This document shows, in pieces, positions 1 through 64,000 of a DNA stretch of 64,000 nucleotides. The stretch covers positions 1-64,000 of the forward strand of contig AUJT01000019.1 in the NCBI GenBank assembly GCA_000424365.1, written 5' to 3'. Numbering within the stretch: the stretch's first letter is position 1; every line of letters starts with the position of its first letter. The translations under genes were made by a program, and so were the position numbers. This DNA is from Lachnospiraceae bacterium NK4A144. Its GTDB lineage: Bacteria > Bacillota > Clostridia > Lachnospirales > Lachnospiraceae. The notes below the pieces were generated by a model that did not search any database, had not been told where the DNA came from, and saw nothing but the letters and a program-made list of their open reading frames with translations.

Positions 1-204
1 CATATGACGGGGCGTTGCCTGGCCTTTTCTGATTCTTTCATATGTTGCATAAAGATCAGAAAGATCCATCTCCTCCACGAATGCGCTTACCAGGCGAACC
101 GGATCGTCATCTGCTATTGATAACTCTATGTCGAGCGGAAGTTTTATTTGATGATTTAAGGAAGAAAGGCTATAATTTCCTTGTAATATATTGTTTAGTC
201 GCAT
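1..204 (-). CDS. IS1182-type transposase, N-terminal part
   Basis: Partial gene: it starts at the ATG whose complement is at 202-204 (an alternative ATG lies 6 bases upstream) and runs off the left edge after 68 codons without a stop. The product begins MRLNNILQGNYS and contains LPLDIELSIADDDPVRL, EEMDLSDLYATYERIRKG and ATPRHM. This is how IS1182/IS1380-like DDE transposases with an N-terminal DUF772 region start in Clostridia. Only the N-terminal domain is visible, so catalytic residues cannot be checked. The reading direction is away from the glycan genes. Its upstream side carries two hairpins (221-250 and 281-314), which fit the end of an insertion sequence. Confidence 0.75.
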   Translation of the reverse strand, partial: MRLNNILQGNYSLSSLNHQIKLPLDIELSIADDDPVRLVSAFVEEMDLSDLYATYERIRKGQATPRHM

Positions 205-220
205 AAACATATTTTACAGC

Positions 221-250
221 AAAAGCCAGACTTTTCGAAGCCTGGCTTTT
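221..250. terminator. Hairpin upstream of the IS1182-type transposase
   Basis: AAAAGCCAG (221-229) pairs with CTGGCTTTT (242-250) around a 12-base loop. The A-run on one side and T-run on the other make it terminator-like in both directions. It lies between the transposase start and the presumed outer end of the element, where such hairpins often block read-in transcription. Confidence 0.5.
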
Positions 251-280
251 GTATTAATACAGTATTATCGCATGACAAAA

Positions 281-314
281 GGGCTGTCGCACTAATTGCT
301 TAGTGCGACAGCCC
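281..314. repeat. Perfect 14-bp inverted repeat at the IS boundary
   Basis: GGGCTGTCGCACTA (281-294) and TAGTGCGACAGCCC (301-314) are perfect complements separated by ATTGCT. GGGCTGTCGCAC-type sequences are commonly found at the ends of IS1182-like elements in Firmicutes, so this probably marks the outer end of the element. The next gene starts only about 20 bases away, so the insertion may have removed that gene's native upstream region. Confidence 0.55.
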
Positions 315-336
315 CTTGTTGTTTAGGAAAAGACGG

Positions 337-1095
337 ATGAAAAATATGATTGAAGAAAATTTACAGCTAAAGAGAATAGAAAATATTAGTAAAATAATAG
401 AAGCTAGTATAAAGATTCAGACAGAAATACTATGGGCAAATATTTTTTCCAACACGATTCAGGGAAGTGAGTGGTTAAAGCCTATGTCACTTTCTCCGGG
501 ACGGGCTGCGCTTGGATATCCGGCGTTGTATGCCCTATATCGTATATTAAACGATGTTCATCCTAAAAGCATCTTGGAGATGGGATTGGGACAGTCAACA
601 AAACTAATCTCGAATTATATGAATAGTATAGGTAATACCGATGATTATCATCACTATGTGGTAGAGCACAATCAGTCATGGATTGATTATTTTACAGATA
701 CATTTGATATATCAAAGAGGACAGAAATAGTCTATTTACCGGGAATACATGAAGCTATGGATATTCCGTTAAATAATGGAAAAGATGTATTTCATTATGA
801 TGGTTTTGAACAAGCATTTAGTGACAAAAAATTTGATCTGATCCTAATTGATGGACCGAATGGTAGTGAAGTATATTCAAGAGTTGATATCATCGGAATT
901 CTGCCATCATGTCTTAATCAGTCATTTGCTATCATTATTGATGATTATGAAAGGGTAGGAGAGCAGAATACCATGTGCATTGTAAAGCATATGCTTAAAG
1001 AGGAAGGAATAGCGTTCTGCGAGGGTTTATATTCAGGAGAAAAGATTACCGGAGTGCTTGCATCGGAAGACTGGAGATATCTGTGTACACTTTAA
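337..1095 (+). CDS. Rossmann-fold SAM-methyltransferase-like protein
   Basis: A 252-residue soluble protein. The stretch ILEMGLGQSTKLI (about residue 80) looks like a class I methyltransferase glycine-rich motif. VVEHNQSWIDYF resembles the acidic strand 2 that binds the SAM ribose. FDLILIDGPNGS followed by IIIDDYER resembles strand 4 and 5 motifs of O-methyltransferase or CmcI-like folds. No signal peptide or membrane segment is visible. The ATG at 337 follows AGGAAA. TTG codons at 316 and 319 would place the start inside the IS hairpin and are less likely. It is the first gene after the IS end, so its N-terminus could have been altered by the insertion. The substrate is unknown; its neighbours suggest glycan modification. 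Confidence 0.55.
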   Translation: MKNMIEENLQLKRIENISKIIEASIKIQTEILWANIFSNTIQGSEWLKPMSLSPGRAALGYPALYALYRILNDVHPKSILEMGLGQSTKLISNYMNSIGNTDDYHHYVVEHNQSWIDYFTDTFDISKRTEIVYLPGIHEAMDIPLNNGKDVFHYDGFEQAFSDKKFDLILIDGPNGSEVYSRVDIIGILPSCLNQSFAIIIDDYERVGEQNTMCIVKHMLKEEGIAFCEGLYSGEKITGVLASEDWRYLCTL

Positions 1096-1188
1096 TAATA
1101 TGATTACAGTGTCAAAAGTTAAAATCCGATAGATCTTGTGTAAAGAGAATTTTTTCTAAAATTTATAAACTGACATAGAGGAAGAAAT

Positions 1189-2166
1189 ATGCAACTATCA
1201 GTTTCTGTAATTATTACGGTATACAATAAAGAGGGGACGCTTCGTCGTGCAATAGAATCTGCATTGATGCAGAAGGTTGACTTTGTGTACAAGATTGTAA
1301 TAGTGGATGATGGATCAGAGGATAGAAGTGCGGATATTATCAGTGAATACGAAAAGAAATATCCTAATACGATAATATACTGTCAAAACGATCAAAATAT
1401 TGGGCTTGGAGGTACGATTTTCTGGGCGTATAACAATCTGGATACAAAGTATTTCACTGTATTAGATGCAGATGATTATTGGATTAATGATCGCAAGATT
1501 TATAAAGCTGTACATTTTTTAGAAGAACATGATGATTATTCTAGTTATGGCTCGAACTTTTATGTGGAGGCAGACGGAGAAGAAAGAGTTGCTGCAGTTG
1601 AGGCTGATGGTGACAGAACAGCGATGAATGTATTGGAAGTGACGTTTCTTCAGACATCAGCCAGTGTGTTTCGAAATTTTTTTAGTAAGGAAATTTTGGA
1701 TGATATCAATAAAAGGATAGATGGCAGACGTGTTCATACGTTTCAGGCAGACACATTTCGGAATCATTTAAGTATACATTTTGGAAAACAATATTTCGAG
1801 AATTCGTTAGATTTTGTTTTCGATGTTGGTAGTGGGAATGGTATATGGAGCAGAATGACACCGTTTGAACGATCCGTGCTCAATGTAAATATATATTTTG
1901 AAATCTATGATTTTCTTAGAACAGAGTTTGGAGAGAATCTTAATTCTGAATATTGCATTCGAACAAGTAAGAAGGTTTATGAGCAGGCTGTTGCACAATT
2001 GGCTGTGGTGATGCAGCAACATAAGCTTTCAGAATTGAAATTGGATTCATATGTTATAGATTCTCTCAGATTTAAGGATGCAAGCCCATATAATATAGTT
2101 ATTAAGCTGTTGGAATTTGAAAGAATACTTGGGGGACATGAAATTATCTTGGAAAAATGTATTTAA
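1189..2166 (+). CDS. Family 2 glycosyltransferase
   Basis: A 325-residue cytosolic GT-A glycosyltransferase. It opens with SVSVIITVYNKEGTLRRAI, followed by IVIVDDGSEDRS for nucleotide binding and FTVLDADDYW containing the metal-binding DxD motif near residue 95. The start is an ATG after GAGGAAG at good spacing. The C-terminal half is helical and has no recognisable domain. It lies just upstream of the flagellin gene, so transfer of a sugar onto the flagellin glycan is a reasonable inference. Donor and acceptor cannot be read from the sequence. Confidence 0.85.
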   Translation: MQLSVSVIITVYNKEGTLRRAIESALMQKVDFVYKIVIVDDGSEDRSADIISEYEKKYPNTIIYCQNDQNIGLGGTIFWAYNNLDTKYFTVLDADDYWINDRKIYKAVHFLEEHDDYSSYGSNFYVEADGEERVAAVEADGDRTAMNVLEVTFLQTSASVFRNFFSKEILDDINKRIDGRRVHTFQADTFRNHLSIHFGKQYFENSLDFVFDVGSGNGIWSRMTPFERSVLNVNIYFEIYDFLRTEFGENLNSEYCIRTSKKVYEQAVAQLAVVMQQHKLSELKLDSYVIDSLRFKDASPYNIVIKLLEFERILGGHEIILEKCI

Positions 2167-2184
2167 AATAAAACAAAAAAACAC

Positions 2185-2211
2185 TATTGTGTATACAAAA
2201 ATGACCGATAT
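2185..2211 (+). promoter_or_regulatory. Candidate SigD (sigma-28) promoter of flagellin
   Basis: ACCGATAT at 2204-2211 matches the SigD -10 element GCCGATAT at 7 of 8 positions. The -35 at the right spacing is TATT (2185-2188), a weak match to TAAA. Position and target gene make it plausible. It would give a leader of about 165 bases. Confidence 0.45.
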
Positions 2212-2384
2212 AAAAGGTGTAAAGAAGATTGCAGCACTTGATTGGGACATAAAACGATAGTAAATCGGAGCTTCCCAGGGGCATCGGATTTATTATACGG
2301 GAGAAATCCCACTGTGTTACAGTTTTTAAATCACTAATGGTCCAAAATGGAATTTGGATTTCAAACACACATGGAGGTAATTTT
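2212..2384 (+). promoter_or_regulatory. Structured flagellin 5' leader with GGA motifs
   Basis: The leader contains a GAAA-capped hairpin (GGGA 2299-2302, TCCC 2307-2310) and a longer pairing of TAAATC (2261-2266) with GATTTA (2287-2292). Just before the start codon are three GGA motifs: ATGGA at 2347, TTGGAT at 2354 and ATGGAGG at 2371. The last one is the Shine-Dalgarno sequence. GGA motifs at a flagellin ribosome binding site are the type of site CsrA occupies in the Bacillus FliW-CsrA-Hag circuit. No cyclic-di-GMP (GEMM) riboswitch signature was seen. Confidence 0.4.
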
Positions 2385-3245
2385 ATGGTAGTACAGCACA
2401 ACATGACAGCGGCAAATGCAAACAGACAGCTCGGCATCACAACAGGTTCCCTTGCAAAGTCAAGTGAGAAACTGTCATCCGGTTACAAAGTAAACCGTGC
2501 AGCAGATGATGCATCAGGTCTCTCTATCAGTGAGAAGATGAGAAAGCAGATTCGTGGACTTACACAGGCATCTGCAAATGCTCAGGATGGTATCTCAATG
2601 GTACAGACAGCTGAAGGTGCACTTACAGAAGTGCATGATATGCTTCAGAGAATGAATGAGCTTTCTGTAAAGGCTGCAAATGGAACACTTGCTTCTTCAG
2701 ATCGCCAGAATATTCAGGATGAACTTGATCAGCTTACATCTGAGATCAATCGTGTATCTACAACAACGAAGTTTAATGAGCTGTACCTTCTTTCCGGTAC
2801 TGTTCAGACAGGATCAACATCGATCAATGGTTCTGTTCTTGGTGTAAGTCTTCAGGTTGGAGCAGATCCGAAGGCATCCAATAAGATTGCTGTTGGCATC
2901 ACAGCTATGAACAGCAAGACATTGTTTGGAACAGATGCGCTCAGCGTTAAGGATTCCACAGGTGCACTGGCATCTTCTGTAATTAAGAAGATCGGTAGCG
3001 CGATCGCTACAGTATCCAAGCAGAGATCTGCACTTGGTGCGGTTCAGAACAGACTTGAGCACACCATCAAGAATCTGGATAACATTGTTGAGAATACCAC
3101 ATCAGCTGAGTCTGCTATCCGCGATACAGATATGGCATCTGAGATGGTTCAGTACTCGAAGAATAATATTCTTCAGCAGGCAGGTCAGTCTATGCTGGCT
3201 CAGGCTAATCAGGCTAATCAGGGTGTTCTTTCACTTCTTGGCTAA
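2385..3245 (+). CDS. fliC: Flagellin
   Basis: A 286-residue flagellin, the structural subunit of the filament exported through the flagellar type III system. The N-terminal D0/D1 region begins MVVQHNMTAANANRQLG and contains SSGYKVNRAADDASGLSISEK. The C-terminal D0/D1 ends NILQQAGQSMLAQANQ and LSLLG. The middle (about residues 140-200) is short and rich in Ser/Thr, so there is no large D2/D3 domain; these residues are candidate O-glycosylation sites. The start at 2385 was chosen because GGAGG lies 7 bases upstream and the family begins with this motif. An in-frame ATG at 2337 is rejected. Codon use is more regular than in the neighbours, as expected for a highly expressed gene. It is closed by a strong terminator. 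Confidence 0.97.
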   Translation: MVVQHNMTAANANRQLGITTGSLAKSSEKLSSGYKVNRAADDASGLSISEKMRKQIRGLTQASANAQDGISMVQTAEGALTEVHDMLQRMNELSVKAANGTLASSDRQNIQDELDQLTSEINRVSTTTKFNELYLLSGTVQTGSTSINGSVLGVSLQVGADPKASNKIAVGITAMNSKTLFGTDALSVKDSTGALASSVIKKIGSAIATVSKQRSALGAVQNRLEHTIKNLDNIVENTTSAESAIRDTDMASEMVQYSKNNILQQAGQSMLAQANQANQGVLSLLG

Positions 3246-3281
3246 CGAAGACCATAAGATAGTTTTTGAAATACCTGGGAA

Positions 3282-3313
3282 AAGACCCCACCTCTTAGGA
3301 GGTGGGGTTTTTC
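3282..3313 (+). terminator. Rho-independent terminator of flagellin
   Basis: CCCCACCTC (3286-3294) pairs perfectly with GAGGTGGGG (3299-3307) around a 4-base loop, preceded by AAAGA and followed by TTTTT. It separates the flagellin transcript from the glycosyltransferase array. Confidence 0.95.
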
Positions 3314-3328
3314 AATTTAAACAACTGT

Positions 3329-3355
3329 TGAATTTTTTGTACTTTGTTCCGATAA
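3329..3355 (+). promoter_or_regulatory. Candidate SigD promoter of the glycosyltransferase array
   Basis: TGAA (3329-3332), a 15-base spacer and TCCGATAA (3348-3355) match the SigD consensus TAAA-N15-GCCGATAA at 10 of 12 positions with exact spacing. It lies just after the flagellin terminator and 40 bases before the first CgeB-like gene. This would place the glycan array under flagellar control. Confidence 0.6.
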
Positions 3356-3394
3356 AGAATGTGAGGATAGTTATTTGATGCAAGGGGGAGGGCT

Positions 3395-4603
3395 ATGAGA
3401 CTTTTGGTTTTCAGATGGGCCTGTTTTACTCAGGCTGATGTAGAAGAGGCATTAAATAAGCTTGGAATCGAATTTGACACATTTGATACGTCAGTCAAAA
3501 GGAATTTATATAAGGACGAAGATTTTATCGAAAAGGTTATCAAAATTATCAGAGCTAAGGCGTATGACGCGGTTTTTAGTGTGAATTATGTTTCGTCTCT
3601 TAGTGAAGCATGTCATCAGTGTGATGTGACTTATCTTGCCTGGTCATATGATTCTCCATTGAATATAGGATATATACACATATTAAAGTATCCTACAACA
3701 CATGTTTTTTCTTTTGACAGGGAAGAATGTAAGCGCGTGAAGAGGGCGTATGATACGAATAATGTCCATCATTTACCGCTTGCTGTGAATGTGGGGAGGT
3801 TTGATAGTTATCAGTTATCACCTTCAGACTGGGAACGTTACAGAGCAGATATTTCTTTTGTAGGTCAGCTTTATGACAATATATTTGAAGAGGTCACTTC
3901 TGTCCTTCCGGATTTTTATAAAGCATATTTTAACGCAATGAATGATGTGCAGCTAAAAACTTATGGTATAGATACGATTTTTGATGGACTATCTACAGAT
4001 ATCTTAAAAGAAGTATCTACAAAGGAATTTAAGGATAGTCTTAGTGAATTGTATCTTAAAGAAGGTTCAAAGGAAACGGAGGAAAATGAAATCTCACCCG
4101 GTATTTTGAGATATCTTATGGAGCAGTATGTGACACACAGGGAGAGGATCACACTTCTGGAGCTTCTTGGACGTCATTACAATGTACATTTTTACTCTTA
4201 TCAGGATAACCAGATCCTTCAGAATGTTGAAAAATGCGGCACACTTGCATGGGATAGTGAAATGCCGAAATCATTTAAAGGATCAAAAATAAATCTCAAT
4301 ATATCACTTCGAACGATCATATCAGGTATACCGCAGCGTTGCCTTGACATCATGGCAGCGGGAGGTTTTTTGCTGTCCAATTATCAGGAAGAGCTGGATG
4401 AAATGATCCCACGATATGCATGTGAAATGTATAGCTCTATAGAAGAAGCATACGACAAAGCCGGGTATTATCTGCAGCATGATGAAGAAAGAAAAAGAAT
4501 CGCTGACAAAGGTCGGGAAGTAATGTTGAGAGATTTTACTTATGAAGACAGATTGCGCAGGATATTAAAGACGGCAGGGCTTGGGTCAAAGCTTGGGAAA
4601 TGA
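3395..4603 (+). CDS. CgeB-like glycosyltransferase (DUF3880 + GT group 1)
   Basis: A 402-residue GT-B type enzyme. The N-terminal half contains FSVNYVSSLSEACH and YLAWSYDSPLN, typical of the DUF3880 region of CgeB-like proteins, then ISFVGQLYDN. The C-terminal half contains GIPQRCLDIMAAGGFLLSNY and ends with MLRDFTYEDRL, the glycosyl-transferase-group-1 domain of this family. CgeB proteins decorate spore coats or flagella. The ATG follows GGGGGAGG. It is the first gene behind a SigD-like promoter, and a close paralogue lies at 5308-6498. A role as a flagellin glycosyltransferase is inferred from position. Confidence 0.82.
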   Translation: MRLLVFRWACFTQADVEEALNKLGIEFDTFDTSVKRNLYKDEDFIEKVIKIIRAKAYDAVFSVNYVSSLSEACHQCDVTYLAWSYDSPLNIGYIHILKYPTTHVFSFDREECKRVKRAYDTNNVHHLPLAVNVGRFDSYQLSPSDWERYRADISFVGQLYDNIFEEVTSVLPDFYKAYFNAMNDVQLKTYGIDTIFDGLSTDILKEVSTKEFKDSLSELYLKEGSKETEENEISPGILRYLMEQYVTHRERITLLELLGRHYNVHFYSYQDNQILQNVEKCGTLAWDSEMPKSFKGSKINLNISLRTIISGIPQRCLDIMAAGGFLLSNYQEELDEMIPRYACEMYSSIEEAYDKAGYYLQHDEERKRIADKGREVMLRDFTYEDRLRRILKTAGLGSKLGK

Positions 4604-4615
4604 GAGGAGAAAAGA

Positions 4616-5308
4616 GTGGGGGAAAAGAAATATAAGGCTGGCTTTTATGGGGAAATGCTTGGCAGATATCAAGAGATTGAAAAAATAAAGATGCCCTTAA
4701 AAGATTCTACAAAAGGCTATTTACGTGGACTTTGTGATGCTCAGGCAGGGCAATTCGGGGGATTATTTACGTTGCATCACATGCCTGACTATGTGCTTGA
4801 TGATCTAAGAGAAGTTCTTCCGCTTCCGGATGAGTACAAAAAAAATAATGATGATAAGATAAATTATTATGAATATCTGATCCTTCCGCAGCTTGCATTT
4901 CTTGATAGAAAAAAAATCCTTAGTTTTCTCGTGGCTAAGACGGAAATAGATGCATTTGGCCTTGATTGTAATGTAATGCTGGAAAATTTTCACGATCACG
5001 GAGAGGAAAAGAAAGATTTTTTGGAACTCTGTTCTGAATCAGAGATTAGCATAATCATACCGGAAAGAACGATTCCTGAAATGATGTCTGAGGAAGTCCT
5101 CACAGCTGTACTCGCCGGAAATTTTGTCATGATTCCTTTCAATAGTTCTTATTTTGCGTATTTTCCACGGGGAAGTATTGTTTTTTATATGGACTTTTTT
5201 GATGCTCAGGAGAAGATTGAGTACTATTTGAAAAATGCAGAAGAGCGTATGGAAGTGGCAAAAAGAGGGCAGGAAATTGTACAGCATCTTTTACAGGAGC
5301 AAAAATAA
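4616..5308 (+). CDS. CgeB-related protein lacking the N-terminal half
   Basis: A 230-residue protein starting at GTG after GAGGAG. Its last 90 residues (ISIIIPERTIPEMMSEEVLT, then VLAGNFVMIPFNSSYF and AKRGQEIVQHLL) can be laid over the C-terminal acceptor half of the two CgeB-like neighbours, but the residues are poorly conserved and the DUF3880-like region is missing. It sits between the two full-length paralogues and its stop overlaps the next start by one base, indicating tight translational coupling. It may be a degenerate copy kept as a partner subunit. I do not recognise the first 130 residues. Confidence 0.5.
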   Translation: MGEKKYKAGFYGEMLGRYQEIEKIKMPLKDSTKGYLRGLCDAQAGQFGGLFTLHHMPDYVLDDLREVLPLPDEYKKNNDDKINYYEYLILPQLAFLDRKKILSFLVAKTEIDAFGLDCNVMLENFHDHGEEKKDFLELCSESEISIIIPERTIPEMMSEEVLTAVLAGNFVMIPFNSSYFAYFPRGSIVFYMDFFDAQEKIEYYLKNAEERMEVAKRGQEIVQHLLQEQK

Positions 5309-6498
5309 TGAGACTATTGGTGTATCGATGGCGTTCCCTGACAAACTATGATCTTGAGGAAGAGTTAAAGAACATGGGTATGGAGTTTGATGTATTTGAT
5401 GATGAATGCGATCTGACTCTTTTTCAGGATCACCATTTTTATGAAATAGTATGCTCATATCTAAAAAAAAGAGAATATGATGCAGTTTTCAGTATAAATT
5501 ATTTTTCTGCTATAGCTGAAGCCTGCCATGAGGCAGATGTAATGTATATATCATGGTCGTACGATTCTCCAATGCGTATTGAAACTTCAGAGGGATTGTA
5601 CTACGACACAAGTAAGCTTTTTGCTTTTGACGCACAAGAAGTTGGGGATATTAGAAAGAAATATGGTATCAGCAATGTGTGGCATATGCCACTTGCTGTT
5701 AGTACAAGGAGGTTTGACAGACACATTCCGTCAAGCTTGCAAAGAAAAAAATATAATTCTGAAATATCGTTTGTAGGTCAGCTGTATGACAACGGATTGA
5801 ACTATGATCTGAAAAACATCCCGGAATATTGGCAGGAATATATCCATGCGCTCACAGATGTCCAGCTTGATACTTATGGAAAGGATGTCATGAAAGCCGC
5901 ACTTTCGGAAGAGGTACGAAAGGCTGTATCTACGCCGGAATTTATGAAGGCTGTGGGAAATGCGATCTACCTTAAAGGTGAGAAGAAACCGGATGTGATA
6001 CAGGATCTGTTTTTGTGGGTTCTGATGTGTAAAAATGTCACCTATAGAGAAAGACTGATGTTATTGGAAATGTTGGGACGCCGATTTCCGGTGAAGTTCT
6101 TTTCTTATCAAAAGTCAGAGGTTCTTCAAAACGTCGAATATTGTGGTCAGGTTGACTGGTTTAAGGAAATGCCGGATGTATTTAAGTGTAGCAAAATAAA
6201 TCTGAATATCACAGTACGGAAAATAGTAAGCGGTATCCCTCAGAGATGCCTGGATATAATGGGCTGTGGAGGATTTCTCTTGTCAAATTACCAGCAGGAA
6301 CTGGCTGAACTTGTTCCTCAGGATGCCTGTGTGATGTATGAAAGCATAGGGGATGCTTGTGAAAAGGCAGAATATTATCTAAAACATGACTATGAGAGAA
6401 AAAAAACTGCGCAGAGGGGATATGAAATCATGAAAAGGGATTTCAACTATCGTGATCGTATAGAGAGGATGTTGAAGATAACAGGATTGACAAAATGA
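5308..6498 (+). CDS. CgeB-like glycosyltransferase, second copy
   Basis: A 396-residue paralogue of the protein at 3395-4603 with the same order of motifs: RLLVYRWRSLTNYDLEEEL at the N-terminus, FSINYFSAIAEACHEADV, SWSYDSPM, ISFVGQLYDN, then SGIPQRCLDIMGCGGFLLSNY and MKRDFNYRDR. Its start codon overlaps the stop of the preceding gene (TAATG). The tandem arrangement suggests duplication followed by divergence in sugar or acceptor use. GT-B glycosyltransferase activity is inferred from the family. Confidence 0.82.
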   Translation: MRLLVYRWRSLTNYDLEEELKNMGMEFDVFDDECDLTLFQDHHFYEIVCSYLKKREYDAVFSINYFSAIAEACHEADVMYISWSYDSPMRIETSEGLYYDTSKLFAFDAQEVGDIRKKYGISNVWHMPLAVSTRRFDRHIPSSLQRKKYNSEISFVGQLYDNGLNYDLKNIPEYWQEYIHALTDVQLDTYGKDVMKAALSEEVRKAVSTPEFMKAVGNAIYLKGEKKPDVIQDLFLWVLMCKNVTYRERLMLLEMLGRRFPVKFFSYQKSEVLQNVEYCGQVDWFKEMPDVFKCSKINLNITVRKIVSGIPQRCLDIMGCGGFLLSNYQQELAELVPQDACVMYESIGDACEKAEYYLKHDYERKKTAQRGYEIMKRDFNYRDRIERMLKITGLTK

Positions 6499-6522
6499 GC
6501 ATTTGGATGAGGTGATGGAAGC

Positions 6523-7239
6523 ATGGACACCAGGATATATATCATGACACATAAAAAATGCAGTTATCCGGATGAAAAATGTTACTATCCACTGCAGGTC
6601 GGAGCAGCACTTCATGAGAGTCTCCATTATGAACGGGATGACACAGGAGACAATATATCCGAAAAAAATGATTATTATTGTGAATTAACCGGTTTGTATT
6701 GGATATGGAAAAATTGCAATTGTGACAATGTTGGAATTTGCCATTACCGAAGATATTACTCAGATGATGATGCAGAGAGGATACTTTATCAGGATGAATA
6801 CGAGGAATTATTAAAAAAATATGACATAATCATTCCCAGGACAACATACACATCAATGCCGACTTATCCTTTTTTTTCAATTAGTCATAAATCGCCTGCA
6901 TTGAATATAAGCAGGAATTATATAGCAGAAAATTGCCCGTCATATCTTGAGTCGTTTGAATGGAATATGAACAAGTATTTCTTTAGTGGATGTAACATGC
7001 TTGTTACAAAGAAAGCTTTATTTGATAAATATTGCGAATGGTTGTTTCCTTTGTTGTTTTGCGTCGAAAAAGAGTTGAGACCGGATGAGATAAAAGACAG
7101 TTATCAGAGACGTGTAATGGGTTTTTTGTCAGAGCGGTTAATGAGAGTATGGCTCACTATGCAGGATGCACGGATAAAAGAAGTACGTATGGTGCAGACC
7201 GATGTACCGGGGGCGAAGATAACATATGGGAGTGACTAA
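6523..7239 (+). CDS. DUF4422 glycosyltransferase-like protein
   Basis: A 238-residue protein with the DUF4422 signature. It starts with IYIMTHKKC, then YYPLQVGAAL, GDNISEKNDYYCELTGLYW and IWKN, followed by VGICHYRRYY. DUF4422 proteins are found in capsule and exopolysaccharide loci and are presumed glycosyltransferases. FSGCNMLVTKKALFDKYCEW near residue 155 is also characteristic. The ATG follows GGAAGC. A second DUF4422 protein starts at 63046. Confidence 0.82.
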   Translation: MDTRIYIMTHKKCSYPDEKCYYPLQVGAALHESLHYERDDTGDNISEKNDYYCELTGLYWIWKNCNCDNVGICHYRRYYSDDDAERILYQDEYEELLKKYDIIIPRTTYTSMPTYPFFSISHKSPALNISRNYIAENCPSYLESFEWNMNKYFFSGCNMLVTKKALFDKYCEWLFPLLFCVEKELRPDEIKDSYQRRVMGFLSERLMRVWLTMQDARIKEVRMVQTDVPGAKITYGSD

Positions 7240-7250
7240 GGGGAGAAAAT

Positions 7251-7934
7251 ATGGCATTGATAATGGACGAAGTTGGGTGGTTATATAGGCAGGTATTAGA
7301 GACAGGGGCAAGAAGAATAGCTGATATGGGGGCATTTTTAGCATTTTCAGGTTTGCTTTCCAGAAATTATCTGGATGCCTCATTGGATGAAAGTTTACAG
7401 ATCGATACCTGGGAGCAGGAAGAGTTTCGGATTTTTCCTGCGCAGAGACATATTTACAATAGGATTTACAGTAGAGATTTATATCCCGACGAGATATATG
7501 ATCAAATTTTTTATTTTTTTTCTGATAGGGAAAAGAAGGTTTCGGATGCTACATTGAAATGGGGATGGAGTCATGGGAAAAAATTGCTTTTTCCCAGAGA
7601 ATTCATTATGTCAGAAGAACTGTATAAATGTGATTTTTTTGATGGTATAGAGGAATACAAATATAAATGTGAAGAATTTTGGAGTATAAACATACAGAAA
7701 AGTCTGACACAGAAAGTATTTGAGCTTTTTAATGCCGGTCGATACGAAGATGCTATGATATGGCTAAATAAATACAAGGGCATTGTAAGGGAAGATATGA
7801 CGCTTCTAAAACTTGGCATCGCGATCAGTTCATCTATAGATGAGATTGAGATGATGTGGAAGTATGTGGGATATGCATATTCGATAGACTCAAATGATAC
7901 GGAATTATCAGAATTGTATAGCAGTATCAGGTAA
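7251..7934 (+). CDS. Uncharacterised protein with TPR-like C-terminus
   Basis: A 227-residue protein I do not recognise. The ATG follows GGGGAG. No membrane segment, signal peptide or cysteine motif is seen. The C-terminal 75 residues (FELFNAGRYEDAMIWLNKYK, then a second helical pair ending YGYAYSIDSND-like) resemble a tetratricopeptide pair, a type of tail that also occurs after glycosyltransferase domains in this array. It lies between DUF4422 and GT92 genes with 11-12-base gaps, so it is surely co-transcribed. An accessory or scaffolding role is a guess. Confidence 0.5.
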   Translation: MALIMDEVGWLYRQVLETGARRIADMGAFLAFSGLLSRNYLDASLDESLQIDTWEQEEFRIFPAQRHIYNRIYSRDLYPDEIYDQIFYFFSDREKKVSDATLKWGWSHGKKLLFPREFIMSEELYKCDFFDGIEEYKYKCEEFWSINIQKSLTQKVFELFNAGRYEDAMIWLNKYKGIVREDMTLLKLGIAISSSIDEIEMMWKYVGYAYSIDSNDTELSELYSSIR

Positions 7935-7946
7935 AGAGGGGAAAGT

Positions 7947-9122
7947 ATGAATAAGGAAGTATATCATGAAATCCGCGAAGAAATAATTGGACAAAAAAAT
8001 ATACTTGAACGTATAAATAAATTAATACATGGCATTTCTTCGGACGAAGGGATAGTAAAGTTAGAGAGCATAGAGGCATCCTTTGAATTCTTTATTCAAA
8101 GAATGTTTTTTGCATTCAGGAGTGAAAAGGATGTCATTTCTCTTTTGGAAAAAATACTTATAAAAGCAAAAAAATGGGAAAAAGCAGTAAATATAACAGA
8201 GAGAGAAGAATATGATTCATTCATAGATAATTATTTTTCAGAAATCATTAAGGCTATTAATGATGTAATAATAGCCGCAGACAATATCTCTCATAATAAC
8301 GACATTTTAGGACTGGTTCTCATAGAAAAAAATGAAGGAAGATATCTTCCGGAGTGGATTGAGTATCACAAGGCAGTAGGAATTTCCAGATTCTTTATTT
8401 ATGACAATGGAAGTACCGATAATACCAGACAGGTTCTGCAGCAATATATTGATGAAGGAATTGTCACGTATAGCTGGTGCCCCGGAGAAGCGCTTCAATA
8501 TCCGGCATATGCAGATGCTCTTGACAGATTCAGGTATGAAGTGAAATACATGGGATTCATCGATACGGATGAGTTTATTTTGCCTGTAAAAGGAGATAAC
8601 GTTCCGGTACTGGTGGAAGAATTATTTAATAAACATAAAGATGCCGGTGGGATAGTTGTGAGTTGGAGGATTTTTGGTTCGGAGGGGCGCATAAAAGATG
8701 ATGGAAAGCCTGTCATAGGGACTTTTTTTCATCGTGCAGAGAATTCATTTTGGCAGCATCAGCATATAAAGAGTATATGTAATCCGCGGATAACAGTAAC
8801 ACCTCTTGGACCACACCATTTTGAGTATCTTCCGGGGTATTATGCATTTAATGAGAGAGGAACAAAAATAGATGGTCCCTATGATCTTTCTGGAGAAGAT
8901 CAGGATTGTGCAATGCTTCAGATCAATCACTATTATGTGAAGTCAAGGGAATATTACTACAAGGTAAAGATGAAACGAGGATTTGCTGATTTTACCGGTT
9001 CTACATATGAAGATACATATTTTGACATAAATGACAGAAATGAGATTGAAGACAGCAGAATGCTTAGATTTCTCCCTATAGTTCGGCAAAATCTTGTAGA
9101 GAGGGGACTTTTGAATGAATGA
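7947..9122 (+). CDS. GT92-like glycosyltransferase
   Basis: A 391-residue protein with about 115 residues of helical N-terminal extension followed by a GT92 (DUF23) domain. Motifs are LVLIEKNEGRYLPEWIEYH, FFIYDNGSTDNT, MGFIDTDEFILP with the DxD metal site, and a conserved histidine pair in HQHIKSICNP and GPHHFEYL. GT92 enzymes are GT-A glycosyltransferases, several of them galactosyltransferases. The start is an ATG after GAGGGGAAAG. Its last eight bases overlap the next gene. Confidence 0.82.
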   Translation: MNKEVYHEIREEIIGQKNILERINKLIHGISSDEGIVKLESIEASFEFFIQRMFFAFRSEKDVISLLEKILIKAKKWEKAVNITEREEYDSFIDNYFSEIIKAINDVIIAADNISHNNDILGLVLIEKNEGRYLPEWIEYHKAVGISRFFIYDNGSTDNTRQVLQQYIDEGIVTYSWCPGEALQYPAYADALDRFRYEVKYMGFIDTDEFILPVKGDNVPVLVEELFNKHKDAGGIVVSWRIFGSEGRIKDDGKPVIGTFFHRAENSFWQHQHIKSICNPRITVTPLGPHHFEYLPGYYAFNERGTKIDGPYDLSGEDQDCAMLQINHYYVKSREYYYKVKMKRGFADFTGSTYEDTYFDINDRNEIEDSRMLRFLPIVRQNLVERGLLNE

Positions 9123-11898
9123 TCACAAGATAGCTTTTATCATTGCGACAAATGATGACCAATACCTGCGAGAATGTTCTTATTATATTAATTGTCTGCG
9201 TATTCCGGATGGTTTTGAGACTGACATCATCACGATACGTGAGGCTAAAAGTATCTGTGAAGCCTATAATGCCGGAATGCATTCATCTGATGCCCTGTAC
9301 AAGGTCTATCTTCATCAGGATGTCTTTATCCTCAACAGTAATTTTATCCAGGATACGATTGATGCATTTTCATTGGACGAAAATGTTGGTCTGCTCGGAA
9401 TAATCGGCGCAAAGATGCTTCCGACTGATGCAAATGCATATAATTGCTGGGATGTCGGAGGCACATTGATCTTTAATGGTGAAGATGGCGGTATCAGCAT
9501 GCACGAAAATGAAGAAGGGCTGAATTATGTATCCGCAATAGATGGCATGTTGATGATCACAAACAGAGATGTCGAATGGAGAGGAGATGTCTTTGACGGT
9601 TGGGATTTCTATGATCTGTCGCATAGTATGGAATTCACTGATAGTGGATACAAAATAGCAGTTCCATACCAGAAAAGTCCTTGGTGCTTTCATGATGTAG
9701 GTCATTTGGGACTTGACAGATATGAGCATTATCGCAGGACTTTTTGTGAGACCTACGGAGAAAAATATGGTTTTGATACGCGTTGTGATCGAAGTGATCC
9801 TTTTATAGAAGAGTATAAAAAAAATAAAGATGCTGCCCGAAAAATGTCTGAATTGATCTATAGAGATATGAAACATGGCAGATTAAAAAGAGCACTTGAA
9901 AAATATCCGTATATAAAGCTGTGTCGTGTGCATAATGATAATGATCAAGATATCCTAAGGGAACTTTTGATAATTCATAGAAATGAAGTAAATGAAAAAA
10001 GTATTACATTTTGGGCAAGAGGCAGTGAATATGAGGAAGTACGGGAAAAATACATAAATATACGATTCTTGCTTTACAGAGCTCAGTTTGATCGTCCGGT
10101 AGATGATTATGTTCCTGAGTTAAGATCAGGAATTATTAGTCAGGAATATACAGTTGCCGCGATCATGAGCGCGATAGATAAATACATATTAGACAAGACA
10201 AAGGTATACGAACGCCTGCTTTCAGAGGGGCTGCCGATAGGAAAGAGAGAAGAAAGGAAAAACTTTATCTGTCCTGTCTGTGGAAATAAAGAAAGTGTAT
10301 TGACTTTTGCAAATTCAAATAAAAACGTAAGAAAAAAACATACTTTTTCATGGTGGACCGCTGCGTATACAGGAGAGTCAGAAAAAGAAGTGCACTGTGC
10401 TTCTTGTGGAGCTTCTCTATACGAGCGGATTGCTGCGCTTCTTATAAAAAGTCTTTCGGATAGGGACGACCAAAGAGTTGCCTTGCTGTCGTATTCGCCA
10501 ATTTTGAGACAGTGGGTTTGTACACAGGATAGAATAGCTGAGTTTATCACGCTGGAGAGCTATGTTTCAGGGCAGCATGAAGCAGATGAACTTAGGGAGT
10601 TTTTTACACTTGATACTGAAAGCTGTGATGTGATCGTTATGTTTGATACATTCAACAGATTTGAAGATGATATCACAGCCATGCGTGAACTCAATAGAAT
10701 ACTGAAAAAAGATGGATTTCTGATAGTTTTAAATAGTATTGGTATAGGAGTCACAGAGACGCTGGAGTATGCACCGATTGATGCGGAAGAAAGGATGCTG
10801 CACTGGGCGGTGTTTGGTGGCGAGCACAACAGAAGGTGTTATGCATCCTATGACCTCATTGACAGATTGATTGATAATGGGTTTTATGTTGGAATGATCG
10901 ATAATAAATATCTGTCAGATGATCTGGCAATGAATGTTGCACTTCCGAATACATTTAAGGCTTATATATGTACAAAGGATCCTGAAATAAGAGTCGGAGT
11001 ACCGCAAAATAAGGCTGTTTTTGATGGTCGGAAAAAAGTGAGCTTTATATTATTGTCAAATGGAAATCCGGATGAGTTGAAAAAAACTATTGAGGATATC
11101 AGAAATCAGATATATCCGACGACGGAGATAGTTGTAGTTGCGGATATGTTAACAGAGGAAGAGAAAGAAATCATTGATAAATCATATGATGAAAAAATCT
11201 GTCTAGTGGAACTTGGTGGATCAAGCAGGTCACAAAGGAATAATGCCGGAATAGAAAAAACGGATGGTGAATATCTGGTATTTACCACAGCCGGAGTTTC
11301 ATATGATCAGAATTTTGTATATAGTGCGGCAGCACTTCTGGAATCTGACAATAATACTGAATTTGTATATGCAGATGAAAGACGTAAGGAAAAAATTATG
11401 GGAGCGGCGCGGATATGGCCGGAGGTTGATATAGATAAGAGCAGGACGTCAGGTGATATTTTTTATGAAATTGCAAAATCATCTTATCCGGCACTTTCAA
11501 CCGTCGTGATAAGAAGGAATAGTATTTATTCTCGCGGCAAATTTGATGAAGGATTAGGTAATGCAGGTGAAAAAGATTTTTTGCTAAGACTCATTGATGG
11601 CAGAAAGGCAGCGGAAATTCCGAAGGTGCTGGTGACGTCTGTGGTTGATAGGGACAATCCCTTTGAAGACATTGGGGATCGCATAAATGAATTGTTGAAA
11701 ATATGCTCAGAATTTGATCTTGCCAAGAGAAATAAAGAAGTTTATTTCAGTGTCATTCGATCAGCAGTATCGATAGTAGGAGGGTATAGCGGTACAGATC
11801 GCAATGACATAACCGGAAAAATATACGAAAGAGTAAAAGCAGATGAGTTTTTTAATGAAACGGATTTATGTAATTTTCGTCGATCTCTTGGATTGTGA
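9115..11898 (+). CDS. Three-module glycosyltransferase-methyltransferase-GT2 fusion
   Basis: A 927-residue protein. Residues 1-210 are a Glyco_tranf_2_5-like GT-A domain (VAF/IAFIIATNDD start, EAYNAGMHSS, KVYLHQDVFI). Around 385-435 are two CxxC pairs (CPVCGNKE and CASCGASL), a probable zinc-binding segment often fused to methyltransferases. About 440-620 is a class I methyltransferase-like region (CDVIVMFDTFNRFEDD, LNRILKKDGFLIVLNS). About 640-850 is a second, degenerate GT2 domain (KVSFILLSNGNPDELKKTI, LVFTTAGVSYDQNF). The fusion suggests coupled transfer and modification of one sugar. It overlaps the preceding gene and is paralogous at its N-terminus to the proteins at 11928 and 15381. Confidence 0.75.
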   Translation: MNDHKIAFIIATNDDQYLRECSYYINCLRIPDGFETDIITIREAKSICEAYNAGMHSSDALYKVYLHQDVFILNSNFIQDTIDAFSLDENVGLLGIIGAKMLPTDANAYNCWDVGGTLIFNGEDGGISMHENEEGLNYVSAIDGMLMITNRDVEWRGDVFDGWDFYDLSHSMEFTDSGYKIAVPYQKSPWCFHDVGHLGLDRYEHYRRTFCETYGEKYGFDTRCDRSDPFIEEYKKNKDAARKMSELIYRDMKHGRLKRALEKYPYIKLCRVHNDNDQDILRELLIIHRNEVNEKSITFWARGSEYEEVREKYINIRFLLYRAQFDRPVDDYVPELRSGIISQEYTVAAIMSAIDKYILDKTKVYERLLSEGLPIGKREERKNFICPVCGNKESVLTFANSNKNVRKKHTFSWWTAAYTGESEKEVHCASCGASLYERIAALLIKSLSDRDDQRVALLSYSPILRQWVCTQDRIAEFITLESYVSGQHEADELREFFTLDTESCDVIVMFDTFNRFEDDITAMRELNRILKKDGFLIVLNSIGIGVTETLEYAPIDAEERMLHWAVFGGEHNRRCYASYDLIDRLIDNGFYVGMIDNKYLSDDLAMNVALPNTFKAYICTKDPEIRVGVPQNKAVFDGRKKVSFILLSNGNPDELKKTIEDIRNQIYPTTEIVVVADMLTEEEKEIIDKSYDEKICLVELGGSSRSQRNNAGIEKTDGEYLVFTTAGVSYDQNFVYSAAALLESDNNTEFVYADERRKEKIMGAARIWPEVDIDKSRTSGDIFYEIAKSSYPALSTVVIRRNSIYSRGKFDEGLGNAGEKDFLLRLIDGRKAAEIPKVLVTSVVDRDNPFEDIGDRINELLKICSEFDLAKRNKEVYFSVIRSAVSIVGGYSGTDRNDITGKIYERVKADEFFNETDLCNFRRSLGL

Positions 11899-11927
11899 AG
11901 CTTCGTATTATAAGTAGGAAATAAAGA

Positions 11928-13034
11928 ATGAATGACAAAAAAGTTGCTTTTATAATCTGTTCAAATGATCAGCAGTATTTAGATGAATGCACAGTATATA
12001 TCAGGTCGCTGATAGTTCCACCGGGAATTACTATTGAAATAATTCCTATAATAGGCGCGAAAAGTATGTGCGCGGGATATAATACCGGGATGCGTTCCAC
12101 AGATGCCAAATATAAAGTTTATCTTCATCAGGATGTATTTATAATAAACAGAAATTTTATTACAGATATCATAAAAATTTTCTGTGAGGATGAAAATATA
12201 GGAATGCTGGGGGTAGCAGGTAGTACAGATCTTCCGGCAGACGCAAAGTGTCATTTCTGCTGGGATAGAGGCGTAGTATATGAGTGTTACGGTTACGTAG
12301 TTCGACTGGCTGATTCAGGATTTAATAAACTTAGTTACGTATGGGCAGTGGACGGATTATTGATAGCTACAAGTAAAGATCTAACCTGGCGGGAGGACAG
12401 GTTTGATGGTTGGGATTTTTATGACATATCTCAGGCGATGGAATTCATGGAAGCAGGCTATAAGATTGCGGTCCCCTATCAGGAGCACTCTTGGACTTTT
12501 CATGACAATGGGATACTGAATTATGAAAACTACGACAAGTATAGAAAGATCTTTTGTGAGACATATTCAAGATATTTTGAATATAGTGAGAGCGAAGACC
12601 ATAGAGAGAAGAATGATGAATATAAAAAAGATCTGATATCCATTAGAAATATCATGCCTGAAATGAGGAGACTCTTTGACACAGGACGGTATATGGAGGC
12701 GGTTGGATTTGTATCTGAGTGGCATGCATATAAAAACAAGGATAATGATCTATTTTCTTTATATGTGATCGCAGCAATCATATCGGAGGAATTGAAAGCC
12801 GGAAAGAAATGTCTTGGAAAAGAAGGACGGGATGCGGATGCACTCATATATGAGTATCAAAAATTACGATTCATGCTGATACGGCTTGCATTTGATATTG
12901 AACCTGAAATAGCACCGAAGATACTTATTGAAAGAGGAGATATATCCGAAGAGGCGATCAACATATTGATGGATATTGTGATATACGATGATTATAGAAC
13001 CAAGGTCAAAGAAAAAATCAAAAATTTGCGATAA
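11928..13034 (+). CDS. Glyco_tranf_2_5-type glycosyltransferase
   Basis: A 368-residue protein, close to the N-terminal module of the preceding 927-residue fusion. Shared motifs are KVAFIICSNDQQYLDECTVY, the MCAGYNTGMRSTDA segment, KVYLHQDVFIINRNF and the aromatic WDFYDISQAMEF stretch. The remaining 150 residues are helical and probably an acceptor-binding or oligomerisation tail. The ATG at 11928 follows AGGAAATAAAG. It is followed by a LicD gene after two bases. It is probably a GT-A enzyme transferring a sugar onto a growing glycan; donor unknown. Confidence 0.72.
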   Translation: MNDKKVAFIICSNDQQYLDECTVYIRSLIVPPGITIEIIPIIGAKSMCAGYNTGMRSTDAKYKVYLHQDVFIINRNFITDIIKIFCEDENIGMLGVAGSTDLPADAKCHFCWDRGVVYECYGYVVRLADSGFNKLSYVWAVDGLLIATSKDLTWREDRFDGWDFYDISQAMEFMEAGYKIAVPYQEHSWTFHDNGILNYENYDKYRKIFCETYSRYFEYSESEDHREKNDEYKKDLISIRNIMPEMRRLFDTGRYMEAVGFVSEWHAYKNKDNDLFSLYVIAAIISEELKAGKKCLGKEGRDADALIYEYQKLRFMLIRLAFDIEPEIAPKILIERGDISEEAINILMDIVIYDDYRTKVKEKIKNLR

Positions 13035-13045
13035 GGATGTTTATC

Positions 13046-15310
13046 ATGGTGCATACGGAATTAAAGGATTTGAGATTTGATTCGACATACTTTTTTGATG
13101 AAGTACGTGAGGGCTTTTTTGTGCCTTCCATGATGAAGAGGTATTGGGCTTGTGAACTTAAAGTCCTAAGAGAAATAGATCGTGTGTGCAGAAAACATAA
13201 TATACAGTGGTATGCGGATTGTGGAACCCTTTTGGGAGCTGTGAGGCATGGAGGATTCATCCCTTGGGATGATGACATGGATATATGTATGCTGAGACAT
13301 GACTGGATCAGATTTTTTGAGGTGGCAGAGGAGGAACTTCCAAAAGAATACTGGATAAGAAATCCACTTAAAGAGAATGAAAATGAAGAACCTGTTGGAA
13401 AGGTTATCAGCGGACATGCCATTAATTTTAATGAGGGACATCTGAGAGAGTACTATGGATGTCCATATGCCATAGGAATTGATATATTTCCGCTGGATGG
13501 GGTATCAAGGGATAAGAAAAGTGAAGATGAACGCAGACATATGATAAAGACCATATGGGATGCAAAAAATCTCATAGAGGCCGGGCGTATGGATACATAC
13601 GACTGCAGGAGAATTTTGGCTGATATAGAGAGACGGAATCACATTATATTGCACAGAAAGGGAGATATAATAAGTGAACTTTTATTTCTCATGTGGAAAT
13701 TCTTCTGTATGTATCCGTCTGATAAGGCAGAATCTGTAGCAATGATGCCATTTTGGGTTGCGAATCATGACCACATATATAGTCGTAAACTTTTTGACGA
13801 TGTGATAATGCTCCCATTTGAAAATGTATATATTCCGGTACCGGCATATTATGAGGAAGTTCTTCAGATAGAATACGGTAATTTTATGGAAATTCGCAAG
13901 GATGGTGGAATACACAGATATCCGGTGTACACAGATCAGGAAGAAATTCTTGCGAAAAGCAACGGGGAAAATCCCTTTAGATATACACTTGATAAAAAAA
14001 TACAATTACCGGAGAGAAGAAATGAAGATCTTAGTCATCAATGTGCAGAATTAATCGATGCCATCGTAGAAGCACATGGTCAGATCAGAAATATATCAAA
14101 ATCGGAAAATATAAATCTTGTGCTGAAACTTTTAGAAGGATGTCAAAATCTGGCAATAAATCTCGGAACAATGCTCGAAAAATATGTTCGGGGAAACGAA
14201 GAAGCAGTACATATGCTGGAAGAGTATTGTGAATATGTATACCAATGTGGTGAAGATTTAAGAGAAGAACGTATTTTAATGCTTGAAAGGCAGATTGAAA
14301 ATGTTCGTAGGAAAGTTGATGAGGTGTTAAGGAAGAAAAAAGAAAAAGTACTATTTTTATCATTCAGGAGTTCATGGTGGAAATGTTTGGAAGCTTCGTA
14401 TAAAAAATATGTTTCAAGACCGGATACTGAAGTCAGTGTGATTTCGGTTCCGTATTATTCGGGAGATGGGCTGGCACATATAAAAGGTGTGATATGTGAC
14501 GAAAAAAATCATTTGCCGGAGGATGTCGAGGTCACAGATATAAATGCATATGACTTTGATAAAAATCATCCTGACATCATATATACGGATTATCCCTACG
14601 ATGGATACTGTACGACAATGGACGTAGCGCCTTTCTTTTATTCTGAGAATTTAAGGAAATACACAAATAAACTTGTATATGTACCACCTTTTGAATGTAT
14701 GGATCCTGTGAGTGATACTGATAGAGGATGCATAACTATGAAGCTGCTCATTGAACAACCGGCGATAGTATATGCGGACGAAGTAGAAGTAGATTCAGAA
14801 GTTAAAAAGAAATTGTATGTTGAGTATCTGACAGAGCTTTCCGGCAGACAGGAGTATTGGGAAGAAAAGATCAAAGTAAGACAGCAGGAAGAAAAAAAGC
14901 AATTTTTAGAAGATAAAGGTTTTTCAGAAGAATGGAATAAAAAGATAGCAGGAAGAAAGGTATTGATTTTTAGATATTCAGCATCGTATTTGCTTCAATA
15001 CGGGAAGAAGGCATTGAAAAAGCTTAGCGATTCGGTGGCAACCATTAGTGAAGCATCAGAAAAAATAGCATGTATCATTTCACCGGAAACGGGGATAGAT
15101 ATGGTTGAAAAGATAGACCGTGAGCTATGGAAACAATATTGTGATCTATTTGACGTTATAAGATCGGATGAAGATATCATTTTTGACGAAAGTAGAGAAG
15201 TTGACAGTCATATAAATAAATTGAATGCATATTATGGCTGCGCAGGAAATCTCGCACACAGATGCAGAAATGCAGGGATACCGGTGATGCTGATGAGTGC
15301 TGCTGAATAA
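13046..15310 (+). CDS. LicD-type transferase fused to TagF-like domain
   Basis: A 754-residue fusion. Residues 25-290 are a LicD nucleotidyltransferase-fold domain with GTLLGAVRHGGF (from residue 60) and PWDDDMDI (Asp 75-77 and 79), the metal-binding signature. LicD proteins transfer phosphocholine or similar groups from CDP-activated donors to glycans. Residues 320-420 are helical. From about 430 there is a GT-B-like region (VLFLSFRSSWWKCLEASY, IYTDYPYDGY, ending AYYGCAGNLAHR) resembling CDP-glycerol glycerophosphotransferase-like proteins. The start at 13046 has AAGG at 9-base spacing; an ATG at 13037 is too close to it. A homologous fusion lies at 21745. Confidence 0.8.
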   Translation: MVHTELKDLRFDSTYFFDEVREGFFVPSMMKRYWACELKVLREIDRVCRKHNIQWYADCGTLLGAVRHGGFIPWDDDMDICMLRHDWIRFFEVAEEELPKEYWIRNPLKENENEEPVGKVISGHAINFNEGHLREYYGCPYAIGIDIFPLDGVSRDKKSEDERRHMIKTIWDAKNLIEAGRMDTYDCRRILADIERRNHIILHRKGDIISELLFLMWKFFCMYPSDKAESVAMMPFWVANHDHIYSRKLFDDVIMLPFENVYIPVPAYYEEVLQIEYGNFMEIRKDGGIHRYPVYTDQEEILAKSNGENPFRYTLDKKIQLPERRNEDLSHQCAELIDAIVEAHGQIRNISKSENINLVLKLLEGCQNLAINLGTMLEKYVRGNEEAVHMLEEYCEYVYQCGEDLREERILMLERQIENVRRKVDEVLRKKKEKVLFLSFRSSWWKCLEASYKKYVSRPDTEVSVISVPYYSGDGLAHIKGVICDEKNHLPEDVEVTDINAYDFDKNHPDIIYTDYPYDGYCTTMDVAPFFYSENLRKYTNKLVYVPPFECMDPVSDTDRGCITMKLLIEQPAIVYADEVEVDSEVKKKLYVEYLTELSGRQEYWEEKIKVRQQEEKKQFLEDKGFSEEWNKKIAGRKVLIFRYSASYLLQYGKKALKKLSDSVATISEASEKIACIISPETGIDMVEKIDRELWKQYCDLFDVIRSDEDIIFDESREVDSHINKLNAYYGCAGNLAHRCRNAGIPVMLMSAAE

Positions 15311-15380
15311 AAAATTCAAAGCAGTGATTTCGGGCGTGATACATGAGAAATGCAGAACAAATTTTAAGGGAGTAGGTGTA

Positions 15381-17222
15381 ATGGACAAGTGCAAAGTTGC
15401 CTTTATCGTTTGTTGGAAAGAGACTGTATACTTGCGGGAATGTCTTAAATATTTGGAGCGGATACGTGTACCGCTTAACTGCGAAACTGATGTTATCACG
15501 ATAGGTGAAGCAGATAGTATTTATGCTGCATATAATGCTGCGATGGAATCATCTGATGCAGATATAAAGGTTTATTTAAGAGAGTATGTCTTTATACATT
15601 CGACGAAATTTATAGAAGATATACTTCAGATTTTTAATGATCATCCTGAATTAAAGATGCTTGGAACGTCTAAAGATGCTGAAAAACCAGAAATAAAAGA
15701 GGCTTCGATCGTCGATGAAGCAATGATCATTACGAGGGAAGATGTAAAATGGCGGGAAGATTTATTTACCGGATACACATATTATGCAGAGTCTGAATGT
15801 ATGGAATTCCGGATAAAAGGATTCAAAATAGGTGCTGTATCTGATCCGGAGAGGTGGTATCTGCGAGCATATTATCAAGAATGGTCTGATTCCGGTCGGA
15901 AGAAAAATGCAAAGGTATTCTCAGAAAACTATAATATGCCTTCTGAAGCTGAAATATCAATGGCGAGTGGATTGATCAGCAGGCTGAGAGATATACGGAA
16001 CAGAGAATTGCCACAGATATTATATTTGCTGGACAAAGGAGACATTAAAGAGGGTTCACGCAGACTGAAAGAAATATCGAAGCTCAGAGAGTATGATTTA
16101 TTGGTGAGTTGCCTGGTCTCATATGTGGAAACAAAAGAGCTCGAAGCAAAAATAGAAATAAGTAGTTTTTCTAAGTGTAAAAATGTCGATGAGATTGTTA
16201 AGAGAGTATTTGAAATACTGTTTCTGGGGTATGAGATTATTTCCGGGACAGGGAGGGAGAAGTTTATTTCAGAGTACGATGGGGGAAAGCTTTCTCTGGA
16301 AGCAATGGCATTGATATTTAGAAATGACCCGGAGAATTCGAATAAACTAAAGAAAAGCATCAGAGAACTATTTTTAGAGCGATACAAAGATGAGATGCTG
16401 TGGCTTGGAATATGTTCTTTGTATATGTGTGAAAATACAGAAATAGTCAGATTGAAAGAAGAGTATGGAAATAAAGCAGAAATCGAAAGCAGAGACAGGG
16501 CACATGTACATGAGGTGTATTTTAATAGATATTACAGGAACAAAATAATATCTAATTGGTTTAATGGAAAGTGCGCAGTGTATACGTGCATCACAGGAGG
16601 GTATGATCAATTAAATGAGCCGGAAGTAGTGAATCCGGAGTGGGATTACATATGTTTTACAGACAATAATTCTATGAAGTCTGAACATTGGATAATAGTA
16701 GTCATAGATAATGTTGAAAAACTAACTGAACTTCAGTTGGCGCGCAAGGTAAAAATGGAGCCCTCGGAGTATCTGAAGGAATACGATTATACTATTTGGG
16801 TGGATGGTAAGATGAGAATTACCGGACCACTACAAAATATTATTATCAGATACGGTAGAGACAGCAGTATGTTGTGCTTTTCACATCCTAGGAGGGATAC
16901 CATAGCGCAGGAGGCTGCAGCATTAATTTACAATAAGAAAGCAGAAGCAGGAACATTGCAGAAGCAGATTGAAAAATATAAGGAAGATGGTTACCCGGAT
17001 GACATTGGATTATGTGATACAGCTTGTCTCGTGAGATCAAATCACGATCCGAAGCTAAATACGGTAATGAGAGACTGGTTCAAAGAAATAATGACAGAAA
17101 GTGCTCGTGATCAGATGAGTTTAGGATATGTATGCTGGAAAAACAATTATCAGTATGATATATGTGATCTTTCTATATATGATAATGAATTTTTGTCTGT
17201 AAGGGATCATTTGAGACGGTAA
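15381..17222 (+). CDS. Glyco_tranf_2_5 + DUF616/TOD1-like double glycosyltransferase
   Basis: A 613-residue protein. Residues 1-190 repeat the Glyco_tranf_2_5 pattern of the two upstream paralogues (KVAFIVCWKETVYLRECLKY, IYAAYNAAMESSDADIKVYL), though the HQDVF motif is degraded to REYVF. Residues 200-390 are helical. From about 395 there is a DUF616/TOD1-like domain: AVYTCITGGYDQLNEP, WDYICFTDN, ARKVKMEPSEYL, YTIWVDGKM and SHPRRDTIAQEA. The start at 15381 has AAGGGAG 8 bases upstream. Upstream in-frame codons from 15297 overlap the previous gene and are not used. Loss of the HQD motif suggests the first module may be catalytically weak. Confidence 0.75.
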   Translation: MDKCKVAFIVCWKETVYLRECLKYLERIRVPLNCETDVITIGEADSIYAAYNAAMESSDADIKVYLREYVFIHSTKFIEDILQIFNDHPELKMLGTSKDAEKPEIKEASIVDEAMIITREDVKWREDLFTGYTYYAESECMEFRIKGFKIGAVSDPERWYLRAYYQEWSDSGRKKNAKVFSENYNMPSEAEISMASGLISRLRDIRNRELPQILYLLDKGDIKEGSRRLKEISKLREYDLLVSCLVSYVETKELEAKIEISSFSKCKNVDEIVKRVFEILFLGYEIISGTGREKFISEYDGGKLSLEAMALIFRNDPENSNKLKKSIRELFLERYKDEMLWLGICSLYMCENTEIVRLKEEYGNKAEIESRDRAHVHEVYFNRYYRNKIISNWFNGKCAVYTCITGGYDQLNEPEVVNPEWDYICFTDNNSMKSEHWIIVVIDNVEKLTELQLARKVKMEPSEYLKEYDYTIWVDGKMRITGPLQNIIIRYGRDSSMLCFSHPRRDTIAQEAAALIYNKKAEAGTLQKQIEKYKEDGYPDDIGLCDTACLVRSNHDPKLNTVMRDWFKEIMTESARDQMSLGYVCWKNNYQYDICDLSIYDNEFLSVRDHLRR

Positions 17223-17232
17223 TAATGGTACG

Positions 17233-17265
17233 CATCTGTTTAACGATGCATTGATGGCAGATGCT
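17233..17265 (+). terminator. Weak inverted repeat after the 15381-17222 gene
   Basis: GCATCTG (17233-17239) pairs with CAGATGC (17259-17265), followed by TTATTTTAG. The stem is only 7 bp and the U-run is poor, so this is at best a partial terminator. The 17223-17426 gap holds no gene. Confidence 0.3.
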
Positions 17266-17426
17266 TATTTTAGAAATTATGATTTTTAGACTCATTTGAT
17301 GCCGGGGATAGAGGGCAGGTTATACCATATATAAATCTTGTGTGTGAAGAAAATGAATAAAAGATAATTAAAGAGAGACAATTATTGGATGGGGCAAAGA
17401 TAATTTTTTTTTTTGAGGGGATGAAA

Positions 17427-18722
17427 ATGAAAACAGTTTATACATGTTTTTGTACAGACTATATTCATGAAGGTCATTTAAACATAATAAAAGAGGCACA
17501 AAAGCTGGGGGAAGTAACAGTCGGAGTTTTATCTGATGAGCAGATGATCAAGTATAATAGCTTCCCTCTGAAATCTACTGCTGAGCGCGTTAAGATGTGC
17601 AAAAAAATTCCAGGTGTTGCGAATGTTATTGTCCAAAAAGAAATAATGTACGATAAGGTCATTCAGGAATTGAGACCGGATTATATAGTACATGGCGATA
17701 ACTGGGAATCAGAATCAATGCAGGCTATACGCCAAAATATTCTTGAAACCACCAATAAATATGGTGGACGTCTTATTGATATACCCTATTCATATAACGA
17801 AAATATAGCACGTATTCAAAAGCAGATGAAGGAAAAATTGTCTATTCCCGAACTTAGGCGAGGGAGACTGAGAAAACTCTTAAAACTTGCACCGATTGTA
17901 AAAGCATGTGAAGTTCATAATGGCCTTACCGGACTCATAGTTGAGAAAACTGTAGTCGCTGATGGCGGAGCAATAGATCAGTTTGATGCTATGTGGATCA
18001 GTTCATTATGCGACAGTACTGCAAAGGGAAAGCCGGATATTGAATTGGTTGAAATGACAAGCCGATTCCGTACAGTCGATGATGTAATGGAAGTGACAAC
18101 CAAACCGATTATTTTTGATGGTGATACTGGAGGCTTTATTGAGCATTTTGTGTATAATGTTCGTTCACTTGAAAGAATGGGAGTTTCGGCGGTTATTATA
18201 GAAGATAAGACAGGACTTAAGAAAAACAGTTTGTTTGGAAATGATGTAGTCCAGACGCAGGATACTATTGAGCACTTTTGTCAAAAGATCAAGGCAGGGA
18301 AAGAAGCGCAGTTATCGGAAGATTTTATGATCATCGCGAGAATAGAATCTTTGATACTTGAGCGAGGAATGGATGATGCATTAGAAAGAGCATATGCATT
18401 TCGTGATGCCGGTGCTGACGGGATAATGATTCACAGTCGGAAAACGAATCCGGATGAGATTTTTGAATTTTGCGATAAGTTTAGAAAGACAGATAAGAAA
18501 ACTCCTATTGTGGTTGTTCCGAGTTCATATAATACTGTAACTGAGACGGAGCTGATAAGTCATGGAGCGAATATAGTGATCTATGCGAATCAGCTTTTAC
18601 GTGCTGCGTTCCCTGCAATGGAAAATGCGGCAAAGAGTATCTTGCGAAATCATAGGGCGTATGAAATTGATAACGCGCTTATGCCGATAAAGCAGATCAT
18701 AACGCTTATTGACGAGATATAG
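17427..18722 (+). CDS. Nucleotidyltransferase-PEP phosphomutase fusion
   Basis: A 431-residue bifunctional protein. Residues 1-130 are a cytidylyltransferase-like domain with HEGH at 14-17, the counterpart of the HxGH nucleotide-binding motif, and KSTAERVKMC. Residues 165-425 are a phosphoenolpyruvate mutase-type barrel with GDTGG at 232-236 and EDKTGLKKNS from 259, matching the catalytic signature EDKX5NS that separates true PEP mutases from isocitrate lyase relatives. PEP mutase makes the C-P bond of phosphonopyruvate. The fused cytidylyltransferase would activate a phosphonate with CMP for transfer, plausibly by the LicD proteins around it. The start at 17427 has GAGGGG at 6-base spacing. 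No phosphonopyruvate decarboxylase is evident in the window. Confidence 0.85.
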   Translation: MKTVYTCFCTDYIHEGHLNIIKEAQKLGEVTVGVLSDEQMIKYNSFPLKSTAERVKMCKKIPGVANVIVQKEIMYDKVIQELRPDYIVHGDNWESESMQAIRQNILETTNKYGGRLIDIPYSYNENIARIQKQMKEKLSIPELRRGRLRKLLKLAPIVKACEVHNGLTGLIVEKTVVADGGAIDQFDAMWISSLCDSTAKGKPDIELVEMTSRFRTVDDVMEVTTKPIIFDGDTGGFIEHFVYNVRSLERMGVSAVIIEDKTGLKKNSLFGNDVVQTQDTIEHFCQKIKAGKEAQLSEDFMIIARIESLILERGMDDALERAYAFRDAGADGIMIHSRKTNPDEIFEFCDKFRKTDKKTPIVVVPSSYNTVTETELISHGANIVIYANQLLRAAFPAMENAAKSILRNHRAYEIDNALMPIKQIITLIDEI

Positions 18723-18738
18723 GTTTGATGGAGATCAT

Positions 18739-19716
18739 ATGGGGAGCTTGATTCAATTTGAAAAAGAATGGTTCGAGGCGGAAGAAATAGGTGGATTCAG
18801 GATAAATACTATGATGAAGCGCTATTGGGCAGCGGAACTGGAAGTTTTGGTTCGCATAGATGCACTTTGCATGGAACTTGGTGTGCAATATTTTGCAAAT
18901 TGGGGGACACTTCTCGGAGCAGTGAGACATGGTAGTTTTATCCCCTGGGATGATGATATAGACATTACGATGTTTAGAAAAGATTATGAGATTTTTGCTG
19001 CCGCTGCAAGAGAAGGAAGGCTTTGGGATGGCTTGATAATTAAAGAAGATCATTTGGATGCAGATTATGAAAATCTGGTAAGTCGTGTGGTAAATAGCTT
19101 GGAACTGAGCACGGATGACGAAAGAATGGAAACATATCATGGGTGTCCATACATTTTAGGAGTGGATATCGATGTTTTGGATGATATGGCATCGAATGAC
19201 GAACTAGATAAAGAACAAAGAGAACAGATGGGTGTAGCATTAAAAGCGCTGGAAGTATTCAGAAATATTGAAAATGGAAAAGAGGATGCTTCAAAAATTG
19301 ATGAAACGATAAGCCGGGTAAAAAATGTTACAGGCACAGCTCTTGAAAAAACACGTTCTCTAAAAATGCAAATGCATGAGCTTATACATGAGATCTGTAA
19401 AAAATATGACGACAGTAATAGTACGTATGCTACATATCCGTGTTTAAGATTGATAAGTAGAGAATATAACCAAATATACGAAAAGGCGCGATTTGAGGAT
19501 CTGATCAGGATACCGTTTGGACCGATAACAGTTCCTGTTCCGAGGCATTTTCATGAATACCTCAGAAGTTCTTATGGAGACACTTATATGACACCGATAA
19601 TATGCAGGAACATGCATGATTATCCATTATATAAGGATCAGGAAGAAGTATTGAAACAGGAATTAATAAAGAGAAAACTCTCCGGGAAGATGTTCGATAT
19701 CGAAACAGGCTACTGA
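18739..19716 (+). CDS. licD: LicD family phosphotransferase, stand-alone
   Basis: A 325-residue LicD-domain protein without the C-terminal TagF-like part. Motifs are MMKRYWAAELEVLVRID, GTLLGAVRHGSFIPW followed by DDDID, YHGCPYILGVDIDVLD and, near the end, IPFGPITVPVP and DYPLYKDQEE. The ATG at 18739 follows GGAGA. A TTG at 18709 lies inside the previous gene and is not needed. It follows the nucleotidyltransferase-PEP mutase gene by 16 bases, so the two are likely a donor-synthesis and transfer pair. LicD activity (transfer of a CDP-linked phospho group) is inferred from the family. Confidence 0.85.
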   Translation: MGSLIQFEKEWFEAEEIGGFRINTMMKRYWAAELEVLVRIDALCMELGVQYFANWGTLLGAVRHGSFIPWDDDIDITMFRKDYEIFAAAAREGRLWDGLIIKEDHLDADYENLVSRVVNSLELSTDDERMETYHGCPYILGVDIDVLDDMASNDELDKEQREQMGVALKALEVFRNIENGKEDASKIDETISRVKNVTGTALEKTRSLKMQMHELIHEICKKYDDSNSTYATYPCLRLISREYNQIYEKARFEDLIRIPFGPITVPVPRHFHEYLRSSYGDTYMTPIICRNMHDYPLYKDQEEVLKQELIKRKLSGKMFDIETGY

Positions 19717-19762
19717 AATTTAATTCGATAAATCTGGATAATTTACATGTTTTGATCAACTA

Positions 19763-19807
19763 AAAAGGGCTTCACCCAGATGATCGATCATCTAGAGTGA
19801 CGGCCTT
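19763..19807 (+). terminator. Long imperfect hairpin with perfect 14-bp palindrome
   Basis: GATGATCGATCATC (19779-19792) is a perfect palindrome. It extends outward through TTCAC/GTGA and AAAGG/CCTTT pairings to 19763-19807 and ends in TTT. It lies between the LicD gene and the next LicD fusion. It may be an attenuator or partial terminator, or a protein-binding site. Confidence 0.5.
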
Positions 19808-19828
19808 TACTGTAAGGGGCAAGGAGCT

Positions 19829-21700
19829 ATGAAAACGATGGAAATACTGGATAAATTTCTTCTTCAGGAAGAAAGAAACGGATTTACAGTAAATGAGGTC
19901 ATGAAACGCTCCTGGGCAGCTTATATAGAAATACTTGATGACATCATAGAAATATGCAATAAACATTCTCTTAAGCTGTTTGCAAGTTATGGGACATTGC
20001 TCGGTGCAGTGAGAGAACATGGATTTATCCCATGGGACGATGATGTTGATGTAGGTCTTGTCGGCATGGATTATGTGAATTTTTTGGAAATCCTGTCAAA
20101 GGAATATGGTGATAAATACACCATTCTTAATCCGTATACCAGAACATGGTACAGTATGAATTTTACTCATATTACAAATGCTCCCAGAACTTCTTTTAAG
20201 AGAGAAGATATCAGAAGATGGCACGGCTGCCCTTTTGTGACAGGACTGGATGTATATCCGTATTATTATGTTCCGAGAAATGAAAGTGATGAGAGATTCA
20301 TTTTGAATCTGCTTGGCAAGATCGACGACACTATTGCAATGAACAGAGAGCTGATGTCGATGGTGGACGGCAGCAGGATCGTTGCAGACAACAATGTTAT
20401 CGGTAAAGAAGTAGCGCTAAAACTTATAGAACTTCAGCGGGAAACGGGATATGAGTTTAGTAATGACCGGCCGATAGAAAACCAGCTTGAGATTTTATAT
20501 GATCAGGTCTGTCGTATCACACCTGAAGAAGATGCCGATTTTGTGGTCCGATATGATGAATATTTCAAGGACAGAACCAGAAAGATACCAAAGGATCATT
20601 TTGAAAAAACATTATTAAAATCATTTGAATATATTTCTATACCGGTACCGATTGGATATGATGCAATACTGACCGATCGCTTTGGACATGATTATATCAT
20701 GCCACGAAATATAGGAGCAGCCCATGATTATCCATATTATTCAAAACAGCTAAAGGATGAGAAGTATTACAGGGAAGAATTAGAAAGCGAAAAAAGACCA
20801 CGATATGGATCAGTTGAAATCAAGCGTAGTCCGCGCAAAAAAAATGTGCTTTACCATACCGGGATGAGAGAAATGCTTATTCATTGTGAAAAAGCACCTG
20901 AGAAGATAAAAAGTGTTCTTAGGTCTTTTTCGATAAATGAAGAATATGAATTATGGTGGATGCCTGACGTTTTTTTGAAAAATGATGATATAGCGCTTGA
21001 TGAAGTGGCACCTGATCTCATGAAACAGTATGAATCCATAATACATGATTTTATCGAAAAGGGATGCAATGTTTGTGACATAGGAACAGACATTGGAAAA
21101 GCGATCAATGAATGTGATGAATACTATGGTGATCCCGGTGTAATAGCAGATAGTTTCAGAGAAGCAGGAAAGAAAACTACGATCCAAAACTATTCAGTAA
21201 TGGGAATTGAAGCAGATGAAAAATATAGAATCGATGAAGATATAGAAGAAGCAGGTACGATCGTTAAAAGTATCGATGATGAAATACCGGATGTTCCGGA
21301 AGAATGGAAAAAAAATCTTTATCGTTCTGATGGCAGTCGGAAAAAGATCATTCTTTTCATTACAACGCTAAGTGTATTGTATCATTATAAAGAAAAGACA
21401 ATAGACAAATGGAAGAGTGTAATAAAAATTTTTAGAGAGAAGACAAATGATATTGCGTTGATCTGGAAATGTGAGCCAATCTTGTCAGATGTTAAACCAT
21501 TGCTTGGGAGTAAACTTGTTCAGGATTTTGATGACCTTGTAAACTTATTCCGGAAAGAACAGGTGGGAATTCTGATCGAAGGGGAGGCTGACCATGTGGT
21601 TTCGTTAGTCGATGCAATATATGGTGATAGTGATGCTTTGATGCGAAAAGCGATAGAAAGTAAGATCCCTGTTATGATAGAGAATCCGGAAATCATTTGA
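19829..21700 (+). CDS. LicD-type transferase with two TagF-like C-terminal subdomains
   Basis: A 623-residue protein. Residues 15-290 are a LicD domain (VMKRSWAAYIEILDDI, GTLLGAVREHGFIPW then DDDVDV, WHGCPFVTGLDVYPYY, PVPIGYDAIL). After about residue 330 come two copies of a roughly 120-residue module. Each starts KNVLYHTGMREML or KKIILFITTLSVL and ends DEYYGDPGVIADSF or DAIYGDSDALMRKA. This is the acceptor-half pattern also seen at the ends of the proteins at 13046 and 21745. The long helical linker of those proteins is missing. It is preceded by a GGGGCAAGGAG Shine-Dalgarno. The same donor class as its LicD neighbours is likely. Confidence 0.8.
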   Translation: MKTMEILDKFLLQEERNGFTVNEVMKRSWAAYIEILDDIIEICNKHSLKLFASYGTLLGAVREHGFIPWDDDVDVGLVGMDYVNFLEILSKEYGDKYTILNPYTRTWYSMNFTHITNAPRTSFKREDIRRWHGCPFVTGLDVYPYYYVPRNESDERFILNLLGKIDDTIAMNRELMSMVDGSRIVADNNVIGKEVALKLIELQRETGYEFSNDRPIENQLEILYDQVCRITPEEDADFVVRYDEYFKDRTRKIPKDHFEKTLLKSFEYISIPVPIGYDAILTDRFGHDYIMPRNIGAAHDYPYYSKQLKDEKYYREELESEKRPRYGSVEIKRSPRKKNVLYHTGMREMLIHCEKAPEKIKSVLRSFSINEEYELWWMPDVFLKNDDIALDEVAPDLMKQYESIIHDFIEKGCNVCDIGTDIGKAINECDEYYGDPGVIADSFREAGKKTTIQNYSVMGIEADEKYRIDEDIEEAGTIVKSIDDEIPDVPEEWKKNLYRSDGSRKKIILFITTLSVLYHYKEKTIDKWKSVIKIFREKTNDIALIWKCEPILSDVKPLLGSKLVQDFDDLVNLFRKEQVGILIEGEADHVVSLVDAIYGDSDALMRKAIESKIPVMIENPEII

Positions 21701-21744
21701 TGTATATAAAGCAGGTAATCAAGCATTAGGAGGAACACAGCTGT

Positions 21745-24018
21745 ATGGGATTTGACACAGATTTTCTCAGAGATGAAGTAAGGTGTGGATTTTATATTCC
21801 AACAGCTATCAAGCAGGCCTGGGCTGCAGCATTAGAAGTTTTGTCTGAAATTGACAGGATCTGTGAGAAGCATGATATTACATATTTTGCAGACTGGGGA
21901 ACATTGCTCGGAGCGGTGAGACATGGTGGGTTTGTGCCATGGGATGATGATCTGGATATAGGAATGAAACGGTCTGACTATGAAAAATTTCGATCTGTAG
22001 CAGACGCGGAACTCCCGGATAATTATGTATTTCATGACTATGAAAGGAAGAATGATCACTGGGAATTTATAGTCAGAGTCGTGAATAACGAGAAAATGTG
22101 CTTTGATGAGCGGTATCTTAGAGAGCACAATAACTTTCCATGGCTTGTTGGAACAGATATATTTGTTAAGGACTATCTGTATCCATCTGATGATATGGAA
22201 AAAGAACGTGATAAAGAAGTAATGAAATTATATACCGTAGCTCAGATGGTGATCGGAGGAAAAGCAGACAATCGGGTTATCTCCGCTCAATTGTATGAGA
22301 TAAATAAAAAGTATGGAACGAGCTTAAGTGCTGCTGAGAACAGTACAGAACTTGCAGTTAAATTGTATCGATTGGCAGAGCAGCAGATGTCAAGGGTGAA
22401 AGATAATGAAAGCAGGAAGATCGGACAGATATTTCCGTGGGTTGTTAAAAATGGAACTTCTATAGGAGAAGATAAAGAATTATATGAAAAGATCATAAGA
22501 ATTCCCTTTGAAAATACCACGATTCCGGTTCCGGTAAGTTATGGGAAGATTTTAACAAAAAGGTATGGTGATTTTAATCAGATAAGAAAGGTTTGGACCG
22601 GACATGGGTATCCATTTTTTGAGGGTCAAAAAAAAGAAATGGAGGAATTAAGCGGTGAAAAACTTCCGGACTTTTGTTTTCGACGAGAAATGCTGTCTCG
22701 ACCTGCTGTGGATCTTTCGGCATCGCTAAAAAATACAGTAAGAGAATGTGTAAATGCATTAAGAGAGTTGCTGGTAAATGCGGAAGATGCTGTATGTGGA
22801 AGAGTATATGATGACGCTTCAAAAGCACTGATCGAGGCGCAGCAGCTTACGATCGATCTGGGTACTTTGTTAGAGAATGTTAAGGGCGAGAATGCTCCTC
22901 ATACTAAAAAGGTTGTAAAAGCTTTAGAAGAATTATGTGAGTTCATATGGCAGGATCATCTGAATCTTTCGGAAAATGGCAGTGATAAGCGTATTTCGTC
23001 TCGGGATGTTCTGGGAGAAGCAGAGAACATCATAGAAGCGAATATCATAAATAGACGAGAAATCCTTTTCCTTCCTGTCGGGCATACGGAATGGGAAGGA
23101 TTCAGTGCTATTTATTATGAGGCATTAAATGAAAGCGATACAGATGTATATGTAGTACCGCTTCCGGTTTTAAGGAAAGATTACTTTGGAAATATAATCA
23201 TGTCAGAGGAAGAGATAAATGTGGCAGCGGAGCTTGAGAAATATCCAAAAGATGTCTCGTTAACTGACTGGAGGACTTATGATCTTTCAATACATTGTCC
23301 GGATGTTGTTTATATTCAAAATCCTTACGATGAGACAAATCCGTGCCTCACAGTTCCGGCTGAATTTTATGCAGAAAATATCAGAAAGTATACCGGAGAA
23401 ATGATATTCATTCCGTTTAAGAAAACCGATGAATTTGGATGTGACGATATAAATGATATCTACAATATGAAGCATTACGTAAAAGCGCCGGGAATAGTAT
23501 ATGCAGATAGGGTTTTGGTGCAATCAGAGAATATCAGAGAGCAGTATATCCGGTGTCTAACGGGCTTTGCGGGAGAAGATACAAAAAAATGTTGGGAAGA
23601 TAAAATCAAGGTTGGAACTGCTGAAAGTAGTAATATGCCGATACAGCGTGAAGAAAAGAAAAAGATGCTGTATTGCATCGGTATAAATGAGTTAATGGAA
23701 CACAGAGAAAAGCTTATCGACGCAGTCAATGATCGGATCAGACTGTTTTTAGAAAATAAAGAACGGATAAATAGCACCGTTTATCTATATCCAAATGACA
23801 TTGATGAGTGGCGTGAAATCGATGAAGATCTTTCAGATAAGCTTCTGTCTATCATAAAGAAGGCAAAACTTGAGATGATAGCTGTGATGATTAAAGATGC
23901 TGAAATGGAAACCCGAAAATATGACGCGTACTATGGAAGTCCGTCACCCATGGTTTCAGCATTTGTATCTATGCATAAACCGATTATGATCTCAAATTAT
24001 GATGTTATGGGGATGTAG
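21745..24018 (+). CDS. LicD-type transferase fused to TagF-like domain, second copy
   Basis: A 757-residue paralogue of the protein at 13046. The LicD domain shows AIKQAWAAALEVLSEID, GTLLGAVRHGGFVPW then DDDLDIGM, and DHWEFIVRVVN. A helical linker spans about residues 330-420. The C-terminal GT-B-like part contains REILFLPVGHTEWEGFSA, ADRVLVQSENIREQYI, CWEDKIKVG and DAYYGSPSPMVSAF followed by KPIMISNYDVMG, typical of CDP-glycerol glycerophosphotransferase-like proteins. The start follows AGGAGG. A two-step role (transfer of a phospho-group by LicD, then extension by the TagF-like half) is inference. Confidence 0.8.
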   Translation: MGFDTDFLRDEVRCGFYIPTAIKQAWAAALEVLSEIDRICEKHDITYFADWGTLLGAVRHGGFVPWDDDLDIGMKRSDYEKFRSVADAELPDNYVFHDYERKNDHWEFIVRVVNNEKMCFDERYLREHNNFPWLVGTDIFVKDYLYPSDDMEKERDKEVMKLYTVAQMVIGGKADNRVISAQLYEINKKYGTSLSAAENSTELAVKLYRLAEQQMSRVKDNESRKIGQIFPWVVKNGTSIGEDKELYEKIIRIPFENTTIPVPVSYGKILTKRYGDFNQIRKVWTGHGYPFFEGQKKEMEELSGEKLPDFCFRREMLSRPAVDLSASLKNTVRECVNALRELLVNAEDAVCGRVYDDASKALIEAQQLTIDLGTLLENVKGENAPHTKKVVKALEELCEFIWQDHLNLSENGSDKRISSRDVLGEAENIIEANIINRREILFLPVGHTEWEGFSAIYYEALNESDTDVYVVPLPVLRKDYFGNIIMSEEEINVAAELEKYPKDVSLTDWRTYDLSIHCPDVVYIQNPYDETNPCLTVPAEFYAENIRKYTGEMIFIPFKKTDEFGCDDINDIYNMKHYVKAPGIVYADRVLVQSENIREQYIRCLTGFAGEDTKKCWEDKIKVGTAESSNMPIQREEKKKMLYCIGINELMEHREKLIDAVNDRIRLFLENKERINSTVYLYPNDIDEWREIDEDLSDKLLSIIKKAKLEMIAVMIKDAEMETRKYDAYYGSPSPMVSAFVSMHKPIMISNYDVMGM

Positions 24019-24062
24019 CCGTTTTACAAACATCTTGAGGATTTGTTTATAAAGGGGGATGT

Positions 24063-25658
24063 ATGAATACTAAGGATACTGAATTAATTGCCCAAAATAT
24101 AGCGCGTGATATGGAAAATCCTGAGAATTATTTAAAATTGGCGGATCATTATCTTGATAGTAATCCGGATCTGGCATATCTATCGTTACAGAATGCAAGT
24201 TTTTTTTCAGAATCAGAGAAGAAAGACTTGATAGATGCCACTATAAAGGAACTGTACAACAGCGGCATTGTCAGGGTTAATCCGGTGAGCTTTATCATAA
24301 CCAGCTCCGGAAATCTAGATCATTTGAAGGGAACACTGGAAAGTATACGTATAACCTGTAGTCCGGATAGTTATGAAATACTGGTTGTTGGGAGATGCTC
24401 CGATTCTGAGATAGAGTATTTATCAAAGCAAAAAGATGTCAAGGTACTGAATGATACGGAAGATTGTAAAATGGCAGGATATATCAATAGAGGAATAAGA
24501 GAAGCTTCTGAAGGCTTTGATATCTTTTGGATAAATGCAGGAAATATACTTCTGCCTAATAGTTTATATTGCCTTAGGATGGCATTATATGATAATGACG
24601 AGGTTGGCGCTGTTTCACCTGTGGGTCACAGTTTTTTTGAAGCATCAATCCGTGATCTTAGGGAATGCATGGATTATGCGATGCGTGTCAATGTTCCTTC
24701 TTCTGAAAAGTGTGAAAGAACAGTTTGGCCATGGAATTCTCATTTATTGATAAAAAATGAAGCTATTATGAAAATTGGATTTCAGGATGAGATTTTTCAT
24801 TCTGATAAATTTAGGACAGATGATGTATGTTTAAGAGTATTAGAAAATGGTAACTTCATAGAAGTTTGCCATAATAGTTTGATTTACGAAATAGTTGATG
24901 GTCAAAAAAATAATAACCCTGTTTGGGATTATTTGGAAAGGGAAGATGAAAAAAATTTTAAGGAAAAGTGGGGAGTTAGCGTAAACTATTATTCGAATAC
25001 TGGTGATACATTGATGCAGTTTATCATGAAAGATCATCCAGATCATCAGGATGAGTTTAGTGTACTGGAGTGCGGATGTGGTGTAGGAACGGCAAATCTT
25101 CATTTGAAATATCTATATCCAAATGTACGAATATATGGAATAGAAATAGTTGAAAAAGCTGCTCGGATCGGAAAAATGAATTGTAATATCCGTCAAGGTA
25201 ATGTAGAAAAAATCAGCCCTGATGAGTTAGAGGAAAAGATGGATTACATTATTTTTGGCGATGTAATAGAGCATTTGATCGATCCGTATGGAATGGTTAG
25301 AAAATGTCATGATATGTTAAAAAAAGGTGGAAAAATACTTGCAAGTATACCTAATATTATGCATTATTCTGTGATCATCCCATTATTAAAGGGGAGTTTT
25401 GTTTTTGAAGATGCCGGAATACGGGATTATACTCATCTTCATAATTGGACACTGGATAATATTTGCAGCATGTTTGACGAGTGTGATTATGAAATAGAGG
25501 AAATGCGCTTTACAATGGTAGATACAGATGATTGGAAGGAATTAATAAGAGAAGAAGATAAAAAGTGGTTCATACCGATATTAGAAAGTGATGAAACTGC
25601 ACCTGAGCAGCAGTTTAGGGCATATCAATATTTAGTCTGTGCAAGAAGCAAGTTGTAA
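24063..25658 (+). CDS. GT2-methyltransferase fusion
   Basis: A 531-residue protein. Residues 1-65 are helical with a TPR flavour. Residues 75-290 are a GT2-like domain (VSFIITSSGNLDHLKGTLES, FDIFWINAGNILLPNSLYC, VGAVSPVGHSF). Residues 325-510 are a class I SAM methyltransferase: VLECGCGVGTANLHL, IYGIEIVEKAARIGK, MDYIIFGDVIEHLIDP and KKGGKILASIPN. A fused transferase and methyltransferase may add and cap a methylated sugar. The ATG follows AAGGGGGA. The 3' end overlaps in-frame upstream codons of the next ORF, which probably starts later at 25678. Confidence 0.8.
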   Translation: MNTKDTELIAQNIARDMENPENYLKLADHYLDSNPDLAYLSLQNASFFSESEKKDLIDATIKELYNSGIVRVNPVSFIITSSGNLDHLKGTLESIRITCSPDSYEILVVGRCSDSEIEYLSKQKDVKVLNDTEDCKMAGYINRGIREASEGFDIFWINAGNILLPNSLYCLRMALYDNDEVGAVSPVGHSFFEASIRDLRECMDYAMRVNVPSSEKCERTVWPWNSHLLIKNEAIMKIGFQDEIFHSDKFRTDDVCLRVLENGNFIEVCHNSLIYEIVDGQKNNNPVWDYLEREDEKNFKEKWGVSVNYYSNTGDTLMQFIMKDHPDHQDEFSVLECGCGVGTANLHLKYLYPNVRIYGIEIVEKAARIGKMNCNIRQGNVEKISPDELEEKMDYIIFGDVIEHLIDPYGMVRKCHDMLKKGGKILASIPNIMHYSVIIPLLKGSFVFEDAGIRDYTHLHNWTLDNICSMFDECDYEIEEMRFTMVDTDDWKELIREEDKKWFIPILESDETAPEQQFRAYQYLVCARSKL

Positions 25659-25677
25659 GTGGATGCAGAGGTGTAGA

Positions 25678-27270
25678 GTGGCGCAAGAAATGCTGAAAAT
25701 ATCAATATTGATTCTACCCTGCGCACGGGATAATGAGGATCTGATCCATGGAATCATGGATTCACAGACCTATGAAGATATCGAGTGGATCATTCCTGAA
25801 GATGGAGACACTTTATTTGATGAGATATATGCTTCAACAGGTGAATATGTATTGATCCTGGATTCGTGGTACATATGGTCAGCGGACACAGCAGAACGTC
25901 TTGTTTATCTCATGGAAAATGAAGGAAGAAATTCTGCAGGTATTATTGAACTCAGGTCACCCGAAGACAGGAAATATCATTCGGCTGATGCGATCCTTCC
26001 ACCGTGTATTTTTAAGGGTGATGATATCCGTGCAAAAGAAACAAATGCAAGACGGCAGGTTCTTCTAATGAATGAGCTTACAATTGATGCCGTTGTAAAA
26101 GCATGGGAATCAGATGATAGAAAAATGGAACTGGCTCAGTGGTTTCTATTTTTCATGAAAAAATATGAGATTCCTGCAGAAGCCGGCGGCGACAATCTGA
26201 TCTTACAGGATATTATCAATCTTTGTGATCTGTTGGAAGGGGAAGGAAGATTTAAGTTCTGCAGTTGGATCTGTTCAGAGTTATCAGAAATGATGGGCAC
26301 TGATACGGATAGAAAACAGCGTTTAGAACGGCGGCTTGGGCTATGGAAACCTGAAATACTTTCTGATATAGAAACGCTTAATTCTGAGGGTTATTCAGTT
26401 TTTTTGTTAAAAAAACCAAGTGGAGAAACTTCCATTTATGCCTGCCTACCGAATGAGTATAAGGAGATATATCATAAGAAAACAGCGTTAATTATGATAG
26501 ATATGGATAGAAACGGTCTGGAACTTATTCAGAATTCAATGGGGGCTGACAAGGTTATTACGATAGATGGTGAGACTATGTTCTACCTGACCCAATATCC
26601 TGACCTCTATGCAATGAATGATGTTCATAATCTTGTATTGATGTATGAGAAGTATGAAGGACAGAAACCTTCGAATATGGTTGAAGCTGCTTGCAACTGC
26701 ATGGGGCTGTCGTATGATATCTATCCAAAATACTATCATATGAGGCCTGATAATGAAGAAAAGGTTGCTGAAGTATTTAATAGGGAAGCGTTGGTGAAAG
26801 GAAAGACAGTATTCCTTGTTCCATATGCAGGCACACTTGGAAACAAAATTGTTCCTGAAGAAATCTGGAAGGGAATAGTGGAATTATTATATAAGAACGG
26901 ATATAAGGCTGTATTTAACTCAGAGGACGAAGTTGTTGCCGGTGTGCCGCATTTCTACATGGGGATCAGGGATACTGTGGAATTGATCCGGCTTTGCGGT
27001 CATGTGATCGGAGTCAGGACAGGACTTTTGGACGTTGCTTGTGCATTTACTAAGGCTGACATATTTGCAATTTATCCTAATGAATCCTGCCCTGTATGGA
27101 CAGAAAGGGCCGACCTGTTTCAAGGATGTAGAAGCAGTGGAGGATTGATTTCAGTAAAGGCGTTAGAATACTACTCCCTTAGGAATATGTTTAAGAGGGA
27201 CAATGTAACAGAGATCATATGTCCAATAAATATCGATGACCTATACCATGAGATAGGACAATTTCTATGA
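25678..27270 (+). CDS. GT-B protein with GT9-like C-terminus
   Basis: A 530-residue protein. The N-terminal 110 residues (LKISILILPCARDNEDLI, EYVLILDSWYIWS) resemble a truncated GT2 domain without a clear DxD. The C-terminal 250 residues resemble heptosyltransferase-like GT9: YSVFLLKKPSG, VFLVPYAGTLGNKIVPEEIW and LIRLCGHVIGVRTGLLDVAC. The start is uncertain. GTG at 25678 has AGAGG at 6-base spacing; ATG at 25663 and 25690 are alternatives. Its stop overlaps the next start (ATGA). A GT9-like fusion also occurs at 30218. Confidence 0.65.
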   Translation: MAQEMLKISILILPCARDNEDLIHGIMDSQTYEDIEWIIPEDGDTLFDEIYASTGEYVLILDSWYIWSADTAERLVYLMENEGRNSAGIIELRSPEDRKYHSADAILPPCIFKGDDIRAKETNARRQVLLMNELTIDAVVKAWESDDRKMELAQWFLFFMKKYEIPAEAGGDNLILQDIINLCDLLEGEGRFKFCSWICSELSEMMGTDTDRKQRLERRLGLWKPEILSDIETLNSEGYSVFLLKKPSGETSIYACLPNEYKEIYHKKTALIMIDMDRNGLELIQNSMGADKVITIDGETMFYLTQYPDLYAMNDVHNLVLMYEKYEGQKPSNMVEAACNCMGLSYDIYPKYYHMRPDNEEKVAEVFNREALVKGKTVFLVPYAGTLGNKIVPEEIWKGIVELLYKNGYKAVFNSEDEVVAGVPHFYMGIRDTVELIRLCGHVIGVRTGLLDVACAFTKADIFAIYPNESCPVWTERADLFQGCRSSGGLISVKALEYYSLRNMFKRDNVTEIICPINIDDLYHEIGQFL

Positions 27271-27811
27271 AGATCATATTTCTTAATGGTGGACTCGCAA
27301 ATCAGATTTTTCAATATATATTTTATCGATATGCAGAGATCAATCATCCCGGTGATGACTGGTATCTGGATGATTCGTTTTTCTATGTTCATGATGTCCA
27401 TAACGGATATGAGTTAGAGAATGTATTTGGACTAAAGCCCAGGTTACTGAGTTGTGCTTTTGAACCGGATATATGGGATATTATGATCGGGCAAAAAAAG
27501 GATGGGAATAGTATTCCTGAAATCTTAAGGCAGAATGAATTAAATATATCCATGGTATCGGAAGCATCAAATTACACCCAGTGGAATCCATTTAATGGAA
27601 AGGTGTGGATGATCCCAAATGATGAGTTTCTGCCTGAAATCCTGACTCTTCCGGGAGACGTATACTATCACGGGTATTTGCTTTCAGGGATCTTCAATTA
27701 ATGAGTCAATGCAGGAGAATGATAATAGGGAACAGTGCGTTTTCGTATCTGGCAGTATTATTAAATAAATCTGTCGTACGGATATTGAAGTTTCAAAAGC
27801 GTTTATTGTAA
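27267..27811 (+). pseudogene. Collapsed alpha-1,2-fucosyltransferase (GT11)
   Basis: The intact reading frame is 27267-27701 (144 residues) and begins MKIIFLNGGLANQIFQY, the GT11 N-terminal signature. It ends just after DVYYHGYLLSGIF. At 27701 the frame changes, and a second frame to 27811 reads MSQCRRMIIGNSAFSYLAV then LLNKS, which matches the family's C-terminal motif (normally MSLC...IIANSSFSWW...). The roughly 80-100 residues between these motifs, including the GDP-fucose-binding HxRRxD region, are missing. An internal deletion with a frameshift has therefore fused the two ends. The gene is still translationally coupled to the preceding one (ATGA). Confidence 0.8.
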
Positions 27812-27842
27812 TGAGGTCAGTTTAAGGAAAGGAGCCTGATAG

Positions 27843-27962
27843 ATGAATTTCTATTTGAAATTAAACAGAGATACATTATCGACATACATAAATACAGCCC
27901 GTTGGATCAGTGTATTATCCGGAATAGAAACAGCAGATATTTTTTTCGGGAGTATTATATGA
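27843..27962 (+). CDS. Small ORF, 39 codons, with strong RBS
   Basis: ATG at 27843 follows AAAGGAG at 8-base spacing, the best ribosome binding site in this stretch. The ORF ends in a TGA that overlaps the ATG of the next gene (ATGA). The product begins MNFYLKLNRDTLSTYIN and resembles nothing I know. It could be a leader peptide coupling translation of the next gene or a remnant of a lost glycosyltransferase. Confidence 0.4.
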   Translation: MNFYLKLNRDTLSTYINTARWISVLSGIETADIFFGSII

Positions 27963-29134
27963 AAAATGTAAGGATTATTATTTTCTATTCAGATCTCCCT
28001 GATCTTAGATATTTTTATGACAGGCTGGTTGACTGTGCTAAGCAAAAAGGAATTGACTATCTTATAGCTGATGTACTTGATCCGGATTCATACGCAGCAG
28101 ATAGACTTCTTGACTTTATAAAAGATGAGCCTGCAGTGATGTTTACATTTAATCAGTCAGGTATAGGACTGATTAATGAGGGTGAAAATTTCTGGAAGAA
28201 ATATGGCATACCTGTTTACGATTTTACTGAGGATCATCCTCGTAATTTTGCGGATGCTCTGCTGCATCCAATGTGTGATATAAGCGTTTTTTCATTGGAT
28301 TTAGATCATATTGCATTTATCGACAGGTTTTATCCTGAAATAAAAAGGAAGTATTTCCTTCCGAATGGAGGGACAAAAGTCAGCGGATTTAAATCATTTA
28401 AAGAACGTAGTATGAACGTATTGTATATGGGAGGATGTCAGAGAGAAGAGACTATTTTTCCTACAATAGAAGGTCTTCCAAATGGAGGATTATCTTTTTA
28501 TCATGACACAATAGATATGATGAAGTATCAGCCGGATCTTACAACGGAAAAAGCAATTGACAGATACTTTTCAGATCATTCATATGCCATTTCTGAGGAT
28601 GATATATTAAAACTAAATCTGATCCCGGCAGGATTTATTGAAAGGCAGGTAAGGAGATATTTTAAGCTTATGGGAATGCATGCTCTTGACGATGCAGGAA
28701 TTGATGTTGATATATATGGGTCTAACTGGGAAGATGAGGACAGACCTTTTAGTGACAGGATCCGGATGCATTCGAGAATCAGCAGCAGTGAATTAAACTG
28801 TATGATATGTGACGCCCGAATGTCTCTATGCTTCACGCCATGGTACAAGAGAGGGTGCAGTGAGAAGCAGTTTAATGCAATGTTAAATGGAGCTTTGTGT
28901 ATCAGTGATAGGAATTCGTATCTTGATATTAACTATCGTGATGGCGAAAACATTGTATTTTTTGATCTTAACAATCCTGAACAGATGGCTGCTGACGCAG
29001 TCTGGCTTTTGGATCATCCGGATGCAGCGGAACAGATTGCATATAGAGGGTACGAAACTGCCATAAAATATGATACCTGGGAGAAAAGGTTTGATTCCAT
29101 TATTGAATATATTAAACTGCGTCATGATATCTGA
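27959..29134 (+). CDS. CgeB-like glycosyltransferase, third member
   Basis: A 391-residue GT-B type protein more distantly related to the two CgeB-like proteins near flagellin. Shared features are an N-terminal half without catalytic motifs (VRIIIFYSDLPDLRYFYDRL, DFTEDHPRNF), then DVDIYGSNWED, SELNCMICDARMSL, EKQFNAMLNGALCISD and a C-terminal IAYRGYETAIKYDTWEKR. The start at 27959 has GGGAG at 6-base spacing and overlaps the stop of a 39-codon ORF; TTG at 27902 is a less likely alternative. It closes the first large glycosyltransferase array. Confidence 0.75.
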   Translation: MKNVRIIIFYSDLPDLRYFYDRLVDCAKQKGIDYLIADVLDPDSYAADRLLDFIKDEPAVMFTFNQSGIGLINEGENFWKKYGIPVYDFTEDHPRNFADALLHPMCDISVFSLDLDHIAFIDRFYPEIKRKYFLPNGGTKVSGFKSFKERSMNVLYMGGCQREETIFPTIEGLPNGGLSFYHDTIDMMKYQPDLTTEKAIDRYFSDHSYAISEDDILKLNLIPAGFIERQVRRYFKLMGMHALDDAGIDVDIYGSNWEDEDRPFSDRIRMHSRISSSELNCMICDARMSLCFTPWYKRGCSEKQFNAMLNGALCISDRNSYLDINYRDGENIVFFDLNNPEQMAADAVWLLDHPDAAEQIAYRGYETAIKYDTWEKRFDSIIEYIKLRHDI

Positions 29135-29304
29135 AAGAAATTAAGTATTTATATACACGGATCATAATGATAACTTCAGTGTATACTGCATCTGAAAAAA
29201 CACACAAATGCAATTTTTTGTATGACATAATTATTTATGATGACAGGGTTAAAGTAAAGCAATTCGTGTCATTATATTGGGGCGAGTAGCAATGGGGGTA
29301 TGAT

Positions 29305-30084
29305 ATGTGGTATGTGATCCAGGTAAGGACCGGAGAAGAGCAGAAGACGAAATTAATGCTGGATGAAAGGCTTGATCATGAGTATTACAAGGACTGCTTT
29401 ATACCCTTGTATGAGAGTGTACGCCGCAGAAAAGACAGGTGTCTCATCATGATCCGTCGTCTTTTTCCCGGATATATTTTTATAGATACGGACTACCCGG
29501 TAGAAGTTCATAAAGCTTTGAAAAAAATACCTGATTTCACATCCCTGCTCGGCATCAGGGATGAGCCGGATAAAGAGAAGGTTTTTGTTCCAGTAAGCTC
29601 TGAGGATGAAGAATTCTTAGATAGTATCCTCGAAAACGGGATCATGCGGGTGAGCTATGTCCATTTATCCAAAACGAATCAGATAGACCAGGTATTTGGA
29701 CCTCTTGAAAAATACCGGAAATACATAACGAAAATGGAATACCGTCACCGCTATGCAGTTGTAGAAGCGGAGATATTTGGAAAGGCGCGAAAATTGAACT
29801 TTGGTCTCTGGGGAGACGCAGATCCGAGGCTCCCATGGATAGAAGAGATAAAAGCCAGGCATAATTATGTATCAGGTAACGAAGACAGAAGAAAGGATAA
29901 TAACACAGGAATATATCCCGGTGACCGGATAACTTATCAAGAGCTTTATGGAGACAGGATATTCACTGTTGATCAGGTGGATCCATCCCGCAGGATCATT
30001 CGCACTACGGTAGAAATGTTTGGATGCGTGAGAAAGATAGAAATGTATGTGGATGATGTGAGGGTGGTAAATGACGCCATGTGA
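29305..30084 (+). CDS. loaP: LoaP-like NusG paralogue, transcription antiterminator
   Basis: A 259-residue protein. Residues 1-110 are an NGN domain (MWYVIQVRTGEEQKTKLML, RRLFPGYIFIDT). Residues 125-170 form a KOW-like domain (VFGPLEKYRKYITKMEYRHR then AVVEAEIFGKARKLNFGL). LoaP proteins bind RNA polymerase and a leader hairpin to allow read-through of long polysaccharide or antibiotic operons. This one is longer than the usual 170 or so residues. It carries a C-terminal stretch (YPGDRITYQELYGDRIFTVD, then VEMFGCVRKIEMYV) that looks like a second KOW-type barrel. The ATG follows GGGGG at 6 bases. Two TGA stops in a row end it. The likely target is the downstream glycan operon. Confidence 0.85.
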   Translation: MWYVIQVRTGEEQKTKLMLDERLDHEYYKDCFIPLYESVRRRKDRCLIMIRRLFPGYIFIDTDYPVEVHKALKKIPDFTSLLGIRDEPDKEKVFVPVSSEDEEFLDSILENGIMRVSYVHLSKTNQIDQVFGPLEKYRKYITKMEYRHRYAVVEAEIFGKARKLNFGLWGDADPRLPWIEEIKARHNYVSGNEDRRKDNNTGIYPGDRITYQELYGDRIFTVDQVDPSRRIIRTTVEMFGCVRKIEMYVDDVRVVNDAM

Positions 30085-30106
30085 TGACGAGAAGATAGCA
30101 TTTATT

Positions 30107-30165
30107 TGGTCGTACATGACAAGGACAAGGTACGTGAAAAGTTAAATGGGATGCTGGAGTGATTG
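30107..30165 (+). repeat. 59-bp repeat, copy 1, with conserved small hairpin
   Basis: This segment matches 34006-34064 at about 80 percent identity by eye, without gaps. Both contain a short stem, CGTAC pairing with GTACG here and CGTAC with GTGCG in copy 2, so the substitution keeps pairing. It lies directly after loaP and before the next gene, a position expected for a LoaP-responsive leader. It can also be read as a short protein tail (VREKLNGMLE). Confidence 0.5.
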
Positions 30166-30217
30166 TGCATGCGAGATATGTATCAAGGATAGAAGAGGGG
30201 GATTATGGGAGCATAAG

Positions 30218-32479
30218 ATGAGTAAAGCTTGGGATGAATTAATAAATCAGATGGACGAGAGATATAAGGCCGGAGAAAAGATTTATATTCAGCTTCAAAA
30301 CAATCGCCCGGATAATCTGGATATTCTTATAGCCCCCGCACATTTAGGAGATACCTTATGGGTAGCGGTTTATGCTGAGGCATACTGCAAACAAAATAAT
30401 TGTGGGGTTATTATTGTTTGTATAGAAAATCACAGAAGTATCGCGGAACGTGCTGAGGGAGTTGATCAGATCATAACGCTGGACGAAGAACAAATGATTC
30501 AACTCTCCTTTTATATTATTGCTTCAGCTCGACAGAATACAGATCATATTCGATATTGTCACATGAATGAAGTCCTTTTGGTATGTAATGATTCATGTAC
30601 AATAATGCACACGTTTGGAGATAGGATAAATGATATTTCCATGGGGGATATGGCCCGAGAGTATTTAGGATTGGATAGTGAGGTAAATCCGTCCCGGATA
30701 AGAATTGAAAAAGAGCCTGAGCCGGAACGAGAAAATAAATATAAAAATACGATTTTGATTGCTCCCATTGCAAGAACCTATACTAACATTTCGAAATCGT
30801 TTTGGGAAAAACTGGCCAATAGGCTTGTAAGTGCTGGATTCAGAGTATGCACAAATTATAATGGGTTTCCGGATGAATATATAATAGAGGGGACGGAACC
30901 TTTAGCGTTAACTATAGATGAAGTATTTCGGTGCAGTGATTCTTTTGCTGGAATAATAACTTATCGGAGTGGGTTGAGTGATCTGGTGAGTCAGACTGAT
31001 GCGAGACTTACGGTCATATATCCGGAGAAAAATGCTTTTTCTGGAATCGAGTTAGAAGATAACGATATAAGACATGATGATGTAAGAGAGTTTGGAAGAC
31101 GCGAGAATATTTGGAATTTTCAATGGAAAGAGGAAGATCATTTAATTGACAGAATTGTTGAAAATCATAGAAGCATTAGTGATGTGAATGATGATAGAAA
31201 AATAATCGTTACATTGACCAGCAGACCGGGAAGGATAGATACAGTTGCAGAAGTGATTTCTTCACTTAAAGCACAAACATTGATTCCGGACAGGATAGAG
31301 TTGTGGCTTACAGAGGAAGAATTTCCGGAAAAGTCGCAAATGCTCCCGGAAGAACTGATTTCCATGCAGGACGATATTTTTTGTATTTGTTGGGAAAGGG
31401 AAAATCTTAGATCATACACAAAATTGCTTCCAGCACTGAACGCGCATCCTGAAGATATATTGATAACAGTTGATGATGACATGATCTATGATTCTCGAAT
31501 GGTTGAGAAACTAGTGATGTCTTGGAAAGAGCATTCATTAGATATTCATGCTCATAGGATTACCAAGTTCTTTTTATGCGATGATGAGTGGAGATGGACG
31601 ATCGGTGGATTTGACTATTATGATACAGCAAGTGCTTTGAATATGCTGAATGGTTGTTCAGGTGTGTTATATCCGCCTCATAGTTTTAGAGATACGGTTT
31701 TGGATAGAGAAAGAATTCGCAAATTAGCCCCGACAAATGATGATATATGGTTTTGGGCAATGGGGGTATTAAATGGCAGAAAGGTACGTACAGTTAAAGA
31801 TCATATTGTGGATTTCAATGTTATTTCAGAATCTCAAGATGAAATGACACTGTCGTTTGTAAATGAGGGAAATGATCACGAATTTCAAAAACAGCTTTTA
31901 AATGTATTCGACGCTTTTCCTGAATTTCCGGAGATTCTGAAGACGGAGTTTGAGAGATATTTTCCGAAGGAAGAAAAAGCTTGTTTAGAATCAGACAAGA
32001 AACAAGTTTTAGATATTCTTGGTAACGTATTTAGATTATCAGAAGTTGCGATCACGAAAAAAAGTGAGATGCTGTGGGATGAGATAGAGGAAAGCTGTGA
32101 TGCCGTTATTGAATTTTTTTCACAGGTTTCAAAGGATGACTTGATCGATCATGCAATTATTACAGATTCAATAAAACAATATAAACAGGAGCTAAAGAAG
32201 GCTTTAAAATCAGTAAATTCGTTTGATCATATGAATTATCTTAGTCAGATTAGAAATAAGATAGAATATGCAATTTTATCAGAGTGGACACAAAATAGAC
32301 GATTAACAGCGTTTACTGATGATGATGATCTCTTTAGAGAAGAATGCGGTAAAAACTTCAAAAAATACACTAAAGTTGCTCTTGGCAATGAATTAAAAAC
32401 TCATCGGCAGCACTATGAAAAAATGTATATTTTAGGAGCAAGTGTAGAGGCTAAGGCATTTTATTCTGCGTGCTGTTAG
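30218..32479 (+). CDS. GT9-like + GT2-like fusion, interrupted by in-frame TAG
   Basis: A 753-residue product. About residues 35-310 are GT9/heptosyltransferase-like (DILIAPAHLGDTLWVAVYAE, NTILIAPIARTYTNISKSFW, AGIITYRSGLSDLVS). About 325-560 are GT-A-like (IIVTLTSRPGRIDTVAEVIS, DILITVDDDMIYDSRMVEKL with a DDD metal site, TNDDIWFWAMG). Helices follow, and the last residues MYILGASVEAKAFYSACC start a GxGxxG-type Rossmann module that is cut by TAG at 32477. The same frame continues for 61 codons to 32665. The start at 30218 has GGGAG at 6-base spacing. It lies downstream of loaP. Confidence 0.75.
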   Translation: MSKAWDELINQMDERYKAGEKIYIQLQNNRPDNLDILIAPAHLGDTLWVAVYAEAYCKQNNCGVIIVCIENHRSIAERAEGVDQIITLDEEQMIQLSFYIIASARQNTDHIRYCHMNEVLLVCNDSCTIMHTFGDRINDISMGDMAREYLGLDSEVNPSRIRIEKEPEPERENKYKNTILIAPIARTYTNISKSFWEKLANRLVSAGFRVCTNYNGFPDEYIIEGTEPLALTIDEVFRCSDSFAGIITYRSGLSDLVSQTDARLTVIYPEKNAFSGIELEDNDIRHDDVREFGRRENIWNFQWKEEDHLIDRIVENHRSISDVNDDRKIIVTLTSRPGRIDTVAEVISSLKAQTLIPDRIELWLTEEEFPEKSQMLPEELISMQDDIFCICWERENLRSYTKLLPALNAHPEDILITVDDDMIYDSRMVEKLVMSWKEHSLDIHAHRITKFFLCDDEWRWTIGGFDYYDTASALNMLNGCSGVLYPPHSFRDTVLDRERIRKLAPTNDDIWFWAMGVLNGRKVRTVKDHIVDFNVISESQDEMTLSFVNEGNDHEFQKQLLNVFDAFPEFPEILKTEFERYFPKEEKACLESDKKQVLDILGNVFRLSEVAITKKSEMLWDEIEESCDAVIEFFSQVSKDDLIDHAIITDSIKQYKQELKKALKSVNSFDHMNYLSQIRNKIEYAILSEWTQNRRLTAFTDDDDLFREECGKNFKKYTKVALGNELKTHRQHYEKMYILGASVEAKAFYSACC

Positions 32480-32665
32480 GCAAATGTATCGCGGTATATC
32501 GATGATTTTTATACTGGGAATGCGGCAGGATGCTTTTTAGATAAAACGTATGTGAAAGATGGCGAGATTGATAAAGAAAACAGTGTTTTGATAATTGTTG
32601 GAAGGCAGACAGAGTGGAAAAGTATCGAAAAGACCGGATTTGGGGCTTGTTTTTGCATTGAATAA
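32480..32665 (+). other. In-frame continuation of the preceding gene after TAG
   Basis: After the amber codon at 32477-32479 the frame stays open for 61 codons to TAA at 32663-32665. It reads ANVSRYIDDFYTGNAAGCFL, then KENSVLIIVGRQTEWKSIEK and FGACFCIE. It completes the Rossmann-module pattern seen at the ends of several glycosyltransferases in this window (for example 61306 and 62945). It is either an inactivated tail or a read-through extension. Confidence 0.6.
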
Positions 32666-32683
32666 CTGGTAATGGTCTAATTG

Positions 32684-32723
32684 GGGACGGGGTTACAGGT
32701 CCATGAGCCTGTAACCCCGTCCC
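32684..32723. repeat. Perfect 16-bp inverted repeat (REP-like hairpin)
   Basis: GGGACGGGGTTACAGG (32684-32699) and CCTGTAACCCCGTCCC (32708-32723) are perfect complements with an 8-base loop. There is no U-run, only CTCTTAG, so it is not a clear terminator. TTGGGGACGGGG-type hairpins occur as dispersed REP-like elements in Clostridia. Its GC content contrasts strongly with the flanking DNA. Confidence 0.6.
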
Positions 32724-32739
32724 TCTTAGACTACTAAAA

Positions 32740-32823
32740 GTTATAGTGGGTTATAATTTATTCCGAAAGTTATAGTAAGTTATAGTTGAGTTCAAAAGTT
32801 ATATAGAGTTATAATAAGTTATA
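32740..32823 (+). promoter_or_regulatory. Seven phased GTTATA boxes upstream of the ATPase
   Basis: GTTATA starts at 32740, 32750, 32769, 32779, 32798, 32808 and 32818. Within each group the boxes are exactly 10 bases apart, and the groups start exactly 29 bases apart. All have the same orientation. One-helical-turn spacing suggests cooperative binding of a regulator on one face of the DNA, probably controlling the ATPase gene at 32858. Confidence 0.6.
32786..32815 (+). promoter_or_regulatory. Candidate promoter inside the GTTATA array
   Basis: TTGAGT (32786-32791), an 18-base spacer and TATAAT (32810-32815). The -10 box is perfect and overlaps the sixth GTTATA copy, so a protein bound to the boxes would block RNA polymerase. 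Confidence 0.5.
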
Positions 32824-32857
32824 GATTTCTTTACGTCATGCTGAGGGAGGTTCTGAT

Positions 32858-33913
32858 ATGGTCTTAAATAATCCTTTCACTATAGCTTTTGGAAAACAGC
32901 CGCCGCAGTTTATTTCAAGACTGCAGCAAACGGAAACCATCATCAATTCTTTTAGGGCAGAAGTGCCAACAACACAGGTTTATATGCTTACCGGTGTTCG
33001 TGGTTCCGGAAAGACAGTTCTTCTTACAAATATAGCTAAGATAATGAGAGAACAAGATGATTGGATTGTCATAGAATTAAATCCTGAGTCAGACATGATT
33101 CATGGCTTTGCGTCAAAACTTTACTCGATTCCGAATCTTCAAAAACTTTTCGTTAAAGCCAGTTTGGACCTGTCCATGTTTGGAATCGGGCTTTCGATTG
33201 AAAAAAGTATGCCGGTTGCCAATCTGGAAAGTGGCATAGATCGTATGTTAACGGAACTTGATAAAAAAAATAAAAAAGTTCTAATTGAGATTGATGAAGT
33301 AACAAATAGCGAATACATGAGGGTGTTTGCGAGTGCTTTTCAAATATTTATGAGACAGGATCATAATGTCTTTCTTCTAATGACTGGTTTGTATGAGAAT
33401 ATTAATAATCTCCAAAATGAGAAATCACTTACATTTTTATACAGAGTACCAAAGATATTTTTATCCCCATTAAATATAGGGGCAATAGCGCGAAGTTATA
33501 AGGAAATCTTTGATATCAGCTACGATGATGCGTTACTTATGTCTAAAAAAACGCGTGGTTACCCATTTGCTTTTCAGGTATTAGGTTATCTAAAATGGGA
33601 AAACAAAGAAAAAAAGTTAGAAGAAATTCTACCGGTATATCAACAATATCTTGAAGAATATGTTTACGATAAGATTTACAGTGAATTATCGGTTGCTGAA
33701 AAGAAAATTCTTCTGCGCATTGCAAAAGAAAAGGATGAATACATCAAGGTAAAAGAAATACGAGATACACTAACAATGAATTCAAGTTTATTCTCAACCT
33801 ATCGCGATAAACTAATTAAGAAGGGACTCATTGATGCAAGTCAATATGGATTTATGAGCCTGATGCTTCCGGGATTTGGTAGATTTGTTATAGAACATTC
33901 TTTTGAACTATAA
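32858..33913 (+). CDS. AAA-type ATPase with winged-helix-like C-terminus
   Basis: A 351-residue ATPase of the archaeal-ATPase/AAA_16-like type. Walker A is GVRGSGKT at 46-53 and Walker B is VLIEIDEV at 141-148; MTGLYENINNL contains a probable sensor region. GYPFAFQVLGYLKW around 235 is characteristic of STAND/AAA proteins of this kind. The last 80 residues (AEKKILLRIAKEK, KVKEIRDTLTMNSSLFSTYR, KKGLIDASQYGFMSLMLPGF) look like a winged helix and may bind DNA. The start follows GAGGGAGG. It is monocistronic, between a boxed promoter and a terminator. Its function is unknown; stress, mobile element or toxin regulation is possible. Confidence 0.8.
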   Translation: MVLNNPFTIAFGKQPPQFISRLQQTETIINSFRAEVPTTQVYMLTGVRGSGKTVLLTNIAKIMREQDDWIVIELNPESDMIHGFASKLYSIPNLQKLFVKASLDLSMFGIGLSIEKSMPVANLESGIDRMLTELDKKNKKVLIEIDEVTNSEYMRVFASAFQIFMRQDHNVFLLMTGLYENINNLQNEKSLTFLYRVPKIFLSPLNIGAIARSYKEIFDISYDDALLMSKKTRGYPFAFQVLGYLKWENKEKKLEEILPVYQQYLEEYVYDKIYSELSVAEKKILLRIAKEKDEYIKVKEIRDTLTMNSSLFSTYRDKLIKKGLIDASQYGFMSLMLPGFGRFVIEHSFEL

Positions 33914-33948
33914 TAGTGATGAATTTAAGCAGGATAAATAGATTTTAG

Positions 33949-33980
33949 CGGGAATGACAGAGGATGCCATTCCTGTTTTT
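33949..33980 (+). terminator. Terminator of the ATPase gene
   Basis: CGGGAATG (33949-33956) pairs with CATTCCTG (33968-33975) with one G-U pair, followed by TTTTT (33976-33980). Confidence 0.85.
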
Positions 33981-34005
33981 ATGCGGCGTACGTTTATAAT
34001 GAATC

Positions 34006-34064
34006 TGGTCGTACAAAACAAGAATAAGGTGCGTGAAAAGCTGAAAGGTATACAGGAGTGATTG
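34006..34064 (+). repeat. 59-bp repeat, copy 2
   Basis: Second copy of the segment at 30107-30165, about 80 percent identical. The small stem is kept through a U-A to U-G change. No loaP gene is nearby. Confidence 0.5.
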
Positions 34065-34241
34065 AATGTACAAATAATTGCAAACCAGATTGTATACAGC
34101 ATGGAAAAAAGTGCACAAATAAATAGAGTTTTATGACATAATATTATAAATAATACAATAATGAATACAGACTTATCTGACATAAGTCACTATATCATTT
34201 AGGGGAAAATGCAGAGGGGGCATGGAGATGATAAATAGAGC

Positions 34242-34288
34242 ACAGGAAACGATTGTTTTTTGATTAAAAACGTTTTCTGTACTTTTTT
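34242..34288 (+). terminator. Terminator-like hairpin
   Basis: ACAGGAAACG (34242-34251) pairs with CGTTTTCTGT (34271-34280) with one G-U pair, followed after two bases by TTTTTT. No gene ends just upstream, so it may terminate a small untranslated transcript. Confidence 0.6.
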
Positions 34289-34343
34289 ATACGGATAAAA
34301 AGCATTCATTGCAATCAGGCGGTGAGTACCGATATTGCAAAAA

Positions 34344-34388
34344 TGTGGACATACAGTAACAATGTCCGCATGTCATTCGGACATGCGG
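34344..34388 (+). promoter_or_regulatory. Two mutually exclusive hairpins (switch-like)
   Basis: TGTGGACAT (34344-34352) can pair with ATGTCCGCA (34362-34370), 9 bp with one G-U. Alternatively CCGCATGTC (34366-34374) pairs perfectly with GACATGCGG (34380-34388). The two stems share 34366-34370 and cannot form together. No U-run follows either stem. Confidence 0.4.
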
Positions 34389-34617
34389 GATGGCGAAGCA
34401 CGGTCAAAAGGCAATAGCACTTTACATCGGAGTCCACACATGGTATTATAATCAAGCATTTTAAATCATGTCTGGATTCTGGCATTCGCCGATAATTCCC
34501 GTGAAAAGAAAAATATATAGTGATATTGAATCTAAAGACCCATAGACAATTTACTTCTTAAATTCTTTATCCAGGCATATTTAATTGCAATATTAAATTA
34601 AATAAGGAGACAAGGAT

Positions 34618-35628
34618 TTGTCAGAAGAACAAAGAGACCATCCGCTATATTCGGATACTGCGTATGATGACGCATTTAGAACAATGGAGTCAAGATGCGA
34701 TGATCTTGTGATACCATTTGTTAATCATATGTTTGGAGAAAAGTATGATTCTACAGCGGTTTTAAAAAGACTTCGCAACGAACATTTTGTAGAACATGAA
34801 GATGAATCTACTGATAAAAGGATTACTGATTCATTTTTTGAGATTATTTTTCATGGGATAACGAAAAGATATCATCTTGAATGTGAGAGTAAGAAATATA
34901 CCGGAGAAATATTAGTTAGAATCTTTGAATATGGTACTCAGATAGCGAAGGATGAAGAATCTGGTGACAAATATAAGAGGACTTTCATGTTTCCAAATTC
35001 AGGATTACTGCTCCTGAAAAAAGCAAAAGATGCGCCCGAGGCTGCAACTATAGAGATCATCTTACCAGATGGTAGAGAAGTCACATACCAAGTACCATTG
35101 GTTAAGATGTCTGATTATGATATCGATGTCATTTTTTCTAAAAGGTTGTATATGCTTTTGCCATTCTATATATTCAATTATGAGAATGAACTGGAAGATA
35201 TCAATGACAGCGAAGAAAAGCTCGAGAAGATGTTTTCAGCGTATAAAGAGATTTATGACCGTCTTGATAAGGAGCTGGAACAAGACAATTTGTCCGAGAT
35301 ATCGTTCCATGCTATCATAAGATTGATCCATAAAGTAGCATATAAGTTCACAATGAAATGTGAAAATGTTCAGAAAAAGGTGGGTGATATCATGGGTGGC
35401 AAGGTATTGGATTTACCGGAATTTGTGGCATATGATCAGGCAAAGGCTGAAGGAAAGGCCGAAGGAAAAGCCGAAGAACGCGTAGAAAATATAAAGATTT
35501 TTGTCCGCGATAAGATAGAGGATGAAATTCCGACAGAAAAGATTATTGATAAACTCAAAAAGAACTACAATCTTTCAGTTAAAGAGGCGAAGCAATACAT
35601 AGATCAGTGTATGGCAGAGATAAAGTAA
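34618..35628 (+). CDS. Rpn family PD-(D/E)XK nuclease / putative transposase
   Basis: A 336-residue protein starting at TTG, with AAGGAGA about 7 bases upstream. The N-terminus (PLYSDTAYDDAFRTMESRC) is typical of the Rpn/PDDEXK_2 family. FFEIIFHGITKRYHLECESK holds the Asp/Glu-x-Glu-type catalytic strand of a PD-(D/E)XK nuclease (ECESK). The C-terminus has the low-complexity KAEGKAEGKAE repeat and a terminal segment KIEDEIPTEKIIDKLKKNY typical of this family in Lachnospiraceae. Rpn proteins are DNA endonucleases that promote recombination in E. coli. A terminator follows at 35650. The last 107 codons and the terminator are duplicated at 40062-40479. Confidence 0.85.
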   Translation: MSEEQRDHPLYSDTAYDDAFRTMESRCDDLVIPFVNHMFGEKYDSTAVLKRLRNEHFVEHEDESTDKRITDSFFEIIFHGITKRYHLECESKKYTGEILVRIFEYGTQIAKDEESGDKYKRTFMFPNSGLLLLKKAKDAPEAATIEIILPDGREVTYQVPLVKMSDYDIDVIFSKRLYMLLPFYIFNYENELEDINDSEEKLEKMFSAYKEIYDRLDKELEQDNLSEISFHAIIRLIHKVAYKFTMKCENVQKKVGDIMGGKVLDLPEFVAYDQAKAEGKAEGKAEERVENIKIFVRDKIEDEIPTEKIIDKLKKNYNLSVKEAKQYIDQCMAEIK

Positions 35629-35649
35629 TAGAATAAAGTCGAAATCGGG

Positions 35650-35695
35650 AACTCTCAATGTAAGGTATTAAGATGGCTTACATTGGGAGTTTTTA
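35650..35695 (+). terminator. Terminator of the Rpn-type gene
   Basis: AACTCTCAATGTAAG (35650-35664) pairs with CTTACATTGGGAGTT (35677-35691), 15 bp with one G-U, followed by TTTT. An almost identical terminator is at 40429-40473. Confidence 0.9.
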
Positions 35696-35848
35696 TATAC
35701 AAAAAATTGAAAGCATAACAGTGACTGGCGCTGGAATGTTGAAAGGATAAGTTTGAAACAGAAGGATAGTGGATAGAGAGTATTATAGAGCAACATGAAT
35801 AAGCCATCTTTCGGTGGCTTCAAAATTGAATATATACACAGCACCTAA

Positions 35849-37108
35849 TCAGGAAGCCATACAAGGATCATCTTTTATGATATACCCTCGTTGCTTCAAT
35901 AGATTAAGTGCCTGTGAAGTAGTAAGAGTTTTGCTTTCTTTCACAGGTCGGGATTCAAGAAAGCCATTTGGGTTATAAGGCTTTAAATATGATAGTATGT
36001 GCCAGATAGCGGTCAGGATCATACGGCAGATAGCAATAATAGCTTTCTTGTGTCCGCGACGTGCTTTTATACGTCTATAACGATTGGTGAATTCTGGATG
36101 CTTCTTCGATTTAACCAAAGCATTTGCAACTTGTACCAGAACAGGTTTAAAATAGGAACCAGCACGGGAAATCCGAGTTGATTTGATCTTCTGGTTGCTT
36201 TGATCGTTACGAGGACAACATCCTGCCCAAGAGACGAGGTGTTTAGCTGTGGGGAAGACAGACATATCACCACCGATCTCTGAGAGCACTTGAATAGCAG
36301 TAAGTGGATTCTTATCGAATCCGGGAACAGTTCTTATCAGATTAAGCGTAGCCTCATATTTATCACTGAGACGAAAGATTTCCCGTTCTATTTCTGTTTT
36401 GTGCTTTTCCAATTCATCGATGTGATTAAGGCACTGTCTGAGCTTTACTGCTTGTTCCTCGGATATGGCACCATCAACGGCAGCTTGGATTTCTTCAATG
36501 GAAGTCTTGCACCTGCCGTCAACAAAAGGTGCTACATCAAATGTTTCCCCAGGGTGTTGTAAAATTTGCTCCGTGATGGAGCGGGATGATTTACCAAATA
36601 TATCAGAAAAGACATCGTCAAGTTTGAGGTTGGATACGGTAAGACAGTTGTGAGCACGATTCTTCTCGCCGGTAATCATACAGGTGAGCTTGAAACGGTA
36701 TCTTACCAAATCTCTCAGTTGACGGATATCTGCCGGAGGAATGAAGGATGGCTTAACCATTCCGCACATATAGAGATCGCATATCCATTTGGCATCCTTG
36801 CGGTCTGTCTTATTTCCTTTCATCGGCTTGGTATATTTGGGATGGGAAAGCGTAACCCAGAGGTCATGCTTTTCTAGGATATTGAAAACAGGGATCCAAT
36901 ACTTGCCGGTTGATTCCATGCATATATCGTTACAGTCGTATTTAGCAAGCCAGTCACACAGCTCGTTCAAGCCTCTTGTAAAGGAAGAAAAGCGAGCCTG
37001 CTTATACTCCGTGCGATTGTGGGAATCGGTAATGCCGATACAGGCATAGATCCACGTTTTGTGAACATCAAGTCCACAGCAGTTGTTTTTGATGATTTTG
37101 AAAGACAA
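35849..37108 (-). CDS. IS110-family transposase
   Basis: A full-length 419-residue DEDD transposase. The N-terminal RuvC-like domain shows GLDVHKTWIYACI (first Asp), CMESTGKYWIPV (Glu) and KTDRKDAKWICDL (Asp pair). The C-terminal Transposase_20 domain shows LIRTVPGFDKNPLTAI, HLVSWAGCCPRNDQSNQK with the conserved serine, and RISRAGSYFKPVL. It starts at TTG with a perfect AGGAGG at 8-base spacing on the minus strand (37117-37122). All key residues are present, so the element may be active. IS110 enzymes use a bridge RNA encoded in the element's non-coding end. Confidence 0.93.
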   Translation of the reverse strand: MSFKIIKNNCCGLDVHKTWIYACIGITDSHNRTEYKQARFSSFTRGLNELCDWLAKYDCNDICMESTGKYWIPVFNILEKHDLWVTLSHPKYTKPMKGNKTDRKDAKWICDLYMCGMVKPSFIPPADIRQLRDLVRYRFKLTCMITGEKNRAHNCLTVSNLKLDDVFSDIFGKSSRSITEQILQHPGETFDVAPFVDGRCKTSIEEIQAAVDGAISEEQAVKLRQCLNHIDELEKHKTEIEREIFRLSDKYEATLNLIRTVPGFDKNPLTAIQVLSEIGGDMSVFPTAKHLVSWAGCCPRNDQSNQKIKSTRISRAGSYFKPVLVQVANALVKSKKHPEFTNRYRRIKARRGHKKAIIAICRMILTAIWHILSYLKPYNPNGFLESRPVKESKTLTTSQALNLLKQRGYIIKDDPCMAS

Positions 37109-37122
37109 TAAAATAACCTCCT

Positions 37123-37320
37123 GTAGTTTATAGTTATAAGCTGACAGTGACTGGTCATCCGGCGAGATCGAGTCGACTTCGGAAGAGATAAGTTTACGGG
37201 CTACGATAATGCGCCAATCATTGATGCCTTTAACGGATGACCGACAACATATAGAAATACGAGGTCGCCGCTATACAGCCCCGCCACTCACCTCCACGTG
37301 TTCTGTAGTGTGTCAGTCTT
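37123..37320 (-). ncRNA. Candidate IS110 bridge RNA region
   Basis: This is the non-coding region directly upstream of the transposase, where IS110-group elements encode the bridge RNA. It can form a closing stem, GGTCATCCG (37153-37161) with CGGATGACC (37234-37242), around an internal palindromic AGTCGACT. It has no credible ORF and is more GC-rich than its surroundings. Target- and donor-binding loops cannot be assigned without knowing the element ends. Confidence 0.45.
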
Positions 37321-37431
37321 ATACAAGGAGAATAACAGAAGGATCGAAACTTTGAAACAAAGGATAGCGGAAGAACCATGGTTTCATAACCGCATTGGTG
37401 GCTTTCGCAGAAAGACGGTTTATAGAAAGAA

Positions 37432-37614
37432 ATGGAGCACATGAACGAGGAAGAATTTGAAAAAATACAACCGGTATGTGATCCGTCAGATTGTGACCAT
37501 CCAAATGTTGTAAAAATATATAACAAGGGTATTAATACTGACTATGGATGTACTAAATGTGGTTATTGCCATACTGACAGACATTATTTTGATCGGTCAA
37601 AGGAAAAAGCCTGA
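37432..37614 (+). CDS. Small cysteine-rich protein, 60 residues
   Basis: The product begins MEHMNEEEFEKIQ and carries five cysteines and several histidines in CDPSDCDH and YGCTKCGYCHTDRHYF, suggesting a small zinc-binding knuckle. The RBS is poor (GAAAG). I do not recognise the family. It sits immediately beside the IS110 element and may be a fragment of a larger disrupted gene or a genuine small protein. Confidence 0.4.
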   Translation: MEHMNEEEFEKIQPVCDPSDCDHPNVVKIYNKGINTDYGCTKCGYCHTDRHYFDRSKEKA

Positions 37615-37757
37615 ACGTTAAGATGGACTGTCCGGCGGTACATTGTGGGAGGCGTTATCTGCAGATTATTTTCGGTGGATTTCTCTCCCCGATCGTGCGG
37701 TATGAACTCCAACAGCAGGTTTTCAGCGGCATGGCCGTAGATTGTCGTAGTCTTATT

Positions 37758-38066
37758 TCAGAAGATGCTGTAAGTTCCGTACAGAACGAGATGATCCGGA
37801 AGGATGGCATGGGTATGGTCACAACTGTCACAGATAACCCTTGTAATGCGGAGAGAAAAAGTGATCTTTTTTCCGTTTATAAAGTTGGTTATAGTGCGGT
37901 TATAGTAGGCGTGAACATGGCATTTGCCTTTTGATTTGCATATGGGACAGGTTTCTTTCTCGGGAATGAACTTTTTCATGTAGCTGTCGAAAAGAATTTT
38001 TGATGAAGTTTTTATTTTGCCAAAAGTAAGTTTTTCCTTATCATAACGATGCTGGTTGTTGCGCAC
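37758..38066 (-). pseudogene. DUF6431-type protein, truncated (first remnant)
   Basis: A 102-codon frame starting at GTG. The product has CPICKSKGKCHVHAYYNRTI then ITRVICDSCDHTHAILPDHL, a two-CxxC zinc-ribbon-like start that I associate with DUF6431 mobile-element-type proteins. The family normally continues well past this point (YGSYSLFFIL...), but here the frame stops at YGTYSIF. A shorter remnant of the same region lies at 39761-39890 on the same strand. The 37615-37757 stretch before it holds no confident gene. Confidence 0.6.
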
Positions 38067-38202
38067 ACGCTTTGGATGTTGACTCTGGGATAATTCTTAG
38101 GGTTATATGTGCGTAGAACCACAAAGAATCGCATATTTCAGGCAACCATAATGAGGGCATGACCCTGTACCGGACCTGACGGCGATTGTATAGATAGTTG
38201 GA

Positions 38203-38243
38203 AGAGGAAGAACATATTTTGGTCGGTGGGTTCTTTCTCTTTT
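38203..38243 (+). terminator. Terminator-like hairpin upstream of the 215-residue ORF
   Basis: AGAGGAAGAAC (38203-38213) pairs with GTTCTTTCTCT (38230-38240), 11 bp with one G-U, followed by TTT. Two GTATAC palindromes (38244-38249 and 38260-38265), 16 bp apart, follow and could be operator half sites. The 38067-38202 stretch shows no gene. Confidence 0.5.
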
Positions 38244-38318
38244 GTATACAGATTTATCAGTATACATCATTAAGGGGTATGGACGTCAGGATAAGTGCAG
38301 AAATAATGTGCGGAAAGC

Positions 38319-38966
38319 ATGCACGTTAAGATAGACACAGTATGGGGAGTTCCTAAAATAATCTGCGGGAAACTTGCTGTAGGTGGGAACTATAATCTGA
38401 GGTATTACATACAGATGGAAAGTTATAATAAACAAGATATATACTTGCAAAAAACTCACATAGAGGAAATTGTTCATAAAATAATTGAACAAAATAAGCT
38501 TGTTGAGATGATATCAGGAAAAAGAGAATACTATTATGATGCTTTTGGAAATTTGTTATGGAAATATGATGAAATGTTGATCGATGATGAAATGTGTGAT
38601 GTAGACAGAATTAACATTGAATCATTGTTGGGAGCTGTTGAATATGAATTTTATACGCAAGGATTAAATACTCAAATATATATATTAAGGGGATTGGTAG
38701 AAGGTTTATCAGATGGATATATAAATGGAGATGATTTTGGTAAGGAATTAGCAAAGAGATATTTGATAAAGATTACGAATAATGAGTTTCTATTTAAGTA
38801 TTATCCGTTTAGAGATGTACTTGAGAACGTAATGTATACGTGTAAAAGAAAGCTTAATAATCAGGTTGTTAATGTAGTAGTGAATAATGATGAGATAACA
38901 AATCTGATTATAAGTATTAAATTCAAAAATAAGCGAAAAAAAATAAAAACAGTGGAATGTCTTTAG
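38319..38966 (+). CDS. Uncharacterised AT-rich ORF, 215 residues
   Basis: I do not recognise this protein. It is strongly AT-rich and ends in a basic tail (KFKNKRKKIKTVECL). REYYYDAFGNLLWKYDEM around residue 70 resembles an RHS/YD-repeat unit (YxYDxxGNL), a motif of polymorphic toxins, but a single copy may be chance. No signal peptide or membrane segment. The start is uncertain: ATG at 38319 has GGAAAG only 2 bases away; ATG at 38415 has GAGG at 12 bases. It forms a pair with the next ORF, flanked on both sides by DUF6431 remnants. A toxin, immunity or defence role is only a possibility. Confidence 0.55.
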   Translation: MHVKIDTVWGVPKIICGKLAVGGNYNLRYYIQMESYNKQDIYLQKTHIEEIVHKIIEQNKLVEMISGKREYYYDAFGNLLWKYDEMLIDDEMCDVDRINIESLLGAVEYEFYTQGLNTQIYILRGLVEGLSDGYINGDDFGKELAKRYLIKITNNEFLFKYYPFRDVLENVMYTCKRKLNNQVVNVVVNNDEITNLIISIKFKNKRKKIKTVECL

Positions 38967-38989
38967 CGTAATTTAGAAGGTTATTAAAA

Positions 38990-39721
38990 GTGTTTAATGA
39001 ATATGAACATATTAACAAGATGAAGAGATATGGCTTTGCTTTTATTGGAATCTATGGTTATAAGAAGTATCCTACAATTGGAAGAAAATCTTCGAAAAAT
39101 GATACCAATAAAAATGGGAGTAAGTTTTGGGGAAGAAGAGATGAGATTGTACAATTGTTTGAATTGGGGGATTCAGAATTAATTGAGCATTGTTTGGGGC
39201 TTGAAAATGGCTCACTTTCTGATAATGAAATAGAATGTATTGTTGATTATTTATATGAAAAACATAATTATCGATGTGCAAATGGATTTGAGGTTGGAAT
39301 TAATCGTTATTTTACAGGATATGATAATTATGGAAAAATGGACATGTCGTTGTATATTGGAAAGACATGCGGTTTTTGTGATGAAGCTGTTTCAGATAGA
39401 TTTGATGCATCTGAGGCACGAAATGTAGGAAAAAAGAAGGTAACAAACAATAAACTTAGGATGCGGAGGTTGGAGTACTCGTATGCTGCGAAGGATAGAG
39501 ATTATTTTGATAAAGAAAAGAAAGACATAAAAGGTAATCTGAATGATGTGATTGAATATCTTAATTATAAGATTTATAGGCTTAAACGAGATACGGAATA
39601 TTATAAAAATGTTGGTGGCCCTATCCAAGAAACGAGAATTAACGACGAATTGAAATGGTGTGAAGATTATATAAAAAAATTAATAAAAATTAATGATAAG
39701 TTGGATAAATATGTATTGTAA
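38990..39721 (+). CDS. Uncharacterised AT-rich ORF, 243 residues
   Basis: I do not recognise this protein. It starts at GTG with AAGG at about 9 bases; an ATG at 39020 is an alternative. The N-terminal half contains KRYGFAFIGIYGYKKYPTIG and a cysteine pair in GKTCGFCDEAVSDRFD. The C-terminal 90 residues are lysine-rich and predicted coiled coil (DYFDKEKKDIKGNLNDVIEY onward). There is no membrane segment. It follows the 215-residue ORF after 23 bases in the same orientation, so they are probably co-transcribed. Base composition differs from the glycan operons on both sides, a sign of transfer. Confidence 0.55.
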   Translation: MFNEYEHINKMKRYGFAFIGIYGYKKYPTIGRKSSKNDTNKNGSKFWGRRDEIVQLFELGDSELIEHCLGLENGSLSDNEIECIVDYLYEKHNYRCANGFEVGINRYFTGYDNYGKMDMSLYIGKTCGFCDEAVSDRFDASEARNVGKKKVTNNKLRMRRLEYSYAAKDRDYFDKEKKDIKGNLNDVIEYLNYKIYRLKRDTEYYKNVGGPIQETRINDELKWCEDYIKKLIKINDKLDKYVL

Positions 39722-39760
39722 TAATGATAAGTTTTTATCGAATGATAGTGGGTTTATTGT

Positions 39761-39890
39761 ACATCATGTTACTTTTCGCAAATATATATTCGCACAGGGC
39801 ATTGGGAATAAAGAAGATACTCTAAGTACCGTATGGAATGAGATGATACGGAAGAATGGAATGGGTGTGGCCATAACTGTTACAGATTAC
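39761..39890 (-). pseudogene. DUF6431-type protein, second remnant
   Basis: On the minus strand one frame reads VICNSYGHTHSILPYHLIPYGT, a TAG stop (39822-39824), then SIFFIPNALCEYIF. It parallels VICDSCDHTHAILPDHL of the remnant at 37758-38066, and where that one has Tyr this one has TAG. The frame is otherwise preserved past the point where the first copy ends. It is clearly non-functional. The rest of 39722-40061 shows no gene. Confidence 0.6.
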
Positions 39891-40061
39891 TTTTTTGGCG
39901 TCCGGAGCATGAGAATGAATCTTCTGAGAAGAGAATAACAGCAAGCATTGAGATTATATCAGAAGGTAAGTGTGATACAGACAGGGGTTGAGAGTATTGC
40001 TTGATAAAATTAAGAATAGCACAATACCAAAGTATTAAGATGCTTGTTTGAAGAAAAAAGA

Positions 40062-40407
40062 CCATGCTATCATAAGATTGATCCATAAAGTAGCATATAA
40101 GTTCACAATGAAATGCGAAATTGTTCAGAAAAAGGTGGGTGATATCATGGGTGGCAAGGTATTGGATTTACCGGAATTTGTGGCATATGACCAGGCAAAA
40201 GCCGAAGGGAAAGCTGAAGGAATAGTCGAAGGTGAGGCTAAGGGTAAAGCCGAAGAACGCATAGAGGGCATAAAGATTTTTATCCAAGATAAGATAGAGG
40301 ATGAAATTCCAACAGAAAAGATTATTGATAAACTCAAAAAGAACTACAATCTTTCAGTTAAAGAGGCGAAGCAATACATTGACCAGTGTATGGCAGAGAT
40401 GAAGTAA
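40062..40407 (+). pseudogene. Rpn-type nuclease, duplicated C-terminal fragment
   Basis: Nearly identical to the last 107 codons of the gene at 34618-35628, starting abruptly at the HAIIRLIHKVAYKFTMKCE segment and continuing through KVGDIMGGKVLDLPEF to the stop. It has 8 extra residues in the KAEG repeat (KAEGIVEGEAKGKAEE). The nuclease domain is absent. The homology starts at 40062 (35307 in the parent) and includes the terminator, so it is a segmental duplication and not a gene relic by drift. A frame is open from 40048 but its start is not natural. Confidence 0.8.
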
Positions 40408-40428
40408 TAGAATAAAGATGAAATTGGG

Positions 40429-40473
40429 AACTCTCAATGTAAGGAATGAATATGGCTTACATTGGGAGTTTTT
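40429..40473 (+). terminator. Duplicated Rpn terminator
   Basis: AACTCTCAATGTAAG (40429-40443) pairs with CTTACATTGGGAGTT (40456-40470), followed by TTT. It is a copy of the terminator at 35650-35695 and insulates the heptose-type operon that starts 35 bases later. Confidence 0.85.
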
Positions 40474-40504
40474 ATATACCAATGTATTGAGTGGTTTGAA
40501 AAAT

Positions 40505-41080
40505 ATGGATAAATATATAAGTGATCTAATAACTACATTAAATAATACTTTATTTAAAAATACATTCAATGATGAGGATTATGATTTTAATGAAGGAATA
40601 AAAGCATTAGTTGATGGTTTCAGTGTAAAGAAAACAGATGGCTCAAAAGTGTTCTTCATTGGCAATGGTGGGAGTGCTGCTATTGCAAGTCACATGACAG
40701 CTGATTTTATGAAGAATGGTGGAATTAATACCTATAGTCTTTATGATACTGCGGTAACTACTTGCATTGGTAATGACTATGGTTATGATCAAGTATTTGC
40801 GCGACCGTTAAGTTTTTTGGCATCTGAAGGTGATCTGCTTGTGGCCATAAGTAGTTCCGGAAAATCCCCAAATATTATCAACGCTATAAAGGCAGCTAGA
40901 GATAAGAAAGTTGATGTATATACTTTTACTGGTTTTGATAGTGATAATCCTGTAAGACAGATGGGGGATATAAATGTATATGTTCCATGTGACAGATATG
41001 GGATAGTAGAGTCGATCCATAATCTAATCCTGCAAGAGATAGTAGACATCATTACAGAAAGAGATGGTGTTCAGATATAA
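40505..41080 (+). CDS. gmhA: Sedoheptulose 7-phosphate isomerase (GmhA-like)
   Basis: A 191-residue SIS-domain protein. KVFFIGNGGSAAIASHMTAD is the phosphosugar-binding signature of GmhA, followed by GNDYGYDQVFARPL, DLLVAISSSGKSPNIINAI and ESIHNLILQEIVDII. GmhA converts sedoheptulose 7-phosphate to D-glycero-D-manno-heptose 7-phosphate. The length is normal. The start at 40505 is chosen by family length; upstream in-frame codons from 40418 lie inside the duplicated terminator. First gene of the operon; its stop abuts the next ATG without a gap. Confidence 0.93.
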   Translation: MDKYISDLITTLNNTLFKNTFNDEDYDFNEGIKALVDGFSVKKTDGSKVFFIGNGGSAAIASHMTADFMKNGGINTYSLYDTAVTTCIGNDYGYDQVFARPLSFLASEGDLLVAISSSGKSPNIINAIKAARDKKVDVYTFTGFDSDNPVRQMGDINVYVPCDRYGIVESIHNLILQEIVDIITERDGVQI

Positions 41081-41635
41081 ATGAAAAGAAGGGCGGTTTT
41101 TCTAGATAGAGATGGAGTATTGATAGAGGAACAAAGTTACATAAAGACTTTGGATGAAATGAATATATATCCATTTACAAGCGATTGTATAAAGAAACTT
41201 CATCAAGCAGGATTCTTGGCAATAGTTATTACAAATCAAAGTGGAGTTGCAAGAGGATATCTGACTGAAGAAACTTTGAAGCAGATGAATACGAAACTCA
41301 AAGAAGAAATCGGAGTTGATGATATTTTCTATTGTCCTCATTATTCAAAGGGAGTAATTGCAAAATATAGTTTTAATTGTATGTGCCGTAAGCCTAATAT
41401 TGGAATGATAGAAAAGGCATGCGATAAATATGAGATAGATTTAAGCAGATCATATTTCATTGGTGATAGAAAAACAGATATTGAAACTGGGAAAAATGCC
41501 GGGGTTAAAACTATACTTTTAAGAACAGGATATGGAAAAGCTGATGAAGCAGTTTCGAATTTTGACTATGCATGCGATGATCTAAGAAATGCTGTTAATA
41601 TTTGTATAAGCGGGTTGGGGGAAAAAGAAAAATGA
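41081..41635 (+). CDS. gmhB: Heptose bisphosphate phosphatase (GmhB-like)
   Basis: A 184-residue HAD-IIIA phosphatase. AVFLDRDGVLIEEQSY contains the catalytic DxD; AIVITNQSGVARGYL is motif II; CMCRKPNIGMIEKA supplies the motif III lysine and zinc cysteine; YFIGDRKTDIETGKNAGVK is motif IV. GmhB removes one phosphate from heptose 1,7-bisphosphate to give heptose 1-phosphate. The length is normal for the family. The stop overlaps the next start (ATGA). Confidence 0.92.
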   Translation: MKRRAVFLDRDGVLIEEQSYIKTLDEMNIYPFTSDCIKKLHQAGFLAIVITNQSGVARGYLTEETLKQMNTKLKEEIGVDDIFYCPHYSKGVIAKYSFNCMCRKPNIGMIEKACDKYEIDLSRSYFIGDRKTDIETGKNAGVKTILLRTGYGKADEAVSNFDYACDDLRNAVNICISGLGEKEK

Positions 41636-42624
41636 TTTCTGTTGTAACAGGCGGATGTGGTTTTATAGGATCACATATGGTAGACAGATTGCTAAAAGAA
41701 GGTCATGAAGTTCGTGTGATCGATAATTTCAGTACAGGTCGTCCAGAAAATCTTGAACATCAAAAAGGAAATAAAAAGCTTAGTATTCTTCAAGCAGATA
41801 TATGTGATAAAGAAAGAATACAACCAGTATTTGATGGGGCAGACTGGGTATTTCATTTTGCAGCACTTGCAGATATAGTTCCTTCAATTCAAAGACCACA
41901 GGATTATTTTCATTCAAATGTAGATGGCACATTCAGTGTACTTGAAGCGGCAAAAAAAGCCGGAATAAAAAGGTTTATGTACACGGCTTCTTCTTCGTGC
42001 TATGGAATTCCCGATAAATTTCCAACAAATGAGAATGCGGATATCAGACCAGAGTATCCTTATGCATTGACAAAAAGGCTTGGTGAAGAACTGGCTCTTC
42101 ACTATTCAAAAGTATATAAACTGCCAGTAGTTTCTTTGTGTCTCTTTAATGTATATGGACCGCGTTCCCGAACATCAGGAACATATGGAGCCGTATTTGG
42201 AGTTTTCCTTGGCCAAAAGCTGGCAGGTAAACCTTACACGGTTGTAGGGACAGGGGAACAGACAAGAGATTTTACATATGTGACGGATATAGTAGACGCA
42301 TTTTATACAGCAGCAAAATCTGATGTTGTAGGAGAAAGGTTTAATGTAGGAAGCGAGCATACATATTCTGTTAACAGGCTTGTAGAGCTTTTAGGAGGAA
42401 CTGAAGAAACGATAGTTCATATTCCAAAAAGACCTGGAGAGCCTGACTGTACGTGGGCAGATACGTCAAAGATAAATAAAGTTCTTGGATGGCATCCGAC
42501 AGTTACCCTTGAAGAGGGGGTCAAGCATATGCTTGATAACATAGATTACTGGAAAAAAGCCCCGGTCTGGACTGAGGATACAATAAAAGAAGCAACTGCT
42601 GATTGGTTCAAATATCTGGGGTGA
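41632..42624 (+). CDS. NAD-dependent sugar epimerase/dehydratase (first)
   Basis: A 330-residue extended short-chain dehydrogenase. TGGCGFIGSHMVDRLL is the NAD-binding glycine motif, FHFAALADIVPSIQ follows, and SSSCYG with YPYALTKRLGEEL give the catalytic Ser and Tyr-x-x-x-Lys. RTSGTYGAVFGVFL and RDFTYVTDIVDAF match the UDP-glucose 4-epimerase/GDP-mannose dehydratase subgroup. The start at 41632 overlaps the gmhB stop and has GGGGGAAAAAG upstream. In this operon it probably epimerises an NDP-heptose or a related sugar; the substrate is inference. Confidence 0.88.
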   Translation: MISVVTGGCGFIGSHMVDRLLKEGHEVRVIDNFSTGRPENLEHQKGNKKLSILQADICDKERIQPVFDGADWVFHFAALADIVPSIQRPQDYFHSNVDGTFSVLEAAKKAGIKRFMYTASSSCYGIPDKFPTNENADIRPEYPYALTKRLGEELALHYSKVYKLPVVSLCLFNVYGPRSRTSGTYGAVFGVFLGQKLAGKPYTVVGTGEQTRDFTYVTDIVDAFYTAAKSDVVGERFNVGSEHTYSVNRLVELLGGTEETIVHIPKRPGEPDCTWADTSKINKVLGWHPTVTLEEGVKHMLDNIDYWKKAPVWTEDTIKEATADWFKYLG

Positions 42625-42642
42625 GAATAGGCTGTGAGGGGA

Positions 42643-44178
42643 ATGGATAAGATAGTAACCAAGGCAGAATTTAAGGAGAAAATTCGGCCACAATTAAAAA
42701 AAGAAAATAAAAAAATAGCCTTGTGTCATGGTGTTTTTGATCTTGTTCATGCAGGCCATATTACTCATCTTGAGCAGGCAAAAGAAATGGCAGACGTACT
42801 GGTAGTCTCTATAACTGCAGCTGAATTTGTAAGAAAAGGTCCCGACAGACCATATTTCAATGATGAACAGAGACTTAAGTTTCTTTCGGCCATAGAATAT
42901 GTAGATTACTGTATGGTGTCAGAAGGCTATACGGTAGATGACATAGTAGAAGCAGTAGAACCTGACTTTTATATAAAAGGTGCGGAATATGCCGATGAGA
43001 ACGCTGATGTAACTAAAAATATACGTCTTGAAAGAGAACTGGTTGAAAAACATGGTGGATCTGTACGGTATACGACTGGTGAAGTATACAGTTCAACAAA
43101 GCTGATAAATATAGGGTTGTCAGCACTTCCAAAAGATGTTGTCTGTTTCATGGCAAACTTTAAGAAAAGACATGACATGGAAGAAATCCTATCTCTGACT
43201 GACAAGATACAGGACATGAAGGTACTTGTGATTGGAGATGTGATAATTGACAGATATACATATTGCAGACTTCAAGGACTTATGAGTAAGGATGCCGGCT
43301 ATTCTGCAAGAGTGAATTCTGATGAGATGCACCTTGGTGGAAGCCTTGCTATAGCGAGACATTTATCATCATTCTGTGATAATGTAACACTTCTGTCAGC
43401 TATTGGATCTGAAACTGAAATACAGGAGCTTTTGGATAAAAATCTTTCAAGTAAAATTAATACAGAATTTGTAAAAAGTGAAGTATTTCCAACAATCATA
43501 AAACACAGATACCTGACCAGGGATGCCAAACGCGAGGAATATAGGAAGATACTGGCAGTAACAAATATTCCGGAAAAACCTCGATATGACAGAAAAACAT
43601 GGGAAAGTATAGTCGAATATTTAAAAAATAATATAGAGAAATTTGATGTGGTATTCCTGTGTGATTTTGGTCATGGTTTGATTAAAAATAGGATAAGAGA
43701 TATCGTTCAGGAAAAATCAAAATTCCTGGTTCTAAACTGCCAGACAAATTCATCGAATCATGGAAAGAATATAATTACGAAATATCATAGAGCAGACAGA
43801 TTTTCATTAGATCAGGCGGAATTAGGAATGGCATTTCCAGAGGTTTCAGATGATGATGAAGACGAAGCTTTGAAAATGCTTTGTAAGCATTTAAACGGTA
43901 AGGGGTGGCTTACAAGAGGATCTGATGGTGCAAAATCTTGTGATGATGGCGATATATATTCATCACCGGCATTTACTCTAAGTGTAAAGGATACTATTGG
44001 TGCGGGAGATGCATTTTATTCCGTATCAGGAATATATGCTGCAGCAGGAGCATCAATGGAAATGGGACTTTTCCTAGGAAATATAGCAGGAGCACTTGGG
44101 ACCAATATAGTAGGAAACAGGGAATCAGTTGAAAAGGTAGATGTATTGAAATTTGCAGGTACGCTTTTGAATATATAA
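42643..44178 (+). CDS. Sugar nucleotidyltransferase-PfkB kinase fusion (HldE-like, reversed order)
   Basis: A 511-residue bifunctional protein. Residues 1-165 are a RfaE-type nucleotidyltransferase: CHGVFDLVHAGHITHLE with GVFDxxHxGH, GPDRPYFNDEQRLKFLSA, YIKGAEYAD and YSSTKLIN. Residues 190-511 are a PfkB-type kinase: VLVIGDVIIDRY, LGGSLAIARHL and DTIGAGDAFYSVSG with the catalytic Asp. E. coli HldE has kinase first and nucleotidyltransferase second, so the order here is reversed. The kinase glycine motif lacks the usual Asn. With GmhA and GmhB it would make an NDP-heptose. GTG at 42634 is an alternative start. Confidence 0.85.
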   Translation: MDKIVTKAEFKEKIRPQLKKENKKIALCHGVFDLVHAGHITHLEQAKEMADVLVVSITAAEFVRKGPDRPYFNDEQRLKFLSAIEYVDYCMVSEGYTVDDIVEAVEPDFYIKGAEYADENADVTKNIRLERELVEKHGGSVRYTTGEVYSSTKLINIGLSALPKDVVCFMANFKKRHDMEEILSLTDKIQDMKVLVIGDVIIDRYTYCRLQGLMSKDAGYSARVNSDEMHLGGSLAIARHLSSFCDNVTLLSAIGSETEIQELLDKNLSSKINTEFVKSEVFPTIIKHRYLTRDAKREEYRKILAVTNIPEKPRYDRKTWESIVEYLKNNIEKFDVVFLCDFGHGLIKNRIRDIVQEKSKFLVLNCQTNSSNHGKNIITKYHRADRFSLDQAELGMAFPEVSDDDEDEALKMLCKHLNGKGWLTRGSDGAKSCDDGDIYSSPAFTLSVKDTIGAGDAFYSVSGIYAAAGASMEMGLFLGNIAGALGTNIVGNRESVEKVDVLKFAGTLLNI

Positions 44179-44187
44179 AGGTGAATT

Positions 44188-45249
44188 ATGGCAGACAATA
44201 TTAGGATGGATTCACATAAACTCATATATCATCCGGAAGTGGTGACCAGATGGCTTAATGGTGAAAATATTTATCCGGTTGAGGTAGAGATATCTCCAAG
44301 CGGTGCATGTAATCATAGATGTGTGTTTTGTGCGGTAGACTATTTGGGATATAAACCGGTATTTCTTGATAAGGATGTAATACTAAGAGATATCAGACAT
44401 ATGAGTGCCAAAGGACTAAAGAGTGTGATTTGTTCTGGTGAGGGAGAGCCAATGCTCAATAAAGACATGCCTGAAATAGCAAATCAGATCAAGGCATGTG
44501 GAGTAGATGTGGCAATGAGTTCGAATGCTGCATTGTTTACCCAAGATGATGCCAAAGAATGTCTTGGTGCATTTACGTGGATCAGATTTAGTATTGCCAG
44601 TTTTGAAGAAAAATCATATTACGAAATCCAGAGAGCTCCTAGAGGAGACTTGGATAAAGTAAAAATGAATTTAGAAGATGCAGTAAGGATAAAAAAAGAT
44701 AGAAAGTATAAAACAACTCTAGGAGTGCAGTGTCTTTTATTGCCTCAAAATATGGATCAGCTTCCAGACATGGCTAATAGCCTAAGAAAAATAGGTGTTG
44801 ATTATCTTACAATAAAGCCTTATTCACAGCATTTACATAGTGATAATAAATTTCAAATCGATTATGAAAAGTTGATAGATTTTGAAAAAGAAATTAAAGA
44901 ATACGAAACAGATGAATTTTCAATCTATTTTAGAGCGAATGCGATGAAAAAAATGCATCGTGAGAAATGTTATAAACAGTGTTTGGGATTACCATTTATG
45001 GCGCATATAGATGCGTATGGAAATGTATGGCCTTGTGTTGCACATATAGGAACAGATAAATACAAATATGGAAATATAAACGAGAATACATTTGAAGAAA
45101 TATGGAATAGTGAAAAGAGACAAGAGGTAAACAAATTGATCAATTCATCAGATATAAATGAAATATGCAGAGAGGCCTGCAGACTTGATGAGATTAATAA
45201 ATACCTGAATGAACTAAAAAATCCTGGAGAACATGTGAATTTTATATGA
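44188..45249 (+). CDS. Radical SAM/SPASM protein (first of tandem pair)
   Basis: A 353-residue radical SAM enzyme. The [4Fe-4S] motif is CNHRCVFC (Cys 41, 45, 48, CX3CX2C). ICSGEGEPML is the SAM-binding GE motif. The C-terminal part has further cysteines (CYKQCLGLPF, NVWPCVAHI, ICREACRLDE) in a SPASM/twitch pattern for an auxiliary cluster. The N-terminus, LIYHPEVVTRWLNGENIYPV, is shared with the next protein. Radical SAM enzymes of sugar loci perform epimerisation, dehydration or C-C chemistry. It follows the nucleotidyltransferase-kinase gene by 9 bases. Confidence 0.88.
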   Translation: MADNIRMDSHKLIYHPEVVTRWLNGENIYPVEVEISPSGACNHRCVFCAVDYLGYKPVFLDKDVILRDIRHMSAKGLKSVICSGEGEPMLNKDMPEIANQIKACGVDVAMSSNAALFTQDDAKECLGAFTWIRFSIASFEEKSYYEIQRAPRGDLDKVKMNLEDAVRIKKDRKYKTTLGVQCLLLPQNMDQLPDMANSLRKIGVDYLTIKPYSQHLHSDNKFQIDYEKLIDFEKEIKEYETDEFSIYFRANAMKKMHREKCYKQCLGLPFMAHIDAYGNVWPCVAHIGTDKYKYGNINENTFEEIWNSEKRQEVNKLINSSDINEICREACRLDEINKYLNELKNPGEHVNFI

Positions 45250-45256
45250 GGTCGGT

Positions 45257-46327
45257 ATGAATAGAAATGAAACTCCATATAGTCAATTGAAGATTTTTTA
45301 TCATCCAGAAATATTAGAGCATCTATTAAATGGAGAAAGATGTGTTCCGGTTTATATTCGCATAAAGCCTACAAATAAGTGTAATCATAACTGTAATTAC
45401 TGTCATTATAGAAATTCATATCTTGATCTGGATGAGTATGATCCGAATGATGAGATACCAAGAGAAAAAATGCTTGAAACAGTAGCCTGCATGAAAGAAC
45501 TTGGGGTAAAGGCAGTTACATTTAGTGGAGGTGGAGAACCACTTCTTTATCCATATATAGAAGAAACCTTCGAAGAGGTGCTTGATGCTGGAATTGATCT
45601 GTCAATCATTACTAATGGAAGCCTGTTAAAAGGCAAAAGAGCAGAGCTTTTAGCGAAAGCAAAATGGGTAAGAATAAGCATAGAGTCAGTTAATGATGAT
45701 GAATATTGTAAAATTAGGGGAATAAAAAAAGGAAGTTTTGATGATCTTTGCGAGAATATAACGCGCTTTGCAGAGATAAAAGAAAAATATTGTGAGTTAG
45801 GCGTAAATATGGTTGTAACACAGGATAACCATTCTCAGGTGACGGAAATGGGAAGGCTTATGAAAAAGTTGGGAGCCAATCATGTAAAGTATTCACCTAT
45901 GTGTACTAATGATACCTATGGTTATCATGAAAGCTTTAAGGATGAAGTTTCAGAAGCTTTGAGTAAGCTGCAGAAAGAGCTTAACGATGATCATTTTAGA
46001 ATTATAGATCTTTATACTGGCGATTTTTCAGACAGTGTTATTTTCGAGAGACAATATAAAGAATGCCCATTAAAAGAATTTATCTGTGGAATAGGAGCAA
46101 ACTCAAAAGTATATTTTTGTCAGGATAAAGCATATTTATCTGATGGATGTATTGGAGACTTAAAGACTACTACATTTACAGAACTGTGGAAATCAGAAAA
46201 AACAACTGAATTATTTAGAAGTTTTGATGCAAGAACAATCTGTAAACAACACTGTGTACATGATAGTAGGAACGAGCTGATTAATTCATTTCTAAAAATG
46301 GATAGAAATCATATTAACTTTATATAA
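45257..46327 (+). CDS. Radical SAM/SPASM protein (second of tandem pair)
   Basis: A 356-residue paralogue of the preceding protein. The cluster motif is CNHNCNYC (Cys 42, 46, 49); TFSGGGEPLLYP is the SAM-binding motif. The C-terminal SPASM-like cysteines are in CPLKEFICGI, KVYFCQDKAY and ICKQHCVHD. It shares the N-terminal pattern IFYHPEILEHLLNGERCVPV with its neighbour. Two related but diverged copies suggest two successive radical steps or a heterodimer. Followed after 8 bases by the transketolase N-subunit gene. Confidence 0.88.
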   Translation: MNRNETPYSQLKIFYHPEILEHLLNGERCVPVYIRIKPTNKCNHNCNYCHYRNSYLDLDEYDPNDEIPREKMLETVACMKELGVKAVTFSGGGEPLLYPYIEETFEEVLDAGIDLSIITNGSLLKGKRAELLAKAKWVRISIESVNDDEYCKIRGIKKGSFDDLCENITRFAEIKEKYCELGVNMVVTQDNHSQVTEMGRLMKKLGANHVKYSPMCTNDTYGYHESFKDEVSEALSKLQKELNDDHFRIIDLYTGDFSDSVIFERQYKECPLKEFICGIGANSKVYFCQDKAYLSDGCIGDLKTTTFTELWKSEKTTELFRSFDARTICKQHCVHDSRNELINSFLKMDRNHINFI

Positions 46328-46335
46328 GAGGAAAC

Positions 46336-47157
46336 ATGATAGATACAGAAGCAAAAGCAAAAGAAATTAGACAGGAAATCTATAAAATAGCTAATCATGC
46401 CGGTGGGGGTCATATGGCGGGTTCATTTTCAGCAACGGATGTGATAAGCGTTCTTTATTTTGGTGATGTTCTTAAATATGATTCTAGTAATCCGGCATGG
46501 GATGGTAGAGATAGGTTTATTTTAAGTAAAGGACATTCCTGCTATGCATTATACGCAGCATTAGGACTTGCAGGGTATTTCTCACTTAATGAGTTAAGAA
46601 CAGTTGGGAGACCTGGGTCTTCATTTGGCGGTCACCCTAAAATTTGGGAAATACCGGGAGTTGAAGCTTCTACAGGAGCATTGGGGCATGGATTATCGCT
46701 TGGAATAGGTATGGCATATGCATTAAAGCAAGATGAAAAGAATAATCATGTGTATGTAATGCTCGGCGATGGAGAGTGTCAGGAAGGTTCGATATGGGAA
46801 GGAGCATTATCAGCTCCGACATTGGAGTTGTCAAACCTTACGGTTATAGTTGATTACAATAAACTTCAGGCGATGGATGAGCTTGAAAAAATAGTTCATA
46901 TGAAACCTTTCGCTGATAAGTGGAGGAGTTTTGGTTGGAATGTAAAGGAGATAAATGGTCATGACCATCAGGAAATTCGTGAAGCACTTCTTGTAAGAGA
47001 TATTAGTAAGCCTACGCTTATAGTTTCTAATACAATAAAGGGCAAAGGTGTTTCATTTATGGAGAATGTTCCGATATGGCATTACAGGATGCCAAATGAA
47101 TCAGAACTTCCTATGCTTATGGAAGAGCTGGAATTGACAGAGGAGGACTTGAAATAA
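46336..47157 (+). CDS. Transketolase N-terminal subunit
   Basis: A 273-residue thiamine-diphosphate-binding half of a split transketolase. GGGHMAGSFSATDVISVLYF, SKGHSCYALYAALGLAGY, GHPKIWEIPGVEASTGALG and GDGECQEGSIWEGAL (the TPP-binding GDG) are diagnostic. It needs the next gene product for activity. In this operon a transketolase could make sedoheptulose 7-phosphate for GmhA or transfer a two-carbon ketol group directly to an unusual sugar. Strong translational arrangement with its partner (3-base gap). Confidence 0.92.
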   Translation: MIDTEAKAKEIRQEIYKIANHAGGGHMAGSFSATDVISVLYFGDVLKYDSSNPAWDGRDRFILSKGHSCYALYAALGLAGYFSLNELRTVGRPGSSFGGHPKIWEIPGVEASTGALGHGLSLGIGMAYALKQDEKNNHVYVMLGDGECQEGSIWEGALSAPTLELSNLTVIVDYNKLQAMDELEKIVHMKPFADKWRSFGWNVKEINGHDHQEIREALLVRDISKPTLIVSNTIKGKGVSFMENVPIWHYRMPNESELPMLMEELELTEEDLK

Positions 47158-47160
47158 CCC

Positions 47161-48075
47161 ATGCGTAGTGCATACTTGGAAACTTTACATGATCTGGCAG
47201 AAAAAGATAAACGTGTATATGCCCTTATTTCAGATAATGGTGCAATTGTATATGACAAATTCAGAGCAGATTTTCCAAAACAATATTTAAATCTGGGAAT
47301 ATCCGAGGCAAATATGATTGGTATGGCAGCGGGGATGGCATCATGTGGAAAAATCCCCTTTGCATATACTATTGGTGCTTTTCTTGCGTATAGGGCATTT
47401 GAGTTTATAAGAAATGATGTATGTCTTCAAAATCAGAATGTAAAGATAGTTGGAACAGGAGCGGGAGAAGTGTATAGCGCATTGGGGCCAACACATCATT
47501 CAACGGAAGATTTAGGTGGGCTAAGGGCTCTTCCAAATCTAACAATATTAAATCCTGCTTCACCAATGGAAGTAAAAAAAGCAACTCTTGCAGCTTATGA
47601 GTATGATGGACCGGTGTATATGAGGTTGGGGACTAATAGAGAGGCAGAAATATATAAGGAAAACTATGATTTTGAAATTGGTAAGGGCATAACTTTACGT
47701 GAAGGAAACGACCTGACTGTTATTTCAACCGGAAATATATGCAATGATGTGCTTGCTGTAACTGATGATTTAACGACAAAAAATTGCAGTATAAGAGTTT
47801 TGAATATTCATACTTTGAAACCATTCGATGAAGAGTTAGTAAAGAAAGCTATTGATGAGACCAGAGCAATACTTACTGTTGAGGATCATAATATCATAGG
47901 CGGAATTGGAAGTGCTGTTTCCGAAGTGATAGCTGAATATGGTAAGGGTATTAAATTCGAACGTCTAGGTTTGCACAGTTTTTCTAAAGGATATGGCAGT
48001 CATGAGGAAGTAAAAATAGCAAATGGTGTTGGAAGAACACAGATACGGGAAGCTATTTTACAGATGATGGAATAG
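47161..48075 (+). CDS. Transketolase C-terminal subunit
   Basis: A 304-residue partner of the preceding protein with the pyrimidine-binding and C-terminal domains. YLNLGISEANMIGMAAGMAS holds the catalytic Glu of TPP activation. FAYTIGAFLAYRAFEFIRND, THHSTEDLGGLRALPN and PVYMRLGTNREAE are characteristic. DLTVISTGNICND begins the last domain. The length and split form are normal for Firmicutes. Substrate in this operon is inferred, not seen. Confidence 0.92.
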   Translation: MRSAYLETLHDLAEKDKRVYALISDNGAIVYDKFRADFPKQYLNLGISEANMIGMAAGMASCGKIPFAYTIGAFLAYRAFEFIRNDVCLQNQNVKIVGTGAGEVYSALGPTHHSTEDLGGLRALPNLTILNPASPMEVKKATLAAYEYDGPVYMRLGTNREAEIYKENYDFEIGKGITLREGNDLTVISTGNICNDVLAVTDDLTTKNCSIRVLNIHTLKPFDEELVKKAIDETRAILTVEDHNIIGGIGSAVSEVIAEYGKGIKFERLGLHSFSKGYGSHEEVKIANGVGRTQIREAILQMME

Positions 48076-48090
48076 ATCAGGATTGAAAAT

Positions 48091-48753
48091 ATGGCATATA
48101 TAGATTTTGTTTCAGAACTGCATAAAGCAACAAAGCGTGATTATATAGGCAGAGTTACAAGTGATGACAAAGCGGAGTGTGCAGTTATTGCCAAACAGTA
48201 TGGTTATGATTACTGGGATGGTGACAGGAAATATGGGTATGGCGGCTATCATTACGATGGCAGGTGGCGTAGCGTTGCTGAGAAGATGGCAGATTATTAT
48301 AAATTAAAGCCCGGAATGAAAATTCTTGATGTTGGCTGTGGAATGGCGCATCTTCTTTATGAATTTACTCAGGTAGTTCCAGGTATAGAAGTCACAGGAA
48401 TTGATATTTCAGAGTATGCATTGGAGCATGCAAAAGAAGAAATTCGTGACAGGCTGGAAAAAGGAAATGCAGTAAGACTTCCTTTTGATGATAACAGTTT
48501 TGATCTTGTTATTTCTCTTACAACATTACATAACCTTAAGATATTCGATCTTAAAAAAGCAGTTCAGGAGATAGAAAGAGCAAGTAAAGGAAACAGCTAC
48601 ATCATGGTAGAGAGTTTCCGTAATGACAAAGAAGAAGTGAATATGCTTTATTGGCAGCTTACCTGTGCCAGCTATTATGCGGTGGATGAATGGGAATGGC
48701 TGTATAAAGAGTGGGGATATACGGGAGATTATAGTTTTATCTTTTTTGAATGA
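48091..48753 (+). CDS. Class I SAM-dependent methyltransferase
   Basis: A 220-residue methyltransferase. MKILDVGCGMAHLLYEFTQV is motif I, TGIDISEYALEHAK is the acidic strand 2, GNAVRLPFDDNSFDLVISL is motif II and III. The N-terminal YWDGDRKYGYGGYHYDGRW occurs in methyltransferases of sugar-nucleotide loci. It probably methylates the sugar made by this operon. ATG after a moderate RBS, 15 bases after the transketolase gene. Confidence 0.87.
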   Translation: MAYIDFVSELHKATKRDYIGRVTSDDKAECAVIAKQYGYDYWDGDRKYGYGGYHYDGRWRSVAEKMADYYKLKPGMKILDVGCGMAHLLYEFTQVVPGIEVTGIDISEYALEHAKEEIRDRLEKGNAVRLPFDDNSFDLVISLTTLHNLKIFDLKKAVQEIERASKGNSYIMVESFRNDKEEVNMLYWQLTCASYYAVDEWEWLYKEWGYTGDYSFIFFE

Positions 48754-48771
48754 AAAAAATGGGAGTTTAAT

Positions 48772-49632
48772 TTGAACATAGCGATAACGGGAGCAGCTGG
48801 TTTTATTGGTTCTAAATTGGGGGACTACTTTGAAAAGAAAGGTCATAGTGTATATAGAATAGTCCGGAGTCCTAATAATAAAGAAAAATGTTTTACATGT
48901 AATATAGAACAAGGAATAAATCTTGATGCGAACATAGATGTCATAATACATGCTGCTTCTGCTAATCCAAATAGTGGCGCCTGCATTGAAGATTATATAA
49001 TAGGAAATATTGATACAACAAGAAAAGTTCTCAGATACGTTTTGAAACAAGGAATAAAAAAAATAATATATTTTGGAGCTGTGTCATCATACGGAAAGAT
49101 AAAAGGTGAACTGAATGGTAGTTCGTATCATATAGAGCCTGAAGAATATGGATTAACAAAATTTTTGGCACAAAAGCTTATAAGTAATTCAGGTATTTCG
49201 AATAGAATACTGATTATGCCGGGGGTTATTGGAAGAAATTGTAATACTAATTGGATATTAAATACAACAAGAAAACTTTATAAGAATGAATTTGTATCAA
49301 TATACAATTCTGAAGGTATGTTTAATAATATCGTCAGTGTGGATGATGTGTGCAAATTTGTTGTAAGTCTTTGCGAAAGAGGATTTGAAGGATCACAGAC
49401 ATATTTACTTTCAGCAAAAGACGTAATTATAGTTCGCGATTTAATTGAAAAGATAAAGAATAAATTGGGGTCGCTTTCTAAAGTTGAGTACGATGGTAAA
49501 AATGATCAGGGGTTCTATATTGACAGCAAAGATGCGGTGGCGGCAGGTTTTTTATCGAAATCAATTGATGAGTTGATAGATGAAATATGTGATGAAGTTA
49601 TAAGACGAGAAAAAGGGGGAGAAGTGATTTGA
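48772..49632 (+). CDS. NAD-dependent sugar epimerase/reductase (second)
   Basis: A 286-residue extended SDR starting at TTG, with GGGAG at 6 bases. [19 protein letters not shown] is the NAD-binding motif; [13 protein letters not shown] follows; YFGAVSSYG and [13 protein letters not shown] give Ser and Tyr-x-x-x-Lys. It is shorter than the first epimerase and has the proportions of reductases such as RmlD or WcaG. It is likely a 4-reductase or epimerase finishing the sugar. Overlaps the next gene (TTGA). Confidence 0.85.
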
Positions 49633-50735
49633 AAGCTATAATTCTTGGAGGAGGAGTAAGCGGGTGTGTAGCTGCAAGAGAACTTACACAAAGAAATTTT
49701 GAAGTTACTTTAATAGAGAAGAATAATTACCTTGGAGGAGGATGTCATACATTTTTCTGGGGAGGCCATCCTTATACTGAGGGACCACGCCCGTTACATG
49801 TTATAAATGACAGAATTTTTAATTACATAAATGATATTGTTCCAATGAGATTATTTCATTTATATCTTGATACATATATCGAACAGGACAGAAGCTTTTA
49901 TTCTTTTCCCATTCATTGGGATGATATTCAGCAGATGCCGGATAAAGAGAAAATTCTTAAAGAGCTTGATGACCTACCAGAACATAATGACGCTAAAAAC
50001 CTTGAGGATGGTTGGCTTAATGCTGTAGGTCCTACATTATATGAAAAGTATGTTAAAACCTATACAGAAAAAATGTGGGAGATTGAGAGTAACAAGGTTT
50101 TTGAGGATTATGCATGGACAGTAAAGGGACGACCGATTCAGAAAGGCGACAGGACGGTTGAACTTGCAACAGGAAAGCCTGATCACGCATATCCTATAGA
50201 AGAAACAGGTTATAACAGGTTCTTTGAGTACTGTGTAAAGGATACAAAAGTCATTCTTGGTAAAGAAATCGAAAAAGTAAATCTTAAGAAGAAAGCGGTG
50301 TATTTAGAAGGTGAGGAGTTTTGTGCTGATATTATTATATCCACAATAGCTTTAGATGATCTAATGGGTAATGAGTTTGGTAAATTACGATATATGGGGA
50401 GGGATTTTTATCCTATTGTGTTTCCTGTGGAGCATCTGTTTAAGGATGGTCACCATTTTATTCATTATCCTAACTGTGAAAAATATACCCGCATAGTTGA
50501 ATATAAGAATATTACAGGACATGTTTCTAAAGATTCCCTGGTTGTTATGGAGATACCATCACATAGTAATAAATTGTATCCTTACAAGATTAAATCAGAA
50601 ACGGAAAAAGCAGAGAAATATATTAATAGTCTTCCGGATGGAATTTATTCAATAGGACGTCTTGGAACATATAGGTATTTGAACATAGGACAGTGTTTTG
50701 AAAATGTATGGGAATTGATGGAAAGAATTTTTTAG
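49629..50735 (+). CDS. UDP-galactopyranose-mutase-like flavoenzyme
   Basis: A 368-residue FAD protein. [20 protein letters not shown] is the Rossmann dinucleotide-binding motif; [16 protein letters not shown] follows. [28 protein letters not shown] and the C-terminal [19 protein letters not shown] correspond to conserved UDP-galactopyranose mutase segments (TEYKHLT and GRLxxYKYYxMDQ). Mutases of this family interconvert pyranose and furanose NDP-sugars. Here the substrate could be an NDP-heptose, giving a heptofuranose (inference). The TTG start overlaps the previous stop. Last gene of the compact operon; a 60-base gap follows. Confidence 0.85.
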
Positions 50736-50797
50736 CATACACCTGAATTCATATATTTTATTTGGAATTTTGATTTTGGTGTTATGAGTGAGGCAAA

Positions 50798-52408
50798 GTG
50801 GTAAAGATGCAGATTATGGAATTTGATCAATTGCTAAATGGACTTAATGAGGATAGAAAAGCCAACTTGTATATCTATGGTGTTGGTCGCAGAGGAAAAA
50901 CAATAATCAGTATTCTACAAAAAATGAATTTTGTAATCAGCGGTGTAATAGATCGAAGATTTGAAAAGATAATTGGAACATATATGAATATTCCGATTGT
51001 TAGTGTAGATTGCTTGAGTGAGAATGATTATGTTCTGGTAACACCTTCTGAAAAAGATGAAATACTTGCTTATTTAAGTAGCAAGAGGATTCTAGGTGTT
51101 GCTTATACAGATGAATCGGTATTTTTAATGGATGTTTTATACAGGTTGGGGGAATACGTAAATGAACCATTAAACATTAACAATCCGGATATTCTAAACA
51201 GAAAATATGAAGAAATGAGAAATAAAAAAATAAAAGTATACTACATGTGGTGTTCAAGAGTTGGGGAATTGATATATAGGTTTATGATCATGAGTCGTGA
51301 ACTGGCGGATAAAAAAGATTATATTGTTATTCCATTATTGCAAGAAAATGAGAGTATATGTAACAAAGAACTTCTTAATATCATGGGTAGATATATTAAT
51401 ATTATTAAGAAAAGTGACATAGCATTTTACATATTTCTGTCATTATATCATCCTGAAGTTTTTTCGCTGGAAAATGCAAATTATTTTGATTCATACAGCT
51501 CAGATATACGTTTGTCTGATACAAGTATAAATTTTAAGAAACCATTTATACAATTAAATGATGATGAATTGAGGTTGTCTGAGGATTTATTTACAAAATT
51601 GGGCATAAAGAGAGACTACGTATGTGTTTTTTCAAGAGACAGGAAATACCAGGAAAATCTTGGAACTTTGTCAGAGGATGATATTAACAGTACAGATTTT
51701 AGAAATAGCAGTATAAGATTATATGATCTGTTGGTTGAATATTTACATCATAACGGTATTGATGTTGTCAGGGTGGGCAGTGATGTAGACCACGAGTATG
51801 TAAACCCATATGTAATCGATTTTGCGTATCGCCACTATAATCAGTTGCTGGATTTATACGTGCAAAGAAACTGCAGATATTGGATTGGTAACGGCTCAGG
51901 TGCTAATTTAATTCCCATGCTTTTCGGTAAATCAGTAATAAGAGTTAATATTGCATATCTTGTGGATATGGCATTTGCTACCGTATATAAAAAAGATGAG
52001 ATTTATTCGTGTAAACTGTATTATCTTGAATCGCAGAAAAGATATCTGAATCTTTGTGAAATCTTGTCTCTGAATTTAAAAGATAAGGATGTTTCTCGGT
52101 ATAAATATAAATACGGAATATCGATTATTGATAACAGTCCTGAGGATATATTGGAATTATATAAAGAGGCGGTTGAAAGGTTTGAAGGGAGATGGAAACC
52201 AAGTTTATTGGAACTACGGTTGGAAGAAAAGTATTGGAAGATTTTGAATTCGTTTTTAGAAAAATATAGATTTGTAAGACCTTTTGCGAAATTGGAAACA
52301 GATAAAACATTAGAATATTGCATTCCGACTATTCCCATCGGAATGTCGTTTCTTAAAAGATATAGTTTTTTATTGGAAGTTTCGGAAAATGATAGTATAG
52401 CTTTATGA
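50798..52408 (+). CDS. TIGR04372-like glycosyltransferase with N-terminal Rossmann module
   Basis: A 536-residue protein. Residues 20-110 form a GxGxxG module (LYIYGVGRRGKTIISILQ, GVIDRRFEKI, VLVTPSEKDEI) shared with other proteins downstream. Residues 140-470 resemble the TIGR04372 glycosyltransferase family, with GT-B features: YVCVFSRDRKYQ, DFRNSSIRLYDLL, NGIDVVRVGSDVD and YWIGNGSGANLIPMLFGK. The start is GTG at 50798 with GAGG at 4 bases, or ATG at 50807. It opens the second glycosyltransferase operon. Donor and acceptor unknown. Confidence 0.72.
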   Translation: MVKMQIMEFDQLLNGLNEDRKANLYIYGVGRRGKTIISILQKMNFVISGVIDRRFEKIIGTYMNIPIVSVDCLSENDYVLVTPSEKDEILAYLSSKRILGVAYTDESVFLMDVLYRLGEYVNEPLNINNPDILNRKYEEMRNKKIKVYYMWCSRVGELIYRFMIMSRELADKKDYIVIPLLQENESICNKELLNIMGRYINIIKKSDIAFYIFLSLYHPEVFSLENANYFDSYSSDIRLSDTSINFKKPFIQLNDDELRLSEDLFTKLGIKRDYVCVFSRDRKYQENLGTLSEDDINSTDFRNSSIRLYDLLVEYLHHNGIDVVRVGSDVDHEYVNPYVIDFAYRHYNQLLDLYVQRNCRYWIGNGSGANLIPMLFGKSVIRVNIAYLVDMAFATVYKKDEIYSCKLYYLESQKRYLNLCEILSLNLKDKDVSRYKYKYGISIIDNSPEDILELYKEAVERFEGRWKPSLLELRLEEKYWKILNSFLEKYRFVRPFAKLETDKTLEYCIPTIPIGMSFLKRYSFLLEVSENDSIAL

Positions 52409-52417
52409 AGAGGGTTT

Positions 52418-53515
52418 ATGTGGTCAGATAGCTGGTATATTGAGGATAAAGAAGCATATTATGTTGGGGGACAATTTCAGGCTTTGTTCAAGACCAATTT
52501 AGACTCGATGGAGACTGAAATAATGGCAGTCCTGCCTGTAAAAAATCTTTTCAGTTTTCGTGGTCATCCTGATTGCCTGAAGATGAAAGAAAAAATTTAT
52601 TGCCTGCCTGACGTGGAAAAGGATATTTTTATATTTGATATGATATCTTCAAAATGGAAAAAAATAGAACTTGATTATGGAAAATCAGGACGTTTTTTAA
52701 TGAAAATGAAGTGTAAATATGACGGAATTCTATTTCTGGGTTCTGTAAACTGCGGAAGGATTATTGGAATTTCAAATGAAAGAGATGAAATAGTCTCCGA
52801 TTTCAGTCTGCCATTGAAGAATGATGAGGATATTTTGAGCGGCTATGCCGTTAAAAATAAGTTCTTTTTCCTTAGCAATAGCGCAAATATTTATTGTTTC
52901 GACTGTATAAATAAGAAATTATGTAAGCTCCGAATCGACATTGATCCGAAAAATGCAATGACATTTCTTGTGGACAAGAATATCTTTTGGGTTAGTGGGC
53001 AAAATGAAACGGTATATAGGTTCAGTATGACTAATGAAATATCAACGCAAGGAAATGAAATTGTTTGTTGTAATCCAGAAGCAAAGACTATGCCTATGAG
53101 AAATGTTGAGTTTGAAGATGGTTCGGCTGCATTTTCAACAATAAAGAAAGCCACAGACAGTATTTGGCTAATTCCTGTATATGCAAACAGGATTTATTAT
53201 ATTAGTCTTGAAGATAATAAGGTTTCTTATATTGAGGTACTCGAAGAAAAGGGAAAGAAAACAAGAGGCGTTCTTAAAAGTGAGTATATTGCTATATATA
53301 TGCGTGAGGATAGATTTATTGGAGTGTATTCAATGATTCTTGACTGTATTATTGAAATAGATACAGTTACAAAGAAATATACAATAAGGGATTTTGGTCC
53401 TTCTCGTATAGATGAACACATAATGTCAGAGATTTTTCATAAGAATTCTCTGGTGTTGGGAGAAACACAAGGGTATTTTACATTAGAGAATTTTATTAGA
53501 AGTATCCAAATTTGA
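52418..53515 (+). CDS. Beta-propeller-like uncharacterised protein
   Basis: A 365-residue protein with regularly spaced beta-strand blocks of about 45-50 residues (KEKIYCLPDVEKDIFIFDMI, NSANIYCFDCINKKLCKLRI, YANRIYYISLEDNKVSYIEV, FIGVYSMILDCIIEIDTVTK), consistent with a six- or seven-bladed Kelch/WD-like propeller. No catalytic motif, signal peptide or membrane segment. It follows the TIGR04372-like gene after 9 bases. Similar propeller proteins occur in Lachnospiraceae glycan loci. A binding or regulatory role is a guess. Its 3' end touches an IS21 remnant. Confidence 0.6.
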   Translation: MWSDSWYIEDKEAYYVGGQFQALFKTNLDSMETEIMAVLPVKNLFSFRGHPDCLKMKEKIYCLPDVEKDIFIFDMISSKWKKIELDYGKSGRFLMKMKCKYDGILFLGSVNCGRIIGISNERDEIVSDFSLPLKNDEDILSGYAVKNKFFFLSNSANIYCFDCINKKLCKLRIDIDPKNAMTFLVDKNIFWVSGQNETVYRFSMTNEISTQGNEIVCCNPEAKTMPMRNVEFEDGSAAFSTIKKATDSIWLIPVYANRIYYISLEDNKVSYIEVLEEKGKKTRGVLKSEYIAIYMREDRFIGVYSMILDCIIEIDTVTKKYTIRDFGPSRIDEHIMSEIFHKNSLVLGETQGYFTLENFIRSIQI

Positions 53516-53549
53516 TTTATGGCAGTTGCTGTACACCCAGGAAGCAATA

Positions 53550-53697
53550 AAAAATCGATTCCGAATATGTCCGGCGACTTCTCCCAATACTTCGCTACAG
53601 TTTCACGATTGATGCGTAGTATCCTGGCTACGCGGGCTTTCTTAACCCCTTCTCTTTTGAGTATTTGAATTTCAGCGTATTTCATCCAATCAATCAT
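53550..53697 (-). pseudogene. IS21-family IstA transposase, N-terminal remnant
   Basis: On the minus strand the product MIDWMKYAEIQILKREGVKK then RVARILRINRETVAKYWEK corresponds to the helix-turn-helix N-terminus of IS21 IstA proteins. After about 47 residues the similarity ends and the frame runs into the 3' end of the propeller gene. No catalytic domain or IstB is present. A hairpin at 53706-53739 lies just upstream, probably part of the original element end. Confidence 0.7.
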
Positions 53698-53705
53698 CCT
53701 TTCTC

Positions 53706-53739
53706 CTCCTCCGGATGCCATTATACATATCCGGAGGAG
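53706..53739. repeat. Perfect 11-bp inverted repeat next to IS21 remnant
   Basis: CTCCTCCGGAT (53706-53716) pairs perfectly with ATCCGGAGGAG (53729-53739) across a 12-base loop. On the minus strand the stem contains the Shine-Dalgarno of the IstA remnant, so it may once have sequestered it. Confidence 0.6.
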
Positions 53740-53759
53740 CTGTTTATATGATTGCTGGA

Positions 53760-53785
53760 ATCCGCTTTTTAAAGTGCGGGTTTTT
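53760..53785 (+). terminator. Terminator upstream of FdtA-like gene
   Basis: ATCCGC (53760-53765) pairs with GCGGGT (53776-53781) with one G-U, followed by a T-run to 53785. Plausible end of the transcript containing the propeller gene. Confidence 0.55.
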
Positions 53786-53855
53786 AATTGCCGAAATCTG
53801 CTGATTTTATTCTACCATTTACATTTGTAGAATATCTTTATAATGGTTTCGTTTT

Positions 53856-53886
53856 TTGACAAAACTCTTATAGATTTTGAAATAAT
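53856..53886 (+). promoter_or_regulatory. Candidate promoter of the FdtA/FdtB operon
   Basis: TTGACA (53856-53861) is a perfect -35. AATAAT (53881-53886) fits a -10 with a long 19-base spacer. Supported mainly by the perfect -35 and the preceding terminator. Confidence 0.4.
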
Positions 53887-53926
53887 TCAATAGGTAAAGG
53901 ACATAATAAAGAATGATGGTGAAAGT

Positions 53927-54349
53927 ATGGAAATGTATAGAAAATTAAACTTCAAAGATATGGGAGATGATAGAGGCAAACTTGTTGTAGTCGAGGGGAA
54001 CATAGATATACCTTTTACAATACAGAGAGCTTTTTATATGTATGGATCTGATAAAAACGTTGTAAGGGGTAGACATGCAAATATTAATTCTGAATTTGTT
54101 TTGATTAATGTTGCAGGTTCGTCAAAAATTTTAATTACAGATGGAAATAGAAAAGAAATTGTGGAATTGTCTAAGCCAATGGAAGGGGTCTATATTCCCA
54201 AAATGATTTGGAAGGAGATGTATGATTTTTCTTCGGATTCAGTTCTTTTAGTTCTTGCGAGTACACATTATGACGGTCAAGAGTATCTTAGAAGTTATGA
54301 ACAATATAATATGCTTATGAAGTTTTTTAAGGAAAAAAAAGATGATTGA
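53927..54349 (+). CDS. dTDP-sugar 3,4-ketoisomerase (FdtA/QdtA-like cupin)
   Basis: A 140-residue cupin of the WxcM/FdtA type. [39 protein letters not shown] and [18 protein letters not shown] are family motifs. The usual GHHAH-type motif appears as RGRHAN, so one of the common histidines is replaced. FdtA/QdtA convert dTDP-4-keto-6-deoxyglucose to the 3-keto sugar for Fuc3N or Qui3N. It overlaps the aminotransferase gene by 8 bases, the usual pairing for this pathway. Confidence 0.88.
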
Positions 54350-55445
54350 ATACGAAAATCTTAAAAAGCTAAATGAAAGATTTTACACAGAATACAAAGA
54401 TGCTTTTGGAAAAGTTTTAGATAGTGGACGGTTTATTCTTGGACAGGAAGTGGATAGTTTCGAGAAAGAATTTGCTAACTATTGTGGTGCAAAATATTGT
54501 ATAGGAGTAGCGAATGGACTTGAGGCACTAACTATTGCAATAAAAGCTTTTGAATTTAAGGAAGGTTCTGAAATAATTGTGCCTTCAAATACATATATAG
54601 CAACAATACTTGCCGTTATTCACGCCGGAATGGTTCCTGTACTAACAGAGCCCGATATTCTGACATATAATTTAACGTTAGAGGGAATAGAAAAAAAGAT
54701 AACTTCTAAAACCGTTGCAATTCTGCCTGTTCATTTGTATGGCAATCCAGTGTATATGTCTGAAATAATGCAATATGCACATGATTATAATTTAAAGGTT
54801 ATAGAGGATGCTGCTCAGGCACATGGTGCGGAAGTCGATGGGCATAAAATCGGCTCTTTTGGTGATGCAACTTGCTTCAGCTTTTATCCAACTAAGAATC
54901 TTGGTGCGTTAGGAGACGGTGGGGCAATAACCACAGATGATTGCGAGTTTGCAAATAGGATAAGATCATATAGAAATTATGGTTCATCTATAAGATACAA
55001 AAATGATTACATAGGATATAATTCACGGCTGGATGAATTACAGGCGGCTTTTCTGCGAATTAAACTAAGACATTTGGATGAGATAACGAATCACAAAAGA
55101 TATCTTGCAAAAATCTATCATGAGAATTTGGATGAAACACAATATATAATGCAGCATATTCGAGAGGAATGCAAAAGTGTTTTTCATGTTTTTAACATTC
55201 GAACGAACAAACGAGATAGATTAAAGGAATATTTAGCCCAAAAAGGAATATACACCGATATACATTATCCAACATCTCCAATTCATCAGAAAGCGTTAAA
55301 AGGAATGTTCAATACAGAGTTAACGCCAATATCGGATGAAATACACAAGACCATATTGAGTTTACCAATATCTCTAATTCATAATGAGTCGGACATTGGA
55401 GACGTTTGTGATGCTCTTAAGGAGTTTGAGAATATTGAAGGTTAA
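54342..55445 (+). CDS. DegT/DnrJ/EryC1 sugar aminotransferase (FdtB/QdtB-like)
   Basis: A 367-residue PLP aminotransferase. [19 protein letters not shown] holds the PLP-binding Asp, and [17 protein letters not shown] contains the PLP lysine (Lys 185). [31 protein letters not shown] and [11 protein letters not shown] are typical of the family. With the FdtA-like cupin it would make a dTDP-3-amino-3,6-dideoxyhexose. An acetyltransferase to complete Fuc3NAc/Qui3NAc and the RmlA/RmlB enzymes are not in the window. Confidence 0.92.
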
Positions 55446-56805
55446 TAGTTTTGTAACATTATATGACAAAGGATATTTATCAAGAGGTATAGCATTATAT
55501 CAGTCCTTATGTAAATGGTGTAAAAGATATGATTTTAAGTTATACATTCTTGCCATGGATGATAGTGTAAAAGATTATTGGAGAAATTGTAAGACAGAAT
55601 CTGTGACGGTATTTACAGTTGATGATATTTGCAGGCTTTTCCCTGTGGTAGATCAATTAAGAAGAAATAGAAAGCATAACGAGTTTTGTTGGACATGTTC
55701 GTCTTTTGCGATTAAGTATGTATTTAGAGTGTATTCTCCTGTAAGTCTTACCTATATTGACTCTGATGTATATTTTTATGAAGACCCTGATGTGCTATTG
55801 GAAGAAATAGAAAATGAGTCTGTAATGATTACAGCTCATAATTATACCTCGAGATATGATCAAACGTATTTGAATGGAAAATTTTGCGTACAGTTTATGT
55901 TTTTTAGAAATAATGATGATGGGCGTGAGATATTGGAATGGTGGAATGAGAAATGTATAGAAAACTGTACGATAGATTATGAAAAAGGACTATGCGGAGA
56001 TCAGAAATATCTTGATGATTGGGAGCACAGATATTCTGGTAAAGTTCATGTTTGTCGAAACCCGGGATGTGGTATTGCACCATGGAATTTACAACAATTT
56101 CAGGTTTCTGAGATAGGGGACGATGTTTATATAACCGATTGTGTTTCAAAAGTTAAAAGTAAATTAGTTTTTTTTCACTTCCATTCATTAAGCAAAATAG
56201 GTTTGGGAAAATGGTTTCTGAGCAATTATGATACGAGGGAGGATTTTAAGGAGATAATATATGATAAATATATTAGGACAATAGAAGAGATAGAAGGTAG
56301 AGAAAAAGAAGCGTGCAGTGACTTTGTTTCGTTGGAGGAGTCACTGCTGTTTCGTATATTTCCATTGCCTTATATTTCGCAGAGATACCTATCATATATG
56401 GTAATAGAGAAAGATAATATGATTACGTTTACAAATGACGAAGGCTGTAGATGCGATATTTCTTATATCATAGAAGGTGACAGCTCCCACTATATTAAAA
56501 TATTATCTTTAAGCAATAAGGAATTTTTTTATAAGTATTATAATGAGATTATTTGGAGAATGGAGCTGGCATTGATATATACAAAATGTAAGGATGAAAA
56601 TGAGGCTGTTGTTGATATATATCAAAGATTTATTAAAGGAGAAAAAATAATGATTGAATGTATGGATAGCATAATTGAATTTAGCAATTTATGCTATCCA
56701 TATTTTGTAAAGAAGAAAATTTTGATAATCGATAAAAACGGTAACAGCAGAAAATTTGAACTGAGTGGGGAAAGAGTAGAGAATAATATTATTAATATAA
56801 AATAA
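55435..56805 (+). CDS. GT-A glycosyltransferase with DxD motif
   Basis: A 456-residue protein starting at TTG with AAGGAG at 9 bases, overlapping the end of the aminotransferase gene. [36 protein letters not shown] and [17 protein letters not shown], with the DxD motif, fit a GT8-like nucleotide-diphospho-sugar transferase. [15 protein letters not shown] and [12 protein letters not shown] are also seen in this family. The last 170 residues have no recognisable fold. It likely transfers the amino sugar made by the two preceding genes, since the three are translationally coupled. Confidence 0.75.
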
Positions 56806-56814
56806 AGGACATCA

Positions 56815-57828
56815 TTGAAGTTGTATTTGAATTATATAAATGAGGGTATTTTTGATATGGATGGGAAATATATTTTGTTTGGCGCAGGAGAAATGGGGAT
56901 TAATGCGTTACATTTTTTTGGAAAAAAAAATGTAAGATTCTTTTGCGATAACAATCAAAGCGTAAGAGATATTGAAGGTGTTCCGGTTGTTTCGGTAAAT
57001 AATATAATAGATAACATTAGTAAAGATGATACTATAGTCATAACTACCATCAAAGGCAAAAATATTTATGAGATTTCTGAACAGCTAAAAAATTTGAATT
57101 TGAAATTTGAGTTGTTTGAGAATATTTCATCTAGGTTTGTTGAAAAAGACAAGATTATTTACAATTCAAAAAATGGAAGGGAGAATTTTTGTTATCGTGC
57201 TGATAGAGAGTATATTATTGGAACTGATAAGTATGCACAGGCAGGTTGCATAGGTTCATATTTCTGGCAAGACTTGTGGGCAGCAAAAAGAATATTAAAA
57301 GAACCTGTGAGTATACATTACGACATAGGTTCTAGATTGGATGGATTTATAGCTCATCTGTTGGCTTCCGGTCAGAGAGTATGCATGATAGATATCAGAC
57401 CACTTAATATAAAAATTGATGGACTTGATTTTATTGAGTCCGATGCTACCAACTTAGAAGGAGTCGAAGATGAAAGTATTGAAAGCATATCAGCATTGTG
57501 TTCTTTGGAACATTTTGGGCTTGGAAGGTATGGAGATCCTATAGACCCTGAGGCTTGTTTTAAATGTTTTGCAGCAATAAAAAAGAAATTAAAGAAAGGT
57601 GGAAATTTGTTTATTTCTGTTCCAATTGGAGAAGAATGTCTTTGTTTTAATGCGCATCGTGTTTTCAATGTAAAAACTATTCTTAAAGAATTTGAAGGAT
57701 TACAACTTGTTGAGTTTTCAACATGTTTTAGAAATGAATACGAAGAGAATATAAAAGATTTTAATAGATTCGATAATTGGTACGATCACGAGGGAGATAG
57801 GATGGGATTATTTTGGCTAAAAAAATGA
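56815..57828 (+). CDS. Rossmann module + DUF268 protein
   Basis: A 337-residue protein from a TTG start. Residues 15-110 are a GxGxxG module (KYILFGAGEMGINALHFFG, RFFCDNNQSV, TIVITTIKGKNIYEI). Residues 150-337 match DUF268, a methyltransferase-like family: YDIGSRLDGFIAHLLASGQR, MIDIRPLNIKIDGLDF, LEHFGLGRYGDPIDPEA, SVPIGEECLCFNAHRVF. DUF268 proteins are found in glycan loci and may be sugar methyltransferases. RBS AAAGGA is close. Confidence 0.75.
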   Translation: MKLYLNYINEGIFDMDGKYILFGAGEMGINALHFFGKKNVRFFCDNNQSVRDIEGVPVVSVNNIIDNISKDDTIVITTIKGKNIYEISEQLKNLNLKFELFENISSRFVEKDKIIYNSKNGRENFCYRADREYIIGTDKYAQAGCIGSYFWQDLWAAKRILKEPVSIHYDIGSRLDGFIAHLLASGQRVCMIDIRPLNIKIDGLDFIESDATNLEGVEDESIESISALCSLEHFGLGRYGDPIDPEACFKCFAAIKKKLKKGGNLFISVPIGEECLCFNAHRVFNVKTILKEFEGLQLVEFSTCFRNEYEENIKDFNRFDNWYDHEGDRMGLFWLKK

Positions 57829-57876
57829 TGTTTTTAATTTTCTTGAAGATATGTATAATTTCAAAAGGAATTGCTT

Positions 57877-59139
57877 ATGAGTATGAATAAACCACCAGTA
57901 ATATTGTTAGCGTATAACAAAAGTACGGAATTTAATAAAACACTAGAATCACTTTCAATGGCTAATAATATTAAGCAGTATAGCATCTTGGTTCATATTG
58001 ATGGTCCTAATGTGTTTAAGGATGATGATTTAGAATCAATCAAAATAATCAAGGATACGTGTGATACATATGGTGGTAGATTTGCGAGCATAGAAATATA
58101 TGAAGAAAAGTATCATAGAGGTCTTGCAGAATCAGTAATTTCTTTTGTTAGTGATGTTCTGAAAAAATATGGAAAGGCAATTGTAATAGAGGATGATTTG
58201 ATTCTTTCTAATGACTGCATAGATTTTTTGGCAGATGGTTTGGAATATTATGAATCTGATAAGCATATATGGTCCCTAACTGGTTACTGTCCGCCACTGA
58301 ATAGAGTTACGGAATCAGAACATAGTGTTTTTTTGCATTATCGAGCAGCTAGTCTGGCATGGGCAACTTGGAATAATAGGTGGGAAAGTGTAGATTGGAA
58401 ACTTGATGATTTTGAAAAAATTGAAGATATTGATGAGCTTATAAAGGTATTTTCTAAAGGCGGATACGACTTGCCGATAATGCTTACTCGTCAAATGTAT
58501 GGTCTACTAGACTCATGGGCTGTTAGATGGTGTTATTCACAGTGTAAAAGAAATATGATGACGGTATATCCTATGGAAAACAGGGTGTACCACATGACAT
58601 CCGAAAAAGGAACGCATGTTACTAGAGATTTTCCACAAGCTCAATTAAAGAAGGAGTATGGGAGATACCGATTCGAAGATAATATCGATGAAAATATAAT
58701 ATCAGAATTCAATGCGTTTCAGAATATAACTGATACGCAATTAATCGCGTGGAAACGTAATGATTTTAATAGTATATATAAGTTCGAAGCCATGGTAAAT
58801 GTTCTTTCTACATGGAAAGAAATATCATTAGATGGTCATAATATTGCAGAGTATTTTATCAACAGAGGTTATAAGAATATTGCTATATATGGAAAAGGGA
58901 GACTTGGAAAGTTTCTTAGAAGAGAGCTTATTGGGTCGGAAGTATCAGTTTCATATTACATTGACAAGGATCCATATTTAAGGAGGGAGGGTGAATGTTA
59001 TCTACCAGACGACGACTATCCGCATGTTGATGTAATAATCATAACTACAATGGAAGGATTATGGATAACATGGAAGAAGTTAATAAGTAAACAAAAAGGA
59101 GTTGTGAAGAGCATAATAGATGTAGTAAAGGACAGATGA
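57877..59139 (+). CDS. GT2-like glycosyltransferase with C-terminal Rossmann module
   Basis: A 420-residue protein. Residues 1-280 resemble the HlpA-like glycosyltransferase group: PVILLAYNKSTEFNKTLESL, EEKYHRGLAESVISF, AIVIEDDLILSNDCIDFL with an acidic metal site, and RAASLAWATWNNRWESVDW. Residues 320-420 are a GxGxxG module (IAIYGKGRLGKFLRRELIG, YYIDKDPYLRREG, DVIIITTMEGLWI). The start at 57877 has AAAGGAA upstream; TTG at 57871 is less likely. The stop overlaps the next ATG. Confidence 0.78.
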   Translation: MSMNKPPVILLAYNKSTEFNKTLESLSMANNIKQYSILVHIDGPNVFKDDDLESIKIIKDTCDTYGGRFASIEIYEEKYHRGLAESVISFVSDVLKKYGKAIVIEDDLILSNDCIDFLADGLEYYESDKHIWSLTGYCPPLNRVTESEHSVFLHYRAASLAWATWNNRWESVDWKLDDFEKIEDIDELIKVFSKGGYDLPIMLTRQMYGLLDSWAVRWCYSQCKRNMMTVYPMENRVYHMTSEKGTHVTRDFPQAQLKKEYGRYRFEDNIDENIISEFNAFQNITDTQLIAWKRNDFNSIYKFEAMVNVLSTWKEISLDGHNIAEYFINRGYKNIAIYGKGRLGKFLRRELIGSEVSVSYYIDKDPYLRREGECYLPDDDYPHVDVIIITTMEGLWITWKKLISKQKGVVKSIIDVVKDR

Positions 59140-60311
59140 GTGATGCTGCTTCATTAAAATTGAAGGATATAAAAGTGGATAGTACAAAGTTTTCAATTAT
59201 AACAGTAGTATTGAATAATGCAGAAACAATAGAGCAGACTATTGGAAGCGTTGTTAATCAGGCTTACAATAACTATGAATATATCATTATTGACGGTGCA
59301 TCTACTGATAGTACTGTAGAAATAATTAATAAATATAAAGATAAGATTACATATTTTATTTCAGAACCGGATGATGGTATTTACTATGCTATGAATAAGG
59401 GGATTGAGGTATCTACAGGAGAGTATTTAATATTTCTTAATGGTGATGATTACTTTGATAGCAATCATGTACTGGAGAGAATTGCATGTTATTGCAATGG
59501 AAAAAATATAGTTATTGGAAAGGAATATTGTGGAAACAGACTGTCCGATGTTGTCGATTTAAGCGATGTTCAATCAAAATTCTTTGGGATTTTTTATCCA
59601 CATCAGGCAACGTTTATCCCAAGAAAACTATTTGATATTATTGGGAAATATGCAGTGGACTATTCTATATCCGCGGATTTTGAATGGATATGTAGGGCTA
59701 TTTACAATAAAACAGAAATAAGTTGGGTTGATGTAGTTGTGTCACATTATACGATTGGAGGAATTAGTTCCAAGATTAATTGTGACATAGATGAGTTTAA
59801 TATTTCGTTTAAGTATATGATGCTATCAAACGAACAAAGTTTGATACCTGACATGAAGAAATATACATGTGAAAAAGCTAAGAATACTATATTCCGTGAA
59901 ATTCTGCAAGATGAGTTGTTGAGTGAAAGCATAAAAAGTAAGTTGAGTGAACTAATTGACATTAATAATGGAATATCATTATGGGGAGCAGGATTTCTTT
60001 CGGGGCTTTATATTCAAATGTTCAATAGAATTGAGGTTCCAATCAATTATATTATTGATAGAAGGGGAGTTGATGCTGGTTCATTAGGAATTGCTATAGT
60101 TAAATACAAAAAGGAGTTGATTCATCAACTATTCGTTACTTCAGAAGTTTATGATGATGAGATTACTACTTTTTTAGAAAAAGAAGGTTTTAGAAATGAA
60201 AGAGATTTCTTTTCACAAAAAAAATTTAGAGATAGGATGATACAGGTAGCAAAGAGTGACTATGAGAGCATAAAAAAATTTGAAAATTTAACAGGTATTA
60301 AGCTTTTCTAA
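59136..60311 (+). CDS. Family 2 glycosyltransferase with C-terminal Rossmann module
   Basis: A 391-residue protein. Residues 15-230 are a classical GT2 domain: FSIITVVLNNAETIEQTIGS, YIIIDGASTDSTVEIINKYK, SEPDDGIYYAMNKGIEVSTG and LIFLNGDDYFDSNHV with the metal site. FYPHQATFIPRKLFDIIG is also typical. Residues 275-350 are a GxGxxG-like module (ISLWGAGFLSGLYIQMF, YIIDRRGVDAG). The start overlaps the preceding stop (ATGA). Confidence 0.87.
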   Translation: MSDAASLKLKDIKVDSTKFSIITVVLNNAETIEQTIGSVVNQAYNNYEYIIIDGASTDSTVEIINKYKDKITYFISEPDDGIYYAMNKGIEVSTGEYLIFLNGDDYFDSNHVLERIACYCNGKNIVIGKEYCGNRLSDVVDLSDVQSKFFGIFYPHQATFIPRKLFDIIGKYAVDYSISADFEWICRAIYNKTEISWVDVVVSHYTIGGISSKINCDIDEFNISFKYMMLSNEQSLIPDMKKYTCEKAKNTIFREILQDELLSESIKSKLSELIDINNGISLWGAGFLSGLYIQMFNRIEVPINYIIDRRGVDAGSLGIAIVKYKKELIHQLFVTSEVYDDEITTFLEKEGFRNERDFFSQKKFRDRMIQVAKSDYESIKKFENLTGIKLF

Positions 60312-60331
60312 TAACACGAGGAGCATTAAGT

Positions 60332-61306
60332 ATGTCAATTCCTAAAAAAATTCATTACTGTTGGCTTAGTGGTGAACCATTTCCTTCCGAAATACAATCA
60401 TGTATAGAATCATGGCATAGATATATGCCAGAGTATGAGTTTAAGCTGTGGGATATGAATAGTTTTGATGTTGATAGTGTTCAATATGTAAAACAAGCTA
60501 TTGATAAAAGAAAATGGGCATTTGCTAGTGATTATATAAGGTTGTGGGCTTTGTATAATTATGGCGGCATTTACTTGGATTCAGATATAGAAGTACTTAA
60601 GTCGTTTAACCCTTTGCTATCAGAAAGAGCATTTACCGGGTTTGAAGTAGGCGGAAGAGTCGCTGCGTGGATTTTTGGAAGCGAGCCAGGAAATTCAATT
60701 ATTGAGAGATTATTAAGATTCTATTACAATAAATATTTTTTAAATACTGATGGAAGTTTTGATATGACTCCAAATACTCTTCCTGTGACGAAGATATTTG
60801 CAGAAAATGGTCTAACTGATAACAATGTTACTCAACGATTGGAAAACATTACTGTTTTTTCATCTGATTACTTTTCACCATTTAATCCTTGGACAAAAGA
60901 AAAAAAAATTACAACAAATAGTTATGCCATGCATTTGTTTAAAGGTGCATGGATGAACGATAAAAATGATGCATTCTTTTTGGAAAGTATTGAAGCTAAT
61001 GTGAATCTTTTACTAAAAAAAATTCCGAAAGCAAAAAAAATAAATATTTATGGAGCAGGACTTGTCGGTCATCTGATGTTAGATGTTTTAAGAACATCAT
61101 ATAATGATGTATCTATTGGATGTTTTATTGTATCGGATAGTAATTATATTTTTAATGAAGTTAGCAATATTCGTGTTTTGTGTGTGAACGATGAAAAGAT
61201 TGATAGGAATGAGCCGATAATAATCGCAACAATGCCAAAAGATTATGACAATATAAAGACTAAATTACATAGTAACAATTATGAAAATTTTTTCACGTTG
61301 ATATGA
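60332..61306 (+). CDS. GT32-like glycosyltransferase with C-terminal Rossmann module
   Basis: A 324-residue protein. Residues 1-215 are a Gly_transf_sug/GT32 domain: IPKKIHYCWLSGEPFPSEI, WAFASDYIRLWALYNYGGIY followed by LDSDIEV with the DxD motif, and HLFKGAWM near the domain end. Residues 230-324 form a GxGxxG module (INIYGAGLVGHLMLDVLR, IIATMPKDYDNIKT). GT32 enzymes of capsule loci transfer hexoses from NDP donors. RBS GAGGAG upstream. Confidence 0.88.
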   Translation: MSIPKKIHYCWLSGEPFPSEIQSCIESWHRYMPEYEFKLWDMNSFDVDSVQYVKQAIDKRKWAFASDYIRLWALYNYGGIYLDSDIEVLKSFNPLLSERAFTGFEVGGRVAAWIFGSEPGNSIIERLLRFYYNKYFLNTDGSFDMTPNTLPVTKIFAENGLTDNNVTQRLENITVFSSDYFSPFNPWTKEKKITTNSYAMHLFKGAWMNDKNDAFFLESIEANVNLLLKKIPKAKKINIYGAGLVGHLMLDVLRTSYNDVSIGCFIVSDSNYIFNEVSNIRVLCVNDEKIDRNEPIIIATMPKDYDNIKTKLHSNNYENFFTLI

Positions 61307-61322
61307 GAATGAGGGTAATAAT

Positions 61323-62945
61323 ATGCGATCACCAAAAGACATGCAAATTATTTTAATAGATGTTACAAACGCGTGCAATGAGAAATGTTCGAATTGCACG
61401 CGTTTTTGTGGTAATCATAAAAAGAATTTTTTTATGAGTATAGAGACATTTAAGCGTGCAGTTGATTCCATGCAGGGGTTTGAAGGACTGGTTGCACTGA
61501 TTGGCGGAGAACCGACCTTACATCCTAAATTTAAGGAATTTGCAGAATATCTTCAAAAAATATATGGCAAAAATCCAAAAGCTGAAAGGCTTGCCTATCC
61601 TCAGAAGGATTTTATAAAGGAACTGCTGCATGAGGAATTTGATAACCACAGATTACATGAGTATGAAGATGGTCATAAGACATTTGAACGTACAGGACCG
61701 GGAATATATTCCAATATGAGTCCAACATACCGTAAGTACCAGGAATTGTGTGCAGATACATTTCATGTACAGTTTTTAAATGATCATATTAATCCTTCTT
61801 TCCATCAGCCAGGTCTTGTATCACGTATTGATTTAGGTATATCAGATGAAGATTGGATTCCTATGAGAGATAATTGCTGGCTTCAAAATGCATGGAGCGC
61901 TACGATAACGCCGAAAGGCGCTTTTTTTTGTGAGGTAGCAGCTGCTATGGATATGCTTTTTGATGGACCCGGAGGATGGCCAATTGAACCGGGATGGTGG
62001 AAGAGAGAACCAAAAGACTTTGGAAATCAGCTAAAATGGTGTGAGTTTTGTGGTTTTGCACTTAGTACATTTATGAGAGAATCGTCAGATGAAATAGATG
62101 ATGTATCTCTGACTTTGTATGAGAAACTTAAAGCAGTAGATTCTCCAAGAATGAAAGCAGGCAGGACACATCTTATAGATATTAAAGATGGTGTAATATC
62201 CGAAGATAGTAAAGCGTCAGGTAAGAGATTTTCAGCGACACAGAAATATGTGGAACATTATGAAGATAGATTTAATGCTGAAAGTTCGTTGCTTTATGAG
62301 TATGAATTTGATGTATACACATGTTTAGACAAGTCTGATGATCAGGCATTTGGTGAGTTTTTAAACAGTTTAATCATCAAATCTAAAGGGTGGATACTTC
62401 TATTAGAGAATGCAGTAAACGAAGAAGAAATTAATACAATAAAAACATTAATGAAAGAATGTGTTCTGAATCCCGGCACTCTTCATATAGGTAATGGCTT
62501 ATATTTCTTCCATAAAAATGCACTGTCTTTAATGAATTATGGTTTTGATAGGATCGCACGAATTGAAGAATTTGAAGATTTGTTAACTATATGGGAAAAA
62601 ACTAAGCAGATAAAAATTGGAGAATATCTTCCTGCATGGAGACGGGATTCAATAATTCCAGGAAAAAGATATGCTATTTGGGGTATGGGCGTTGCAGGAA
62701 GTTTTCTTGCAGATGCAGTAAAATGTTCGGGCGGAAAATATGTATTTGTTGTGGATAGAGATCCAGTTAAACAAGGAACGGACTTTTATGGAGCTACTGC
62801 ATATGCGCCGGAATATCTAAAAGAACATGGCGAAGAATATGACTATCTTTTAATAGGTCATTATTCGAAATTTGATGAGATAAAGGATGAGGCACTTAAT
62901 CTTGGAGTTCCAAAAGGGCGGATTATTATGCCATATGAGGTTTAA
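61323..62945 (+). CDS. Radical SAM protein with C-terminal Rossmann module
   Basis: A 540-residue protein. The cluster motif is CNEKCSNC (Cys 18, 22, 25), followed by GGEPTLHPKF. A second cysteine group lies around CWLQNAWSATITPKGAFFCE and WCEFCGFAL, probably for an auxiliary cluster. Residues 445-540 are a GxGxxG module (YAIWGMGVAGSFLADAVK, YVFVVDRDPVKQG, YDYLLIGHYSKFDEIK). Unlike the tandem pair at 44188-46327 it is embedded among glycosyltransferases and contains the extra module. Substrate unknown; modification of the glycan or a nucleotide sugar is likely. Confidence 0.82.
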   Translation: MRSPKDMQIILIDVTNACNEKCSNCTRFCGNHKKNFFMSIETFKRAVDSMQGFEGLVALIGGEPTLHPKFKEFAEYLQKIYGKNPKAERLAYPQKDFIKELLHEEFDNHRLHEYEDGHKTFERTGPGIYSNMSPTYRKYQELCADTFHVQFLNDHINPSFHQPGLVSRIDLGISDEDWIPMRDNCWLQNAWSATITPKGAFFCEVAAAMDMLFDGPGGWPIEPGWWKREPKDFGNQLKWCEFCGFALSTFMRESSDEIDDVSLTLYEKLKAVDSPRMKAGRTHLIDIKDGVISEDSKASGKRFSATQKYVEHYEDRFNAESSLLYEYEFDVYTCLDKSDDQAFGEFLNSLIIKSKGWILLLENAVNEEEINTIKTLMKECVLNPGTLHIGNGLYFFHKNALSLMNYGFDRIARIEEFEDLLTIWEKTKQIKIGEYLPAWRRDSIIPGKRYAIWGMGVAGSFLADAVKCSGGKYVFVVDRDPVKQGTDFYGATAYAPEYLKEHGEEYDYLLIGHYSKFDEIKDEALNLGVPKGRIIMPYEV

Positions 62946-63045
62946 CTATTGCTGGACTTATAAGATTAAGTTATAGATGGTATAAGGCTAAGCTATAACG
63001 CTTTCTTGAATAACATTAAGTGAACTGAGAGGTGTAACTTAGATT

Positions 63046-64000
63046 ATGCTTATAGATGAAATAAAAAAATACAATGCCTATGTAATATACGGTGCTCAAG
63101 TGGTTGCTGTAGGAACAAGGGAAGCAGTGAAATATCTTACAGGAAAGGAACCAAAGTGCTTTGCAGTTGGTAATAGTTCAGGGAATTCTACATACCCAAT
63201 GGGGAATCCGGAGTCGATTGACGGTATAAAAGTCGTTCCTATAGAGGATGTTCTGAAGGATACATTTATAGTAGTTGCTGTTACGGAACTTATCCAAAAG
63301 GAAGTATTACCGTTTTTGGAATCGCAAGGATATAAGAACGTATTTCCTATGACTCAGCATGAAGAATTTCTTCTGATGTCCGAGTATTACAAACAGATCG
63401 GGAAATTCCCGGTAATAGACAATGCTGCTACTGCTACTGACGGTACGCAGGATTTGGCAATTTATGAAGTGAAAAATGACCGAGATAAAGCTTTGGATTT
63501 TCATCCGGAGCTTTTTTCTTATGAAAAAACTATTCAAGCCGGAGCTGCATTAGCAGATGTGTCAATAGCAGATATACATGACGATACCGGAATCAATATC
63601 TCCAAGAAGAACCGTATGTACTGTGAGATGTCAGCAGTTTACTGGATTTGGAAGAATACTGATCATGACTGGATAGGGATTGAGCATTATCGAAGGCATT
63701 TGCTTGTGAAACCAGAAATGCTTAAGTGTGATATCGATGTTATTATGCCGCTTCCAAGAATTTGTTATCCACATGAGATGGCACAATTTTTGAGATTTAC
63801 TACAGAGGATGTCATGAATGCGCTTTTCAAGGCTTTAGAGGCATTACATCCTGAAGAGTATGAAAATTATAAGAGTATACTTTTTGGCAAGTATCAGTAC
63901 ACCTATGACATGGTCTGTGCAAGACGGTATGTATTTGATAATTACTGCCGCTGGTTTTTCGAAATCACAGAATATATGGAGCGAGAGTTTGGTAGCTCTG
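63046..64000 (+). CDS. Rossmann module + DUF4422 glycosyltransferase, 5' part
   Basis: Open from ATG at 63046 to the right edge (318 codons, no stop). Residues 10-125 are a divergent nucleotide-binding-type module (AYVIYGAQVVAVGTREAVKY, TFIVVAVTELIQKEVL), with the glycine motif degraded to YGAQVVA. Residues 140-318 are a DUF4422 domain: LAIYEVKNDRDKA, QAGAALADVSIADIHDDTG, MYCEMSAVYWIWKNTD, IGIEHYRRH and YDMVCARRYVFDNYCRWFFE. It is related to the protein at 6523-7239, which lacks the N-terminal module. Confidence 0.8.
   Translation, partial: MLIDEIKKYNAYVIYGAQVVAVGTREAVKYLTGKEPKCFAVGNSSGNSTYPMGNPESIDGIKVVPIEDVLKDTFIVVAVTELIQKEVLPFLESQGYKNVFPMTQHEEFLLMSEYYKQIGKFPVIDNAATATDGTQDLAIYEVKNDRDKALDFHPELFSYEKTIQAGAALADVSIADIHDDTGINISKKNRMYCEMSAVYWIWKNTDHDWIGIEHYRRHLLVKPEMLKCDIDVIMPLPRICYPHEMAQFLRFTTEDVMNALFKALEALHPEEYENYKSILFGKYQYTYDMVCARRYVFDNYCRWFFEITEYMEREFGSS

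Follow-up and report, generated by a model that had tools for sequence, protein, structure and literature searches.

Analysis of the window, the whole 64,000-nucleotide stretch of Lachnospiraceae bacterium NK4A144 (assembly GCA_000424365.1, contig AUJT01000019.1, forward-strand positions 1 to 64,000), revealed an operon of eleven plus-strand genes at positions 40505-50735 with intergenic gaps of -4 to +18 bases, the next gene following only after a 62-base gap (Table 1). Pfam and NCBIfam models identified a SIS/GmhA-like and a HAD/GmhB-like protein, two SDR "epimerase" proteins, a nucleotidyltransferase and a PfkB kinase on a single chain, two radical SAM proteins with SPASM domains, the N and C halves of a transketolase, a methyltransferase and a UDP-galactopyranose-mutase-like flavoprotein, so that the packing and functions listed in the preliminary description were borne out. 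The longest open reading frame of gmhA begins at 40418; the start was taken as 40505 because the resulting 191 amino acids agree with the 189-194 of three relatives from the same genus. The order of the first nine genes is identical in genome G394 and in one locus of genome G402, which argues against a chance assembly, while in the second G402 locus a protein of cluster c12 sits where sdr1 would be. A promoter and terminator scan returned about as many sites as were found in shuffled sequences.

Table 1. Genes of the operon and their coordinates in the window.
Product	Position	Strand	Remarks
gmhA-like sugar-phosphate isomerase (SIS)	40505..41080	+	metal-ligand signature H-D-E-Q, canonical H-E-Q-H
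gmhB-like HAD phosphatase	41081..41635	+	DRDGV and zinc-loop motifs; putative C7 phosphate removal
sdr1, NDP-sugar epimerase-type SDR	41632..42624	+	ASSSCYG ... YPYALTK motifs
Nucleotidyltransferase (N-terminal) and PfkB sugar kinase (C-terminal) fusion	42634..44178	+	HldE domains, order reversed
rSAM1, radical SAM, one four-Cys auxiliary-cluster site	44188..45249	+	DesII-like fold, BtrN-like C-terminal domain; module hallmark
rSAM2, radical SAM/SPASM paralogue, accessory	45257..46327	+	32/80 loci
Split transketolase, N-terminal (ThDP-binding) half	46336..47157	+	domain model, alignment to structural relatives
tkC, split transketolase, C-terminal half	47161..48075	+	phosphosugar-site residues lost
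SAM-dependent methyltransferase, accessory	48091..48753	+	19/80 loci, 0/30 E1-type loci
sdr2, second SDR, accessory	48772..49632	+	11/80 loci
UDP-galactopyranose-mutase-like flavoprotein, peripheral	49629..50735	+	3/80 loci

A scan with rSAM1 gave 122 relatives, of which the best 80, from many phyla, were kept as loci and 42 were left out; the locus set was drawn via rSAM1 itself and consists mostly of metagenome bins. Three genomes are represented twice (L017/L014, L030/L015 and L042/L016), and residue counts include these duplicates and the window. The bins of L029 (Fretibacterium) and L039 (Prevotella) may, at a guess, be mis-binned. In 72 of the 80 loci a gene for a ThDP enzyme lies 1-6 genes beyond rSAM1, encoding a split transketolase in 38, an E1-alpha/beta pair in 30 and an enzyme of the YerE/acetolactate-synthase type in 4, and no locus holds two types. 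The ThDP class changes at least 14 times on the rSAM1 tree, although the change counts are rough, since this was a quick tree with support under 80 on 27 of its 79 inner branches; the L010 row was scored through an ordinary transketolase on the L010 plasmid. Gene content, the linkage of rSAM1 to a ThDP gene across phyla and the three-way replacement of the ThDP enzyme are established at the sequence level.

No ThDP gene was found in L023, L025, L026 and L095 despite about 10 kb of sequence beyond rSAM1. We take as a specificity control three plasmid loci whose radical SAM relatives are more remote (24-29% identity) and which carry no ThDP cluster. On an Azospirillum plasmid, the fusion gene and an sdr1 of 62% identity lie close to a remotely related radical SAM gene (29%), with no ThDP cluster within 21 kb. 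A viral scan with the rSAM1 sequence alone gave zero matches, while the rSAM1 alignment as query gave seven; the viral contigs hold short versions of the module in which rSAM1 is again linked to sugar genes. Phage records yielded distant radical SAM matches alone (6 records; best 22% identity, full length). The module was seen in bacteria of many phyla, in one archaeal assembly and in viral contigs.

The preliminary description had suggested a search for co-occurrence of the radical SAM pair with GmhA and the mutase-like gene. Around rSAM1, GmhA occurs in 51/80 loci and rSAM2 in 32/80; the mutase-like gene, counted by clustering as was the methyltransferase gene, rarely belongs to the module. 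The mutase-like protein shares the GLF domain of UDP-galactopyranose mutase and retains the equivalents of Y155, W160, R280, R343 and Y349 (Klebsiella numbering), with Asn at D351, and scored 111.2 bits against TIGR00031, below the cut-off of 303.75. A furanose as the main theme was dropped because the gene occurs in so few loci, and both the furanose and the methyl group proposed earlier fit the core poorly.

Isomerase, kinase, phosphatase and nucleotidyltransferase families likewise lie in one operon in the ADP/GDP-heptose route (GmhA, HldE, GmhB). The GmhA-like protein scored 97.6 bits against TIGR00441, below the curated cut-off of 209.45, and the kinase/nucleotidyltransferase 151.8 bits against an NCBIfam cut-off of 521; both are therefore divergent relatives, though the TIGR00441 cut-off alone is strict, being reached by any copy in only 4 of the 19 genomes searched. 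The fusion protein retains active-site motifs of both domains (HAGH, KGPDR and GAGDAF), but HldE has its kinase N-terminal and its nucleotidyltransferase C-terminal, the opposite order. At positions H64, E68, Q175 and H183 (5lu7 numbering), the metal and catalytic residues of GmhA, the module isomerases read H-D-E-H (30/56 rows) or H-D-E-Q (26/56), so that D and E stand at E68 and Q175 in 56/56, whereas canonical GmhA paralogues read H-E-Q-H in 20/20; the 56 rows came from a strand-filtered pass that missed the reading frame in 17 of 29 loci, and the paralogue comparison covered both strands of all 29. In 8 of the 19 genomes searched, a canonical GmhA is accompanied by a copy bearing the module signature. 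Because the signature differs from that of true GmhA, the carbon number of the sugar is uncertain.

The fusion gene is local to rSAM1 in 55 of the 80 loci, and GmhB in 18. Of the 25 genomes that lack the fusion gene at the locus, 9 carry a full-length one elsewhere (E 1e-140 or below), one carries a cut-off copy and 15 give only weaker HldE-like matches. The 55 fusion-gene loci carry sdr1 (at least 55% identity) in 28 cases, the DHS/ArgZ-like protein of cluster c12 in 17 and neither in 10, the two never occurring together and exchanging by a minimum of 4 changes on the rSAM1 tree. This pattern is no more than suggestive of both performing the same step, as c12 gave only weak matches to solved structures (best 1.2e-4 over 68 residues). 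Fisher p-values computed for the gene counts take no account of relatedness and were not treated as proof.

In the alignments, the N half of the transketolase conserves both its GDG motif and the matching His residues, so that the ThDP motif and catalytic His are intact. At human R318, S345, H416, D424, Q428 and R474, tkC carries R-I-G-L-H-T, and among the module rows (window and same-genome duplicates included) H416 is Gly in 38/40 and D424 is Leu in 34/40. In the human enzyme, S345, H416, D424 and R474 serve in phosphate binding. The host's other split transketolase keeps most residues of the phosphosugar site, including H, D and R. The nearest solved relatives of both halves, the split-chain transketolase of Carboxydothermus (6yak and 6yaj), share the two-gene architecture but keep the equivalents of H416, D424 and R474, all three of which are missing from tkC in the alignment. 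R318, S345, H416, D424, Q428 and R474 follow the substrate-site set given for human transketolase in PMC8016368.

These comparisons bear on the reading as an ordinary NDP-heptose operon, with the transketolase feeding sedoheptulose 7-phosphate to GmhA and the remaining genes serving as accessory decoration. It would account for the four heptose-route families and for the host genome, where no further GmhA-model match was found at E 0.001. We nevertheless consider it very unlikely and rejected it as the main reading on the residue test and the three-class replacement: the phosphosugar site is lost here and mostly kept in the host's second copy, the module isomerases lack the canonical E and Q, and E1-type or YerE-type enzymes, which to our knowledge are not makers of sedoheptulose 7-phosphate, occupy the slot in 34 of the 80 loci. 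The dedicated transketolase proposed earlier as the source of this compound is hence improbable. The preliminary proposal that the genes serve a dedicated route to a nucleotide sugar not yet described is supported, with revised roles; an ordinary NDP-heptose alone would leave rSAM1 and the ThDP enzyme unexplained.

The same three ThDP classes adjoin nucleotide-sugar genes in known pathways to C2-branched NDP-sugars. According to the available text of a 2025 review (PMC12247030), all three (TK, alpha-KADH2 E1 and YerE) add carbons to ketones, sugars included: YerE/ErwE form the C2 branches of yersiniose and erwiniose, alpha-KADH2 E1-alpha/beta enzymes act on the aldgamycin, kibdelomycin and trioxacarcin sugars, and split transketolases are proposed for miharamycin and amipurimycin. 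That text mentions 13 ketone-type transketolases, all from Streptomycetes, and describes the class as without in vitro characterisation; the ketone arises there by keto-deoxy-sugar routes or a proposed oxidoreductase, whereas here the candidate is a radical SAM enzyme. The present module further differs in its heptose-type sugar part and in the swapping of ThDP classes inside one gene module. Its ThDP enzyme is one of the three ketone-branching classes and is linked to rSAM1, and its partner sugar is presumably a ketone. Searches of open-licence PubMed Central papers met no published description of the module.

rSAM1 and rSAM2 are about 30% identical. The CxxxCxxC motif and four further Cys are invariant in 42/42 rSAM1 rows, as are Cys 42, 46, 49, 270, 288, 329 and 333 in 28 rSAM2 rows; rSAM2 accompanies TK or YerE-type enzymes and is absent from the 30 E1-type loci. 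The nearest solved structure to both, over nearly the full length at 16-18% identity, is DesII, the radical SAM deaminase of TDP-desosamine, which also dehydrogenates TDP-D-quinovose, but rSAM1 scored only 50.9 bits against the DesII family model (cut-off 450) and the gene contexts are unlike. The auxiliary-cluster domain of rSAM1 best matched BtrN (2-deoxy-scyllo-inosamine dehydrogenase), although rSAM1 as a whole is closer to DesII and the substrate of BtrN is an aminocyclitol, not a nucleotide sugar.

That the pair are RiPP maturases sitting by chance in a sugar operon was suggested by the closeness of peptide-acting SkfB, SuiB and CteB in fold and profile searches: for rSAM1 the lead of DesII over SkfB and SuiB is no more than about 2 Z units, for rSAM2 its lead over SkfB is about 1, and SkfB ranks first in the rSAM2 profile. 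The operon holds no precursor peptide gene and its gaps of at most 18 bases leave no room for one. Among the top 25 matches from lists of 40 and 64, all full-length radical SAM models lay far under their cut-offs, the best scores (81.4 and 88.6 bits) being to a tungsten-cofactor maturase model (cut-off 380) and RiPP models scoring lower still. On gaps and scores this explanation was rejected as extremely improbable, and the linkage to sugar genes across phyla and viral contigs also speaks against it; the assignment of the pair to the sugar pathway stands.

We regard it as somewhat above an even chance that the operon core encodes a pathway to an activated branched-chain sugar via a ketone made by rSAM1 and branching by the ThDP enzyme. 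The substrate, the position of the ketone, the donor, the product and its use are inferred as follows. An NDP-aldoheptose or close relative would arise through the GmhA-like isomerase, GmhB and the two domains of the fusion protein, PfkB kinase and nucleotidyltransferase, and sdr1 probably epimerises it. Hydrogen abstraction by rSAM1 at a carbinol carbon, with its auxiliary Fe-S cluster acting as electron acceptor, may then leave a ketone on the nucleotide sugar, by analogy with DesII on TDP-quinovose and BtrN on a cyclitol. The ThDP enzyme, here a repurposed split transketolase, would join a two-carbon unit to the ketone, so that the product would be a branched C9 sugar bearing a tertiary alcohol. 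Modification of its branch or ring would fall to the methyltransferase, rSAM2, sdr2 and the mutase-like enzyme, after which the sugar would be passed to a surface glycan, possibly that of flagellin. Sequence comparison itself establishes the loss of the phosphosugar-site residues, the module-specific isomerase signature and the DesII/BtrN likeness. Several observations weigh against the pathway: the narrow lead of DesII over SkfB and SuiB, the loci that lack a ThDP gene beyond rSAM1, the Azospirillum locus, the frequent lack of local heptose genes and the divergent isomerase signature.

Two other reactions of rSAM1 were weighed. It could oxidise a primary alcohol, such as C7 after GmhB, to an aldehyde that the ThDP enzyme lengthens to a linear C9 sugar. 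Such chain lengthening is compatible with the same linkage and replacement pattern, GmhB would free the C7 hydroxyl and ThDP ligases commonly accept aldehydes; it appears unlikely, as GmhB is found in just 18 of the 80 loci and DesII (at C3') and BtrN work on secondary carbinols. The three ThDP classes, moreover, are those reviewed for ketone acceptors in the available text of PMC12247030. Alternatively, rSAM1 could epimerise, dehydrate or deaminate the nucleotide sugar, in the manner of NeoN, AprD4 or DesII proper, with the ThDP step unrelated. The DesII-like fold does not fix the reaction, and DesII itself deaminates its own biosynthetic substrate; tight linkage to whichever ThDP class is present, through at least 14 class changes, and the BtrN-like auxiliary domain make this reading unlikely too.

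More broadly, we propose tentatively, at slightly under an even chance, an undescribed mobile module carried by bacteria of many phyla, by one archaeal assembly and by bacteriophages. In it, a two-step relay of radical SAM and ThDP enzymes acting on an NDP-heptose would produce C2-branched nine-carbon sugars; the radical SAM enzyme would replace the usual sugar oxidoreductase, and three ThDP classes would have been recruited repeatedly to one and the same step (at least 14 changes on the rSAM1 tree). If true, split transketolases would gain a plausible ketone acceptor beyond Streptomycetes, the sole source mentioned in the available text of PMC12247030, and an unassigned radical SAM family would be offered a testable reaction, ketone formation on a nucleotide sugar. 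The module would represent an undescribed route to exotic surface sugars and give new access to the branched high-carbon sugars that occur in surface polysaccharides and antibiotics, and on this model sugars not yet seen are to be expected in Lachnospiraceae, Nitrospirota, Omnitrophota and phages.

Eleven genes were confirmed on the plus strand at 40505-50735, where the preliminary description had placed them, with intergenic gaps of -4 to 18 bases, and its gene names agreed with the Pfam and NCBIfam assignments. The genome measures 4.09 Mb, and the window is its contig C16. The gene set was also found in two genomes of the same genus, once in G394 and twice, at separate places, in G402. Genes 1-9 kept their order in G394 and in one of the G402 loci, and in the other G402 locus a protein of cluster c12 replaced sdr1; among these G394 and G402 loci, sdr2 and the mutase-like gene were present in G394 only. 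The operon is therefore a real unit, and its final two genes, sdr2 and the mutase-like gene, are add-ons.

Named genomes were scanned with an alignment of rSAM1, the hallmark radical SAM enzyme of the module, which yielded 122 relatives, and the best 80 of the 122 were retained as loci. The record titles of these best 80 indicated Lachnospiraceae, Selenomonas, Nitrospirae, Deltaproteobacteria (Desulfovibrio, Geobacter), Omnitrophota, Elusimicrobia, Planctomycetes, Hydrogenedentes and one Methanoperedens assembly, among others; the closest relatives of the window rSAM1 in named records were from Lachnospiraceae. Carriers of the module include Lachnospiraceae bacterium MA2020 (L017) and Selenomonas ruminantium ATCC 12561 (L041). 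In the window's own groups rSAM1 was rare and patchy, being present in 3 of 48 genomes of the genus (E 1e-30), 1 of 391 of the class (1e-40) and 3 of 398 of the phylum (1e-80), the own genome counted each time. Seven viral contigs carried rSAM1. Short versions of the module were seen on viral contigs L164-L170; no ThDP (thiamine diphosphate) enzyme was found beside rSAM1 in L166, and PfkB, nucleotidyltransferase and GmhA genes were also present on L165 and L168. On the Solidesulfovibrio plasmid pDCAR1 the module was in two pieces (L010 and L172), one with an ordinary and the other with a module-type transketolase.

All loci were translated and the proteins were clustered and mapped. The strongest partner of rSAM1 was a ThDP enzyme (72 of the best 80 of 122 loci), followed, in the same best 80, by the nucleotidyltransferase-kinase fusion (55/80), GmhA (51/80), sdr1 at 55% identity or more (28/80), the methyltransferase (19/80), GmhB and the DHS/ArgZ-like c12 (18/80 each) and the mutase (3/80). 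Close to the fusion gene, sdr1 can be replaced by the c12 protein (for example L049:6383-7336), and the two were together in none of the 55 fusion-gene loci. A DJ-1/PfpI-family protein was observed close to rSAM1 in a YerE-type locus (L079:11071-11589) and on a viral contig (L166:10384-11016). Locus L011, from an Azospirillum oryzae plasmid, had a distant radical SAM gene with the fusion gene, a SIS gene and an sdr1 of 62% identity close by; no ThDP cluster was found at the locus, which perhaps represents the heptose-type route alone.

In all 72 loci the ThDP gene was located beyond rSAM1 in the reading direction of the latter, directly after it in 41 and at most two genes away in 59; L024 was the sole locus with the gene on the opposite strand. 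Three kinds were distinguished: split transketolase (38 loci), dehydrogenase E1 alpha plus beta (30; E1_dh and Transket_pyr plus Transketolase_C by Pfam in one locus) and a YerE/acetolactate-synthase type (4; TPP_enzyme N, M and C domains). No locus among the 80 carried two kinds, and a quick rSAM1 tree indicated at least 14 changes of kind, the sister loci L072 and L088 carrying different ones. Thirteen loci seemingly without a ThDP gene were re-examined, which revealed the YerE type in four and a contig-end transketolase fragment in L027; of the eight still without one, four had less than 2 kb beyond rSAM1, and the others were L023, L025, L026 and L095. In L095 no ThDP gene was found beyond rSAM1. 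In L023, L025 and L026, where no ThDP gene was found, a DegT aminotransferase gene lies immediately after rSAM1, and amination rather than branching may be the fate of the presumed keto sugar there; L022 has a DegT gene directly behind rSAM1 plus a transketolase. Three enzyme families in one slot should share one common reaction type.

The active-site residues of human transketolase are enumerated in a passage of PMC8016368. At human R318, S345, H416, D424, Q428 and R474 the window tkC, one half of the split transketolase, reads R, I, G, L, H and T. Across 40 transketolase-type rows H416 was Gly in 38 and D424 was Leu in 34, and the R474 position was Thr in 23, Lys in 8, Asn in 2, Arg in 2 and unaligned in 5. 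The second split transketolase of the host (contig C41) retained R, H, D, H and R, and its residue at the S345 position was Thr or Ala according to the alignment used. The same six positions read RLHYHR in a Streptomyces transketolase whose annotated neighbours are lysW and lysX, RGALHK in a viral copy, RGHDHR in the ordinary Solidesulfovibrio enzyme, whose gene points away from rSAM1, and RGGLHK in the second Solidesulfovibrio enzyme, encoded next to genes for a methyltransferase and a radical SAM protein. By this residue comparison the module transketolases have retained the ThDP machinery and lost the phosphosugar site. The transketolase had been proposed as a source of sedoheptulose 7-phosphate, and the loss of the phosphosugar site argues against that role and in favour of a donor that carries no phosphate and a different acceptor.

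Among solved structures the YerE-type kind was closest to chain 8rph (3.4e-111), which we take to be the YerE-like JanthE, with acetolactate synthase behind (1.2e-76). The viral L168 YerE-type copy has CDG for GDG, which a passage of PMC12247030 gives as the mark of JanthE, and the four genome copies have GDG. Passages of the same paper describe YerE-like, alpha-KADH2 (E1 alpha/beta) and split transketolase classes forming tertiary alcohols on ketones, the YerE-like decarboxylases in LPS sugars and alpha-KADH2 in C2 branches of antibiotic sugars; there, the part played by split transketolases is a proposal only, made for miharamycin and amipurimycin, and none of 13 putative Streptomycete ones is listed as tested in vitro (PMC12247030). 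The module would work like the known C2-branching sugar pathways, although membership among them cannot be claimed from sequence.

In the activation part, the module isomerase carried D and E at the E68 and Q175 positions (5lu7 numbering) in 56/56 rows, canonical paralogues carried E and Q in 20/20, and of the 9 low-scoring copies from the searched genomes 8 had the module signature. Where a separate nucleotidyltransferase gene accompanied the fusion, the fused domain had lost the last His of HxGH (10/10 loci); this His was also gone in the L075 fusion protein, for which no separate gene was clustered. The separate enzyme kept HxGH in 10 of 12 copies, the other two being L049 (motif not read) and a second L048 copy, which has HPGI instead and may represent a truncated fusion-gene start. 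The activation step thus seems to be maintained by selection. A whole-genome search for the fusion gene, covering all 25 loci without a local copy, gave full-length matches elsewhere in 9 of 25 genomes (ten matches, at most 1e-140), a cut-off match in one genome (2.0e-51) and nothing beyond weaker HldE-like matches in the other 15. Cluster c14 was present in 12 loci, none with the fusion gene, and from its sequence we take it to be a heptosyltransferase-family (GT9) protein, the Pfam assignment having been run on one viral GT9 protein (L167). We read this as a sugar, probably a heptose, being drawn from either source.

Features of the window outside the operon and ThDP enzymes beside rSAM1 on viral contigs
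Location	Strand	Feature
2337-3245		Flagellin gene (Flagellin_N, Flagellin_C), then glycosyltransferases with DUF3880
17385-21700		Cytidylyltransferase and PEP-mutase domain protein (17385-18722), then two LicD proteins
29305-30084		NusG-like protein, upstream of second sugar cluster
35849-37108	-	IS110-family transposase, upstream of operon
53927-55445		FdtA-type isomerase adjoining DegT aminotransferase
61323-62945		Further divergent radical SAM protein (540 aa), downstream
L164, L165, L167, L170		Viral rSAM1 with shortened E1 alpha and beta
L169		Viral rSAM1 with transketolase
L168		Viral rSAM1 with YerE-type enzyme split over two overlapping frames

The FdtA-type and DegT pair is a second, amino-deoxy-sugar pathway, the PEP-mutase and LicD region suggests phosphonate-decorated glycans, and the NusG-like protein may be a specialised antiterminator. 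The view of the operon as real, unusual and outside the known heptose pathways was upheld; the operon is better read as a branching module of radical SAM and ThDP enzymes that a heptose-type activation route supplies. The window resembles a flagellin or surface glycosylation island and, because a flagellin gene and many glycosyltransferases lie upstream, the module product is likely bound for a surface glycan, perhaps attached to flagellin.
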